DNA of 64,000 bases from Psococerastis gibbosa (Eukaryota; Arthropoda; Insecta; Psocodea; Psocidae): positions 10,791,261 through 10,855,260 of the forward strand of contig OZ020488.1 of assembly GCA_963971405.1 (NCBI GenBank), written 5' to 3'. The position numbers and the translations under genes were made by a program. Positions within the stretch are counted from its first letter, which is position 1. The number at the start of each line of letters is the position of its first letter. The notes beneath the pieces are model-generated. The model saw nothing but the letters and a program-made list of their open reading frames with translations. It was not told where the DNA came from and made no database searches. Positions 1 through 64,000 of the stretch are shown here, piece after piece.

Positions 1-43
1 ATACATTTAAAATTTAAAAATTGCCTTATACAGACAGACTTAC

Positions 44-204
44 CAGAGCAGAGTTGTGTTCTTCCAACGAGCGGTTATGTCTGGATTTGCCGAGCAGCCT
101 GCGGTTTCTCTCGTCGTGAATATCCCTTCGATGCCGTTCGAATTTAAGTTGCAGGTGAAGAAGTACTAGGTGGTCCCTGGCCGTTCTCAGTTCCGACTCC
201 AAAG
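44..204 (-). CDS. TSC1: TSC1 exon 13 (start of coiled coil)
   Basis: Encodes residues about 684-737. LVLLHLQLKFERHRR and RNRRLLGK followed by EEHNSAL match the conserved start of the hamartin coiled coil. The acceptor TTTTTAATAG is at 205-206 and the donor GTAAGT begins at 43. The frame enters in phase 1 from exon 12 and leaves in phase 0. The following exons are outside the window. Confidence 0.92.
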
Positions 205-3200
205 CTATTAAAAAAATTATTATGATTAGCTGGTGAATAAAAAATTGCTACCCAGCAAATTAACACAGAAAAGACCTGAATGAGCTGCAGAAAAGTAATC
301 ATGTAAGCAATCATGTCGGGTGATCATTGCGGAGGAGGCAATTTAAGAATGAACAACATAAGTTAATCATATGGAAATTGGGGGTAAATTTGGTGTGAAA
401 CTAATAAGAAATAAAGAAAGAAAATTGTCTTTATTTTCCATACGGCCCACTCTTACAATTAACCCATTAATAACGAACTTGCTGGATTAGAATAATTACC
501 TACAGATAAACGACTGCTATATGGGCCCTTTAACAGCAGGTAGTTGTGGGGGCGGGTCTGGCGTAAAATAAGCATGCAGTTTGTTTATTTATTTATATAA
601 AGTGGATAGTCGCGTACAAACATTTTAATTAATTTATCCGATTAAGTATAATAATAATAATAATTCTTTATTTCCAAACAAATACAATTATTCAACAAAA
701 TACAAATAGGGCACCCATGCCTTCATAGAGGCGTGCGGGATACACCGTACAAACCCCAGTTTAACACTATTCTTCTATTACAATCATGATATAATACTAG
801 TTACATTTCCATTAGTGTTTGGTTTATATATATATATATATATATATCAATGTAGTTTTTTATGCTCGTAATTGGTCTTGCTAACTTATACTACTAATAA
901 ATTCAATACACTGTAGTATTATATGGTATATATAACACTGACATTAAATTAACTTTGGTTGAAGAGGTAACCTCCTCGTTATAACCGAAATTAGAGGGTA
1001 TGAAAAAAACAGGGTTTGGCGGGATTCGAACCCACGATCTACGCCTAACCGGGGCGTCGTCTTAACCGCTGGACCACAAGCCCCGACAAGACCAGTAATC
1101 TCCAAATCCTCTCCTTATGCTCTAATTGACATGATTCGTGTTGCTAGACAGGTTAGCACAACTACACAACTATCTAACCGAACAGGTCTGTGAGCTTACT
1201 TAATTGCATAAAGGCAACGCTTTATTTAATACATTGTAGTATTATATGGTATATATAACACTGACATCAAATTAACTTTGGTTATACTACGCATAAATAG
1301 GAAAGCGAAAAATATCTGCTGGGTTGTTGTAATTAATTCGTCGGGTTAATAACGACTTAGGCCTCATATTTGGGTCCATAGAGCGACCCCGACTTGACTG
1401 TCCTACGCCAGCCCGTAGGACAGTGGACCTCCTGATTATAGTGGATTCCGAACCACTTATCTACTGGGTTAGTTTAGCAATAGAATAACAATGCCAATAT
1501 TAATTTAGTTAAATTGTCACTCAACATGCCGTACCTGAGACATTGGTCTTTGAAGAGGTTTCTGGAACCCGATGGAAGGATGCTTTGTCAAGGTACCTGT
1601 CGAGAATAGTCGAAGGAGACCCGGGGCGGCTTGCCGGAGCCTGTTCATCCTCCACCACCGGGCCTGGAAACAGAGCTTGAAACATGTGGTCGTACGGTAG
1701 AGGCGGGGGCAACTCCTCGGGTCCGGTCTGGGTACAGGTGCTCACCTGTAGAAAACTTTAAAAATCAATTTTGTTTCGAGTACCTTCTCTACGATTAGCA
1801 ACTGGATGAGCTACTTTTCCATAAATTTAAATCGTTTGTATATGCAAACCTTGTGCACCATGGCAGGGGGACTAACGCGATGATGCTTCTCACTTACCTA
1901 AATGTCCAGACTTGACACTTCATCGAGACATCTCGCTTCGTCGGCTAGTGCGTAATTAAGTGTTTATAAGCGATATTTTAACTCCGGATTAGTTAAACCC
2001 AGGGATAACTGATCCTTTTGTGCTCGTACTTCGCCACATTTAAAAATAGTGGAAATGAGAATTACCATGGTACGTTCTATTTCCAAAGTGTCGTCGAGGT
2101 CGTCGTCAGAGGCTACGAGTGAGGACGGCTTCTTCTTAATCTCGGGACAGGATTTGGCTCTCCGCACAACAGCCGGCATTAGTTCATTATACTCTTCTAC
2201 TCTCTGCCGAGGCTGCCAACTCGAATCTGAAAACACAGCGAATTGTTACTATAATTACTTTATTTGACCATAAAAATATTAGATTTTTGCAAATCAGACC
2301 TTACTACAATATGATGCATTTCGATTAATTGTAAGAGTAGACGAAAAATGCAAACTAAGGAAACATAGAAGATTGGTTTTTTTCTTTGCTTCAATACAAC
2401 ACGTAATAGAGTATAGCCAAGTGACGGTTATGTCTAACTGGCTATACTGCTACTGAAGTAGGTAGATTTGTGCAGTTGTCGACAACAGCATCTGGCGCAA
2501 AAAAAGGAGAGGGTACTGGCTGGGTACTATCAAAGTAGTGGATTAAAATTCTTGCTTTCAATCGGTTTTTTTTCATATAAGTTTTCTGTATTAATTCAAC
2601 AATCCGATTTAATCTACTATTATTTTTAATAAAATGATATTATGTTAAATGCACTTTAACTGCTGTATTGTCATGACAGATACTTACTACTAGGAGACAA
2701 CTTGAGGTCGTTGTTACACTGGCTGTAGTAGCGAAGTCTCTGCCGGAAGTGCATCAAGCTGCGGCTGTTGGGCATATGCAGTCCACCAGATGGACAGGGA
2801 GAGCCGCTCTCCTGTTCACAGGGTTCCAGATCCTCCCCGTGCGGCGGATGGAAGTCCTGGAGGACGCTGTCACACTGCCTGGTAGACCCCTGAGAAAAAA
2901 ATCCAAGTCAGGAAATAGGCAAAATGACTAGTAATCTTGGTCAATTAGCGTAGGCGTAATAGCCGCGAAAACTTCATCCAATTGACCTCTTCACTTGCCT
3001 CTCTAGGTTAGTAACCGTGTTGGGCAGACGTTGTAAGAGTAAATCAGATATATATTGTAGTAAAATGTATGATATAGAAAAAATGATACGACCCGCACGA
3101 AACATTATAAAATGTTTGGTGAGCCCATACCGGTATATTAGCGGTAATCCTCATTTCGCCGTGCTGGCTGATCTCGAGCACCTCCTGATCCTCGTCGTAC

Positions 3201-6200
3201 TCCTCGGCCTTGGTCCCGTTCATCCCTCCCTTCCCCAACATGTTTCTCTCATGCATGAGCAGCTCAACCTTACGCTGCACCAGCCGTGACTCGGTCGCTG
3301 CCGTTTCGGGGAACCTGAAGGGCGATAGCTCCTTCTTCATGGGCGAGGAGGGCTGCGACGTGGAGGGTGTCGACGCTGCTGAGTTCCATTTGCCGCTGCC
3401 CAGGTTGTTGAGCGCGCGTACCACACCACTGGTGTTGACCTGGGCGGGGCCGCGGGCTGTGTACAGTCGGGGATCTTTCACAGGCGTGGTTTCCGGGGTG
3501 GCTTCGATGGCCGCTTCCGGTGGAGATGTCCCAACTTCCTGAGATAGTGATGAACTTACTACGTAAGTCTGAAACCAAATGACATTTAATAATAAAAAAG
3601 GCAATTGTGCTTCAGAGGCTAATGTCTTACAATTTCTATGGAGCAAATTGACACTGTGGCGCCCCAAGTGTGTTCATTAATAGATAGAGCTAGGGTTCTA
3701 CATAGGAGGGATGGGACCGCGTCAAAAATATTTTTTTGAATCCTGGGACCACCTGCTGCCACTGATTAGCCGAAAACGGACCAGGATTCAAAAATATACT
3801 TTGCGCGTCCAAATTTCCCATCTCTCCTATATAGAACTATAGGTAGGGCAATGCGGACGGATTTAGGCCCATTCTCCGCGGATTCGGGGAGCCAATTGAA
3901 TGCCCTAGGCATGGTGGTTACTCGTATCGCAAGGCAAGGTGAATAGCGGGCTTGTTGTTTCGAAACAAGTATTAAGTTAGTCAGTGAAGCGACTGAAGAG
4001 GTTAACTGAATGAAATTGTTTGAATGCATCTGCTTCGTACTGTTTATTTATAGATAAAAAATGTATCGGATACATTCATTGTATGTTTGAATGCGTCTAC
4101 TTTGTACTGTTTACTTATAGATAAAAAATTTAACTTAACGGAAATGAAAGGTCTAATTTGTAGGCCGGAGGAAAGTTAAAAAAAATGGGGTTTACGCATT
4201 TTGACAGACTTATTAATAAAACTGCAAACAGGGCCCCCCTCCCCATATCCTACGGCCTTGGATAAAATGGTACCTGAGGTATAGGTGTCTGAGGAATGGA
4301 TGCAGGCTCTGCCGACAAAGGTACAGGTGGAGTGATGGCAGATCCATGTAAACTGGGGCTCCACAAGTCTTTATACTCAATTTTCTCGCTGTCAGATGAC
4401 TTCAAATCGTGATAACCAGCATTTTCTGCGCAAAAAAATAACGATTTTTTGAATTTTAGTTATTGGAATATGTCCATGTAACATTTGCACCAGCATAGCG
4501 GTTTAATTTGCTGCAAAGAGCCATGAGAGAAGCCAGGCAATAATTGCCGAGCTTCGAGCTAAAAAACATACCAATTTGCATACCCAAATTAAAATAAATC
4601 TCACTGGATGTAAAATAACAGCCCTAAATCCGCTAGGTTGGCTTAGTAATAGTAAGTAGTAATAGAACGAAAAGTAATTATTTATTTATTGAAATTGCAA
4701 GACTGGAGGAAGAAATGAAGGAAACACGAAGAAGTGGAAAATTAAGGAAGAGGCTACAGAAAACAGAGTGAGGGCGATCTCAGAAGAGTGGGACTCGTAC
4801 CAGAGGAAGTGTTGAATAATCAGAAGTGGAGAGACAGGAGGGAGTGGAAGAGGTTCACGTATCACACTCTGGCAGCTGGATCTGATTATTGACAATGGTA
4901 ATGAGCAACATAAATGAACAAGTAATACACCTGCTGAAGGACTCTTTATAAACCTAGGTTTACTTAGGGAGCGCAACTATTACAAAAATTGTAAGGATTA
5001 TATATTGTAAATATACATATACATATATTATTATTATTATTATTATAGTGGCCCATTGGTCCCTTGTATTATGCCAACGACCCCATAGATTCCGAACATT
5101 ATTTGTATTGTTTCCGTATGAATTTTTGGCCATTGGCCAACTGGTATACGTCCTCGATGCCTGCTACCACGTCACCGTTTTTGTAAATAGCCCTAGCCGG
5201 TCGGTGGAATGGGCGCCTTAACCAAGTACAGATACGAGTCAATAAACTGACCTAATATCCTGCGCAATTCAGACTCAGATCTCGGGTTGAGGCAAGCTCC
5301 GCTGGGCGGCACATTTTCGTCTTTGGAATCGACGGACAGCCTGGCACATTCGACCACAACATCGTGATGTTCCATCTTCTTCCATCTGCAACAAATATTT
5401 ATTTTAGATTAAACTTAAATTATGGGTTATTACGGGACTTGCCATTGAAGTACATGGTTGTCTTTGCTAACATGGTTAAGCTGCTGTTTTTCAATTGGCA
5501 ATGGTCACAGTATGAATGATTGGGATGTGATAGTAACAATTACGGTGTTCAAAGGGTCCCAAGACCTACGGTATGTCAGCTCAGCTCTCTAAATAATAAT
5601 AATAATACGGGTCAAGTCAATAACATTGTCAGAACTACGAACACTAAATTTTTCACTTAATAAAAAATTAGCTTTGTTCGCCATCGACATTTTTGTAATT
5701 TCCGGTGACAAATTTTCATCGACGCCTCGAGTAAACACCACAGTGACCACAATTCACGGTCCTAAAATCCAATAAAACCGGCACATAAATTGAATTGGCA
5801 ACTGTGCTTTGTGGATAACGGGACATGATGTTCTTATAAATTTTCCTTCGATGCAGTATAGCATGTTATTTAAACATAACCATACCTTGTGGTTGTTGTT
5901 TCGGTTTCCTTAGATGTGGTAACCAGGAGTGGATGCATTTTGACAGTGTCCAACATCGGCTGCAACAACCATAAATGATACCTCATATGCTTGAAACCAA
6001 CGAAAATATAATAGATCGCGTCTAACCTTAAGCATACCCGATAGCGGGCAAACGTACAGGGAAATGTCAAAGGAAATTTAACAATTAGCAACGTAAAAAA
6101 AGAACATTTCAGAGAATTAAAATCAAAGGAACAATTCAACGGGGGGGATGACAACAGAATTGCACTATTTCTGACCATAGATAGATAGAGCTATTGCCCA

Positions 6201-9200
6201 TAGCTTGTGTTCTTATCTTGAATTACAGCAACGTGCAGTCTGATAAATTTGAAAACACTGTGCATCCAAATCCAAATATTACAAAAAAATCCAAATGACC
6301 TCAATGACCATGTACATGATAAATTGTTGCCACTTGTTAGTCTGATGGCTTTTGGTAAGGTGCCCATTCCACCGACCGGCTAGGGCTATTTACAAAAACA
6401 GTGACGTGGTAGCAGACATTCAAGACTTAGGCGGGGTTTCCACCGACCTCGCATTGCAGAATTGACGGAAATGTTTATTTTCCTCAATGCCATAGTTAAA
6501 ATTGATCAATGATCATACAGTAAAATCACAAACAAAAAAACTAAAATTAAAAAATGGCGTCATGGGATATGTACAAACAAGTACAAACATTTTAATAGAT
6601 TTCTATAAAAAGATAAATTCTAATTTCCGTCAATGTCATTTGCATTTTGCAATGCGAGGTCGGTGGAAACGCCACCTAAGTCTTGAAGGTCTTCTACCAC
6701 GTCACCGTTTTTGTAAATAGCCCTAGCCGGTCGGTGGAATGGGCGCCTTATTCGGGGATCCGGTTATTGTGTTGCTCCGCTATGGAAGGAATACTCGAAC
6801 GATAGAAAGAGAGAATGAAAATTGTCTATATTTTCCATATAGGTGAATAATCAATAAAGGCGATAAACCAATTAATAATATTAAAATGCAACAAAAAAAA
6901 ACACAACCGTCCAATAAGGCTTAATTGCGTAGGATACGCTACCTACGTTCCACACTTAAGAAAAAAAACAGATTGAGTTGATTGTAGAGAGCCTAATTTT
7001 GTAGGGACATGTAGAGTAGTGGAACGGATTCTGACTTTCACCCGAAAGGTTGTTGGTTCGAGTCCTACACTAGTTACATTTTCAGGCCATGCTTCGGACG
7101 GCATGTAAAGCAGGCGGTCCCGGGCTTTCCTAGTTGAGTGTAAGCGAGGGCTTTATAGTCCTAACTCTGCTAGGTTGGTTCAGTAATAGAACAAAAAGTC
7201 ATTATTTATTTATTGCTTCTTATTGACGACTCAATAATGTAATACTATAATTTCCCTCCATGATATAGTCTTCGACGTACCTTAATTGTGTGGCTGAATA
7301 TGGCTAAGTTCTCGCGAGCACCGTACTGCTGCCTGAGGAAGGACAGGAAATTGCAGGGGTACATGCCGTACAGTCGGTGAAACAGCGAGTGCAGCGACAC
7401 CTGCAGGTGTACCAACTGGTCTTCCGGGAGTTTGTTTGTGTTATTAGCATTCCAGGCAGCTAACCGACTGCAACAACACGAAAAGCTGGGGTTTATTAAA
7501 ATTCCATATAGGAGGGATCGAACATCCGAGTGCCAATAATATTTTTGAAAAAACGTCCAAGATTAAAAAAATAATTATGGCACACTCGAATGCACCATCT
7601 CTCCAATGCACAACTATACGGTTCATCATCTAACAAAGGGGTTCCCAAACTGTATTGTCCATGGACCACTAGATTATTTTATGATTTTCTATGGACCCCC
7701 ATAGGAAAATCGTCAAATTCTAGGATGATCTGTGCCCACAATTATATGCTAATATTTTATTAAATGTTTTGGACTGCTATCGGTTGGATTTTATAGTTCA
7801 GTGCCAAAGCTTACTGTATTTTACTTCAAATTTCCAATATCTCAGCTGATTTATTTTATTATAATTTCTTATTTTGGTCCGTGGACCACCTGATATGTCT
7901 GTGGACCACCGGTGGCACATGGACCACACTTTGGGAACCTCTATTCCAACACAAATCGCTCGCATTTGATTAAATTTAAATTCGTTCAAAAAATCCATCT
8001 AATGTATATGGAGCACTACTACAGCGGCCAGCACTAACTTCTTACTTCTATCTGTCTACCGTTGAACATATCTATGAGTTGGTATGCCTCGGGGAAAATC
8101 GTGGATTTCTCACCGGCTTCACCCCAGCTTCACAAATCGACAAGAAATCTTCTGGCCACAGTGGAAAAAACGTCGGCAAGCATTCGTGTGTACTGGGCCT
8201 TGTTATTATTATTAACATGTTCTAAAGCAAACAAAAACTAACCTGAAAACTTCAAAGATTTCCGGCAGTGTTGTACCGACATAGGCAGGAATCATGGGCA
8301 GAAGAACGACAAGAGTGAGCAGGGCGCTAATTTGAATGATGATATCTGTTTCCATTTTCAGAACTTTCAATAGATCCCGGAACAAGTTGTGCTGTGCAAT
8401 TTTGTAGAGCCACGTGGGTTTGCCCAGGACCACGTGACTCAGTAAGGTTAGGATGCTGAGACGAGACGACGAGTTCCGCAGTGAATCCGACATTCTAAAA
8501 AAAAAAATAGATTATTCCACATTATTTTTCCTATTTATACGACAGTATAAGGAAAGCTTTGTGATGGGCTAAATTTTAGATTCCGACATTTCAACGGATT
8601 TACACGTTTTGAGGTCCCAGGACACAAAGAGCCGGTCTGAGTTTGCTCCATCATGCTTTCCTATTTATCCAATTAGTATAGGTACCGAGGTAGACAATAT
8701 GAGTAGTTCCATGGCAAATAAATGCCCTAGTGTCAAATTTCCGTTGCATCGACTTTCCCTATCCCAAAGCTCTGAAATTGATCGATTGCATGGTCTAGAA
8801 CGGGCAGCCCAATATTTGTACGATCAACCTACCTTGGTTCAGTATAGTTGTAAAAAGACTTACTTGTTGAAGAAGTAGGTATCATGCGGTTCGCGGACAC
8901 AAACGATGACATCAGCACAACGCAGAGACCCTGTAGCCACATAAAAGTCAACCAGTCCATTTAACAACCATGACTCTTTAGCTGAAACAACAAAGCTATG
9001 TTTATACAAAATCACATCAGTTGACGGGAAATCGTCATTGTCATCGTCATGTTATGATATTGCTGCGCTCAAATCAGCTCCATATTGAGTGGCATATACT
9101 GACAAGACAGTAAAATTAAAATAAAATACAAGCTGCGAGTTCGTGGTGGAAGAACCAATAGCAATGATGAAGATGACGTAAAGGAGACTGAAATAGCTCG

Positions 9201-10449
9201 GACACGTAAGGCGGGGTTTCCATCGACCTCGTATTGTAGAATGCACATGACGTTGACGACGTAGCAGACATTAAAGACATATTAATGATGTCTGCCACCA
9301 CGTCAACGTCATGTGCATTCTGCAATACGAGGTCGGTGGTAACCCCCGCCTTAAGCGAATGGACAACAACGCGAGGATGTGGCTGGAGGTAGAAATAGAA
9401 GGAAAACGATGAAGAGGAAGACTAAGGAAGAGATACAGATTGAGGACAGTTTCAGAAGGGTGGGACTGGTACCTAAGGCGGGGGTTCCACATACGTCAAT
9501 GGTCAATGGTAAATATGGTTTTGACGTGGTAGCAGACATTTTTAGTATGTCTTTAATGTCTGCTAAAACGTCAATACCACATTTACCATTGACGTATGTG
9601 GAAACCCCGCCTTAGGAAGGGTTGAATAATCAGAAGAGGAGACAGAAGGGAGGGAAGGATGCTCACGTAATTGACTGATTGTTGATTATGATTATAATTT
9701 GCACAAATATCCTAATTTTAATAGCTTACTTTAATGCCTTGACATGCATGACACATCAAAGAATGACTCATGAGCCACATGATGATGTGAATTATACAAG
9801 TCCCAGCTATCATTAAGTAGGTATTGACTTTTGTCATCATATTGTCTATCACATATCAACACAACATGAACTTGTTGTTTTTAATCCTCTATAGTCTATC
9901 CAATGCAATGGAAAAATACGATGGAAAAATTAATTTAACGCACTGTAGTTTACTATGTGTATAATGAAATGGCCTATTCTACTGTTTGTTTGTTTTCCAA
10001 CGCCTGCTTTATGCAACCCTGTCAGGGGGAGTTGAGTCTGTTTATTAACTTGAGGCACCCTAAGGGCAGACTTTTTCACCTCGGGGATGAAGATAATGAA
10101 ACGGCCTACTTTATTGTAATTCAGGGAGATTCCTCTTTTTGGGGAGATTTTCCATTCACTGGAAAGAAATCAGCAGGCTGTGAAGAAGTAATAACTAAAC
10201 AACCTACCATAGTTGACTAGAATATTTTCTTATGATATAACTTGTGTCATGAAGCCTTTTCTTATTTCACCTTCTTTTAACTAGCTTTATTTGAATTTGA
10301 TAAATAAAAACCTCTAACAATTATTATGATTATTACATGTAGGTCTAGAACTTACTGTTGTTAAAATATTCATGGAACCTTTTCTTAGCCTCCTCGACGA
10401 CCTCTGGTCGACTGTCCTCCAGGAACTTTAAGTCCTCTGGAGTTTCCAT
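44..10449 (-). CDS. TSC1: TSC1 (hamartin), 5' thirteen coding exons; 3' end lies outside the window
   Basis: Hamartin is the scaffold of the TSC1-TSC2-TBC1D7 complex, which restrains Rheb and hence mTORC1 at the lysosome (family knowledge). Thirteen exons (10356..10449, 8864..8981, 8243..8494, 8114..8192, 7281..7415, 5886..5959, 5252..5385, 4274..4425, 3131..3568, 2688..2889, 2066..2226, 1535..1745, 44..204) have GT/AG borders and add up in phase to 2211 nt (737 codons). Visible matches to the family are LVDFY, SRLSILTLLSHVV and LPMIP in the helical N-terminal domain (residues about 40-150), LFHRLYGMYPCNFLSFLR (about 190-210), HDVVVECARLSVD (about 255-270), LWSPS, a Ser/Pro-rich middle, PPPLPYDHMF (about 626-635) and EEHNSAL at the start of the coiled coil. 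Roughly the last third of a usual hamartin, including the TBC1D7-binding end, is off the left edge. The next gene upstream on the same strand is the calpain, more than 6 kb away. Confidence 0.95.
205..884. other. TSC1 intron 12, left part
   Basis: Mostly AT-rich intron. It contains a minus-oriented copy of a dispersed repeat at about 655..760 (repeat G, inverted relative to the copy at 31612..31725) and a (TA)n microsatellite at 829-848. No coding sequence seen. Confidence 0.6.
655..760 (-). repeat. dispersed repeat G
   Basis: The segment around GTGTATCCCGCACGCCTCTA (read on the minus strand) recurs on the plus strand at 31612..31725. It ends in an (AAT)n-like run in both copies, suggesting a retroposed 3' end. 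Confidence 0.6.
885..1085 (-). repeat. tRNA-derived SINE (family A)
   Basis: On the minus strand a 72-nt tRNA-like head (1012..1083) has acceptor halves GGGCTTG/CAAACCC (one mismatch), a box B GGTTCGAATCC and an anticodon stem ACGCC/GGCGT around the loop CCGGTTA (reads GGT, Thr-like). It is followed by a body (TAATTTCGGTTATAAC..GAGGTTACCTC) that recurs at 45995..46170 downstream of a similar tRNA-like head. Position 33 is C instead of U, and the body is linked to the head in both copies, so this is a SINE and not a working tRNA gene. Confidence 0.75.
1200..1290 (-). repeat. SINE family A body fragment
   Basis: Direct repeat of the segment at about 898-965 (GTAGTATTATATGGTATATA), giving two body copies about 315 bp apart without a second complete tRNA head. 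Confidence 0.55.
1535..1745 (-). CDS. TSC1: TSC1 exon 12
   Basis: Residues about 614-683. Holds PPPLPYDHMFQALFPG, the hamartin P-P-P-Y-D-H-(L/M)-F signature, and SPSTILDRYLD, the counterpart of the M-E-V-L-D-R segment of vertebrate hamartin. Acceptor CTACAG, donor GTACGG; enters phase 0, leaves phase 1. Confidence 0.93.
2066..2226 (-). CDS. TSC1: TSC1 exon 11
   Basis: Residues about 560-613. A basic stretch VVRRAKSCPEIKKKPSS is followed by an acidic DDDLDDTLEIE. There is little conservation with vertebrates here, so the exon is called from phase (in 1, out 0), clean borders (TTTCAG, GTAATT) and position. Confidence 0.85.
2688..2889 (-). CDS. TSC1: TSC1 exon 10
   Basis: Residues about 493-559, Cys/Ser/Pro-rich low-complexity linker. 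The acceptor is a long pyrimidine tract ending CTCAG and the donor is A|GTAAGT. It fills the gap between exons 9 and 11 in phase; no domain is recognised. Confidence 0.82.
3131..3568 (-). CDS. TSC1: TSC1 exon 9 (largest exon)
   Basis: Residues about 347-492, 146 codons, phase 0 to 0. Rich in Thr, Ser and Pro (TPETTPVKDPR, STPSTSQPSSP), with a charged helix-like segment ESRLVQRKVELLMHERN and an acidic EEYDEDQEVLE. This is the linker region that in vertebrates carries many phosphosites. Acceptor TTTCAG, donor GTATGG. The open frame reads beyond both borders into intron, so it overstates the exon. Confidence 0.88.
4274..4425 (-). CDS. TSC1: TSC1 exon 8
   Basis: Residues about 296-346. DLWSPSLHGSAITPPVP aligns with the hamartin LWSPS...TTPPTSP segment. 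Acceptor GCGCAG, donor GTACCA; the frame enters phase 1 and leaves phase 0. Confidence 0.9.
4625..4692 (+). repeat. SINE family B 3' fragment
   Basis: GCTAGGTTGGCTTAGTAATA followed by AACGAAAAGTAATTATTTA is the 3' end shared by the full copies at 7001..7214 and 37604..37797. Confidence 0.65.
4690..4900 (+). pseudogene. non-LTR retrotransposon tail (RT C-terminus), degenerate
   Basis: The plus strand reads RRVGLVPEEVLNNQKWRDRR, the typical very C-terminal tail of a LINE polyprotein, with stop codons before it. A second copy of the same family is at 9120..9680. It lies in TSC1 intron 7. Confidence 0.65.
5038..5240 (+). repeat. dispersed repeat C interrupted by a MITE end
   Basis: 5101-5160 (TTTTGGCCATTGGCCAACTG) and 5221-5240 (ACCAAGTACAGATACGAGTC) are two pieces of one repeat that is continuous at 63050..63240 and inverted at 36545..36800. 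The pieces are separated here by a 58-bp MITE terminus (5161..5218), and the interior of repeat C is missing. Confidence 0.65.
5161..5218 (+). mobile_element. solo right end of palindromic MITE (family P)
   Basis: Ends GGTCGGTGGAATGGGCGCCT followed by TA, identical in kind to the right arm at 6661..6748. The left arm and centre are absent. Confidence 0.7.
5252..5385 (-). CDS. TSC1: TSC1 exon 7
   Basis: Residues about 251-295. RWKKMEHHDVVVECARLS is nearly the vertebrate R-W-K-R-L-E-T-H-D-V-V-I-E-C-A-K-I-S. Acceptor TTGCAG, donor G|GTCAGT. A repeat interrupted by the end of a MITE comes within about 12 bp of the donor (see findings). Confidence 0.94.
5456..5612 (+). repeat. dispersed repeat F
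   Basis: TTGTCTTTGCTAACATGGTT to an (AAT)n tail. It recurs on plus at 41008..41175 and on minus at 46385..46600, and the microsatellite tail suggests a 5'-truncated retroelement end. Confidence 0.6.
5886..5959 (-). CDS. TSC1: TSC1 exon 6
   Basis: Residues about 227-250. PMLDTVKMHPLLVTTSKETE matches hamartin P-M-M-E-H-V-R-I-H-P-E-L-V-T-G-S-K. Acceptor TTGCAG, donor AG|GTATGG, leaving phase 2. Confidence 0.93.
6358..6748 (+). mobile_element. palindromic MITE P1 (TA target duplication)
   Basis: 391 bp in TSC1 intron 5. Outer arms of about 85 bp (6358..6445 and 6661..6748) are imperfect inverted repeats beginning AGGTGCCCATTCCACCGACC. A second inverted motif (TTCCACCGACCTCGCATTGC) lies inside each arm. 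TA flanks both ends (6356-6357, 6749-6750), as expected for Tc1/mariner-type insertion. No transposase is encoded. The short open frame inside is shared base for base with the twin at 16366..16756 and is not a gene. Confidence 0.85.
7001..7214 (+). repeat. SINE family B, full-length type copy
   Basis: The tRNA-like head has GAGTAGTGGAACGGATTC (box A-like region) and GGTTCGAGTCC (box B). The body contains CCATGCTTCGGACGGCATGT and AACTCTGCTAGGTTGG, and the tail is (TTATT)n. Other copies in the window are at 12290..12512, 26766..26932, 31020..31195, 36100..36296, 36297..36485 and 37604..37797. Confidence 0.85.
7281..7415 (-). CDS. TSC1: TSC1 exon 5 (5' border uncertain)
   Basis: Residues about 182-226, containing LFHRLYGMYPCNFLSFLR, one of the most conserved hamartin stretches. 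The donor GTACGT is clear. The acceptor chosen (GACCAG at 7416-7417) keeps phase with exon 4 and sits about 27 bp after a CTAAT branch-like motif. The same frame stays open upstream to about 7463, where another acceptor (TTGCAG) would fit only with a different phase from exon 4. Confidence 0.85.
7637..7941. mobile_element. hAT-like MITE, non-autonomous
   Basis: Left end AAGGGGTTCCCAAACT and right end CACTTTGGGAACCTCTA are inverted repeats of the kind seen in hAT elements. Flanking octamers ATCTAACA and TTCCAACA agree at 6 of 8 positions. Internally GTGGACCAC motifs are repeated. It lies in the TSC1 intron between exons 4 and 5. Confidence 0.6.
8114..8192 (-). CDS. TSC1: TSC1 exon 4
   Basis: Residues about 155-181. 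DFLSICEAGVKP parallels hamartin R-L-S-S-W-C-L-K-K-P. The segment before it, THECLPTFFPLWPE, has no vertebrate counterpart I can place. The acceptor GCCCAG at 8193-8194 is the only nearby one that keeps the frame open. Donor GTGAGA. Confidence 0.75.
8243..8494 (-). CDS. TSC1: TSC1 exon 3
   Basis: Residues about 72-154, the helical-repeat core. SSRLSILTLLSHVVLGKPTW and LLKVLKMETDIII...LLPMIP are direct counterparts of the vertebrate sequence. The acceptor follows a long T-run; the donor is AG|GTTAGT. Confidence 0.95.
8521..8770. repeat. composite of repeat E ends, head to head
   Basis: 8521-8633 is the inverted 3' end of repeat E (GGAAAGCTTTGTGA, CGTTTTGAGGTCCCAGGA). 8634-8770 is its 5' end in plus orientation (GCCGGTCTGAGTTTGCTC). 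Complete copies are at 29058..29720 and 49948..50752. Confidence 0.6.
8864..8981 (-). CDS. TSC1: TSC1 exon 2
   Basis: Residues about 32-71. LLNGLVDFYVATGS and REPHDTYFFNK match hamartin L-V-N-T-L-V-D-Y-Y and E-P-H-D-K-H-L-L-D. Acceptor GTTTCAG, donor AA|GTAAGT. Confidence 0.94.
9209..9351. mobile_element. palindromic MITE P2b (143 bp, TA target duplication)
   Basis: A near-perfect hairpin: arms start AGGCGGGGTTTCC and contain GACCTCGTATTG and GTAGCAGACATTAAAGACAT. TA dinucleotides are at 9207-9208 and 9352-9353. Confidence 0.8.
9476..9612. mobile_element. palindromic MITE P3b (137 bp, TA target duplication)
   Basis: Arms start AGGCGGGG, with CATACGTCAATGGTCAATGG inside and the shared core GACGTGGTAGCAGACAT near the centre. 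TA is at 9474-9475 and 9613-9614. Same superfamily ends as the neighbour at 9209, but a different inner arm. Confidence 0.8.
9966..10200 (+). repeat. dispersed repeat H
   Basis: TCCAACGCCTGCTTTATGCA and TTAACTTGAGGCACCCTAAG recur at 47480..47640, and partly at 49735..49790. The open frame across it is not conserved between copies. Confidence 0.6.
10356..10449 (-). CDS. TSC1: TSC1 exon 1, start codon
   Basis: METPEDLKFLEDSR then PEVVEEAKKRFHEYFNN corresponds to the hamartin N-terminus (L-L-D-S-P...V-R-D-D-V-T-A-V-F-K-E-N-L-N). The ATG at 10447-10449 is the first in this frame. An upstream ATG in the preceding 50 bases is closed by an in-frame TAA. A possible 5'UTR acceptor (ATGCAG) lies at about 10508. 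Donor A|GTAAGT. Confidence 0.9.
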
Positions 10450-10507
10450 GGATATTCCCGATTAAAGACAATTCACAACCCGTTAACTTCCTTCCATGCC
10501 GTACGTC

Positions 10508-12048
10508 TGCATTAAAACACAATTATTTATTTTAACTACGTCTATTAATGTCAGTAAAGGCTACGCAGGTAAAGATTAATATAAAGAAATTATGCAATAA
10601 AATAGGTTATGGCCAAACTGAAGACCGGTGAATACGAGAACGTGTCAACATTTTAAACCTTCACCTTGTGGTACAAATAAGCGATACAACACAAAGATTA
10701 CCATAAATAATACCTTTATGCCAAATAAAATACAATTAACCAATTAGGTAGGCATTGCCCCAAGTAACAGTCAAAACATAAATTAACGTAATTCACTATT
10801 AATTGTTGAACTCAGCTGATTGGCATTTGACGAAGTGTCATATTTAGAGACCTATGTGTTTTATCTGTGACTATAAAATGGAAATGATGTCGGATCTTGC
10901 AGAAACGTATGCCTAAATTATTATTTAACTATTGTAATTAGGCAAGCCAGTTACTTGAAAAGATTGAGGCCACACATTGGATGATTCTACAGGCTTCATA
11001 GTGGTTCAGAAAAACAACTATTATGTGGAAACTAACAACTGTACAGCAGCAACACATGTTCCCCATATTAAAGACGAAACATAGTTTCCATGCTTAGTAA
11101 AATTGTAGCGCATAATAAGTCATTTATATTATAAATTAATTATTAAAAATACCTGTGGGTGTAATCACAATGGTAAACACCTGAGGAGCCCAATCCTGGC
11201 CCAAATCATTTTAATCAGTTCTGTTTTGTGAACGTACATTTATCTACTGACACTTTCCCGCGTTAGTTTGAAAATTAAAGTAGAGATATTAAATAAAATT
11301 ATTGTAATAATAAAATATTGCGTACAGTATCTTCTATAACCTTATTCTAGTAATAAGCATACAATTTTTACTACCTGATAAGGAGAGTCACCAGATTATG
11401 TACATGTTATGTTGTAAAAATTAAGAAATCTAGCCCTTGTTTAATTAATATGTATAATTAATATAAAAAAATGTCAAGACCCCTCATTTTCCGAGCATAC
11501 CGATTCGGCTCTTCCCCCTATGGCCGGTCTATATACAAAAAATTAAATAGGTAACGAACATAGCACATTCAGATGCCTAAGTTACCGTACCTACTTTTTT
11601 CAGTACATTCGTATTTTAAAGATATAATATTATAAGTATATAAGTTTGTATAATATATTACGGACGGATCCAACAATTTGGTGGTCAAAATAGGAAAAAC
11701 ATATGTACCTATAGGATCGATTAAATCAGAGCGTAATAATGGGGGCAGCCACCCCCCCCCCTGTATGCGTCCATGTAAATTATATTATACTATTGACGGC
11801 AAAGCCCTCTCTTAAAATTCCTGGGTACGGCTTTGTCTAGATGCATAATAGGCCTATCACATATTATGTTGCCATCAATAAGGGTAGACTCTTGACCTTG
11901 TGTGACCCTGATGAGTGGAATTGAAGTCGGCTGGCAACGCAGTATAAGCCTGCTGAAACAAGTCACTCGGGGAATCCCCACAACTCGCCGGCTCGGCGCA
12001 GAGCCACTGGCAGACAGGGTTGCCAAGTCAGTCCATCTGAATATATTA
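10508..12048. other. region upstream of TSC1
   Basis: AT-rich spacer without recognisable exons. The TSC1 promoter must lie somewhere here, but no TATA box or initiator can be assigned with confidence. A short GC-richer patch at 11880-12030 has open frames on both strands that match nothing I know. Confidence 0.5.
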
Positions 12049-12211
12049 GGGGGGTATTCCATATACTTCAATCGTCAACGAAAAATTGAAAAATGACGTT
12101 TTAGCAGACATTAAAGACATACTAAAAATTCTGCTACCACGTCAATTTACGTCATTTTGACGTCATTTTTCAATTTTTCGTTGACGTTGTACGTATGTGG
12201 AATGGGCACCT
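12049..12211. mobile_element. palindromic MITE P4b (163 bp, TA target duplication)
   Basis: The ends GGGGTATTCCATATAC and GTATGTGGAATGGGCACC form a hairpin with inner arms around CAACGAAAAATTGAAAAATG. The core GTTTTAGCAGACATTAAAGA links it to the other P elements. TA at 12047-12048 and 12212-12213. Confidence 0.75.
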
Positions 12212-12289
12212 TAACAATTTATTAAATAATAGAGTTCTATTTTAACTGTTGGAAAAGTGTTCCAGTTTATTGGATACATAAAAGTAAAG

Positions 12290-12512
12290 TATTGGATACA
12301 TAAATAAGGATTTCTTATTCAATTTCTGTGTCAACCTAGCGGAGTTAGGGCTATAAAGCCTCTTACACTCAAATAGGAGGGCCCCGGATCGCCGGCTATA
12401 CATGCCCTCCGAAGCATGGCCAAAAAATGTAGCCAGTGTGAGGATCAAACCAACAACCTTTAACCTTTCGGGTGAAAGCCATAGAGTCCGTACCACCACT
12501 ATTCTACTTAAC
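12290..12512 (-). repeat. SINE family B copy
   Basis: Minus-strand copy with tRNA-like head (box B region with an inserted TTAACC), CCATGCTTCGGAGGGCATGT and CTAACTCCGCTAGGTTG body and A/T-rich tail. Confidence 0.75.
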
Positions 12513-12519
12513 TCTACAC

Positions 12520-13454
12520 ATCCTGACTAATTTATGGGCTTTAACGATTCTACCTCTACCATGAAAATATATAGCGTAGGCTACACTTTAAATTAACACT
12601 ATATTATCCAAAGACTTATCCTAGTATATATAACACAAATTTATAATTTTTAATTGTATTATTATTTATTAAAATATATATTGCACTACGACTGAGCCTT
12701 TACAAACATTGCCATATCTTGATGTTAGTCCAGTCAATTTCCCATAAAATCATATCAAATGTACCTAGGCCTATCTAAAAATATTTGTCTTTTGTTTGGG
12801 TGCGGGAGGGGAGATAGGGGACTTTTTTCTATCATTACATTATGCTTTGCCAAAAAACTCGAATTGGGGGGGGGGGGGGGGGTTAAATCCAATAGTAAAG
12901 AAAGGTAGGTTCATACTGCAAAATTTTCTGCCGATTACGAGTAAGGGCTGATGAGGAGTGGGTACCTTGTAGGCTAAAGGCTAAAAACATTCGCTGTACT
13001 GCATGAGCCTGTCAAGAGCCCATTCAGTGAACTAGATATACTGCCGGCATTTCATTCCTTTTGCAACATCACTCACCTGTACGTACATACTTTAATAGAG
13101 GTCTTTTACCTCTTCCATTTTTCCAATCAGAGTTGGACATGAGGTAAGAAAATATCTCACCCTAAGGAATGTCAAAATGACATTTTTTTTGTGGGGCAGC
13201 ATTATAGCCTAGAGTGCTGAGGATAAATGTATAGTGGAAAGACCCATATAGGTCTATTTTTATCCCATAGTAATCCACAGTAAGGTCCTACTCCACTGTT
13301 CATTTAGTGATCCCCTAGGGTTGTGTGATACTGGCTAATTAGAATGTCACATTTCACAAGGAAAGAAATGCGGTCAGGTAAGTGAATTTATCGGCTAAAA
13401 CGGTGGGAACCATATGCTAGTTGAATGGGCACAAGTTAGAGTTTTTTGGAAGTA
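12520..13454. other. intergenic, no features
   Basis: AT-rich spacer. The only structures are a 17-base G-run at about 12866-12882 and scattered short direct repeats. Confidence 0.5.
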
Positions 13455-13645
13455 GAGATTGTCGGGAATAGCGGGTTAGTTAATTTGAATTCCGCGGGTT
13501 TCTGTTTTGTTCAATGGAAGATAAAGATTGCCGGGAATAGCGGGTTGATTAATTTAAATTCCGGGGGTTAGAATGTTTTTATTTGGTGTTAATGGTTTTT
13601 ATTTTCCGTTCTATGGAACTTGGCATAGCCGGGAATAGCGGGTTA
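13455..13645 (+). repeat. short tandem array, about 70-100 bp period
   Basis: CCGGGAATAGCGGGTT (first copy TCGGG..) occurs three times at about 13460, 13531 and 13629, each followed by TTAATTT or TTGAATTT. Confidence 0.6.
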
Positions 13646-14585
13646 TTGATTTTGAATTTGCCGACCAAAGCAAGTGGTCCGGACCCCCCCCCCCCCCCAG
13701 AAATAATTTTTTTATGGAAACCTGTAGTGTTTGAAGAATTGGAATAAATTCATTTGAGTTTGAACACTGGATAGAATGGACTTTGGACCCGGGCACGGTC
13801 TTGATTTAATGGTTAGGACTTTACTTATTAAGGTAAGAAAATTGACCACAAAAGTACGGAATTTAGGCTACTGTAAAATTAATTCATCACTTAAAATTAC
13901 AAAAATATATTATAATACAACCATAATTATTATTTTCAAGCTAGTAGACAAATGGCAAGGATGAAGCCAAGCCATGCAATTAGCTATTACGTTACTAAGA
14001 ATTGCTGGTCTACAGTCTACAATCAGGTTCATAAATAATTTCAAGATTTGGAATTATAAGAAATCAACCTAAATAAAACAAAGCATAATACATATTGTAG
14101 GTACTGCAAATAGCCTTTAGTATATTGCTAATAGTTAGCCACCAGTGTCATTGTGGGGTGCACAAAATGGCACTGGCGATGGAGAATAATTTCAATATTT
14201 CCTTAATTTGCATACCTACACAATAATTAGCCTAATTATTACGCTTTAAAAAATAGGGATACGGCAGTTATTACGGGCAAATGATCCGGAGCAATTCTTC
14301 TAAAACTTTCTACAGACAGTTGAGCAGAACATGCCAGAAAGTATTTGTTATTCAACCTCCGAAATCCAGTCTTTTCATTATTACTCATTGAAGACGCTCC
14401 TAAAAAACGGCAAAAATGCTATCCGTCCCCATTTCAGAAGCATCTTTAAATAGTTTTAAAACAAATTGAGCTATAATTGTGTAGTGAAATAATGTCACTT
14501 AGCAGCTACCTATACTTCACCAGAAATGTGTAACAATATCGTATGCTATCATTATGTAACAACTAGATGTGCAGAGTACTTGTTA
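13646..14585. other. intergenic, no features
   Basis: AT-rich. A C-run at about 13684-13698 and poly-A/T tracts; no exon-like reading frames. Confidence 0.45.
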
Positions 14586-15049
14586 GGGGTATTCACTGCG
14601 TTTCGATTTCCCTAAAGTAAGTAGGAATAGAACTCCAGTGTTTCTACGGTAGAAAAATTATGTCATAAGGAAATGTATTTAAAAACATTCCCCCCCTTCC
14701 CAAACTACTTGGCTGGGTAAACTGAGCTTGGGAAATCGAAAACGGCCATATTTGTTGTTGTTTTGCACTTGAATTTTGGTTTTTATTTATATTTAATTTT
14801 AAAAAAATGAGCTCTGCGACAGAAATTAATAAAAAAAATAAAAAAGGGAACATATGGCAAGAGGTGGACTACAGCAGATGTTCATAAGTTAAGCGAAGGC
14901 AAAGAAACTTTGGAAGTAGGTTAGGATAGGTCGGGTAAAGTGGGAAACTTAGAGATATGCGTTTCCATGGCAATTATTTTTCTACCTTAGAAAAAATCGA
15001 GTTCTATTCCTAATTTCCATTAGGGAAATCGAAATGCAGTGAATACCCT
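14586..15049. mobile_element. foldback MITE (family S), 464 bp
   Basis: Terminal inverted repeats of about 75 bp: GGGTATTCACTGCGTTTCGA at the left and its complement with few changes at 14965..15049. The arms share GGAATAGAACTC and GGTAGAAAAAT. TA dinucleotides flank both ends. No coding capacity. Confidence 0.75.
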
Positions 15050-15477
15050 TATTTAACTTCGTAGAAATCCCACAAGTATAGGAATGGGAGAAAGGAATGC
15101 ATGGCAAAATCGACGGAAACGGATTTCGAACCATCTTGCAGGGGTGAATGCTGACCACAGCATCAACTCTGTGAACTCCGCCGCCCCGGCACTCACACCT
15201 ACAACACGAGGCAACGGGGAGACCTTGTAAGGCCAGCGCCACGCACAGCCAAGTGTGAGCGACTGGATCCTATACTACAAGGTTTCGCCTACCTTAGAAA
15301 ACTCCCGATTGAACTGAGAGCGACGAGAAATACTTCTAACTTCCCTAAATTGGTTAGAAACCGTCTCTTAGAGAAAACGTTCTACACTGTCACTGAGGCA
15401 CTAGCACAATGACAGAACAAACCTGATTTGGACTATATTTTGACGATTTTATTTTATACTTTCTTTCTTTTACAGAT

Positions 15478-15655
15478 TATTCGCATACAAACAATTTAAT
15501 GAATGTATCCGAATAACCTTTCCAGCCGCCTCTGTTGGTAATACCTGTGTTGTGTTGAGTTACGACAGGTTTCCTTTCGCATGGTGTGTAGAGACTCGCA
15601 CACGTACGAACAAGCTACCACTATGCCATCGAAGACCTTAACTTGTATTGTATAT
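15478..15655 (-). repeat. SINE family C copy
   Basis: On the minus strand, GATGGCATAGTGGTAGCTTG is a box A-like start, followed by GTCGTAACTCAACACAAC and a tail AAATTGTTTGTATGCGA. Related copies: 23928..24085 (+) and a fragment at about 3950..4030. Confidence 0.65.
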
Positions 15656-16365
15656 AATAATTTATCAGAAATACATATAAATTTATTTATTTATTTATTT
15701 ATTTAAAGTAGAGCCTCGGGTTCGAATCCGGTTTCGTCAATTTTTGCATATATTCCCTTCTAATGAGAAACAACTTAACAAATCAATGACAATTTCAACT
15801 AAACAACAATGCGAATGGACTAGCAAGGCATTAGCCCGTTTTACACGGTCAAATCTCTGATTAAACACAAGATGGGAAACTGGTGTTTGGCCAAATATTT
15901 ACTTGAAACCATCGAGATTGGGCACGGTGTTTGTTTGTTCCTTTTATCGTGTAAAACAGAGCATTTAATGTACGCATTGTAGTTAATGGTAAGGCAGAAG
16001 GGTGATGGCACACAGTCATGGGTAGGTCCGACAAGACCAGCACAGCATGTCGGAGTCAGAGCCAGCCAGGTTCAACATGTCAGCGACGACTTGAGCCATT
16101 CCGCAAGCCCCATTATCACTGAGCCATTCTGTAGTGGGTCCTTCGCTTCAAAAATATCTGTAACAATTATAAGAAGCTATGAGTGTGTGAATTCAACTAC
16201 AATAAGCAAGAGTCATGGCATTTTAAGAAATTTGGCCGCTTCAACCCCGCCATACCGCTACATGCTTCATGAAGCTGCTTTTTTTTATTCCGTTGAGAAC
16301 ATTAAACTTCCGGGGGTCGGGTTTAACATTATTCATTGCGCAGCCTTCCCTTGGATACCTTCTTA
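15656..16365. other. intergenic, no coding sequence recognised
   Basis: A (TTTA)n microsatellite at about 15682-15705 with a box B-like GGTTCGAATCC just after it, probably a SINE end. A plus-strand open frame at 15986-16366 resembles nothing known and runs into the MITE that follows. Confidence 0.45.
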
Positions 16366-16756
16366 AGGCGCCCATTCCACCGACCGGCTAGGGCTATTTA
16401 CAAAAACGGTGACGTGGTAGCAGACCTTCAAGACTTAGGTGGCGTTTCCACCGACCTCGCATTGCAAAATGCAAATGACATTGACGGAAATTAGAATTTA
16501 TCTTTTTATAGAAATCTATTAAAATGTTTGTACTTGTTTGTACATATCCCATGACGCCATTTTTTAATTTTAGTTTTTTTGTTTGTGATTTTACTGTATG
16601 ATCATTGATCAATTTTAACTATGGCATAGAGGAAAATAAACATTTCCGTCAATTCTGCAATGCGAGGTCGGTGGAAACCCCGCCGAAGACTTGAATGTCT
16701 GCTACCACGTCACTGTTTTTGTAAATAGCCCTAGCCGGTCGGTGGTATGAGCGCCT
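16366..16756 (-). mobile_element. palindromic MITE P2, inverted near-twin of the copy at 6358
   Basis: Same element in opposite orientation: the central 219 bases encode an identical 72-residue translation to that in the 6358..6748 copy, so divergence is very low. The ends are AGGCGCCCATTCCACCGACC and its complement, with TA at the left and a slightly eroded TA at the right. It begins only about 140 bp beyond the calpain stop codon. Confidence 0.85.
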
Positions 16757-16897
16757 AAGTACCTACCCTGGTTCCAACCGTTCTCTCGACATGGCTGATC
16801 CATATAAGTCTGCTACTCAGTAATGGATGTAGTAACTATATGAGAGACAAGAATGAATGTTGACATTATCAGAAATTTCAAGAACCCCGCATCCATT

Positions 16898-17239
16898 CTA
16901 GTAGCTCATTGGTTGCCACAATTTGCCCAATAGGCAATTAAGTCTTGACTTTAGGTGAATTTCCCACAACTTACTGAAAGCAACGCTAAGGTGAAGTATA
17001 CAGGACACAAAGTCACCAAACCGCAAGGTGCCATCCTTGCGCATATATCTCAAAATTAAAATGGAGATCACTTCGGTACTGAGCTGGAAGCCTACTTCTA
17101 GCAGGGCATCCTTGAGTCGCTCGGCCTTCAAAATGCCAGTCTTTTCCTTGGAGTGATTCTTGAAGGCTGCTTGCCAGTACTTCAAGCTGCACATTAAGTC
17201 TTTGAAGTCGTTAAATTTCAGTCGACCGCAGCCAGTGCA
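16898..17239 (-). CDS. calpain exon 12 (last): EF-hands 2-5 and stop
   Basis: CGRLKFNDFKDLMCSLKYW, ILKAERLKDALLEVGF and GTLRFGDFVSCILHL follow the calpain penta-EF-hand pattern. Read without further splicing, the frame ends at TAG (16898-16900), 30 residues after LHL, the normal length for the last EF-hand. A GTAAGT at 16974 offers an alternative donor, but no convincing terminal exon lies to the left. Loop ligands are poor: the second EF loop has K and T where D is usual, and the third has S and R. Confidence 0.8.
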   Translation of the reverse strand, partial: CTGCGRLKFNDFKDLMCSLKYWQAAFKNHSKEKTGILKAERLKDALLEVGFQLSTEVISILILRYMRKDGTLRFGDFVSCILHLSVAFSKLWEIHLKSRLNCLLGKLWQPMSY

Positions 17240-20200
17240 CTGACGTAATGTTAAGGAAAATAAATATTTGATATTTAAGTAAATGAATTTCCGTGGCAGG
17301 GGGTATCTAATTCTCCTTTTCTAATGCATAGGTAACATTGAACTCATTCTCTGCCTCACAGTCATTAGGGACAGAATATTGGACTGGGCTGGGCTGGGTA
17401 CGCTAACTATTAATTTGGGTGATTATTTACTAATTAAAAAATGTACCATTGTTTATTTATGATTAGCTGTGTAAGATTTTTTGTGTGTGGGTGTATCTCA
17501 TGGATATTGGCGTAGTTATATATTAATTCTTTGTGTGCGAAGAGAGGCAGCTATAAAACAATATATATATATATAGGCTAATATAAAATTATGGTTGGTA
17601 TGAGTGAATAGGCCTGCTATTGCATTATGTCGATTTCCCACAAAATGAAGTTTTGCATAACCATATTTCGGCGTAGAAGTCCACAGAAGTACACCTTATT
17701 GAGAGCTTCAACAAATATCAGATCGGAAATGCCGCTCTCTTTAGTAAAAGATCACCAACAAAAACATAGTTGCTTTGTAATAAAAGGATACATCAAGGGT
17801 AAGAACAACCTGTCGACAGACCTCCATGCACGCGCAACTTTTTATGTAGTCTGTAAAAAAAAGAATTATGTAGTAAATTAGAACGACAAAAATTCTACCG
17901 CTTCTTTACAAAATAAATAATAAGAAATGTAACTATAATATACTGTAGAATACATCCACTTCGGTGGCAAGACGGTAGTGCGCTTGTACTAGTGCCAGTC
18001 TAGGCGCCGTGCAATCGGAGAATAGGTGCAATTTTTTGGGATTTGACCCCAATCGGAGGAAGAAAGAAAATTATCTTAATTTTCCATAAAATGTAACTAT
18101 AATATACTGTAGAATACATCCACTTCGGTGGCACGACGGTAGTGCGCTTGTACTAGTGCCAGTCTACGCGCCATGCAATCGGATCGAGAATAGGTGCAAT
18201 TTTTTGGGATTTGACCCCAATCAGAGGAAGAAAGAAAATTATCTTAATTTTCCATTAGGGCGAATTTTGGCCACTCGTACAATGAACACATAGAGGAGGA
18301 CATTTTGCAGCATTATTTTGTTTTATTTATATGGGAAAGTGACCTATTAGGTACATAGGGTATTGTATAGAAAGGTTACCGACCATTTGGTAAGCAGGCG
18401 TCCAGTAGCTCCTGCAATTCAAAGGCATTGACAGTCCGATGTTCGTCAGCTAACTGAAGAAACACGGCCTCGTACTGACTGAAACTCTTTCCGTCCGCTA
18501 GGGGCGGCGCCTTCACTATCGCAGCCTTTACGAGGGACGGCTGAGTGTCCAATAATCTGGAATACACGGATACCATTTATTAGTATTACATTTTTTAAGT
18601 CGGGCCATAGGCTATAGTTTGTGGAAACACAGTGCTTATTATAGATAAATAAATATACATACAGTATATAGCCAATTTCTGTTAAATTATACAATCAAGT
18701 AATTGACAAGAAAATATAAAGTAAAATCGTCAAAATCAGGTAGTCTGTCATTTTCATTGTGTTAGCATTGTGTTAGTGCCTCAGTGACAGTGCAGAAAGC
18801 TTTCTCTAAAAGCTCTGCAGGTAGGAGACCGGAAATATGCCAACTTTAGATAATAATTTCATTTACTAGATTAATTCCCCCCATTCCCACTTATATTTAG
18901 GGATTTTAGCTTTTAACGCACTACCAACTGACCTTAAAACATTAATGCCAGATAAGAAGTGCCGTAAAACAATTAAGCAATTTCTGCATAGTAATCCACA
19001 GTTTATAAACTTAATATATCCGGGAGAATAGCTTAACGAAGAGAATGCCAATTTGCCAAATAATGTATAATATACCGCATACCTAGTTTTATTATTTTAT
19101 TATTCTGTAATTAATACTAACATCTTATAATACTAACCTAGCAACCAAGACAGAACCCAACACGGGCCACATGGCCTATAGGGTTCATTTTCTAAATTGT
19201 ATATTTTGTATTGTATTCTTAATTTTGAATATATTGATTGATTGAATTAATTATGTAACTGTTCTTAGATACTTACTTTAGTTTTAGTGGTTTACTAGAG
19301 AACACCCTGAGAGTAAAATTAGATTCTTGTCCTGGTTCGAAAGTAGTGGGAGAAATTAGGTAACCACCCTGTTCCAGCTGACATCGATGACTCACCTACA
19401 CAAGAAAAAAAAATGTATACTTTAGGCATGGAACATACTGACGTTTGACGCCGGGCATTAGACGCTGAGAAATTTGTCATGGGACCAAATGGGCAGGTTT
19501 AAAAAAAAACCGTCTATTTTTGTACGCACTTCAGAAGATTTTAAAGGGGGGAAATTGTGCAACTGCGATACACCAGAGAAAAGATCTGCTGCAGTAGCCT
19601 CAGGGATTTTGCACCAACCCATTTGCTTCCATGAAAATTTCTCAGTGAATCACTGGCATTGAATCATCCGTGTGTACCGGCCGGGCCTTCAAGAGCTAAA
19701 ACTACAATATTGAATCAAAACCTAAAACCCGTTGATATACACATTTACATGCTCTGATATAATGTTGTAAAAAATTGTTATTATATTTTATTATTATATT
19801 TCATACTTATACTATTGTAGGTTATGTACTTAAAACATTTAAGGGAAAACATCGTGGCCTATTGACAATTGTCTTAAACTGCATAATAATTATTCAAGTG
19901 ATAAAAGAATTGTAACGGTGACTTAGAGGGCAATTCCCAGACAGTTTCCCAAGCAGAAGATTGAGAAGCGGGAGAGCAACGATGCTCGGGTAGGTACGTA
20001 TTTATTTATTTATTTATTTGTTTTTTAAGGCGCGGGACTCTTTCGAGTATTTGCGCCGGTCGGTGTGTGTGTGTGTGTGCGGAAGTCATGGGTGTTTTAG
20101 AATGGTTTTGTCTACAGTCTACAGGTGGGGCATGACTCCGGTCTTGGTATTATATTATAATGATATATTGTATAACTTAAATAATTAGGTTCTTTTATTG

Positions 20201-23200
20201 AGCAAAGCAAATACCCCATAACAAAATATTGACTTACTTGTCGACTATTTGTATATTGAGAATTGACCAGAGATTTATTTTTCTTGAAGAATGATTTCCC
20301 AATCATTTCTATTGTGTTCTTTGGTAGAGAATATGCTGTGAATCCTATTACCTGCAAAATAAATTATGTTATTCAGTCAACATTTTCAGTTCACTAGTCT
20401 TGGAACCCTAGGAAGTCTGCATAGTCTGCGAAATTTAGTTTCCCTTACGCCCATCCCTCAGCATATAGGCCTACCATAAAATGCATGGTTGCATAATTTA
20501 ATATGAAGGCGTTAAATGAGCACAACTAAGCTGTAATCTTGCAATGAACGCCCGAGAAATAAGCTGAGGAAGTGAGAAGGCAGATTTTCTATTTATGTTG
20601 TACCTACCTACTTTTCATAACTACACGGATTTTCTGTCAATCTATCTATTATTGCTGATATCCAAAAAATGATCTGTGGAAGTGAGAAGGCAGAAGGTCT
20701 GTGGTTCGATCGTTAGTTTTAATTAAGCACTTCCATAACTAGTGCAACGTTTTTAATGGTATAAAATTCATAAATGTTATGTAAATAAATGTTTAATAAA
20801 ATTTAAACACTCAATTTATTTGGAAACAAACCTTGATGATGGATTCAAAACGGGGGGATACCTGTCTAATATAGAGCCCTAATACGCAGAAAACAGCCCT
20901 TACTTTAGGTTCCATAATGCTATGCTGATTGAGGGAAATGACCACCTCCTCCATCTCACTGAGCACCAGGTTGATCTGGGGGTTGATGTGGAACGTGTCG
21001 GGGTTGTTCCTACAGCCACCCGCAGATACGCCCCTCTGCCACGCCCCCTGGTATATTCGCATTTGCCATGTGTTCTTATGGTGCAGCGACGGCTCGTCCC
21101 GACTCGTCTCACTGTCCAGGTGAACTATCTCCAGGTGGGAAAACGTTTTGACAAAATCTGAATAGGAAATCCTGAAAACATACGAGATACATAGATAACT
21201 GGGCAAGTATCCACAAATTTGGACCATAGAAACTACTACAGTTTATATGCTATACATATATTAAGATAGCTCCATGCTCGATCTTCTGAGTCAGCGTGAA
21301 AACGAACGTAGATCATAGGGTACGGTAAAGTTTTGAAATTAAGAAGTTGTCAGGACAGTGAAGTTCTTTTAAACGATAGTCATAAAAAGAAGTATTCACT
21401 GCAAGAGTATAAAGCGGAAGAAAAAGGTAAGAGTAATTCATAACCTGTTCCATTTGCTCCATTTGATAAGTACTGAATCACTATTTACTCCTCGATATAA
21501 AACTTTCTACTCCTGAAGTATTTGTTCCAAATTGGCGAATTTTATGAATTCAACGCATTATATCTCTAATCCCTCCACCCTCCTTCTTGTTAGTTTGCAC
21601 GGTTGCATAAGGATATTCTTGTGAAAGCTAGATGCGATTATACTTTATTGAACAACTCACCAAAACTCGCCGTCACCGAGATGTCTGACAGAGAGGCGGT
21701 CCTTCTCGTGCGGGGGCACCTCCTCCCAGTCAACTGAGTCACGCGCCCACGCCCCCACGTACTCGCCCCCTGGCCCCAGCGGGTTCCGAAGTTTCACCAG
21801 CTGCACCGGCTCCCCACTGAATGTCTCCACCTTAAACCAAAAAAGCAACCGGTATTAACGATACAGTATACGAAGGCAGAGGCATTTTGAATGTTTATTT
21901 CTATTTCCAAAATTGTAATGCAACCATATTCACGTATTCCAATAATTTATGAATTTGAATTTCCCGCGAATTTTCAAGTCCATGCCATCCATGATATGTA
22001 CGCGGAATGCTTCACAAGAGAAAGAATCGCAGCTGGTCTTAGTGAGCCATTCAGTGTCAAATTCAGGCTGCACCAGGGATCAGCGCTCAGTCCGTTCCTC
22101 TTTGTTTTTATAATGGACACGGTGACAAAACATGTCCAAGGCGAAGCCCCAGCGAGCCTTCTTTTCCCGGATGACGTTGTAATAGGTGCAGAAAGCTGGC
22201 AGGAAGCTGAAGCTGAGCTAGCCAAATGGGTGAAAACGCTGGAGGACGAAGGCCTAAAGGTCAACAGAGGCAAGACAGAGTACATGGAGTGCGTTAAGCA
22301 GACTCCCGGTTGCATAAGCGTTGGTAACCATCAGCTAAACAAAGTAGGGAAATTTAAGTACCTAGGCAGCACGATTGGCGAAAAGGGAGGCTGCGATGAC
22401 GATGTGAAGGCGCGTACTGCTGCGGGGTGGGCCAAGTTTCGAGAGATTTCCGCGGTCCTGACTAACAGAAGGATGCCAAAGAAATTGAAAAATCGCATGT
22501 ACAAACAAGTGGTCAGGCCATGTATGATATATGGCGCTGTTGGGCCGTGCGTAAACGCGAAGAACAAATGATCCACGTAGCGGAGATGAGGATGCTGCGG
22601 AGGGCATGTGGCGTAACATTGAATGACAGGCCCAGAAACGAGGACATTCGGGAAGAAATGCGAATAACGGACGTGGTGCAAAAACTAAGAGGGACGAGGC
22701 TCAGCGGGTGGGGACACGTGCAGAGGAGAGAGGCATCAGCGCTTATACACAGAGTGGGAGAGGTGATGGTACCTGGACGCCGAGCACGTGGGCGCCGAAA
22801 GCTCGCCCTGGAGAGGAAAATTATAAGAACCTACAAGAAACCGGGCCCACAAGGGAGGGCGCGCAAGACCGAACCGTCTGGAAACGCCGCAGCTCTGCCG
22901 CCGACCCTTCATGAGGAAATGGCGCGGAAAAAGTAAAGTAAGTTTGCACATCTTGGGGGTTTATTGTCAATAATTTCATTATATTCCTGGTGTCAAATTA
23001 ATCTGTCAATGGCATCGTAGGACTACTGGTGCGCACTTCGTAGGGTACATGTCTCTCTGAATATGACACATTCACTAACCATGTATCACATTCAAAGGCA
23101 AAAAGGTCAAATTTTCTAAAATTGCCAAGTCTTTTATGATTTGTGGCCGATGCTTGGGTCACTGACTCTGCCCCATGCAGCATTCCATTGAGTGGTCGGG

Positions 23201-26200
23201 CACATTATAATAACACACTCGCGCTTTCTATCAGCTACGAGTAAGTACCCACACGCGGTAACCACAGGCCCCATAGGCGATGATGATGCTCACATCAAAC
23301 CAGATTAAGTTGGCCTAGGTTCACTGCTCGCAATCATTCAAATTATGAAATGATTTAACTGGTCTACGCACAAGTGCATAACGTATATATAAGAAAGTGA
23401 GATTACGCGGAGGTGTTGCCAATCGACTATAGAATTAGTTAGGCTGTGATAACTTCGTTATGATTTGATTAATTTAATTGGTTTAATTAATTACAGTAGT
23501 CAGTACTAGTATACGGTAGAAGTACTAGGAACTGGACAACAGTGGTCCATTTCCTGGATAAGAGCGGTCAAAAGTGGAAGGTAGTGGTTGTTCAGTGCGC
23601 TCCTGACAGCAGTTTGCCATCCAACTGAGATAAAGGTAAAACCAAACAAATGAAGATGTCTGTACATCCCCCAAGCCAAAAAAGTGGATACGCATATTTT
23701 CGAGAAGATATTGAGCAATTATGATGTCAAGAGATAATCAGAGGGGGAAAAGCCTCATAACTAAATTTAAGTGTAAAAATCAAATATCTCATGGACCATA
23801 GCGATGCAAAAATGGAAAATTGTTTAGGTACGGTACCTGAGCTAAGAAAAGTGTTATTTGAAAACCCTTTCTTAAAGGAAAAAGTGCTTGAAGAACAAAT
23901 GCAGAAGTAATACTCAGCATTACCATCGGCTTCAATGGCAAGGTGGTAGCGTGCTTGTACTTATGCGAGTCTCCACATGCCATGCGATCGGAGACGTGTC
24001 GTAACTCAACACGGTTACTAACATTCAGGGGCGACTGAAGAGGTCAATCGGATAAATTAATTAAATTGTTTGTATGCGATTAACATTTTTTAACAACAAA
24101 AGAAAGCGGTGCATTCGCTACAACACAGAAAAATGTTGTCAATCGACACAGCTACAGTATACAGCTTAAAAAATATTTTTTAACTAGTACAACAATACTA
24201 CCTGACTAAGATAGGATGACATTTGGAACACCGAGTTAATTCTATTTTTTATAGGGGTTCCAAATGTTGAATGGGTTAGAAGCCAATGAGTACAAGTGAT
24301 ATTGTTTACTTTTAGAGATAAGTACACCATGTAGGCATGAGATTGTCATGGTGCCCATGACAATCTCCGAGAGATAATCTATGTAAGCAGACAAACGGTG
24401 TATTACACATAGTTGCTGAGCTAAATCAGGGATTAAAAATTGTGTCCAGCGTCAAACCGATACGGACCATCAAACTTGAAATACCCGTTTTCTCGAAATG
24501 AGACTGACAGCAGCACAGCACTTGCAGTACCCGACCACGATGGGATGGGAGTTGCCACTTGGAACACTTACAAAAATCAAATAAACTCGGTGTTCCGCTT
24601 ATGCAAGTTTCCGAATAAACAAAGTGTTCTAAGTGCCATCATATCGTGGTATATTGGCTTCTAACCCATTCATGTCATCCTAGGGTAGTACATACATACC
24701 TGTATGTACATTGCGGCCTCAACAATTAGCACAAGTAGGCAACATGAGAATTTGAGAAAGTATATAGCCTATATACAGATAATACGATAATAAACCAGAC
24801 GGGTTCAAATAATTCTAGGAAGCCAAATAAACAATGGAATCGATGAAGGGTGCCGACACCCACTGCAGTACACAGCTGTAGCCTACACTCGAACCAACAC
24901 CGCAATTATCGAGACAAAGAAAACTGTGGACAGTAATAAGTGGCCGAGCGGGTTTAAGGCCATCATTAACTCAACGCAGCTAATAAAGCAACTTTCATCA
25001 TAATAAGCGGACTTGTCCGATTGCACGTTTCGTGCAACCTAATCTAACCACCGTCAACTAATAACTATAGCAGAAGATGGGAAACAATTGTATTCCGTTA
25101 ATATGTTAAAGGTATTAGTGGTACAACACCAGTTCCATCTGCTCAAACCAAGAACCTTATCGAGAAGATGCTAGGAGATCGATCGAACGACAATCCGACC
25201 TGTCGTAATCTATGGGTGTGAGACATGGATTATGACTTGGAGGAGCGAGGAGCTGCTTGAAAGGTGGGAGCGCAAGATACTCCGAAAGGTGTATGGGCCA
25301 GTGCAGGGAGAGAGGGAGGGACAGAGAGTGGCGTATCCGAAGAAATGACGAGTTCTACGCGATATACCGAGATCCTACGATAGTAGCCGAAATCAAGAGA
25401 GCCTGCATCAGGTGGCCAGGGCACGTGGAGCGAATGCCAGAAAATAGGGCTACAAGAGCAGCCTTACACAAGGTGTCCCAAGGGAGAAGACGAGCGGCCA
25501 CGGATGCGATAGCTGGACGACGTCGAGGTGGATCTGGCGCCCATTGGCGTCAATGACTAGCGAAGTAGAGCGCAGGACCGTGTAGACTGGTGCGATGTGG
25601 CAGAACAGGCCAAGGCCCTTCCCGGTGCCTTTTGCATCCTTATGCCGTTGACTCTTCTTTGAGACAAAAGGACAAAAGAGTGCCGTAGTAGTAGTTGCTT
25701 ATTTAGTGGTGGCAAGAATTCGCCCCGCCACATAGTCTCGAGAGTACAAGCCTTCCTCGTACACCCAGTTCGAGCGGAAACAGACATGGCTAGAGAAATT
25801 AGTGCCAGAATGGAACTTAACTCCAGTGATTAATCTATCCCTACCATTATTTGAACAGATTTCAGGACTTACCCTATCGATTGCGTAGAGCCTATAATTG
25901 GTTCCAATTTGTATTCCATTGGCTAACTTTTCTGGTGTAGGATTTCGCACCTGCAAAAAGAAATACATACTAGGTATAATTAGGCTTAAAGACGGATACG
26001 ACTCAGCAACTCATAGCCCTCACTAATTTTTAGTTACCGTGCTTCAAACCCTCCGAAAATACGCTTCATCTTGAGGTTCATATCAGCTGCGTTTTTGTTT
26101 GTTACACCAACATCACCAGTTGCTTAATTTTGAACAATATAACAGAGAAATGAAATGAAATCATCATAATAAGCTACCGAAATTTTATAAGCCTGCAGAA

Positions 26201-28536
26201 GAAACACTTAGTTTGGAGACGAGACTTATTTGCCACAGAAATACATATCATCAACAGATTAGACTTACCTGCTGTTGGTTTTGCGTCTGAACGGTGCATG
26301 TGATGAGGGAGGTCATCTCCAGCAGTTTGGTAAGCATTCTGCCGCATGCTGTGGGGTCCAATCTGATGTTGATGCTCTCAGTGATGCCCCCCGTCAGATC
26401 AGCCAACCCGTCCAGCAGCGTTCCGTACTTGAGGGCCTCGTATGACCCGTGGAGCCTGGAACAAGGGCAACAAATAACAATGAGCAAAATGACTAAAAAA
26501 ATATTATGTATTCCCCATCTCTATATATAAAAATGAATTCCTAATTCCCTTGTTCACGCCATCACGCGTGAACGGCTGGACCGATTTCACTATTTTTTGT
26601 TCTTGCGTTTGTTATTGTCAGGAGAAGGTTCTTATGACAGAAAAAATTGAAAAAAATGCGCGGAAAATTAGAAAATTCTGGAAATTGAAGTTGTGTCATG
26701 CGGGGCCCCAATGGGGCGAGCTGCGTAATGCCCGCCGCAGGCTTGTAGTTTATAAATGCACTATTATGGAGAGTAGTGGTACAGGTAAACTTTCACCTAA
26801 AAGGTTGTTGGTTCGAATCTCACACTTACTACATTTTTTGGCAATGCAAAGCAGGGATGTAAAATTGAGTGTAACCCTCCGCTAGGATGGCTTATTAATT
26901 GAACATAAAGTCAATATTTATTTATTTATTTACTATCAACGAGCGCAGCTAGTTTCTTCAACAATCAGATCACTTAAGTATGCAACTAAAATAACCAACA
27001 TTCGTGAATTCTGACTACGCAATCGAAGAGAAGATCCACCGCACCAGTTTCTTCATGAAGATGAAAGATGATGGCCAAACACCGAAATTGTCATCATTAC
27101 ACAACAATAATTACTGCTAATAATAATTTGCCTATTATTATTCAGTGTCATCACTCGCCTATTAAAGCATCATTATAATCGCATCAGAGCACGAATAGCC
27201 CGAAAATTTTCTATAAGTACCAAAGTTAGAAAAAAAAGGCGTTAACCCATTGAGGTTATCTATTTTATTAGTAGTATTATATAGTATTTGGTACAATATG
27301 TGGGGTTCGGTCAAAGACCCCCCCGCCTAACTCCGTGAAGTTAGGGCATGGGCACCCTCTTGTCCGTGGGAGACGAAAAGCTCCCTAAAGGCGGACGAAC
27401 TGGATCCTGGCAACAAGTGACGGTCAACGGCATAGGATGCGGAAGGCAAGGGGAAACCACCGCATTATAGGCCCAAGTGGCATCCCAAGACAATATGCGG
27501 GACTGTGATGAGAGGGGGCGGTTCTGCCACTCAGTCCTCCTCAGAGTGTTATGGTTAGAAAAACCCATTGAGGTTATCAATTTTATTTGTAGTGTAGTGT
27601 TATAAGGTACAATATGGTGGATTGTGATCAGAGGGGAAGGTACTGTCACTCAATTCTCCCCAGGGTGACATGGTTAGAAAAATAGGCGCTGCGGCACGAC
27701 AACCCATTGAGGTTACCTATCTATTTTATTTGTAGTGTTGTTTTTTTTTTAAATTAATTCACACAATGTAAAAAAGGGCGGGGAATTCAAACTACATTAC
27801 TGTACACACGGACGATTTTCCCAGTCGCGACTTTACGGCGTCTTTTCCATTGTAGCCATCCCGCGAAAACCAATCGATTTAATTGAACATTTGCACCTGT
27901 CCCCTTGGATCCAATCCTAGCTACGCCCATGGCTATGACGCCGGAATAATATTACATCGCTAAATTGGATTTCTTTTGTGTAGAACTGCAAAGTGTCGGC
28001 TATACCTGCAGCCATAGAAAAATGACGTCAAACCAACTACAACGTTTTGATGGGCTTGCCGCGTTATTGGTTAGCTACAAGCATTTTTCTTCATGAAAGA
28101 GGTCCATAGACGGCCATTCTACCGGCGAATTTACTTCATTTGTGATTTTGTCATTGACGTTTGTTTTGTTTTAAGGAGACTATTATGTAGATACTTAACT
28201 TATCTATTATAAATTAAGTTATAATATGGTAGCATACATCATTAATAAGTATAATATAATATATAATAATATAATAGATAAGTATAACCCAACCTACTCG
28301 GTCCAACGAGCCTCCGTCCTACGAGCACCCTCCTCCCTCTCCGATGCTCTAGGAAACACAATAACAGCCACAAATAATATCATTCAATTCCTAAGAGCCA
28401 CCGGTCTCTTCTTCAACATTTAACCATCCCCCCCCCCCTCCCCACTACTTACACAACAGAACGGATAACTCTCTACCACTAAATAATCGGCAAACATTCC
28501 CAATTTCCTAGCGCAAATTCCAAACAGGGACCCGGG

Positions 28537-28572
<36 letters not shown>

Positions 28573-31500
28573 TAATAAGTCTTTACCATATTATAACTTA
28601 ATTCATAATAGATAAGTTAAGTATCTACATAATAGTCTCCTTAAAACAAAACAAACGTCAATGACAAAATCACAAATGAAGTAAATTCGTCGGTGGAATG
28701 GCCGCCATAGCAAGAAAATTTAAATGTATATAAGAAGCAAGCGTGCATGTACAATGGTTTCTCATGCCGGCATTCGCCTGTTACCGACAGTGACTGGCAC
28801 AATTATTCTGCATTCCTCGCCCTCTTTATGAAGGCTAATAGACTACGAGTACCAAATTTGAAGTACGTACCTAACTAGTACCTACGGTAACGTGATTGGC
28901 CATTCACTGGGGTCAATCCACTATGATACACGTAGTCATAATAACCCTTTATAACAGCCAATTGGTCATCCCGGGACACTCAGGACTCGTTTTTTTGAAC
29001 AAAATCGAATTTCACATGATACTTTAGAGCTATAAAAAATACAAATAAATAAATCAATAATAATTCAAAAGAACCGGTCCGAGTTTAATCGAACATGCTT
29101 TCCAATTTACCAATTAGTAGGGAGAGAAAATTATTAATTTCATGGTAAATAATTTTGTTATGGTTAAATTTCGGATATCACGGGGGGGGGGGGGGGGGGG
29201 TGTCCACCTGACGTCACTCGAAGTGACGTAAATTCTAGATAGGACAGACCAACACATTACCACACAGCAATAATGGCAGGGCCCGCAATGCATTTCAGCG
29301 TGAATTTGCTTTCATTTTTTCAAAAAAACATTTTTTTGCGCAAAACCAAATAGTTTTTTGGGAAAGCAAACTCAATTTAACACCTAAAACACGCCTGAAG
29401 TTAGGAATCATCGATAGAAAGGTTCCGCAGAAAAAATATTTTTTAGTCATTTTTCATAAAAATTGAGTTATTTTTATTTTTTTTTACTCTCCGAAGCAAA
29501 TCTCAAGGGGCAAGCGACCCACCGCTTTTTATTAAAATTAATAAGGGCTACAATATATGTGAATTTAAAAGAACAGACAGACAGACTGATAGACATGTCG
29601 TAAAAACCACTTTTTTGGGTTCCTGGGATCTTAAAACGTGTAAATCCGTTGAAATCTCGGAATCGAAAATTTTGACCATCACAAAGCTTTCCTTATACTA
29701 CGTATAAATTGGAAAGCAATAAATATAAATAATTCTTTATATTCTAATGAAATGTGGCGATGCTATGACCAGATTGTCCACTTTCGATTTATTGTAAGAA
29801 AAGAGACTTTTCTGGCGATGTAACGCCCGATATTTCAATTTTGGCGATGTACTGGCCAGAGAGGTAATGCCCGGCGAGGAAATGTGCCAGTTGATATGAG
29901 TTGCCTATTTTTTCGCATATGAGTTTTTGATTGGATTGGACTGGATTCTTGTTTATCGATAGAAATAACACTTTGGCGTCAAACAATGCTTTTCACCCAT
30001 GTTAAATGCTCCTCTCTAGACTTATTTGTAAGAAAATCCATCTCCATGTTTTCCTTAGTCCAAAACGTGACAGCTCCACCTCAGCCAATCAGCGTCCGCC
30101 ATTGTGATCATGCGCCAAAAATAACAAATATGACTCCCCCATCCCTCTCAATTGCAAGTTAATGGGGATAAAGAATTGAGAGAAAATCGGTTTTCTAGCT
30201 CCCCTGAAAAGGCCAAACGGCAGCTCTTATGTGGCCGTCACTGTACTGTACATAGTTCGTCATTGCAGTGGCGGATTAAACAAAAAGTTTTGGAGGGGCC
30301 GAACCTATTTGAAAAGCAAGTGCTTCTTTCCGAAATTACCGTTACCACTAAATGTGTTATAGAATTCAACATCTGCATTCATAAAGTATCAAATAAACAA
30401 AAATATTACGCAACAAAACGGTTCTCCCGGCGAACACCACCCAACACATCCCTATCTATCATAGCTTTGGGTGCTTTGGGGGGGGGGGGCTATCCCCTTT
30501 AATCCGCCACTGCGTCATTCGCACTATATCTGGTGGTCTTGTCGTCGCTATCCACAACCTGTGACCCCTCTAGTAGCCTGCAGCACAGCCCTATCCCTGT
30601 CGAGACTTTTGACTTTTCAAGCGATGGTGGGCTTCGCCAATCTAAAAAACCTTGCAGATTATCAACAAAATTGGCTCGTCCGATACCTAATTGAAGGGTT
30701 CATTCGTGAGGTTGACCGCAGAGAAAATAATATAATAGTAGGTACGGTGGTGGGATTCCGATCGAAATCCGTTTAATTCTCGACTGACCTACCTCTGATG
30801 AAGGATTCCTTAGATAAAGTAACCGGATAGAGTGGTCGGGGAGCATTAGTGCGTGAAGTTGCCCATGTATCTGTCGCACATCGTGAGTTATAAGCCTAAT
30901 TGACATATCTGGGCTGTAAATCATCGACATCTCAATAAATATACATTTATATCTTTGAGCCGCTAATATTATTTCAACAGAGAAATGAAAAGAGGAATGA
31001 GAGAGGAAAGTTGAGGAACGAACGAGCGTTGCACGGGCTAAACATTCAGAAGGTTGTTGGTTCGAGTCCTACACTTCCTACATTTTCCGGCCATGCTTCG
31101 GAGGGCATGCCAGTTGAGTGTAAAGAGGGCTTTATAGCCTTAACTCCGCTAGGTTGTCTTAGTAATAGAACAAAAAAGTCCTTATTTATTTATTTAGAAG
31201 TTTTAAAACTTTAGAGTAAAGCCGTTGTTACGGGCACTTAGCGGTCTATACACCACCATTAGAAAACACACCCCATCCAGGGGTGGCCAAAATATAACGA
31301 ACCCGTGGCCGATCTAGTTCTCAATCCACTGCAAAGATAAGCTAACTTAAAATAACCTCCGTTCCCATCTAAGAAGATATTGCCACAGTCATTATACATA
31401 AGGATAAGACCTCATATCACTCATGCACGAGAAAAGTGACACATTCCTAAATATTGACTTTTGAGATAATTCAAATTTTAGTTCTGACCATTTTTTAGTT

Positions 31501-34500
31501 TTTACTTGTAGTACTAACGAGGCACTTAATTCTTTTGAGATGTGACAGTTTACTTGAAAGAAAAGTGTAATTACCACGTCAATGTCTGGAATGAATAATG
31601 TTTAAACTGTACTCTGTAGGGTGTATCCCGCACGCCTCTATGAAGGCCCTAATTGTATTTTTGTCTAATTATTGTATTTGTTGGAAATATAGAATTGTTA
31701 CTATTATTATTAATAAATTCCGAATTATGTCAGTATTGCCAAACCCGAAGTAGTCAAACTTGACAATGGATCACTGACAAAACGCAATCTTATGGAAACA
31801 AATTAAACTAGATATGTGACACTACATTCATAAAATTCGCTATATTTTCCTCGACATTTTTGTATAAATAACTCAATTTTGCAATTTTTTGAAATGTGTC
31901 ACTTTTCTCGTATGTTAAACATCAATAACTCTATGCCGATTTTGGTAGTAGGGTTGTTTATAGTTTATAAACAATAATTGTCACTCTGGCCGATAAACAA
32001 AATTAGGCTAGCGCGTTTATCTTAGCAAGAGCTACATGAATTCTTGCTGTTTCATAATTTTGTAAACAGCGGAGCATTTTTCTTTAGATTTCGCGACTAA
32101 TGAGAAAACAATATTTTGGCCACCCCTGGCTTCTAAAGATACTTGCTATCAAGCAAGGCTTTAGTGGAGTAAAGGAAGATTTGAAGTTGTGCCTAAAATA
32201 CATGTGCCAGTCATAGGATTATCACCATGAAGAGGAATGGCATTTTATCCTCCCCGTAAGGTAATATGACTACTGTATCACACTCCAACTCAGTGGCGGA
32301 TCCAGAAATTTCTCAAGGGGGGGGGGGCGCGAACCTTTTCTACTTGCGTATGTCGCGCAACGGCGTTTCTTTTATCTTCTGTCTTTATCGTCTAACACAA
32401 GGCGATCGTGTGTAATGGCAGTGCCATTGCAATATATTATCCTTAATTTAATCAAACAGATGAGACCTTAGAACAGTAAAATGAGCGCAATACTGAGGCT
32501 AGGTTTTTGCCCAGTTTTCTCTACAATCTCTACGCAACAATCCCCCAATTCCTAATTAAAATATTTAAATTTTGAAAGGCACAATGATTGAGCAACCACG
32601 AAATGCAAAATAGCCAAATAAGACTATCCGTACGTGCTACCCCTGAGGCCAACCAACTATATAGGCTATTGAAACCACGAGTATGACAAAACCTTATATA
32701 CTACGTGAGGTCTTTAATACCGTAATCAGGCATATAGGCCTCGGGTCGCATGTTAACTACGCTTAGGGCTATCCAGTCATTTCGTAATGACTCACGCCAA
32801 AAGTCAGGTATCTGGCATAAGACCTGGTCATAATTATGGGCTAACTCATCAAGAATGCGTCATATAGACAAACAGTGGCCAATATACATGGGTATTACAA
32901 AATTTTTAAGGCTCAATAAAATTGGTACCGATCCAATGCCTATAAATTTAATTGTGGGTCGCCCCATAAATTAATTGCTTTCCTGTTTATGCTAGTACGC
33001 TAGTATATGGAATGCTTGGGGATGGTACAAATTTTCAGTTGCGAGATTTCAATGGATTTACATGTTTTAATGTGCCACGACAGCAAAAAAATATCTTAGT
33101 TTTAAGAAATATTTGTCTGCCAGGCTTGCTCTTCGATTTGTGGTAAAAGTACTCGATGGAATTTGATGAAATTCGGTATGTAGATTGGAACAATTATTAT
33201 AGAGGGAGACGGGCGTATTCTCTATAATTTTTTTGGTAACTTCATTTTATAGTGTTATTTTATCCCCAGAAGGTACTAAAAAAATGTCATATTTTTTCAT
33301 TCACAAATTATCAAATGCACAAATGCGCTAGTCATTATTAATGTAAACCAAAAGCACTAAATCACTTTCAGGGGGCCAAAAAATCTAAAATAGAAAATAG
33401 TCCCTTCCCCACTACTCGTTTTATGGACAAAGTCCGATTTCTATTAAATATAGTTGATCCATAAATAAGAGTAGGTGAAATTGAAGAAATGCTCCAATAC
33501 AATTTGAAACACAGCATGTGGCGTCAACATAGTTTGGTCACAGGTTTTGAAGGTGTGGATCAAGCCTAACCTTGAATTTTTTTCTCACCTTCAAAAATTG
33601 TGGCCAAAGGGTGTCCGCGCCGGCTACATTCAATGCATCAAAATCAATATCAATCAATCAATCAATATTTCATGAGAAGTTCTACTTTGTACAAAAAGCG
33701 AGTGGTGGGAGTAATTTGCTCGGAGAGCTGCCGCCCTATACACTATGGCCATGGCGACTTGGGATTATTAACGTAACACCGGGGTTTATTCAATTGTTTT
33801 AAGCAAATGTGTGCAAAATGCGCGGGAAATTCAATTAAAAAAATTAATCCTCAGCTATAATTTGGGAGAATTTTCAATATTTTCTCTCTTAGGTGTAGAC
33901 ACGTTAATTACAATTCTTATTATATTTCAAAATTTCTATCTGTACATTTTAATGTTTATAATCAGTATTTCCTTCAATTAATAAAAAAAATGCAACCATT
34001 CTAATAATTTATTAATTTGAATTTCCCGCGCATATTTTAACACTTGACACCTTACTAATGCGGCATTAAAAAAGAAACCCCGGTGTTACGACTTACGTTA
34101 ATCGCAAATCGCCTAATATAGCTGCAGTTTCAGGTATTCCAAACGTGGACGGACTCTCTCAATATCGCCATACATACTTTCTTCCAGAAAAACACTTTGG
34201 AATAGTGTAAATCGTGCAGAGGGCCCCTTAGATTAACCATTAGCATGAGCCATTATAGGAAGTGGCAGTGGCGTAACAAATTTTTAGGGGGCCCGCACAA
34301 TTTATGTCATCAGTTATGCTAGGTCTAAACTTTCATTTTATTTTCTGAGATTGTGTTATTTTTTTTAAATGTTTATATATTTTTTGTCAAAAACTCCCCA
34401 AAATTTACGTATTTTTTCCCTTTCTGCAAGGGGCCCTCTTTGGCAGGGGGCCCTTATACCTTGTATAACTTGCAACTCTTCTGTTACGCCACTGATTATA

Positions 34501-37500
34501 GCTTAACAAAAATGGACCGGTCAGTTTTTAAGCCAACCTACAGCTCGGGGCAAGCATATCATTGATTTTCGTGAGAGCGTGTAGGAATGCATAAATAGCC
34601 ATGTTTTGTGTTGAGTGCAATACAATTTACATTTAGGTGCGCCCTCCCTATTTTCGTATTCCATAGGCAGCCCATCCTGACTAGGCATTGTGTGTGTACC
34701 TACTTCCGGCAGCGCGGGGTGGTTAGGTAAGCTTCCTGTCGCCACGTGCCGCATTCACACGATAGTGAAAATATTCCCACATAGTCCGCCATTGATGGCT
34801 GTTTCCCATGCATTAGATATTCACGATTTCAGTAATTGAGTGGCTTCAGATGCCTCTCCCAGCACAACAATGAATGATCGACTCGGCTTGCCTCTTTAGG
34901 AACTGTTTCAATAAGGACGTCTTGAGAGCACTCTGTCTTTTACGCAACAGCCATACTGTAATTTACGTTACACAAACAACGGCGCTTCACAGAATTGTAA
35001 GGAAATACCGAAACTAACATCTAAAGTTCTAAACCACTCAAAGACTGGACAAAGACGTACAACTGCGAGAGAACAATCAACCATAGGCATTTTGATTGAT
35101 ATGACTTTAATGAAACCTGACAAGATTCCTTTAGTACTGACGAATATTTCATATTTTATTATCTATTATATCCCCAAGGCGGCTATTCCACCGACCTCGT
35201 TTTTCATAATGCAAGTGCATGACGTGGTAGCAGACATCATTAATAAGTCTCTGCCATATTTAAAGGAGATTATAATGTAGATACTTAACTTATCTTCTCC
35301 ACACCCCTTAACCTTCTCCCCCCCCCCCTCTTCTTCTCTTGCTTCTTCTCTATTTAATTTTAAGCATCTATATATTAATACAATATGTTTGTTTTTAAGG
35401 TTAGCATGAAAAGAAGACTTTATAGTCTTATTGTTCGCCTTTTGTTTTGTTTTTATTCAATAAAGTCGTTTTCAATTCAATTCAATAAATTATGCTATAA
35501 GCCTATAATATGGTAGAGACTTATTAATGATAAAAATCTGCTGCCACGTCATGCACTTGCAATTATGAAAAACGAGGTTGGTGGCATAGCCGCCTTAGGC
35601 GCCCATTCCATTGACCGGCTAGGGCTATTTCCAAAAACAGTGACGTGGTAGCAGACATTCAAGACTTAGGTGGCGTTTCCACCGACCTCGCATTGCAGAA
35701 TTGACGGAAATGTTTATTTTCCTCTATGCTATAGTTAAAATTGATCAATGATCATACAGTAAAATCACAAACAAACAAACTAAAATTAAAAAATGGCGTC
35801 ATGGTATATGTTAAGTACAAACATTTTAATAGATTTCTATAAAAAGAAAAATTCTAATTTCTGTCAATGTCATTTGCATTCTGCAATGCGAGATCGGTGG
35901 AAACGCAACCTAAGTCTTGAATGTCTGCTACCACGTCACTGTTTTTGGAAATAGCCCTAGCCGGTCAATGGAATGGGCGCCTTACGGAGAGGTTGTTCCT
36001 TATAAGCGACACGGGAGAAAACTGATCAATATCAGTGACACTGACACACGGGTCCCAGGACCCGCTTAAGAATTCGATATAGGGCATGTAGGGTAAATAA
36101 ATAATTAAATAAATGCTGAATTTTTGTTCTACTACTAAGGCAACCTAGCGGAGTTAGTGCTATAAAGACCTCTCTTTCACTCCACAAGGAAGGCCCGGGA
36201 CTGCCTGCTTTACATGCCCTCCGAAGCATCGCCAGAAAATGTAGCCAGAGTGGGACTCCAACCAACAACCTTTCGGGTGAAAGTCAGAGGTACGGAATCC
36301 GAAGACTTGGACTTTCATCACCCGAAAGGTTCGAATCCCATACTTGCTACATTTTCGGGCCATGCTTCGGAGGGCATGCAAAGCAATCGGTCCCGGGGCT
36401 TCCTAATTGAGTGTAAGAGAGGGATTTACAGCCCTAACTCCGCCAGGTTGGCTTAGTAATGGAACAAAAAGTCAATATTTACTTATATAGGATAGATGGG
36501 AAATTCGATCCGGTCAAAAATAGTTTCTGGAATTTCTGGTGTCACCTGCCTGTCTTGTTCGACCAGGCTCGTATCTGTACTTGGTTAATTCATACTTTCG
36601 CCTGTTTCATTGCGTCAATGGTAAGCTTGTCCATTATCGCTTGTAGCCGGTATAGGTTGACATTGAGAACGTATACCAGTTTGCCAATGGCCAAAAATTC
36701 ATTCGGAAGCAATACAAATAATGTCCGAAATCCATGGGGTTGTTGGCATTGGACAAGGGGCTTATGGAACACTATTAGTAGGCCTGGGTCCATAAAAAGT
36801 CCTTAAAAAAAATTACAAAAATTCTTCGACCTGCAGCCTGATTGAGGCGATTATAATACAGGTATTTATTTAATCCCCTGGTAATAAAAATGTAAACAAG
36901 ATAATTTTATAATGGAAAGTGCTATTCAAAATTTGTTTGTTTACAGTTATAATCCTATGGTATTTATTTAACCCCGGTATTTATTTAATCCCCTGGTAAT
37001 AAAAATGTAAACAAGATAATTTTATAATGGAAAGTGCTATTCAAAATTTGTTTGTTTACAGTTATAATCCTATGGTATTTATTTAACCCCGGTATTATAA
37101 TCGCCTCGATCAGGCTGCTGCTAGTGAAAAAGACGTGGCAGGTCCCAAAAGTATAAAAAAAAAACGTGTCTCATCTCTCCCATATAAAGTTCTAGGTTCG
37201 CCCAGTTGTTGCATGAATGGGCAGACTGGGCTTGGGCTGGATGGATTCCAGCATGGGTATCGACGTGGCATTTGTTTGGTAGATGTTCTAGAATTCTAAT
37301 GACACTGCTTTCCATTTGTGGGTTGTTGTCCGGTCAGACCGGTGGTTGCCCTTTGTATATCTGTTTCTCCTTAGCCGGCTCATTGTTATGTACCCACTAG
37401 GCTATCGCCTACAATATCTTGCGACTTGCAGTTTACAACGAATGGCATGCATACGTAAACTTAGAGGTTTATAAAGTAGAGATGGGACATTTGCACCCAC

Positions 37501-40500
37501 CAAGGATATTTCTTCAATTTCTGATGCTATCCCTCACTATCACTCAACGAAAATTAAAAGACTGTAATTTCTTATGAATTTTAAGTTTTTACGCATAAAG
37601 GACATGTTGAGTAGTGGTACAGACTCCGATTTTCACCCGAAAAGTTGAAGGTTCGAGTCCATCACTTGCTACATGCTTCAGAGGGCATGTAAAGCAGGTG
37701 GTCCCGCATCTTCCTAGTTTAGTGTAAAAGACTTCATAAGAGGCTGACTCCACTAGGTTGGCTTAGTAATAGAACAAAAAGTCAATATATATTTATAAGA
37801 ATTCCTCCCCCGGTTTTCCCATAAATTTAAATCTTGTCGTATGTTGATTCTCCCCATTGCAAAACTCTTGACCAAACAGAGGAAAATTAAATAATTCATC
37901 TCGAGACTCACGAAAACACTAGAACCTGTACAATAATTGGAAATGAGAGTAGCCGAAACATTGTGGGAAAGCAGCACGCACATGCTCGCGACAAGGTGTC
38001 GACGACATTGGGAGCAGTTTGTCGACAAAACGACAGGTCATTAATTTGGCGACACCCGTCGAAATCCGAAAGCAAGACGCGGCCGGTTGTGTCTTGATTA
38101 ATTAACATTTTGCGCGGGACTTTCACCCGGTTTTGACGAGGTCTGGCGGCCATGTTTATTCCCGCTCTACATGAGAGAGCAAGTCCTCTCTGCTTGATGG
38201 ACTTGTCTGTGTTTACGACACTTGTTACTTCCAGTTGAACATGCAGATGCTGTGAAATTACGCGTCGACATTGATCAAGTTACTCAAGTGTTTTCTACCA
38301 ACTGTACGAAACATTTCCGCATCTATACTGTTAAGGGTGACTCCCACCCTCGTCGGTAAAGACATGGAATGCGGAATCTGAAGGTAGACGGTATGCATTG
38401 GAAGGGGAAAAAAATGGCCGCGGCACGACAAGTTAATCGATAGAGGGTCTAGGCTTGAGGTCTCAGGCCCCTATCTCTTCCCAGAAGCCGAGTTGCTGCT
38501 GACGGTTAAGAAACGGAAATTAACATACTTCGGCCATGTGATAAGGAACGAAAAGTATCGCCTACTGGACGAAATGAGCCAAGAGAAGATAAATGGACTG
38601 AGGGCTCCCGGCAGAACAACAACATCCAGGTTGAAAACCCTGAGTCAGTAGTTTGATAAAAGCACGACTTCCCTTTTCAGAGCAGCAGTCTTCAAGGTAC
38701 AAATTGCCATGATGATCGCCAACCTTCGATAGAAGAGGCAAAAACAATAGCTGCGAGAACCATGTCGACATATAATGTTTAATGAGTACAGCCGACGCCT
38801 AGGCTATAAAACAGCCTTCTGACACTTGGGACAATTTACCAAGGCAATGCTTCTTAGGGCTACTACGAGTACTTCGGAAATCCTATAGACCAGCGTTTCT
38901 CAACCTTTTTTACCTCACGCCTCACGGCACACTAACTGGCAATCCAATTTACTTACGGCACACTATGTTATTATCATTCCATTACTTTCAGTTAGGCAAA
39001 ACTAGAAAATAGTAATACATGGTATGTTTACTAGGTTAAACAAATAAAAAACTCCTTGTTAGTGGTAAAACAAATATTAACAAACAAGAAAATGTTTTTC
39101 AAATGTACAGTATATGTACATAAATTTTTTAGTAAAAATGAAATCTTCGTCTTTTTTGCGGCACACCTACAGACCCTTTGCGGCACACCGGTTGAGAAAC
39201 GCTGCTATAGACACTCGTTTCCGATGGATTGTTCATTAACATGGTAACAGCACACAGATGGCTCGTCTTTCCGACGACTACTATATACAGAATGTATGTA
39301 TAGGGAAATACTCGAATAAACCATAAGGTATCACCATAGCTTTTGCCAATAGTTTCTACACTGTTGAGGGACACAACTGATCCTTTGGTAAATTCTTAGT
39401 ACCCCCCGCACGTGACCCGATGGCAACCTAAATACCTGAGAGCGGACCTCTAGCGGGGACGGGTGACCCGGCAGCCTTCAATCAGCCGCAGTTACCTATG
39501 CATTATGCTAACGGAACTACAAAATCATCTCTCTTTACACATCTTCAAGGTCCGGCATGTGGGCCTCTTTTGTGCTTATCTTTATAATGATGTAGCCTTG
39601 CCACCGGCTGCAACTAACATCCGGGATGGAAGAAGAGTATGTAATATTTATTTTTGTTTTTGTATAGCTTTTCGTGAGCTTTAATTGTGTATACTCACTG
39701 ATCATTCTCGTCGAACCCAGTGTAAAGTGTAGTGTATGGGCGAAGGTCAATTAAGAAAAATGTTGGTTTCCGGACAGGAGTCAAAGGTTCCGAATCACAA
39801 ACGCCAGAATTTTTGTGGAATCTTATATTCAAGGCCGTAGCTATAGTATGGGATAAGCTAGTCTATAGTCCGAGGCTACAATAGTAGTTTATACCGAGCT
39901 TAAGAAAGCAAAACTGAATTCTGGTAAATACAATAAATACAACACTAGGTCATCGTCAGTCTATAGGCATGGAAAAAATTGTCTGCATCCTGACAATGGC
40001 CTAGTGCCGGTCACTTTAAAAATATTTTTAGTAATATTTGACAATGTTATTTTATTCTTTTACTAAGACGAAGTATTACAAAGTGACTGGAAAATATTAA
40101 TGAAATACTATTTCTTCTTCTTCTTCCCCCTTAATGCCGCGTGCGCAAAGTTGGGGGGGGGGGGGTCGCCCCGAACCCATTCCTGAACTCGGTCATAGTT
40201 TTCCCTCTTGCTCGAAACACTAAATCAATGGGGAAAAATCCGACAACTTTTTTGTTGGACGAACAGGGTCCGATATCTACTGCCGAGCAACCACTCCCTC
40301 GGTCCATTAGGCTAATCTTATTTCCATTGAAATTTTAGAAAACGCAAAATTTCGCCGGTATTGAGCTCTAAAGGCATGGCAGCACATTTAAGTTGACATA
40401 ACAATAGCACTTCATTTCTCTTGAAAAGACCATACCTGATTGGACTTCATGGTTGAGTTTTACACAGTAGTCCATGTTTTATTCACCTGGAATATGCTTA

Positions 40501-43500
40501 GACGAGTGCTCCCTATTCAGAACAACGCAGTAAGCGGCAAGGTATTGTGTTATAGATGTTGTGAAGAAAAGCGAAACGATACACATAGCATACAGTGATG
40601 GGCAAGTTTAAGAACCCTAAGGAAGGTTCATAAAAAGGCATTCAGGATATTATTATTAAAAGGCGGCTATTCCACCGACGTCGTTTTTCAATGTGCATGT
40701 GCATGACGTGGTAGCAGACATCATTAATAAGTCTGCCATATTTTAAGGAGACTATAATGTAGATACTTAACTTATCTATTATAAATTAAGTTATAATATG
40801 GTAGAGACTTATTAATGATGTCTGCTACCACGTCATGCACATGCACATTAAAAAACGACGTCGGTGGAATAGCCGCCTATGTAACCAGTTACCAGAGGGA
40901 CACAATCTGAAACCTAGGGTTACAAAAAGGAGGCGAATCGGTGTACAATATACCAAAGCAGTATGGGCTACCAACACCAGGTGAATCTGATTGATTTGGC
41001 ATTAAGGATTTGGTTGTCTTTGCTAACAAGGTTAAGCTGCTGTTTCTCAACAGTTGATTAATTGAGAATGGCCATAGTATGAATGATTGGGATACACTGA
41101 TGTGATCCCAATTGTTATGCTGTTCAAAAGATTCCAAGACCTACAGTATGTCTGCTCAACTCTCTAAATAACAATAATAATGGGTTACCAACCCGGATCG
41201 GTTTCAACCTAAGGTAAAAAAAAAAAAAAAAAAAAATAGTGCCGGAGTCGTGTAAACGTGTACTACGTACTCGTATTTAAATTGAAACCAATAGAAGTAC
41301 TCGTTGAGAAGCCGAGCCGAGAAGGGAGCTGCACTAATTATTGAAGTACGTGTAGCTCAGTGTTGTAAACCAGAACTTAGGCAACCAGATCGGAGCAGTA
41401 AACTGATTTTAGAAAGGAAGATTTGCGATCATTAATGCAGACAATTGCTCAATTCACGCTTGCCCTTTGTTCTAATGCGTTTCATTGACACACTAAGAAT
41501 CATCAACTGCCCTGCAAAGTTAAATAAAAATTGTCTAGCTATTAGCAAATAGAATCACGTCATACCGCGGAGACTAATGTGCAATGTTTCACCAGCCAGG
41601 TCTGAATGCTGAAGCTTCGAGGACTGATCGTGACAAATTTTTATAGCTCACTTAAGAATCAACAAAATTTTCACGGGTTATTTTGCTTCAACTCTTCTAA
41701 GAGGACATGGAACGTAGATATTGGTCACACTGGGATCACGCAAAAATCAGTCAGTTTCTATGTGTTTATATAATTTTCTATTAAAGCTATAGTATAAAGA
41801 AGTTGTAGAGAACAATTCCATACACAATATCCAAGGGTATTTTTTTTTCTGGTGCTGCCATTCCTTCATGAACTTTACAATAAGTGAAATTTCAGTTTTG
41901 CGTTAAGTTCATTAAATAATTACAACACCAAAATTTAAAAAGACCCTATGATATTGCGCATGAAGTAGTTATCTACTCCCATTTACCAAATCTTTATAAC
42001 TTACGAGGTTAATTAAATAAGAAATAATAGCCGATTAATCTACGGGTGACTACGTTGAGTACGTTCCACATCTTTTTAAGGGCAAACCGGAGTCACCGAT
42101 ATTCCATTTCTGTGCAAACTTTAATTTCTCATGAAATATGGAACACAGAACAATGAAAAACTGTTGAATGGAAAGAAGAATTTTTTTCTCCTAATTTTGA
42201 TGTATAGTATGTTGCAATCATCAATACCGATAGGCTATAGTTAGTGAACTTGATACGCAAAAAATAACGGTCACTCAGGAGTTCAAGCCGAAGAAGTTCA
42301 TCAACTGTGTCGAATTGGGGTTGGTTAAGGCCACATACTATGCATCAAAATTAGGAGAAAAAATTCTTCTTGCCATTCAACATTTTTTCATTGTTCAGAG
42401 TTCCATATTTCATGAGAAATCTATGTTTGAGCGGAAAGTGGAATATTGGCGACTCCGGTTTGCCCTTATAGTCCACGCAAAATGAGAAAGTATGGACATG
42501 GAATGTTTTGATCCTGCGCAACACTGTAAAAATATTCTTTGCACCATTTTGTGTTACCTTGTTGCATTGGATGCAAGGCATAACAAAAATTGTGCAAAAA
42601 TATTTTTACAGTGTTGCACAGGATCAAAACATTCCATGTCCATACTTTTCTCATTTTGCGTGGACTATAACAGTCAACACAATCTAGCGTATTATATATA
42701 AGTGATGTTAAAAGGACCAAAATGAAACTGAAGAATGAAGATCCATCATAAGGCTGGAAGACTAAGGACGGATACAAAGGGGGGGGGGGGGCGCAGGGAA
42801 GTAGCCCCCCCCCCAATTTTTTTTTTAGAAAGTCTGTTGTAAGTCAATGTGTTACGTTATAATTTATTATGAATCACTGTAGGGATATAAATTAAAAGTG
42901 ACTGATAACCCATGTGTTTAATACCCCTAAGAAGAGTATGGTTGCATCACGCGGAACACAACTTCTTCGTATGTGTCAATTTGGGCATAATAAACAAAAA
43001 TCCGTTATAAAAATAAATAATTTGTTGAAACTTACTTTGCATAAGCTTTCTCCAGCAGTCCAGCCCAGTACTGATCTGAATTCGTGGACTGGAGGAAGGC
43101 CAATCTGCCGTTGACGGTGGGCAGACGGTCATCGACAAGCACCTCCACCCACTCGCCGCACCACCACAGCCGGAACCTGAAAACACCGGCATAGTGCTCC
43201 GAGGAGAAGCTCTGGTCGGCTGGTACTACCCGGTAGAAGAGGCCTTTGCTCAGGTATAAGACACCAAGACATGACACCAACCACCGGTCACCTGAAATAC
43301 AAAAAAAGTAAAATTAGGAAAAACAGGTCTTCAGAGGACGTACATTTCAAGTGCAACTCATGCTAACATTTTGAAGATTCCGAGATAGCGCCTTTGCCGT
43401 CCGCCGATACATTGATAAATCTAACTATAAAGAACTAGAACCCCTTCTTATTCTTTACATGCCTCTTCTAACGAAGATTGGCGCTTATAATGGCAATTTG

Positions 43501-46500
43501 GAACTTAAAGACTGCTGCACTGAAAAAGGAAGTCGTGCTCTTGCCAAACCACCGCCACAGGTTTTTCAACCACGGTTTTCTTCTTCCACCAAGAGCTCTC
43601 AGCCCTATCTTCCCTTGGATAGCATGCAGAATGCGATATTTTTGGTTCCTTACTATCCATCCCTTCACACCATATAGAACGAACTCAATAACTCACATAA
43701 TAACTTAAATAAAAGTCGAGGACGGGTGAGTGATATACCCCCGGTATACTGTATGCATTTAATTAAGGCTGCAACTCCGTCTACACTCTTCATTTTATAC
43801 TCGACCACCCGTAGCGTTCTCTCGTTCGGGGGGTCCACGGGCCAACTAATGAGAAACACTGGAATAATGTACTTACAGCAATTACCGAAGGTGTAGGTGT
43901 GCAACGTATACAGTACTCAACTGTGTTTAACTTATATGAATCATAAAAACGTATACCGCCACCCTAAAGTCAGAAGGATGTAACCAACATTTTTGTCGAG
44001 ATTGAGTTATGATCAGATTTAGTGACCTTGTCGTAGGATAGAAAATCTTTGAATGTGCCGAAAATAAGACGGAATTTTCAATTTGGAGGGCGGATCTGAC
44101 TGTTTGTACTCTGTTATGAGCAATAGCATCTTTAATCGCAATTCTGTCGACATTATGGTTCTGATGGTACGCCCTTCTGACTTTAGGATGACGATATATC
44201 CTTTTTCTAACATTGATAATAATTTTCATGGTTGCACCAAGTCTCGGTGCATTAGTATAAAAAATGGCGCCCCGGTCCGAGTTGTTGTGCAAGGTCCCTT
44301 TCACTTGTGCTGGAAACAGAGCAAGCGGTCGGCCAGCACTTGACAACTGCATTGTCCATGGTCAAGGGTCATGGTCAAGTATTTAAAAGGTCCACAGCCT
44401 CATGCTCAGCACAACTCGGTTCGGTTGCAATATGATAAATATATGGTTCATTAGCAACAATAAGGGCGAATCCAGGATTTTAATCAAGGGGCGCAAACAG
44501 GGGGTTCTAGATACGATTAAGGTACTAGTGACTTGGTGATGGTGGTGGTCCAGCACTTCTAAGGTTCACAGCCTCATGCTAAGTATAACTCGGTTTGGTT
44601 GCATATGGTAAATATGTAGTATATATAGGGGCGAATCTAGGATTTTAATCAAGGGGCGCAAACAGGGGGTTCTAGATACGACTAAGCAACTAGTGACTTG
44701 GTGGTGGTGGTCCAGTACTTCTAAAGTTCACAGCCTCATGCTAAGTATAACTCGATTTGGTTGCATATGATAAATATGTGGTTCATTAGCAACAAAAGGG
44801 GCGAATCTAGGATTTTAATCAAGGGGCGCAAACAGGGGGTTCTAGATAAGATTAAGCTACTAGTGACTTGGTGGTGGTGGTCCAGTACTTCTAAGGTTCA
44901 CAGTCTCATGCTAAGTATAACTCGGTTTGGTTGCATATGATAAATATGTGGTTCATTAGCAACAATAAGGGGCGAATCCAGGATTTTAATCAAGGGGCGC
45001 AAACAGGGGTTCTAGATACAATTAAGCTACTAGTGACTTGGTGGTGGTGGTCCAGTACTTCTAAGGTCCACAACCTCATGCTGAGTATAACTCAGTTTGG
45101 TTGCATATGATAAATATATGGTTCATTAGCAACAATAAGGGGCGAATCCAAGATTTTAATCAAGGGGCACAAACAGGGGGTTCTAGATACAATTAAGCTA
45201 CTAGTGACTTGGTGGTGGTGGTCCAGTACTTCTAAGGTTCACAGTCTCATGCTAAGTATAACTCGCTTTGGTTGCATATGATAAATATGTGGTTCATTAG
45301 CAACAATAAGGGGCGAATCTAGAATTTTAATCAAGGGGCGCAAACAGGGGGTTCTAGATACGATTAAGCTACTAGTGACTTGGTGGTGGTCCAGTACTTC
45401 TAAGGTCCACAGCCTCATGCTAAGTATAACTCAGTTTGGTTGCATATGATAAATATGTGGTTCATTAGCAACAATAAGGGGCGAATCTAGAATTTTAATC
45501 AAGGGGCGCAAACAGGGGGTTCTAGATACGATTAAGCTACTAGTGACTTGGTAGTGGTCCAGTACTTCTAAGGTCCACAGCCTCATGCTAAGTATAACTC
45601 AGTTTGGTTGCATATGATAAATATGTGGTTCATTAGCAACAATAAGGGGCGAATCTAGGATTTTAATCAAGGGGCGCAAACAGGGGGTTCTAGATACGAT
45701 TAAGCTACTAGTGACTTTGTGGTGGTCCTGTATTTCTAAGGTCCACAGCCTCATGCGCTAAGTCTAACTCGATTGCTATATCAAAAGAACCGGTCCGAGT
45801 TTACTCGAATATACTTTCCTATTTATCAATTGGTAGATAGATAATATGAGTAATTCCACAGTAAACAATTTTCCTATGGTTAAATTTCGGATCCCTCGAC
45901 GACATACCCTATCCCATAGTACTGAATTGATCGATGAGCGAATACGAATGATGTCAATAAGAGCATAGAAGTAGAGAATTTAGAGGGCACTATACTTGTC
46001 GGGCTTGCGGTCCAACGCTTAAGACGATGTCTGTGATAGGCGTAGATCGTGGGTTCGAATCCCGCCAGTTTTTTTCTATATCCTTTAGCTTCGGTTATAA
46101 CTATGAGGTTACCTCTTCAGCCAAAGGTAATTTAATGTCAGTGTTCTATATCCTCTAATTTCAGGTTAATTTTTTTTTTTTAATGATCGCGAATATGATT
46201 GCCAACCAACATGTCGAATTTCATAGGCAGACCGACAGATATTTCTAAAACATACTTTTATTTATGGCCCTTGGCAGGACCGAGGCCATAGGCAGCCATT
46301 TTTAAAAATATCGATCTACTTCAGGAACTGGACAGGGATGTTCCAGCAACAGCGGTGGTGCGGTTCCTTGACAAGATCGGCCAAACATGGCAGTATAATT
46401 ATTATTTAGAGTGTTGCGCTGACATACTGTAGGTCGGGGGACCCTTTGAACAGCATAATTATTATCTCAATCATTCATATTATGACCATTGCCAATAAAT

Positions 46501-49500
46501 AACTGTAAAAGAGCAGCTTAACCTTGTTGGCAAAGACAACCATGTCCTTCAGCAACAAGTCAATCATATCGACCAGGTTGATGAAGGCAGCCTCAAAACA
46601 GTCCAACCACGTGTTCCGCGGTTTTGTCGGACTCATTGCAGTGCCGAAACGTGGCAGTAACGTAGCCAATCTGTTTTAGATAGTACCTGGGCAACCTCGT
46701 TGTCCAGTGCGCTCATATAACAGCAGTTTTGCCTTACCAAATCGGACTATTAAGGTATATCCAATAGTGTAGAAATGGCTGCATATCCCAAAAGTCAAAA
46801 AAAGGTCATAGGAACTCATAACATTGAAATCTAATAATTTGACTAGCACAAAGCTTTGCATTATGCCAACGTATAAATATGAAAGCAACAATAAAAACGC
46901 CATCTTGAATAAAAACTTGACGCATAAAATCAACAAGGTGATATGATGCGTTTACATTACATGCACCACTGCATCGCAATGCCATGCAGTAAATCACCAC
47001 TAACAACATCGTTATTTAAATCTAAATACCACCACTTTTTCACGCAATTACGTTTTTAATACTGCAATATTATACAAACATTATGTTCTCCTCGACTGGG
47101 TGTAACGCGCAGGAATTCGCTCTAATTACAGAGAGCTCCCAGCTAGTCTTTATATAATTTCCAAACCACTTTCTACACTGTTCAATAATGTAATCGCTAA
47201 TTCGATCACCTTATAATTTGATTGAAATTTCACTAAAAAAAAACAAGCCGGTATTTAATAACTGTGGTTTGACCCGGGCAGAATTCGATGGTGGAACTAG
47301 TCAGTCGTGCGTTTGGTATGGCGTCATCTTTACGCAGTCGCTTGAGTCCTGACTCCTCTGAGTATAAATGATTTGCCGATGATGACATTCAGTTCCAACT
47401 TTTGTAACATTTGTTCCGGTTTATTGCCTTAAACGACTTAACATCAAAATAAAGGAAACTTTCAAATTCACACTAATATGTTGTTTCCAACGCCTGCTTT
47501 CAGCATTTCTGCTTTAAGCCTGGCGGGGGGAGTGAGTTTGTTTGTTAACTTGAGGCACCCTAAGGACTGACTCTTTCACCTCGGGGAAAGGGGAGTTGAC
47601 TGACTGATTATAGTGGGTTCCGAACCACTTCAGGAATATGGTAAAGTCACACGATTAAATCGACGGTGACCAGGACTCGACACGCACGTAGACTGACTGG
47701 TATAATCTCAGCGTGTTATCATGTCCCACCATGTTCCCCTGCCAACGCTGTGCACACTACCAAGTTTGCCGCAGTTTAAAACATGCTCTGCTCTCATGGA
47801 TTCAACATGGTAAGGTCGTTTGCAATTCACACTGATATCACCATAAATCTTTGGATATTCATTTACACTAATATCCAAAGATTTATGGTTTATTTATAAA
47901 AAATAAGAAAAGCACCGATATTTGAAACCTGACCAAATACGCGACATTTTAATGATGGGAAGTATGCTGCTGACTATTGCACCATTTCTCCATTTTTTTC
48001 TTTCACCAAGTCCGCGTAGAAAATCCAGTAAGGTATACACTGTAAGTACCAAACGTAGTATGTAGCTACTCACCCATTTTGCCGGAGCTGATGTCAAACT
48101 GGACAGGGGAATCATTTACGAATATTGGCCGATTACACAGTTCCTGCAACAAAAAATAATTTACATAAAACCCATCGGGTACAGATTGCCCAACTTGAAG
48201 TTCAATGGTTTTCTGTACTTCGCGCATACCCTGAATACTATTTTTAAAGCGTCCCATAGAAGATTTCGATGAACGATGATCTTCTTTTATTCTTCTTAAC
48301 CGCCATTTTTTTTTTTATTGCAACAAATCTTTCCATCTTCTCTTCCATTTTTCTCTGTCCTGGGCCGTTGTTTTGAGTTCCAAGTAGCTTCCGACCATCT
48401 CATATCTTGTTTAAGGTTTTCAACATACACCTCTCCCCCCCCCTCCCCCCCCCCCCCCGTCGGCCCTTGCCATTGCAGTTCTCAATGGTGCCTTCCTATA
48501 TGGTATTAAGGACTAATACTAGTATGTATAGCAATAGGTTTCAACATTTTTGTTGTTGTGGTCTTTATAGGTTGTTGTTGGGGCTGTGTTCCAAATGGCC
48601 CCATTTGCATCTACTGTAGAAATAGTCAGTTTTAATGTTGGTATGCTACACTGTGTTTTCTTTATAAGTAAAGGTAAATACCCCTTATTTGATTTCTAGG
48701 TGTGAACCTGAGTAATTAAATAGCGAGTTGCAGAAGCTAAGAATTACTAAGAGTCGGACTCATTTCGGACAAATCCTTAAGACGTTTTCCACTATATTCT
48801 GTTAGTTTCAGGTTACCCATTGTAATCACAGACATTTCGAAGCTCATAATAATAGGCAGGCTATAAACGGAGTTGACGTGAAGAAATGCCCATAAAATAA
48901 TTTGAATCCCGTTAAAGTTGGCTGAGGACGGCGAGTCCATAAACTGCATTCCGCAGTTATCGTCTCCCGAGAAAGTGCACCTATACATATTTTATTAATA
49001 AATGCATGCTGGACAACACCTTTCAGGGCTAGATTCTTTGTTTTACCATCTGTACGCCATTTCTCCATGTCTTCTACCTCCTGTTCATTCAGATTCATAA
49101 GTTCCTCCATCCACCTATTCAGCATCTGACACCACATCGTCACAGACGATTACATCAAGTATAGAAACATAGTACTTTTTGTTGGTATATCTACAACAAC
49201 ATGCCAAAGTGAACATTCTGTAAATGCCTTTCAAGAACCTAGAAAAACGGTCGATGCCTGGACCCTGGTAAGAAGATGAGACTAACCTATAGCAACCCCC
49301 AGACGTTTGTGCGTGGGGGCCAACGACCCCAAAGTGGAAAACTAACTTTTTAAGGAACCTGAAACATAACCACAACCGCGACTTGGACTTTTATCACTAA
49401 TGTTTAAACTGACCTTAAAGAGAAGGCATCTGTGCGCTTCCGATGGCTCAAACACTATCTACTTATTTTAAGGTTAACTACAGACCTAACCTGGCGGCCT

Positions 49501-52500
49501 TCCCTGTGTTTATTAGGTTATGAAATCCATTTAACACCCATCCGTTACAGAAGTGTTTTTATTGTCAATTAAGCACCAAACAATAAAAACCTTTCACTGA
49601 GCCATGGACACATGTGTAGAGTGAGTCAGCCATACCTTGCAACCATTTCCTTTGAGCTTCTAAAGTTTTCAAAATTGATTAGCAAAAAACGCGTTAGTTT
49701 ATAAATTTTTATAAGCATGGTTTTAATACGGTCATTCGAGGTTGTTTTCCAACGCTTGCTTTCAGCATTTCTGCTTTAACCTCTTCATGCATGATTTATT
49801 TTAAAGCAAAAAAAAAAAAAAAAAATCGTGTGGAGGCTACTAGTGTGTGATTAAACAACGGTTTCTGAACTGTCTGAAATATTTCCACCGCACAGTTTTC
49901 CCAGGATTTCCCGGCCACCATGCATCTATGACATTTTACTCCAAGTCAAAGAACCGGTCCGAGTTTACTCGAACATGCTTTCCAATTTATCAAAATTAGT
50001 AGATAGAGAAAATGAGTAATTTCATGGTAAATAATTTTCCTATGGTTAAATTTCCGATATCTCGGGGGGGGGGGGGGGGGGTGTCCACCTGACTTCACCT
50101 GGCAGGGCACGCAATGCATTTGACCGTGAATTTTCTAACATTTTTAAAAAAAAACTTTTTTTTACAAAACCAAATACTTTTCTGGGAAAGCAACCTGTCC
50201 GGTTTCGTTACTCAATTTAACACCTAAAATATACCTGAAGGTAGAAATCATCGATAGAAAGGTTTCGCAGAAAAATTATTTTTTAGTCATTTTTCATTAA
50301 AATTTAGTTATTTTTATTTTTTTACCCCCAGAAGCAACCTATCAAGGGGCAAGCGACCCCCCGCATTTCGTTGACATTAATAACGACTACAATATATGTG
50401 AATTTAAACGAAATCGTTGGAGCCGTTTTTGAGAAATAATTTTTTTAGACGTTTTTTTTGGAGTTTTTTGAGAATAACCCCCCCCCCCCCCAAATTAAAT
50501 TGGCCTCAAATAAAAAAAAATTAATCCGAGGCATGATTTTTGTGAACCTATATGCCGAATTTCATCAAAATCGACTTAGTAGTTTGCGCGGAAATCGACG
50601 CACAGACAGACAGACAGACAGATAGACATGTCGTAAAAACCACCTTTTTGGGTTCCTGGGACCTTAAAACGTGTAAATCCGTTGAAATCTCGGAATCGAA
50701 AATTTCGACCGTCACAAAGCTTTCCTTATACTACGCATACATTGGAAAGCAATAATGAAAACGACGGCCATTTGTTTACAAAAACAATCATTTATTTAAC
50801 GTAGCACAAGAATCTATTTTGCACGCAGTTTGGTGGCAAATGCAAAAGTTTAGCAGGAGTCACATGGTGCCTTAGACTCTGTTCCGGTGGATTAAACTTG
50901 GTATTGCCGTTGGTATACAGCCATTCAATTGACTTACTATAGATTGAGACAGTACCCACCACAGTAACCTGTCCGCAAAAGGGAATCTGGATAAAACGGT
51001 ACTCGAAATCTTTCCAAGGCTAACCTCTAACCTCTACACACTGGTCAGATAGTGAAGAGAAAACACGACAATGCCCCTGAAAGACATACGATAAATCGCG
51101 GGTTTCGGGTTTGACTCCCACTCTGTCCAGATTTTTCTCGATTCGCTTTTCCGGATATAAGATATAAGTTTCCAATAGGTGGATATTGTCGCTATACATT
51201 AATTCACCATATCGGCCCAGATGCCTGTCCCTAGAAAGGATACACAGGCGGTTATAACATGATCCCTATCAAAGGACTGGAATAAACAAATATATACAGC
51301 AACTATAATATAAATACAATATGGTATACAAAGGGAAACTGTACGGAAGAGCGAAGAAGATGGGTACAGGAGGTTCTGTTGACTGCGTACTCGTGGTCAG
51401 TCAATGATTCAGCCGGCTTATTACTTCCGGTGGCCCAATGACAACTGTACAAGTGTTCTGGATGGGAAGCAAATGCGAAACAGAGCGGTAATGTAATGGC
51501 GGTAGCGGTCTGGGACACTGGGAGGCCGCTGGACCATCACTCACACCTACGTCCTACATAGCAGGTGCTGTGTGTCACTGAGTACTTAGTTCTAGAGACT
51601 GAACTCCTAATTGCAATGTCACGGACAACACCGAGAGGATATCTACACCGGGTCGGAATGCGGAATGAAGGGTAGACGATTTCTGCTGAGCGGTAACATA
51701 ATGACGACAGCGGTCTGGGTAGCTGGATTGTTGCTGTAACATCACTCACACCTAAATAACAGTTGCTCTGTGTCACTAATTACAATGTCACGGAGAGCAC
51801 TGAGAGAATATCTACGCCGAGTCGGAATCCGGAATGAAGGGTAGAAGATTTCTGCTGAGCGGTAACATAATGACGACAGGGGTCTGGGTAGCTGGGTTGT
51901 TGCTGTAACATCACTCACACCTACATAGCAGGTGCTCTGTCAGAGAATCTACACCAAGTCGGAGCCAGGGCTAGTGAGCGGCAAATTTCTTTTAGTCAGC
52001 AGATTTTCACTGAGCGGTAAAATTATGACGGCAACAGCCTGGGACGCTGCTGCTGTACCATCACTCACACCTACGTAGCAGGTACTCTGTGTCACTGGGT
52101 ACTTAGTTCTGGCTACTGAATTACTAATTGCAATGCCGCGAGCAATGCCGAGAGAATATCTACACCAGGTCGGTATCAGGGCTAGCCAATGGAAAATTTC
52201 TTTTAGCAGATTTCTACGGAGCGGTAACATAATGACGATAGCGGTCTGTGACACTGGGAGGCTGTCGCGCCAGGCTACATGGCAAGTGCACAGTGTCACT
52301 GGGTACTTAACTCTGGCGACTGAACTATAGTACCAATACGCTACTTGACAGTTGCAACAATAAAATACATAATTTGCTAGATAAGGTAGCTTATAGGTTA
52401 ACAATAATAATACAACACGTTTTTTGCAAGAAAAAATTGTAAATACTAAAAAAAATGTGTTTTTTTATGTGTGGATTAAAGGAGCCAAAACGCTGGTAGA

Positions 52501-55500
52501 CAAGGGTGACAAGAAAATGACGTCATATTCCGGATACTACTAACACTAACGCCGGCATCACGAATGATGTCACATTCCACCATCATGTCACTCAAATATT
52601 TTCCCCTCTACTAAATAACGTTTAGGAAAAATATAATTTTGGTTGTAAAATAAATCTGCTAACGCATTAACATAGGTTTTTTATTATTGTCAAGTAGCTT
52701 ATAGGAATGTCACGAGCACCAAAAAGATATCTACACCACGTCGTAATCAGGGCTAGCGAAAGGCAAGCTTCTGTTGTGAAGGAAAGAAATAAAGAGGAAG
52801 GGTTGAATTCCAACCTCACCCCTAAAGATGGAAGCCAACCAACATGATGGCGCTTCCCCCGATGAATAAAAAAGAAGGTTCGTCTGTCCTGGCGAAGAGC
52901 ACTTTAGCCGAGCTAAGATGCCATAGTATAGAGAAGAGAGAAAATCAGCACTAGGCATCTACAAGTATTGTTAACTTAGTTATAACATAAAATAACATTA
53001 TTATTTCCATCAAAAGGATTTACAATTACAATTATAGCATGCTCCAGGGCGGTTATCGAGATACATTGCACGGAAAGAGATCTAAATAAAACGATACTGG
53101 ACACAATCTTGAATCCACTCTGAATAGTATACAATTATACTGCAGGGTACCCTGTGGCCTGTACAGGCTTCAGGCTGGACTTAAGCATTCCATAATGAAG
53201 GCATAAAATGTAGCCTAGATCTTTAATGAAGGGAATGAATGTATAAGAGGTGTTATAGATACCAGGTAGCCTACTTTGAAATGGAGTAATGCAGTGACCA
53301 TGTTGATCTAATAAGGAATATTCCGTAATCAAAACGATTATGGTACTACTACAACTACGCCTATACGTGTGAATTGAATACCTGTTCGTTATAGGCTGAT
53401 AGTCCATTTATATCACCTCCCCATGAAGCCTACTTGCTACCTACAGGCTATGGCTATATAGCTTTAAAAGGGTCAATCTCATACTACACAGTATACGTTG
53501 GGAAATAAAAAATTCCTAAGCCAAGCCCAAAATGGAAAATGCTTGCCGGGGCTTTCATAACGGTAATAAGGAGTGTTAATGAGTAAATTGAGAGGGGAAA
53601 ATAGTAAAAAAAAGTATTAAAAAAAGTATAAAACTATTTTAATTACGCTGAGCTGAAGCTGAGTTGAAGAGGAAGGTTGTATAATGATATGCAGGAATTT
53701 GCTGCCACCCAACACTAATTACTGTATTTATTTATTCCTCCACAAAGTGACGGTATTAATGGGGCAAAATTTTAAATACACAAAAATTACGCCTGGGTAC
53801 ATAATATACGATATTTTACAGTATGATCTGTATCAACCATATTATGGGCTAATTATTACCCTGAACATTGGGGACATGGCAGGAGAGGCTGATCGAGCTT
53901 TTCTTGAGACCACAACACGAATCTGAGCAATCGGGCGTCACTGGAAGCGGCAGCTGCCAACCCGCCGGCTAGTTCTTCCACCACCAGGACACACGGAAAT
54001 CTGTCTTTATCATGACTAGTCCTTAAAACGATTTCGATCAACATCGAGGGAATATCTAGTTGTCAGGAGATGTTATTAAAATGCGTGTCTCCCGGGACAC
54101 GCGAAGTAAGGAAGTACCCTGAACCCTTTTTACCTGCAAAATCGCCTCTGATTTCTCGCCACTACATCGGCCTGACATTTGTTTTTAATACTGGACAGCT
54201 CGCTTTGATACAAGGATATCATCCTAATAATCCTACAATAAGTAGCAAAAAACAATTTGCCATCGGAAAATACCCAAAGCATTTACCAGAACTATTCGGA
54301 CAGTGACCCTAGAGAAGGAAAGGTGCGTACCCTAAGGCAAAGGTACAGTGAAGACCGCACCTAGGCACTCTCACCTGTGAAATGCGATTGCCCGAGGACC
54401 CCACGCCAACACTCCTCAAAACCTTTTCCATTCCACGAATCACTTCGCAGGTAATTTAACTTCGTGCTGTGTCTAGTAATGGTCGCCCGTTTTTGCATTA
54501 GTTCAGCCGGAGGCCGTCCGTCAATGACCTTCCTATCCTATCCTACAGCTGCGGCTCTGCTACCCATATTTGAATGTCATCCAGATACCGTAGGCCAAAA
54601 TGAAAAGCAATTAGAGCCGCTCCAGCCAGCTGGCGCTGGTTACTAGCGTAGTGCAGTTGGTAGAGAATTGGCCTATGAACAGGTCGGTCAAGGTTCAGAA
54701 CTTGATATAAAAGGAAACAATTTCGGCCGGTCCCTCCGGGGAAGATCTTCAGAGCTGGAGACGAGCGCAAAGCTGGAGACGAGTGCAGAGCTGCAAGGAG
54801 AGTGGCAATGTTTTGTGCAATTTTGCGAGGGGCCAGAAGGCTTCCTAGTCTTCCCCACACTAAGTCAAGTCAAGGTCCACTCAACCTTCAGCGGAAAAAT
54901 GCTGTTGCCAGACTTGATGCTGCCCATCTTCTTCTTTCTCAGTGTTAGAGCTCGGGGTGAGTCTCGCACCACCTCCCACCAGCCATCCCAGTCCTTGGTC
55001 TTCCTACAACAAGCCGTCACTCCAATTTTCTGCAGGTCACATTCCACCTTGTCTCTCTCTCTCTCTCTCGATGCTGCCTATCTTCTTCTTCCTCGGCGCT
55101 AAAGCTCAGCGTGAGCTTTGGCCTCTCGCATTACCTCCCTCCAGGCATTCCAGTCCTTGGTCTTCCTCCAACAAGCCGTCACTTCAATTTTCCATTGGTC
55201 ACTTTCCACCTCGTCTCTCCATCAGTTCGGCGGGCACCCTTGCCACCTTCCGCCCTGCATTTCAGCTCTATATACGTAGCTCTGTATACGGAGCTTGGAG
55301 CTCGGTGCTGAGTCATTCGCTCTACGTGTCTAATCCACTGAATTCGATGGGGTTTTGCCAGACGAATGATGCCTTCATTTTTCAAAATCTCGTCTATCTA
55401 ACGTTTGCTCTAGTTATACAGACGCCATCTTCGTTCACCCCTCCGTATACGCTCCTTACTGGCTATACTCGCAGTTTCGAAGAATCAGTGGCGTTTATTG

Positions 55501-58500
55501 GCAGATGCTGCCCTAGCATCCAAACACAGCAGTGGTCAAGAGTGATGATACTCTGCAAGTTCTCAGGCCTAAGCCCCAAATGGGTTGTTGGGCCATGATG
55601 TTTCTTTTCTGAAGATACCTAAACGACATGCAGTAACTGACCTATGTTTTACCTTATGGTCAATTTTCAGGCCAAAAAATAGTCCTCAATAGAGACTTAC
55701 AGGTAGTTTGGAGTCAATGACAGGGAGCTGAACAATTATGTAATTGAGGTGGGAAGTGATTAGCACTACGATAATAGCCAAGGGATGTGACACAACTACA
55801 GAAGGAATGGCTGCCGGAAATAAATGCAATTTGGCCTGTGGAATAACAACATTTAAACTTAGAAATGGCTCTGGGAAAGGCAGCGCGCCTTGTAATTAGG
55901 GTACCGTACGTATATAACTTCATACGGCTAAACAACCATATTGTAAAGTGCCACAGAGAAAAAAACACAGTAATTTGTCGTTGGTAGCGCAATTTAATGA
56001 ATGGCATGGTCTACTAATTAAGAACGTGCACAATCTAATTTTCTATTTCATAGAATGTAGACGAAGCCTAATCCAGAGCATGCAGAAGAGTGCATATATA
56101 CGGTGTATCGTAGAGTTGACAGTAAACAGTAAATCAAACAGTTGGAACTAAATTTAGTTTCAGGAAAAAATCACAGAAACAATATGTATCTTCTTTGCCC
56201 TCTATCCGATCACAAATCTGAGGTGTTTACATTAGTACCCTCAATAATGTGACTTATTACACGATAACAGTACGACTTCACAGCAAATCGGATACACCGT
56301 CGTATCGACTTTGATTTTCCTTCAATGTAATGAGGCTCGGATTATCCAAAATTTCTTCAAAATATTTTTTCTTCAAAACGAAAGATTGCTGCAAAACTTT
56401 CGACAGTCATAAAGCGTTCCTTATAGGCACTAACGTATAAATAAGAAAGCAATTACATAGCAGTACTCAATCTTCTTTATTTTTAGACCAAATCAGTGAG
56501 ATTGTTCCAGGCGGCAGACAGCATGCGCTCACTACTCTGTGCTACTGTACATGTACAGCACGCACACATGCTGAGGAATGGAGCACAGGTGAAAATAAAT
56601 GGGTACGATGAGCACGTCATATAAGAGAGATAATGGGCAGTTGGAGTAAGTGCTTGGACGTTGAAAGATAATGACGAAAGCGTGAGGTCTAACACATTGA
56701 AATATGGGTCAATGGGATGTACTACATTTAGGCCATGTCCTGGCTACGTACAGTATCTACACTGTACGGCAGGTTTAATTCAATATCGTCTTTAAAATCA
56801 AACATCACCAAACATATCACATGTTTTACATGTACTACATGTAGGCTATCTCCTGGCTACGTACAGTATCTGCACGGTACGGCAGGTTTGATTCTATCTC
56901 GTCTTTAAAATCAAACATCACCAAACACATCATATGTTTCATATGTACTACATGTAGGCTATCTCCTGGCTACGTACAGTATCTACACGGTACGGCAGGT
57001 TTGATTCAATCTAGTCTTTAAAATCAAACATCACCAAACATATCACATGTTTTACATGTACTACATGTAGGCTATCTCCTGGCTACGTACAGTATCTACA
57101 CGGTACGGCAGGTTTGATTCTATCTCGTCTTTAAAATCAAACATCACCAAACACATCATATGTTTCACACGTACTACATGTAGGCTATCTCCTGGCTACG
57201 TACAGTATCTACACGGTACGGCAGGTTTGATTCAATCTAGTCTTTAAAATCAAACATCACCAAACATATCACATGTTTTACATGTACTACATGTAGGCTA
57301 TCTCCTGGCTACGTACAGTATCTACACGGTACGGCAGGTTTGATTCAATCTAGTCTTTAAAATCAAACATCACCAAACATATCACATGTTTTACATGTAC
57401 TACATGTAGGCTATCTCCTGGCTACGTACAGTATCTACACGGTACGGCAGGGTTGATTCAATCTCGTCTTTAAAATCAAACATTACCAAACACGTCACAT
57501 GTACTACATTTAGGCCATATCCTGGCTACGTACAGTATCTACACTGTACGGCAGGTTTAATTCATTCTCGTCTTTAAAATCAAACATCACCTAACCCCAC
57601 CTTACCTAAAACAAAACTTCGTTAACCTCTCTAGCCATACCTATAACACCAGAATTGATCATCTGTTAGCTATTCCTCACCACAATACGCATATGCTCCA
57701 TTCATCCTTTTTGCTTTCCTCAATTTTACTGTGGAACTCAATCCCCCGTGAGATTCAAGAATTGCCGTCACTAACAGTCTTCAGGATTCTACCTACTCAA
57801 GGAGAATCTAATTTCAAATGTAATGTAGGCTAGGATTTATTATTATTATTTTATTTTATTATTTATGCTTGTGTGGGTGAGTGAGTGCTTATTTAGTTCT
57901 AAGGAAATAGCAATTAGATTTTAAATGGCACTGTAAATGTTACTACTGTTTTTGTTGCTGACCCCTAGTTGAGCGTAAGAGAGTGCCTTATAAGGCCCTA
58001 ACTAGGGTGGTCTCAGCAAAAAATAAAGTAATTATTTATTTATTTATAATTTACATAACAACGCCCACGAAACCACTGCAAGGACAAATTAAAACCGACC
58101 TCCACAAATTGGGAGGCCGCAAATGGTGGAGGGTCGTGCAAACCTAGATGACTTGAAGAGTATTGTCGAGCCGGCAAAGGGCTGTAGAATGAGAGCCGCG
58201 TTGGTCAGGTGCGTTTGTAACACAAAGTCTTACGAATAGACACCGTTATGATAGGCTCTTGAAAGTGGCATGCAAAGCTTATGTAACCTACTTGACACGA
58301 TTTTATGAGTGTTTATTCTTCTTCTTCTTCTCCTTCCCCCTTAGTGCCGCGTGCGCAGCGTGGGGAGATCGCCTCGAACCCATTTCCTGAACCCGCCCCA
58401 GTCGGACGCTAACACCTTGAGCTCGGCCATTGTTTTCCGTCTTGCTCCGGCGAGTTGTACAATCCTTTCCTCAAGAGTTGTCCTCGGTCTGCCGATGGGT

Positions 58501-61500
58501 CTTAAATGAGTGTTTATTCACGAGAAAATATTCTATACCATCAGTTGTAAGCATAAATCGGTAAAAGATAAAATGTCCGATACTTTTCTACCATGTTTAT
58601 ACTAAAAATTGTAAGAATAAATTTTAAATGTACAATGCAAATTTGGGAGCAAGTTTCAACTGCAGGTACTAACATTGCATTGTCTTTACGGACATGGCAA
58701 TTTGGAATCTAGTACCCATGTTAATAGAATGATGACAATTAAATACACCAGATAAATTGGTCTATCGATACGTTTTATTTTCTTCAAAATTGCCAGGAGT
58801 CGATAAAAGTTCCATCGGTTTAACAATCTCACGCTTAGGTTGGAAATGCGGGTTCCATACGCAACCCCACCCTGAAAATTAGATTCGTCATACTCGCTAT
58901 CTCTTTACAAATCTACTGCCACAGGTACATCTCAAGATGACAGTGCAGTCGCCAAAAAACTTTCGACTGAAAGGGCTGGGCATGATCACATCCACACACT
59001 TATTCCGCATTCTACTTACCTAGATGCCAACTAGACCCGTCTTTGTGGTAAACTTCAGGGAAAAAACCAGCCATAACTACCTCAAAACCCACCTCTGTAG
59101 GTTTGTCATGTGAAAAAAGGCCCAAAATCCGCTCTGCGACACAGAACAAATGGATAATAATACACGCCTACAATAGCACACGACTGCAGATAGAGTAGTA
59201 GAACCCCCAACACATACCTGTACACAATACTGTACGCTACCTACAGGGAAGCTCAATGCTCTGTGGTAAAAGTACCAAGATAAGTTGGTTCCATATTTAT
59301 GTAAATTTCACTGCACGCTTCAATATTGGATTGAGTCTCCACGGTGTCCTTCAGGTAGCCTTAACAAAACTAGAATCGGCCAATCTCTTTGCCACTCGAC
59401 CCTTATCGCTATTACATATTACTAAGACGTCAAATTTCAATGCGTGACTCAATATTTGGCTCCATTCAGCAGTGCAAAATTGCAAAATCAAATCTATCTC
59501 CTTACAATTCGATTCTTTTCGTCAGTCACTAACATGGAAGATAAAATCCCACCACACAGTCCAATGTTGGACACAATTTCGTACGGTAACCCTCACGTAG
59601 CCCTGCAAAATTAGATGTGTCACGCCGATCTATCTCATTGCAATGCAACCCACACCGTTATCAGAGATACTAGAGGTCAAAATTTCAATGCTCTGCCCAA
59701 TATTTGCGTTGATTTACCACGGTAGCGCCCCGCCCTGCAAATTACAAGTGTCACGCCGACCTTTCCCTTTGCAATTGACACCGTGGTACTGTGATGCAAC
59801 GTCTCTGGTTTTCAAGGTTCCACCTTACGACACTGCCACTTGACTTGATCTTTGTCATCCTCTTCCAACTCTTCCTTCATCCCACCCAGCATTCTTCTCT
59901 TATCTTTAACAGTTAAGGTGGCGGAGATCATCTTCTTTTGATGTTGAACTCCACTACAACTGCCATTCATTGTTTTATGTTGCAGATAACAAGAGAGCCA
60001 AGACCGTAACAATGGTATTAAAATGTTAAGGGTATCAGTCGTAGGGAATACTAAACATGCTGTGGACCATGAAAAAAAACAGATCCAAGGAGTAAGAATG
60101 GTGACAGAGATGAAGCCCACTACAACAGTCATTTATTCGTTTATGGCGCAGAGAACAAGAGTGTCAAGAGCATTACGCTCAAAAAATGGTATTAAAGTGT
60201 CAAGAGTATCAGTTATGGATTATAATTAACAGGCTGTGGACATGAAAGAAGAACAAATTCAGGGAGCAAATATAAAAGAGAAGGAAGCATAGCGGATAGC
60301 GCAAGTTGTAGCAAGGATGATACCTTGGTATACCTAGTTGGTTAATAAGTACTGTCACAAATCTTTCCTTTCAAAATCTCAATTCGAATTGTAAACAAAC
60401 CATCAATTTCTATTTTTCATTAAATTGTCTTTAATTTGATATAAAATAAGCAACATTTTATAACATAAATAGTCATGGAATGGGGCCAGAAAGAAGATCG
60501 CGTTGCTGATATTGCCCTTCACAAATGCGGACACCGCGCACCATTTTTAAGTTGCTACAGCAACTTGTGGGAATATCCGTTAAAAGGCTTGTGTATCACA
60601 CTATCAAACGATGGGGTGATACCCTGAGCATTTGTGACAAAAAAAGATATGTTTGTATCCCAGCCGACATTCAAGTCGTTAGGTCGCGGATCAACCGAAA
60701 CCGATAAATTTGTGACAGAACTTATTAACAAACTACAAGGTATAAACCAACCGCCGGCAGAGAGGTTTATAAACGTTGATACATCACAGCAAATAAAATT
60801 CAATAATAATTATTGACAATTATTGTCGCCAATCTGTGGTAGTAAGAGGTGCATATCGCACATCAAAATGCTGAGAAAAATGTCTTCTGTTTGTCTTGCT
60901 ATCATTGATATGTCATGAGATGTATAACTTTTATGCCTACAAGACGTTTCTCTCTCAGATTGTCCTTTATGTTCTTATAAACGACGGAGTACAGTGCACT
61001 CTTATAATACGCAATCGGCGAAAGGGTTTGATATGCGTAGGTGTCGCCTAAACAAGTCGAGGGATTCTTATCCGATACTTGCACACCGGCTTTACAATAA
61101 GCTACCATTTTTATTTAAGTCAGTTGGATCCAGCTTGTTTCAGAACATACATTAAGAGCAGATTTATTGACGCCTCACTATATAATTTGGATGAGTACGA
61201 CCCCAGGAGTTTCGTACAAAACCCTATCGGTTGGCTATTTTTGTTTGACACGGTCGATCTGGCTGGTCAGGGACTCTAATTTTTGTATTTGTATGTATTT
61301 ACAATAGATTACATAACCATGATTCTGCAGAGGTATCTCATTTGGAATCATCAAACCCCCCGAGTTGTAATTCGGTCGTGCCCCACTCACTGACGGATTC
61401 ACGTCCCGATTAGCCACGCTCCACTAATTCCGCCATACAAATCTCCACCACGGCGTTTCCATCTTTCCGTTTCGTTAAAGACGTTGCTTAGATTCCCTGC

Positions 61501-62988
61501 CCGTGTGAATTCAACACAATACGCATACGCGCTACCATAATAATAATAATAATAATAATTTGTGAAGATATTAGCATTGTTTGGGAGATAAAAGCGACGC
61601 GCCCGCAGAGACGCAAATGAGCCGATGGGTGTTGCTCCTTTGTCCTCATAGGTAGCGTTGAAATGGGTGAGGCCATTGTTTTCTCCCACAAAACTACGTA
61701 TACGGCAGGTACTGAACGCATATAGTATTTTATTTTGTTTTCCTTAGTGGTTTGTGAGGCATCAGAGATATATCTACAGCACTTGTACTCACGGCCATAG
61801 CTAGGATCTTTTTCGGAGGGGGTTAAGCCAGAAGTAGCCTGTGTCCAGACTTTTCTTTTTTCTTTAAACGGGGGGGGGGGGGTCCAATAGGCGAGATGCA
61901 GTGGGTTTCTACGCCTACGCTATTTGACAGTAGTAAAGCTTTGATTTATCAGACAAAAACACAGTAATATTGTTGTAAAAAAGGGGATATGTGACATTTA
62001 CCAACCAACTAGGTACAGGCACTTTGTGGGAACTGCCCTTAGTCTATTTAGGAAAACAGCTCACTCACTCACAATGCGCTATATTTGCTTAGGCTATGGT
62101 GCAGAAACACCTGTTGTATCTACAAATAACGCCTAGCGCAAGGTACATTCAGTTGGCTAGGCAAAATCGGCCGCAGTTCATAAAACGAACTGCAGATTTC
62201 AATCATGCAGTTTATGGGCACGTCAACAGGATATTGCATTGGCGCACATATAAAATATTTTCAGGGGGGGGGGGGCAATATAAAATACGTGTAATAATGT
62301 CATGGTATGCAATGCATTGAGGGTACAGATTTTAATATGCATACCTTCTTCAAAACAAGAACTTTCCTTATGAAAGCAACCTGTTTGGTTTTGTTACTCT
62401 ATTTAGCACCTAAAATATGCCTGATGTTAGAAAGCATCGATAAACTAGTTCCGCAGAAAAATTATTTTTTTTTTGTCCCAAGAACCAAACTATCAAGGGG
62501 TTTGTTTATACCCCCCAAAATTGAGTTAGCCCAAAATTTGTATAAATCTGCATGTCGAATCTCGTCAAAATCCATTGAGTAGTTTGTCCACAAATCGTTG
62601 CAAAGATAGACCAGACCGACAGACAGTCATTTCATAAAACCACTACTATTTTGGGTTCCTGGGACCTCAAAACGTGTAATTCCGTAGAAATCTCGAATTC
62701 GAAAATTTCAGCACAAAGTTTTCCTTATACTTACGTATAAATAGGAAAGCAATAATTATCCGCAGGACAAAGAAAATTAAATTAATATGTTGAGGATACT
62801 GACGACAGGGTAGGACTGTTGGGTTTGAAATCGCTTACCTTAGGTCTTTTCCATGTGAACTGAAAGGGGGGTGTCTGGTGGTAAAAGACGGAGGACTGCG
62901 TGGCAGTGAAGTCCGGGTCCTCCCAGAGTTCGCCCCGTTTTAGGCATGCTCTCAGGATCCTCTCGTAGTCCGTCATCGGCCTTGACCC
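16898..62988 (-). CDS. calpain-family pseudoprotease (classical architecture), about 12 exons
   Basis: Classical calpains are Ca2+-dependent cytosolic cysteine proteases. The exons here (62839..62988, 48074..48143, 43036..43291, 26269..26455, 25873..25950, 21661..21830, 20904..21171, 20238..20351, 19277..19395, 18380..18556, tentative 17695..17738, 16898..17239) read as protease core (residues about 25-300), CBSW/C2-like domain (about 300-465, with the signature GGCRNNPDTF) and penta-EF-hand domain (about 500-650), roughly 650 residues in all. The catalytic residues are altered: Cys to Arg (codon 43284..43286), His to Thr (25900..25902) and oxyanion Gln to Ser; the Asn of RNP remains (21783..21785). 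The protein should lack peptidase activity. Drosophila Calpain-C and vertebrate calpain-6 are known inactive relatives. The frame is open through all well-defined exons, arguing for a maintained gene and not a pseudogene. A further 5' exon is possible. Confidence 0.93.
17695..17738 (-). CDS. possible calpain micro-exon (start of EF-hand 2)
   Basis: SGISDLIFVEALNK would supply the helix G-(F/I)-S-x-x-x-x-x-x-x-(M/L)-(L/N) missing between exon 10 and exon 12. The acceptor TACTAAAG and donor GTGTAC are weak. Its phase fits exon 10 only if that exon uses the weaker donor at 18383, or if the acceptor is moved 4 bases. Confidence 0.35.
17930..18255 (+). repeat. tandem duplication of a tRNA-like SINE unit
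   Basis: Two copies of about 155-160 bp (17930-18088 and 18089-18255), each starting TGTAACTATAATATACTGTA. The unit has a box A-like TGGCAAGACGGTAGTGC and a box B-like GGATTTGACCCC. The copies differ by few substitutions and one 4-base insertion. Confidence 0.75.
18380..18556 (-). CDS. calpain exon 10: EF-hand 1
   Basis: Residues about 467-525. FLQLADEHRTVNAFELQELL matches calpain E-D-x-E-I-x-A-x-E-L-Q. Acceptor TTCCAG; donor CG|GTAACC chosen, with an alternative G|GTCGGT four bases earlier. The preceding Pro/Lys-rich PPLADGKSF is the linker to the EF domain. Confidence 0.88.
19277..19395 (-). CDS. calpain exon 9: end of C2-like domain
   Basis: Residues about 428-466. GGYLISPTTFEPGQESNFTL then RVFSSK is the conserved P-x-T-(F/Y)-E-P-x-x-x-x-x-F-x-L-R-V-F-S-x-K strand pair. 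Acceptor GTGTAG, donor AA|GTAAGT. Confidence 0.93.
19400..20237. other. calpain intron 8
   Basis: Simple (TATT)n at about 20000-20020 and (GT)n at about 20066-20080; no coding similarity seen. Confidence 0.5.
20238..20351 (-). CDS. calpain exon 8
   Basis: Residues about 390-427. VIGFTAYSLPKN and SQYTNSRQ match calpain I-G-F-x-x-Y-x-(V/L)-P and Y-x-N-x-R-(E/Q). Acceptor TTGCAG, donor GTAAGT, phase 0 to 0. Confidence 0.92.
20904..21171 (-). CDS. calpain exon 7: C2-like (CBSW) domain
   Basis: Residues about 300-389. ISYSDFVKTFSHLEIVHL, then W-x-R-G-x-S-A-G-G-C-R-N-N-P-D-T-F, INPQINLVL: the family signature of calpain domain III. Acceptor TTTCAG, donor GTAAGG. Confidence 0.95.
21661..21830 (-). 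CDS. calpain exon 6: catalytic Asn region
   Basis: Residues about 244-299. VKLRNPLGPGGEYVGAW and HLGDGEFW match V-R-L-R-N-P-W-G...E-W-x-G-x-W and D-G-E-F-W. The catalytic Asn is present, but the Trp that normally follows Pro (RNPWG) is Leu. More GC-rich than its surroundings. Acceptor TTTAAG, donor TG|GTGAGT. Confidence 0.95.
21955..22936 (+). pseudogene. non-LTR retrotransposon reverse transcriptase, degraded
   Basis: Sits in calpain intron 5. The first frame (to 22571) has LHQGSALSPFLFVFIMD, the RT active-site block LFPDDVVI and GKFKYLGSTI. The second frame (about 22533-22936) continues with MRMLRRACGVTLNDRPRNED and GWGHVQRRE, the RTE/BovB-like tail. One frameshift separates them near 22540. 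The finger and palm N-terminus and the endonuclease are missing, and the usual (F/Y)ADD is FPDD. A dead 5'-truncated copy. Confidence 0.88.
22940..23927. other. calpain intron 5, central part
   Basis: No coding similarity. AT-rich with short inverted repeats only. Confidence 0.45.
23928..24085 (+). repeat. SINE family C copy
   Basis: ATGGCAAGGTGGTAGCGTGC (box A-like), GTCGTAACTCAACACGGTTA and tail GACTGAAGAGGTCAATCGG then AAATTGTTTGTATGCGA. Confidence 0.65.
24196..24690. mobile_element. foldback element (family T), about 495 bp
   Basis: The ends TACTACC..AGGATGACAT and GGGTTAGAAGCCAAT at the left are repeated in inverse at the right (ATTGGCTTCTAACCCATTCA, GTCATCCTAGGGTAGTA). A perfect 13-bp hairpin with a 3-base loop lies inside at 24339..24367. 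No coding capacity. Confidence 0.65.
25160..25640 (+). pseudogene. LINE RT C-terminal fragment, frameshifted
   Basis: Pieces in different frames read YGCETW-like, ELLERWERKILRKVYGPVQ, EWRIRRNDEFYAIYRDPTIV, then RWPGHVERMPENRA and GRRR: the standard non-LTR C-terminal sequence. At least two frameshifts. It abuts calpain exon 5 (25873) within intron 5. Confidence 0.8.
25873..25950 (-). CDS. calpain exon 5: altered catalytic His region
   Basis: Residues about 218-243. LANGIQIGTNYRLYAIDR aligns with calpain G-L-V-x-G-H-A-Y-S-V-T: the His is Thr (codon ACC at 25900..25902) and the following Ala is Asn. Borders TTGCAG and GTAAGT, phase 0 to 0, 26 codons. Confidence 0.9.
26269..26455 (-). CDS. calpain exon 4: protease core
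   Basis: Residues about 155-217. LHGSYEALKYGTLLDGLADL then TGGITE matches calpain G-S-Y-E-A-L-x-G-G-x-x-x-x-x-x-x-D-F-T-G-G-(V/I)-x-E. Completes an AAG codon from exon 3. Acceptor TTCCAG, donor GTAAGT. Confidence 0.95.
26766..26932 (+). repeat. SINE family B copy
   Basis: AGTAGTGGTACAGGTAAACT, box B GGTTCGAATCTC, shortened body, tail (TTTA)n. Confidence 0.7.
26933..28108. repeat. calpain intron 3: repeated blocks around 27240-27750
   Basis: CCCATTGAGGTTAT is repeated at about 27246, 27566 and 27702, each followed by a TTTTATT-G/A-GTAGTGT run. Between them, GGAAACCACCGCATTATAGG and CAAGTGGCATCCCAAGACAA look like an untranslated LINE segment. The rest is unannotated AT-rich intron. Confidence 0.5.
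28109..28706. mobile_element. palindromic MITE P5 with a LINE inserted in its centre
   Basis: The outer arms (28109..28250 and 28568..28706) are inverted repeats carrying GGAGACTATTATGTAGATAC and ATTAATAAG, as in the clean copy at 40661..40878. A 317-bp LINE 3' end splits the hairpin. Confidence 0.75.
28251..28567 (+). mobile_element. 5'-truncated LINE 3' end with poly(A) and 13-bp target duplication
   Basis: Flanked by ATCATTAATAAGT at 28238..28250 and 28568..28580. It encodes a C-terminal ALGNTITATNNIIQFLRATG then LFFNI-stop (28423), typical of the last residues of Jockey/I-like LINEs, then a short 3'UTR and about 27 A's. Confidence 0.8.
29058..29720 (+). repeat. repeat E, near-complete copy
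   Basis: From AAAAGAACCGGTCCGAGTTT to the hairpin-like end CTTTCCTTATACTACGTATA..GGAAAGCAAT. A 19-base G-run at 29182-29200 is in the same place as an 18-base run in the copy at 49948..50752. GCTTTCCAATTTA occurs inverted at both ends. No coding sequence. Confidence 0.75.
29721..30257. other. calpain intron 3, no features
   Basis: CTGGCGATGTA-type motifs occur twice at 29810-29860; nothing else recognisable. Confidence 0.4.
30266..30512. mobile_element. hAT-type MITE with 8-bp target duplication
   Basis: Ends CAGTGGCGGATTAAA and TTTAATCCGCCACTG are inverted repeats. Flanks CGTCATTG (30258..30265) and CGTCATTC (30513..30520) match at 7 of 8 bases. 247 bp, non-coding. Confidence 0.8.
31020..31195 (+). 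repeat. SINE family B copy (head eroded)
   Basis: GAAGGTTGTTGGTTCGAGTC, CCATGCTTCGGAGGGCATGC, TAACTCCGCTAGGTTGTCTT, tail (TTTA)n. Confidence 0.75.
31196..32285. repeat. intron with repeat G copy
   Basis: 31612..31725 is repeat G in plus orientation with an (ATT)n tail. The region has no exon-like sequence. Confidence 0.5.
32286..34265. other. calpain intron 3, mostly unannotated
   Basis: A single CAGTGGCGGATCCAG hAT-type end with a G-run lies at 32291-32330. A minus-oriented scrap of repeat E (GATTTCAATGGATTTACATG) is at 33045-33080. A short (ATCA)n run is at 33640-33668. No coding sequence. Confidence 0.5.
34266..34494. mobile_element. hAT-type MITE
   Basis: Terminal inverted repeats CAGTGGCGTAACA and TGTTACGCCACTG enclose 229 bp with GGGGGCCC blocks. 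The immediate flanking octamers do not match, although ATTATAG occurs near both ends. Confidence 0.65.
34500..35176. other. calpain intron 3, no features
   Basis: Short open frames only, without similarity to anything I recognise. Confidence 0.4.
35177..35595. mobile_element. palindromic MITE P6 with a retroposed insertion
   Basis: Arms begin AGGCGGCTATTCCACCGACC and share GACGTGGTAGCAGACATC with the other P elements. The centre is interrupted at about 35296..35488 by a C-rich to T-rich sequence ending TTCAATTCAATTCAATAAA, which looks like a retroelement 3' end. Confidence 0.7.
35598..35982 (+). mobile_element. palindromic MITE P3, directly abutting P6
   Basis: Same family and orientation as 6358..6748. 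Its left end shares a single TA (35596-35597) with the right end of P6; the right TA is at 35983-35984. Arms carry three substitutions relative to the other copies, each mirrored in the opposite arm. Confidence 0.85.
36100..36296 (-). repeat. SINE family B, left member of inverted pair
   Basis: Minus-strand copy with box B region near 36255-36275, CCATGCTTCGGAGGGCATGT-type body and a T/A tail at 36092-36118. Confidence 0.8.
36297..36485 (+). repeat. SINE family B, right member of inverted pair
   Basis: Starts immediately after the head of the minus-strand copy. CACCCGAAAGGTTCGAATCC, GGGCCATGCTTCGGAGGGCA, TAACTCCGCCAGGTTGGCTT. Confidence 0.8.
36545..36810 (-). repeat. dispersed repeat C
   Basis: Inverse of 63050..63240: CTCGTATCTGTACTTGGTTA, GTTGACATTGAGAACG, GCCAATGGCCAAAAATTCAT, GCCTGGGTCCATAAAAAGTC. 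Confidence 0.7.
36833..37118. mobile_element. MITE with 27-bp terminal repeats and internal tandem duplication
   Basis: The ends GCAGCCTGATTGAGGCGATT and AATCGCCTCGATCAGGCTGC are inverted repeats with one mismatch over 27 bp. The interior is two copies of a 115-bp unit starting GGTATTTATTTAATCCCC (about 36861 and 36976). Confidence 0.75.
37604..37797 (+). repeat. SINE family B copy
   Basis: GAGTAGTGGTACAGACTCCG, GGTTCGAGTCC, CTTCAGAGGGCATGTAAAGC, CACTAGGTTGGCTTAGTAAT, AT-rich tail. Confidence 0.8.
37798..38469. other. calpain intron 3, no features
   Basis: No similarity recognised in either strand. Confidence 0.4.
38470..38740 (+). pseudogene. LINE RT C-terminal fragment
   Basis: KKRKLTYFGHVIRNEKYRLL, then RLKTLSQ-stop and, in frame after it, FRAAVFKVQIAMMIANLR. 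This is the classic Y-F-G-H-V-x-R-x-x-x-Y to M-I-A-N-L-R end of a non-LTR polyprotein. A second copy lies inverted at 43460..43680. Confidence 0.8.
38891..39204. mobile_element. hAT MITE with perfect 8-bp target duplication
   Basis: Ends CAGCGTTTCTCAACC and GGTTGAGAAACGCTG (15 bp, perfect inverted repeats) are flanked by CTATAGAC at 38883..38890 and 39205..39212. 314 bp with GCGGCACAC motifs near both ends; non-coding. Confidence 0.9.
39213..40110. other. calpain intron 3, no features
   Basis: Only short open frames; no recognisable coding or repeat structure. Confidence 0.4.
40111..40300 (-). pseudogene. LINE 3' end with (GAA)n tail
   Basis: On the minus strand it reads toward F-R-x-W-x-R-x-x-x-P-x-L-R-T-R-H-stop, then GGGGGAAGAAGAAGAAG. 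Same family as 58319..58505. A G-run expands the region at 40150-40163. Confidence 0.6.
40661..40878. mobile_element. palindromic MITE P7, clean 218-bp copy
   Basis: Arms of about 85 bp are almost perfect inverted repeats: AGGCGGCTATTCCACCGACG, GTGCATGTGCATGACGTGGT, AGCAGACATCATTAATAAGT. The centre has the diverging ACTTAACTTATCTATTATAA. This is the best reference copy for P5 and P6. Confidence 0.85.
41008..41175 (+). repeat. dispersed repeat F
   Basis: TTGTCTTTGCTAACAAGGTT to CTCTAAATAACAATAATAAT; same order of blocks as 5456..5612. Confidence 0.6.
41180..42075. other. calpain intron 3, no features
   Basis: An A-run at 41217-41237 and AT-rich sequence; nothing coding. Confidence 0.4.
42076..42668. 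repeat. double foldback: two adjacent long inverted repeats
   Basis: First hairpin: 42078-42230 (AAGGGCAAACCGGAGTCACC, CTCATGAAATATGGAAC) pairs with 42345-42467. Second: 42471-42555 (GTCCACGCAAAATGAGAAAG, TGGAATGTTTTGATCCTG) pairs with 42590-42666. The arms carry a moderate number of mismatches. The outermost sequence of the second joins directly to the end of the first. Confidence 0.7.
43036..43291 (-). CDS. calpain exon 3: catalytic Cys position replaced by Arg
   Basis: Residues about 70-154. GDRWLVSCLGVLYLSKGLFY aligns with calpain G-D-C-W-L-L-A-A; the nucleophile is Arg (CGG, 43284..43286). Downstream YAGVFRFRLWWCGEWVEVLV, DDRLPTVNG and YWAGLLEKAYAK are fully calpain-like. Acceptor TTTCAG, donor AA|GTAAGT. 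Confidence 0.95.
43460..43680 (-). pseudogene. LINE RT C-terminal fragment
   Basis: On the minus strand RNQKYRILHAIQGKI, LGGRRKPWLKNLWRWFG, then FSAAVFKFQIAIISANLR: the same family as 38470..38740 in inverse orientation. Lies in calpain intron 2, about 170 bp upstream of exon 3. Confidence 0.8.
44370..45780 (+). repeat. tandem satellite array, about 168-bp unit, eight periods
   Basis: The landmark CCTCATGCT (one variant TCTCATGCT) occurs at 44398, 44572, 44734, 44904, 45074, 45245, 45413, 45581 and 45749 (spacing 162-174). Each unit has GGTTGCATATGATAAATATG, AATTTTAATCAAGGGGCGCA-like and GACTTGGTGGTGGT segments. Length changes come mainly from GGT-triplet number. Calpain intron 2. Confidence 0.9.
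45783..45935 (+). repeat. repeat E 5' fragment
   Basis: AAAAGAACCGGTCCGAGTTT to GGTTAAATTTCGGATCCCT; ends the satellite array. Confidence 0.7.
45995..46170 (+). repeat. SINE family A copy
   Basis: tRNA-like head with GGCGTAGATCGTGGGTTCGA and CCCGCCA, then TTCGGTTATAACTATGAGGT body; compare 885..1085. Confidence 0.7.
46385..46600 (-). repeat. dispersed repeat F, inverted copy
   Basis: TTAGAGTGTTGCGCTGACAT to GCTTAACCTTGTTGGCAAAG is the complement of the copy at 41008..41175. Confidence 0.6.
46601..48073. repeat. calpain intron 2, with repeat H and a perfect hairpin
   Basis: Repeat H recurs at 47480..47640. At about 47840-47890 the inverted repeat ACCATAAATCTTTGGATAT / ATATCCAAAGATTTATGGT (19 bp, no mismatch) encloses a 12-base loop. 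Otherwise AT-rich with no exon seen. Confidence 0.6.
48074..48143 (-). CDS. calpain exon 2
   Basis: Residues about 47-69. ELCNRPIFVNDSPVQFDISS then GKM leads into GD of exon 3. It matches calpain E-(I/L)-C-x-x-P-x-F-(I/V)...D-(I/V)-C-Q-G-x-L-G. The oxyanion-hole Gln is Ser. Acceptor TTGCAG, donor G|GTGAGT. Confidence 0.92.
48144..49947. other. calpain intron 1, right after exon 2
   Basis: C-rich low-complexity at 48430-48460; a scrap of repeat H at 49735..49790; an A-run at 49808-49825. No coding similarity. Confidence 0.4.
49948..50752 (+). repeat. repeat E, longest copy
   Basis: AAAGAACCGGTCCGAGTTTA to CGCATACATTGGAAAGC. Contains the G-run at 50064-50081, a C-run at about 50478, a (CAGA)n run at about 50602-50622 and TTGGGTTCCTGGGACCTTAA. 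Parallel to 29058..29720, with extra sequence between 50395 and 50600. Confidence 0.75.
51480..52335 (+). repeat. irregular tandem array, 155-207-bp units, five copies
   Basis: GAGCGGTAA (AGCGGTAA-type) starts recur at about 51484, 51689, 51858, 52013 and 52220. They share ATAATGACG, CATCACTCACACCTA and GAGAATATCTACACC blocks. A further fragment lies at 52700-52770. The long minus-strand open frame here is an artefact of the repeated unit. Confidence 0.75.
52336..54600. other. calpain intron 1, no genes recognised
   Basis: AT-rich with short open frames that match nothing known. A tRNA-like box A/B pair (TAGTGCAGTTGGTAGAG, GGTTCAGAACT) just beyond, at 54650-54715, suggests another SINE head. 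Confidence 0.4.
54860..55400 (-). pseudogene. LINE tail with internally duplicated end
   Basis: On the minus strand GIIRLAKPHRIQWIRHVERM opens a non-LTR C-terminal tail (55385 leftward). The terminal block (RW-K/N-V-T-x-(G/R)-K-L, RPRTGM, GGR) occurs twice, at about 55100-55220 and 54900-55050, separated by a CT-rich run. Stop codons throughout. The long plus-strand frames here are its antisense. Confidence 0.65.
55401..56380. other. calpain intron 1, no features
   Basis: No recognisable structure; a repeat E 3' scrap (GAAAGCAATT) ends at about 56455. Confidence 0.4.
56712..57597 (+). repeat. tandem satellite array, 113-bp unit with dimeric pattern
   Basis: TACTACAT occurs at 56720, 56833, 56946, 57059, 57172, 57285, 57398 and 57502: 113-bp spacing, last 104. 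Units contain CTGGCTACGTACAGTATCTA, CGGTACGGCAGGTTTGATTC and TTTAAAATCAAACATCACC. Two unit types alternate for the first five copies. Confidence 0.92.
57965..58050 (+). repeat. SINE family B-like 3' fragment
   Basis: GTTGAGCGTAAGAGAGTGCC, GGCCCTAACTAGGGTGGTCT, AAGTAATTATTTATTTATTT: a diverged version of the family B end. Confidence 0.55.
58319..58505 (-). mobile_element. 5'-truncated LINE with (GAA)n tail and 14-bp target duplication
   Basis: Flanked by ATGAGTGTTTATTC at 58305..58318 and 58506..58519. The minus strand reads RPIGRPRTTLEERIVQLAGA, then MAELK, then FRKWV, then a stop and GGGGGAAGGAGAAGAAGAAG. The insertion is 187 bp. Confidence 0.9.
58520..59949. repeat. diverged tandem-like blocks in calpain intron 1
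   Basis: CCCTG-AAAATTAGAT, GTCACGCCGA and CTTTGCAAT-type motifs return at about 58870, 59600 and 59735, suggesting an old array. No coding similarity. Confidence 0.35.
59950..60300 (+). repeat. two-copy tandem repeat, about 168-bp unit
   Basis: CACTACAAC-TGCCATTCATTG (about 59951) and CACTACAACAGTCATTTATT (about 60119) start two copies sharing GGTATTAAA-TGT-AAG-GTATCAGT and GCTGTGGAC-ATGAAA. Confidence 0.6.
60474..60710 (+). pseudogene. Tc1/mariner-like transposase N-terminal fragment
   Basis: TIFKLLQQLVGISVKRLVYH then TIKRW and, after a gap, KAVRSRIN-like (DIQVVRSRINRNR) follow the helix-turn-helix start of IS630/Tc1/mariner transposases (R-x-I-x-K-L-L...S-V-Y-x-x-I-K-R...I-K-A-V-R-x-R-I-x-R-N). 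Frame breaks occur before and after. The catalytic DDE/D part is absent. Confidence 0.6.
60820..62370. other. calpain intron 1, no genes recognised
   Basis: An (AAT)n microsatellite at 61539-61560 and G-runs at 61869 and 62264. A GGCCATAGCTAGGATC motif at 61793 resembles one end of an hAT-type MITE, without a partner. Confidence 0.4.
62381..62754 (+). repeat. repeat E, 5'-truncated copy
   Basis: TTTGTTACTCTATTTAGCAC to ACGTATAAATAGGAAAGCAA, including TTGGGTTCCTGGGACCTCAA. Ends about 85 bp from calpain exon 1. Confidence 0.7.
62839..62988 (-). CDS. calpain exon 1 (first recognised coding exon)
   Basis: MTDYERILRACLKRGELWED then PDF, TQSSVFYH and FTWKRPK match the calpain anchor/start of the core: L-R-x-x-C-L-x-x-G-x-L-(F/W)-E-D-P-x-F...S-S-(L/V)-(F/Y)-Y...W-K-R-P. 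An ATG at 62974..62976 can serve as start. The frame stays open to the acceptor TTGCAG at 62989, so an additional upstream exon may add a longer N-terminus. Donor GTAAGC, phase 0. Confidence 0.88.
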
Positions 62989-63049
62989 CTGCAAAATCAA
63001 TCAATAAATCAAGATATACCGAGAACTTTGGGTCTTTCCAGGTTATTAT

Positions 63050-63240
63050 GGTTTATTTTTTTAAGGACTATTTTATGGACCCAGGCCTACTTATATGTAT
63101 TGCTTCCGAATGCATTTTTGGCCATTGGCAAACTGGTATCGTTCTCGATGTCAACCTACACCGGCTACAAGTGATAATGGACACGCTGAGAATAGTTTAC
63201 CATTACTTAACCAAGTACAGATACGAGTCTGGGTCTTGAA
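63050..63240 (+). repeat. dispersed repeat C
   Basis: AAGGACTATTTTATGGACCC to ACCAAGTACAGATACGAGTC, continuous here; split by a MITE end at 5038..5240 and inverted at 36545..36810. Confidence 0.7.
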
Positions 63241-64000
63241 AATATTACACTAAAATAGTCGAATTATTTTGCTAAATTGATTTTTTTTAATTATTCTTAT
63301 GCTCTGCGAAAAAAAACATTCGTATTCGTTTATTTATTAAGTTTTTCAATCAATTTGATTGTTTGGGGGGAGGGCTTGCCAAGTACCTGCCCCCCCCCCC
63401 CCCACTGACCCCTCTAATTACGCCAATACTTTTAACTAATTAACCAAGTTAAATATTTAAAACTGACTGCCTAACATAAATTACAGTAACCGGGCAATTA
63501 ATTTATTCCTAGACAATAGACTAGTAGCATTTAAGACGATCATTACTCTTAGGCTACAAAAGTTAATATGCGTAATGTTGTACGCCTTGCGCAAACCTAC
63601 AAGTAAAATTACCAGTGTTGGCGTTACACACTTCTATTGATTAGTATATCCAGAAATAAATACCAAGGTCTTCAGGATCGTCCCACAGTGCACAGCCTCC
63701 TTACTGACATCTAGAACAGGTGTGACATGCAAGGGGCTGTCCAGAATTCCGAAGCCTAGCTTAAAAGGAGGACCGTTGAAAAGATACACCTGGTTATATG
63801 TACTTACTTACTTACTTTTTTCCTTGTCCAATAACCCTGGAGAAGGTGTAATATATTGAAGAAAAAAATTTTGTTATACACATAATTCTCACGCTCAAGC
63901 TTCCGCTTATCGAGCGATCTTAGAGCAGTGGCACTGTAAGATATAAAATTTAATTAATAATTAATAATAATGAACCATTACAGAGTACCCACTCTAGCCT
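63241..64000. other. sequence upstream of the first recognised calpain exon
   Basis: AT-rich, with a C-run at about 63391-63404. A GTAAGG at about 63703 (minus) has an open frame before it, but its phase does not fit the calpain exon. No promoter can be assigned. Confidence 0.4.

Follow-up and report, generated by a model that had tools for sequence, protein, structure and literature searches.

An intact calpain gene of Psococerastis gibbosa lacking the catalytic cysteine and histidine is most likely an orthologue of Calpain-C

Does the calpain locus of the insect Psococerastis gibbosa, in which the catalytic cysteine and histidine are replaced, encode a maintained protein that does not cut, and to which calpain lineage does it belong? 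The analysed window is a stretch of 64,000 nucleotides of contig OZ020488.1, and all coordinates refer to its first nucleotide. It contains an intact calpain gene for 660 amino acids on the minus strand, from 62976 to 16072, with 13 exons scattered across about 47 kb. The coding sequence comprises 661 codons with a lone terminal stop, whereas the two alternative frames contain 37 and 32 stops, and GC3 of the coding exons is 0.604 compared to an intron GC content of 0.401. The sequence-only reading had given the span 25873–48143 and referred to exons 1–12. This span does hold exons 2–5, but the gene is far larger, its coding exons number 13, the first at 62976–62839 and the last at 16157–16072, and the exon carrying the RNPL motif (21830–21661) falls outside the span. 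The claim that the exons stay open was correct for all 13, the sole stop being terminal. The introns contain tandem repeats and a reverse-transcriptase fragment.

Our own spliced aligner, run with human calpain-2 against positions 15001–49000 of the window, recovered the same exons 2–12, except for the ambiguous 3' end of exon 7 (20832 as an alternative to 20904 in the gene model), as well as the first 65 bases of exon 13, which is 86 bases long. Exon 1 was outside the stretch supplied to the aligner and was built by hand. Since the aligner permits only GT...AG introns, finding splice signals adds no independent support to the model; the exon joins, which were frame-true in the spliced alignment, do. 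Six of the 12 intron positions, with phase, were common to the triad-bearing paralogue C3a, and the gene is therefore an old intron-bearing duplicate, not a retrocopy.

Judging from its sequence, the encoded protein is a full-length classical calpain consisting of a protease core, domain III, and a penta-EF region. The spliced protein matched PF00648 (protease core PC1–PC2) with E 6.2e-88 over model positions 1–296 of 297 and PF01067 (domain III/CBSW) with E 2.1e-28 over positions 1–137 of 137. Residues 3–657 of 660 aligned with the solved calpain-1 and calpain-2 large subunits (6.5e-119 to 8.7e-118), and residues 492–656, the C-terminal penta-EF region, matched calpain small subunit 1 (5.5e-23). 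The Pfam search of the spliced protein at E 0.001 found neither the EF-hand family, in keeping with the altered EF loops, nor the C2 family. The domain order is identical throughout to that of the calpain-1/2 large subunits (7x79_A, 1kfu_L), but the protein has lost its nucleophile Cys, its general-base His, and several of the calcium ligands.

All exons are on the minus strand. Exon 1 (62839..62976) starts with the ATG at 62976, encodes the N-terminal helix region (MTDYERILRAC...WKRPK), and ends at the donor gtaagc. Most of PC1 is encoded by exon 3 (43036..43291), which alone matched PF00648 (E 4.5e-27); its 84 amino acids gave 94 and 8 pattern matches in prokaryote and viral collections, respectively, and no confirmed relatives among them. 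The end of PC1 and the start of PC2 are in exon 4 (26269..26455; HGSYEALKYG...), while exon 7 (20904..21171) covers the end of PC2 and the first half of domain III with the AGGCRN motif and a PF01067 match. Domain III continues through exon 8 (20238..20351) and exon 9 (19277..19395), the latter with the second PF01067 match. The linker and EF1 are encoded by exon 10 (18384..18556), the helix preceding EF2 by exon 11 (17792..17850), EF2–EF4 by exon 12 (16975..17239), and the EF5 region by exon 13 (16072..16157), ending with ...LAEWLKSSLTC and the stop.

Comparison of functional sites with those of the family revealed the replacements Q109S, C115R, H272T, W298L, R104Q, E185Q, and D309R, with N296 retained. 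Exon 2 (48074..48143; ELCNRPIFVNDSPVQFDISSGKMG) carries Ser for the oxyanion Gln and an altered CBS-1 loop. GDRW, found in place of GDCW, straddles the exon 2/3 junction (AAA ATG G/GT GAC CGG TGG on the minus strand, the slash marking the junction), and the CGG codon for Arg at Cys115 was verified at 43284..43286 by direct reading and by script. In exon 5 (25873..25950; IQIGTNYRL), GTNY replaces GHAY, with the Thr codon ACC for His272 at 25900..25902. Exon 6 (21661..21830; LRNPLG) retains only Asn296 of the triad, and RNPW is changed to RNPL by the replacement of Trp298. The substitutions at Gln109, Cys115, His272, and Trp298 had been noticed in the sequence-only reading and were confirmed. 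Where an active calpain peptidase has the Cys-His-Asn triad and the oxyanion Gln, this protein has Arg, Thr, Asn, and Ser; from these residues, it should not cut.

Two technical explanations were rejected. Because CGG is two changes away from TGC/TGT and ACC is two changes away from CAC/CAT, single base-call errors are excluded as the cause, and nearby family positions also differ. The choice of a wrong exon for the His region was suspected since the strongest PF00648 match of the gene beyond PC1 was at 21648–21824; this stretch carries RNPL, and it is exon 5 that holds the His position. The losses were not significantly clustered around the active site: family-invariant residues were kept at 10 of 20 near-site columns versus 73 of 108 others (p 0.105), and 4 of 5 key positions were lost versus 45 of 130 elsewhere (p 0.058).

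The calcium sites are altered in part. Of the six residues in the protease core whose side chains serve as CBS-1 and CBS-2 ligands, two are changed (E185Q in exon 3 and D309R in exon 6), and D106, E302, D331, and E333 are retained. Since four of the six ligands are kept and an Asp directly follows Arg309 in the CBS-2 region, the core may still bind some calcium. The backbone-ligand places of CBS-1 are also changed (V99N, G101S), which need not abolish binding. Ligands of EF loops 1–3 are replaced, including an Asp by His in EF1, and EF3 reads SKEKTGILKAER, whereas the same loops in C3a look canonical. The proposed conservation of the non-catalytic domains therefore holds for their layout and length, but less so for the calcium sites (E185Q, D309R, EF loops 1–3, and no EF-hand family found by Pfam). 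This partial loss of ligands predicts a protein less calcium-responsive than its relatives.

The closest relative appeared to be Calpain-C, the description of which is reportedly that of Spadoni 2003. The Drosophila Calpain-C sequence used in the identity, site, and tree comparisons is a provisional one, not a database entry, and provides a lead more than a test. It is identical to the predicted protein at 344 of 653 positions end to end (53%), while the best full-length match among the other sequences, paralogue C3a, reached 238/632 (38%). In the protease part, the identity was 137/249 versus at most 105/241 for others (human calpain-3, 44%); human calpain-8 showed 41% and the paralogues of this genome at most 41%. 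The corresponding values were 69/149 versus at most 61/150 for domain III (among rows with more than 100 columns) and 98/189 versus 52/174 in C3a for the penta-EF region. The provisional sequence likewise has Arg for Cys in GDRW, NY after the His site (occupied by Val, and by Thr in our gene), and a nearly identical EF3 string. In the tree it joined the gene at 100/100, with end branches of 0.28 for the gene and 0.26 for C3a; in a 12-row tree built without it, the gene was unplaced. The gene is thus most likely a Calpain-C orthologue, the provisional Drosophila sequence serving as a lead. The sequence-only reading mentioned Calpain-C as just another inactive relative; its inactivity stands, but the 53% identity to the provisional sequence makes orthology more likely. 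Overall, we consider it probable that the locus is an intact Calpain-C orthologue (classical calpain family C) whose product would not cut, would have altered calcium switching, and may act as a binding module. The dead state would therefore be inherited.

The published data on Drosophila Calpain-C agree with this assignment in part. It is called an inactive protease in PMC3441222, and its His is replaced, as in our gene, according to PMC4631099, where Asn is given as Asp, unlike the Asn retained here. The same paper omits Calpain-C from the sequences without Cys, a mismatch with the Arg of the provisional sequence. In PMC5650170, members of classical family C from Drosophila, Daphnia, and Branchiostoma are inactive, those from Crassostrea, Aplysia, and Capitella have an intact triad, and the support for the family is low (bootstrap 36); like these arthropod members, our gene encodes a classical calpain minus catalytic residues. 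Placement among the arthropods agrees with mitochondrial contig C68, in which the gene order cox1-trnL(taa)-cox2 is that of insects and crustaceans; its COX1 matches a provisional insect fragment at 71 of 80 positions, a low value for a fly, so that the host is probably no fly. A search of titles and abstract openings yielded no report of this gene in this species, although one may exist elsewhere. The kind is already known as the inactive Calpain-C of fruit flies, of which our gene looks like the local copy; if it is Calpain-C outside flies, the dead state would be old and common rather than a fly oddity.

Mammalian CAPN6 has no penta-EF domain and contains a C2 domain instead; in our protein the penta-EF region is present and the C2 family was not found. 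Loss of catalysis in the two proteins was probably independent. They share a replaced nucleophile, Lys in CAPN6 (PMC3731218), and CAPN6 has a non-proteolytic role.

Eight calpain loci were found in the genome, and four of them, including this gene, depart from the Cys-His-Asn triad. The others are C13b (Cys to Thr), C3b (Cys to Phe, His to Arg; its model is doubtful near Asn, where the exon is only 28 bases, and in the C-terminal part), and C19 (Asn to Ser); the C19 and C15 models are doubtful in their C-terminal parts. An unlikely but conceivable reading is that the genome keeps a set of triad-less calpains (the gene, C13b, C3b, and possibly C19). Within it, the gene and C3b may share one dead ancestor, because among the seven paralogue models only C3b has the same intron at calpain-1 position 335, phase 2, and the set could act as calcium-insensitive partners or decoys of an active CalpA/B-type enzyme and thereby replace the small regulatory subunit. 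Drosophila calpains are not known to have such a subunit.

The three other off-triad loci indicate that loss probably happened more than once, and this, together with the intron shared only with C3b, could point to a separate dead family of classical calpains, distinct from Calpain-C, that lost the triad independently. This is improbable given the identity to the provisional Calpain-C sequence (53% end to end versus at most 38% full length and 41% in the protease part for paralogues) and the common GDRW, NY, and EF3 features. Even less probable is that an otherwise ordinary calpain lost its catalysis recently, in this lineage alone, and is on its way to becoming a pseudogene. Exons dispersed over about 47 kb, and introns that harbour tandem repeats as well as a fragment of reverse transcriptase, would suit such decay, but 13 of 13 exons are open with one terminal stop in 661 codons and the GC3 contrast (0.604 versus 0.401), several parts of the machinery have diverged (Gln, Cys, His, Trp, E185, D309, EF1–3), the Cys and His codons differ by at least two bases each, and, once the provisional Calpain-C sequence is included, the Arg is common to both and the gene has a short end branch (0.28, similar to 0.26 for C3a). 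Cleavage by a relocated nucleophile, such as the Cys five residues past Arg in GDRWLVSC, is hardly credible, for although some pseudoenzymes may have migrated residues (PMC10211241), His272, Gln109, and Trp298 are replaced as well, and a Cys lying beyond one turn of the helix would be unlikely to face the same cleft.

For the putative Calpain-C orthologue, an uninterrupted frame (661 codons, one stop) in a calpain without the catalytic Cys, His, and oxyanion Gln lends good support to the earlier term "maintained pseudoprotease"; the protein may have the proposed scaffold or regulatory role. The protein would keep the calpain shape without being able to cut or to be switched by calcium in the normal manner, and would most likely work as a binding module without cleavage. 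It could bind calpain partners or substrates, and its penta-EF region could pair it with active calpains; the outcome might be tethering, competition, or regulation, by analogy with calpain-6 on microtubules.

The calpain-like gene is complete in the 409-Mb assembly (68 contigs) covering the window (C13:10791261-10855260), with 13 coding exons on the minus strand from 62976 to 16072, a coding sequence of 1983 bases including the stop, and a product of 660 residues. The interval 25873..48143, to which the sequence-only reading had confined the feature, lies inside the gene but holds exons 2-5 only. In keeping with that reading's open exons, the frame of 661 codons including the final stop has no internal stops (37 and 32 in the other two frames), and all 12 introns have GT...AG ends. 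A custom spliced aligner, run with human calpain-2 against 15001-49000, a stretch that excludes exon 1, reproduced exons 2-12 except for the end of exon 7 (20832 versus 20904 in the hand-built model) and recovered 65 of the 86 bases of exon 13. As the aligner is restricted to GT...AG introns, it backs the frame and joins, not the splice signals themselves. GC3 is 0.604 versus an intron GC of 0.401 (GC3 is 0.55 in the first eight exons of the paralogous locus C3a), although exons 5, 8, and 9 run counter to this trend (0.35, 0.26, and 0.28). Six of the 12 intron positions, with phase, are common to C3a. The open frame, the GC3 contrast, and these common introns speak for a gene under selection and disfavour a retrocopy or a decayed copy.

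Pfam searches of the product matched the protease domain (E 6.2e-88, model positions 1-296 of 297) and the full domain III model (E 2.1e-28), with no further families at E 0.001. Among solved structures, the large subunits of calpain-1 and calpain-2 align over residues 3-657 (6.5e-119 to 8.7e-118), and calpain small subunit 1 matches through its penta-EF domain at residues 492-656 (5.5e-23).

The active site was compared by a site table in calpain-1 numbering. Gln109 is replaced by Ser, Cys115 by Arg, His272 by Thr, and Trp298 by Leu, while Asn296 is retained. The site table and codons thus bear out the earlier assignment of Arg for Cys, Thr for His, Ser for the oxyanion Gln, and a kept Asn, with CGG at 43284..43286 and ACC at 25900..25902 exactly where expected. 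Judged from the sequence, the catalytic residues are plainly gone. Calcium binding was compared at the known ligands of the protease-core sites CBS-1 and CBS-2 and of the EF loops. Two of six CBS side-chain ligands are changed (Glu185 to Gln and Asp309 to Arg, with an Asp adjoining this Arg), and Asp106, Glu302, Asp331, and Glu333 are retained. Val and Gly at the backbone-ligand places 99 and 101 have become Asn and Ser, and R104 has become Gln. In the penta-EF region, His replaces Asp in EF1, EF2 has Thr and Cys as inner ligands and Asp replacing Glu, and the first residue of EF3 is Ser and the last Arg; the EF1-EF3 loops of C3a look canonical.

Invariant columns were defined from calpains whose triad is known or apparent, namely C3a and human calpain-1, -2, -8, and -3, calpain-8 and calpain-3 contributing the protease part only. 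The window gene retains 86 of 135 such columns in the N-terminal and protease parts (9/14, 45/64, and 32/57), 44 of the 68 ungapped among 73 in domain III, and 23 of 47 in the penta-EF part. At CBS places, 3/7 are retained. Within three residues of Gln109, Cys115, His272, or Asn296, 10/20 columns are kept versus 73/108 elsewhere outside CBS places (one-sided p 0.105), and four of five key positions are lost versus 45/130 others (p 0.058), so loss is not significantly centred on the catalytic residues. The protease part has diverged as a whole, with no significant focus on the active site.

In a tree of 12 sequences (the window gene, its seven paralogues, and four human calpains), the gene was left unplaced. 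For further comparison, we used a provisional Drosophila Calpain-C sequence, serving as a lead rather than a test. It fits exon 1 well and exon 13 more loosely. It is identical to the window product at 344/653 positions, the best other full-length sequence being C3a (238/632). The values are 137/249 in the protease part (human calpain-3, 105/241; calpain-8, 101/247; C3a, 102/248) and 98/189 versus 52/174 for C3a in the penta-EF part. The tree called for by the sequence-only reading gave a placement only with this provisional sequence, which paired with the window gene at 100/100 (end branch of the window gene 0.28, stem of the pair 1.04). A published study reports that Drosophila Calpain-C has its His replaced and Asn changed to Asp, and the provisional sequence agrees on both; the study's list of sequences without Cys does not include Calpain-C, at odds with the Arg in the provisional sequence (PMC4631099). 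Most likely, judging by these similarities, the window gene is Calpain-C, a known inactive calpain.

According to the literature, classical family C is defined by inactive Drosophila calpain C, its Daphnia and Branchiostoma members also lack critical residues, lophotrochozoan members are intact, and the family bootstrap is 36 (PMC5650170). Non-peptidases account for 337 of 3795 homologues, plus 637 fragments (PMC4631099), and inactive calpain-6 has a described muscle role and is reported to act as a scaffold on microtubules (PMC3731218). Given these reports, an arthropod would be expected to carry an inactive calpain, with Calpain-C as the named case.

A PF00648 search, which may overlook weak loci, found eight calpain loci (27 exon matches) in the genome. 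By gene model and site table, the triad is intact in C3a, C15, C14a, and C14b; we read C3a as CalpA/B-like, C14a as SOL-like, and C14b as calpain-7-like, names that do not constitute a test. In the classical calpain-like locus C13b (C13:32879000-32901239, stretches L022-L025, plus strand; 10 exons modelled with GT...AG introns only), Thr takes the place of the catalytic Cys (GDTW) and Pro that of the oxyanion Gln, with His and Asn retained. In the divergent C3b (C3:49424306-49445246, L028-L030, plus strand), whose model is doubtful in places, Cys is replaced by Phe and His by Arg, and Asn has no clear counterpart; its intron at position 335, phase 2, is common only to the window gene. The model and site table of C19 (C19:15095105-15099785, L033-L034, plus strand) show Cys and His retained and Ser for the catalytic Asn (RSPW).

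With catalytic residues lost and the gene intact, the pseudoprotease interpretation proved sound. The protein has the calpain layout; it would lack proteolytic activity, and partial loss of calcium ligands would weaken its calcium switch. More tentatively, it may be a binding module. It could be a partner or decoy of an active CalpA/B-type enzyme, or a scaffold, as described for calpain-6 on microtubules (PMC3731218); nothing in these data tells the two apart. If the host is not a fly and the orthology is true, the dead state would be older than the split from Drosophila. The most novel aspects are the partial loss of calcium ligands and how many calpains without the triad a single genome carries.

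Two tandem arrays lie in introns of the gene, one of 8.3 copies of a 168-base unit in intron 2 (44372-45771) and one of 7.9 copies of a 113-base unit in intron 1 (56717-57595). Intron 5 contains, on the opposite strand, an open frame (21891-22568, plus) with a reverse transcriptase match (PF00078, E 5.1e-14), probably a retroelement remnant. Another open frame at 3044-3670 (minus) matches Hamartin (TSC1; PF04388, E 7.7e-9) and is probably an exon from a nearby gene. The mitochondrial contig C68 has the order cox1-trnL(taa)-cox2, an arrangement of insects and crustaceans. Its COX1 agrees with an insect fragment at 71 of 80 positions, a level that seems unlikely for a fly. The tRNA block of this contig (L045:5439-5695) reads trnM, trnC, trnI, trnQ, then nad2, unlike the customary insect order trnI-trnQ-trnM.
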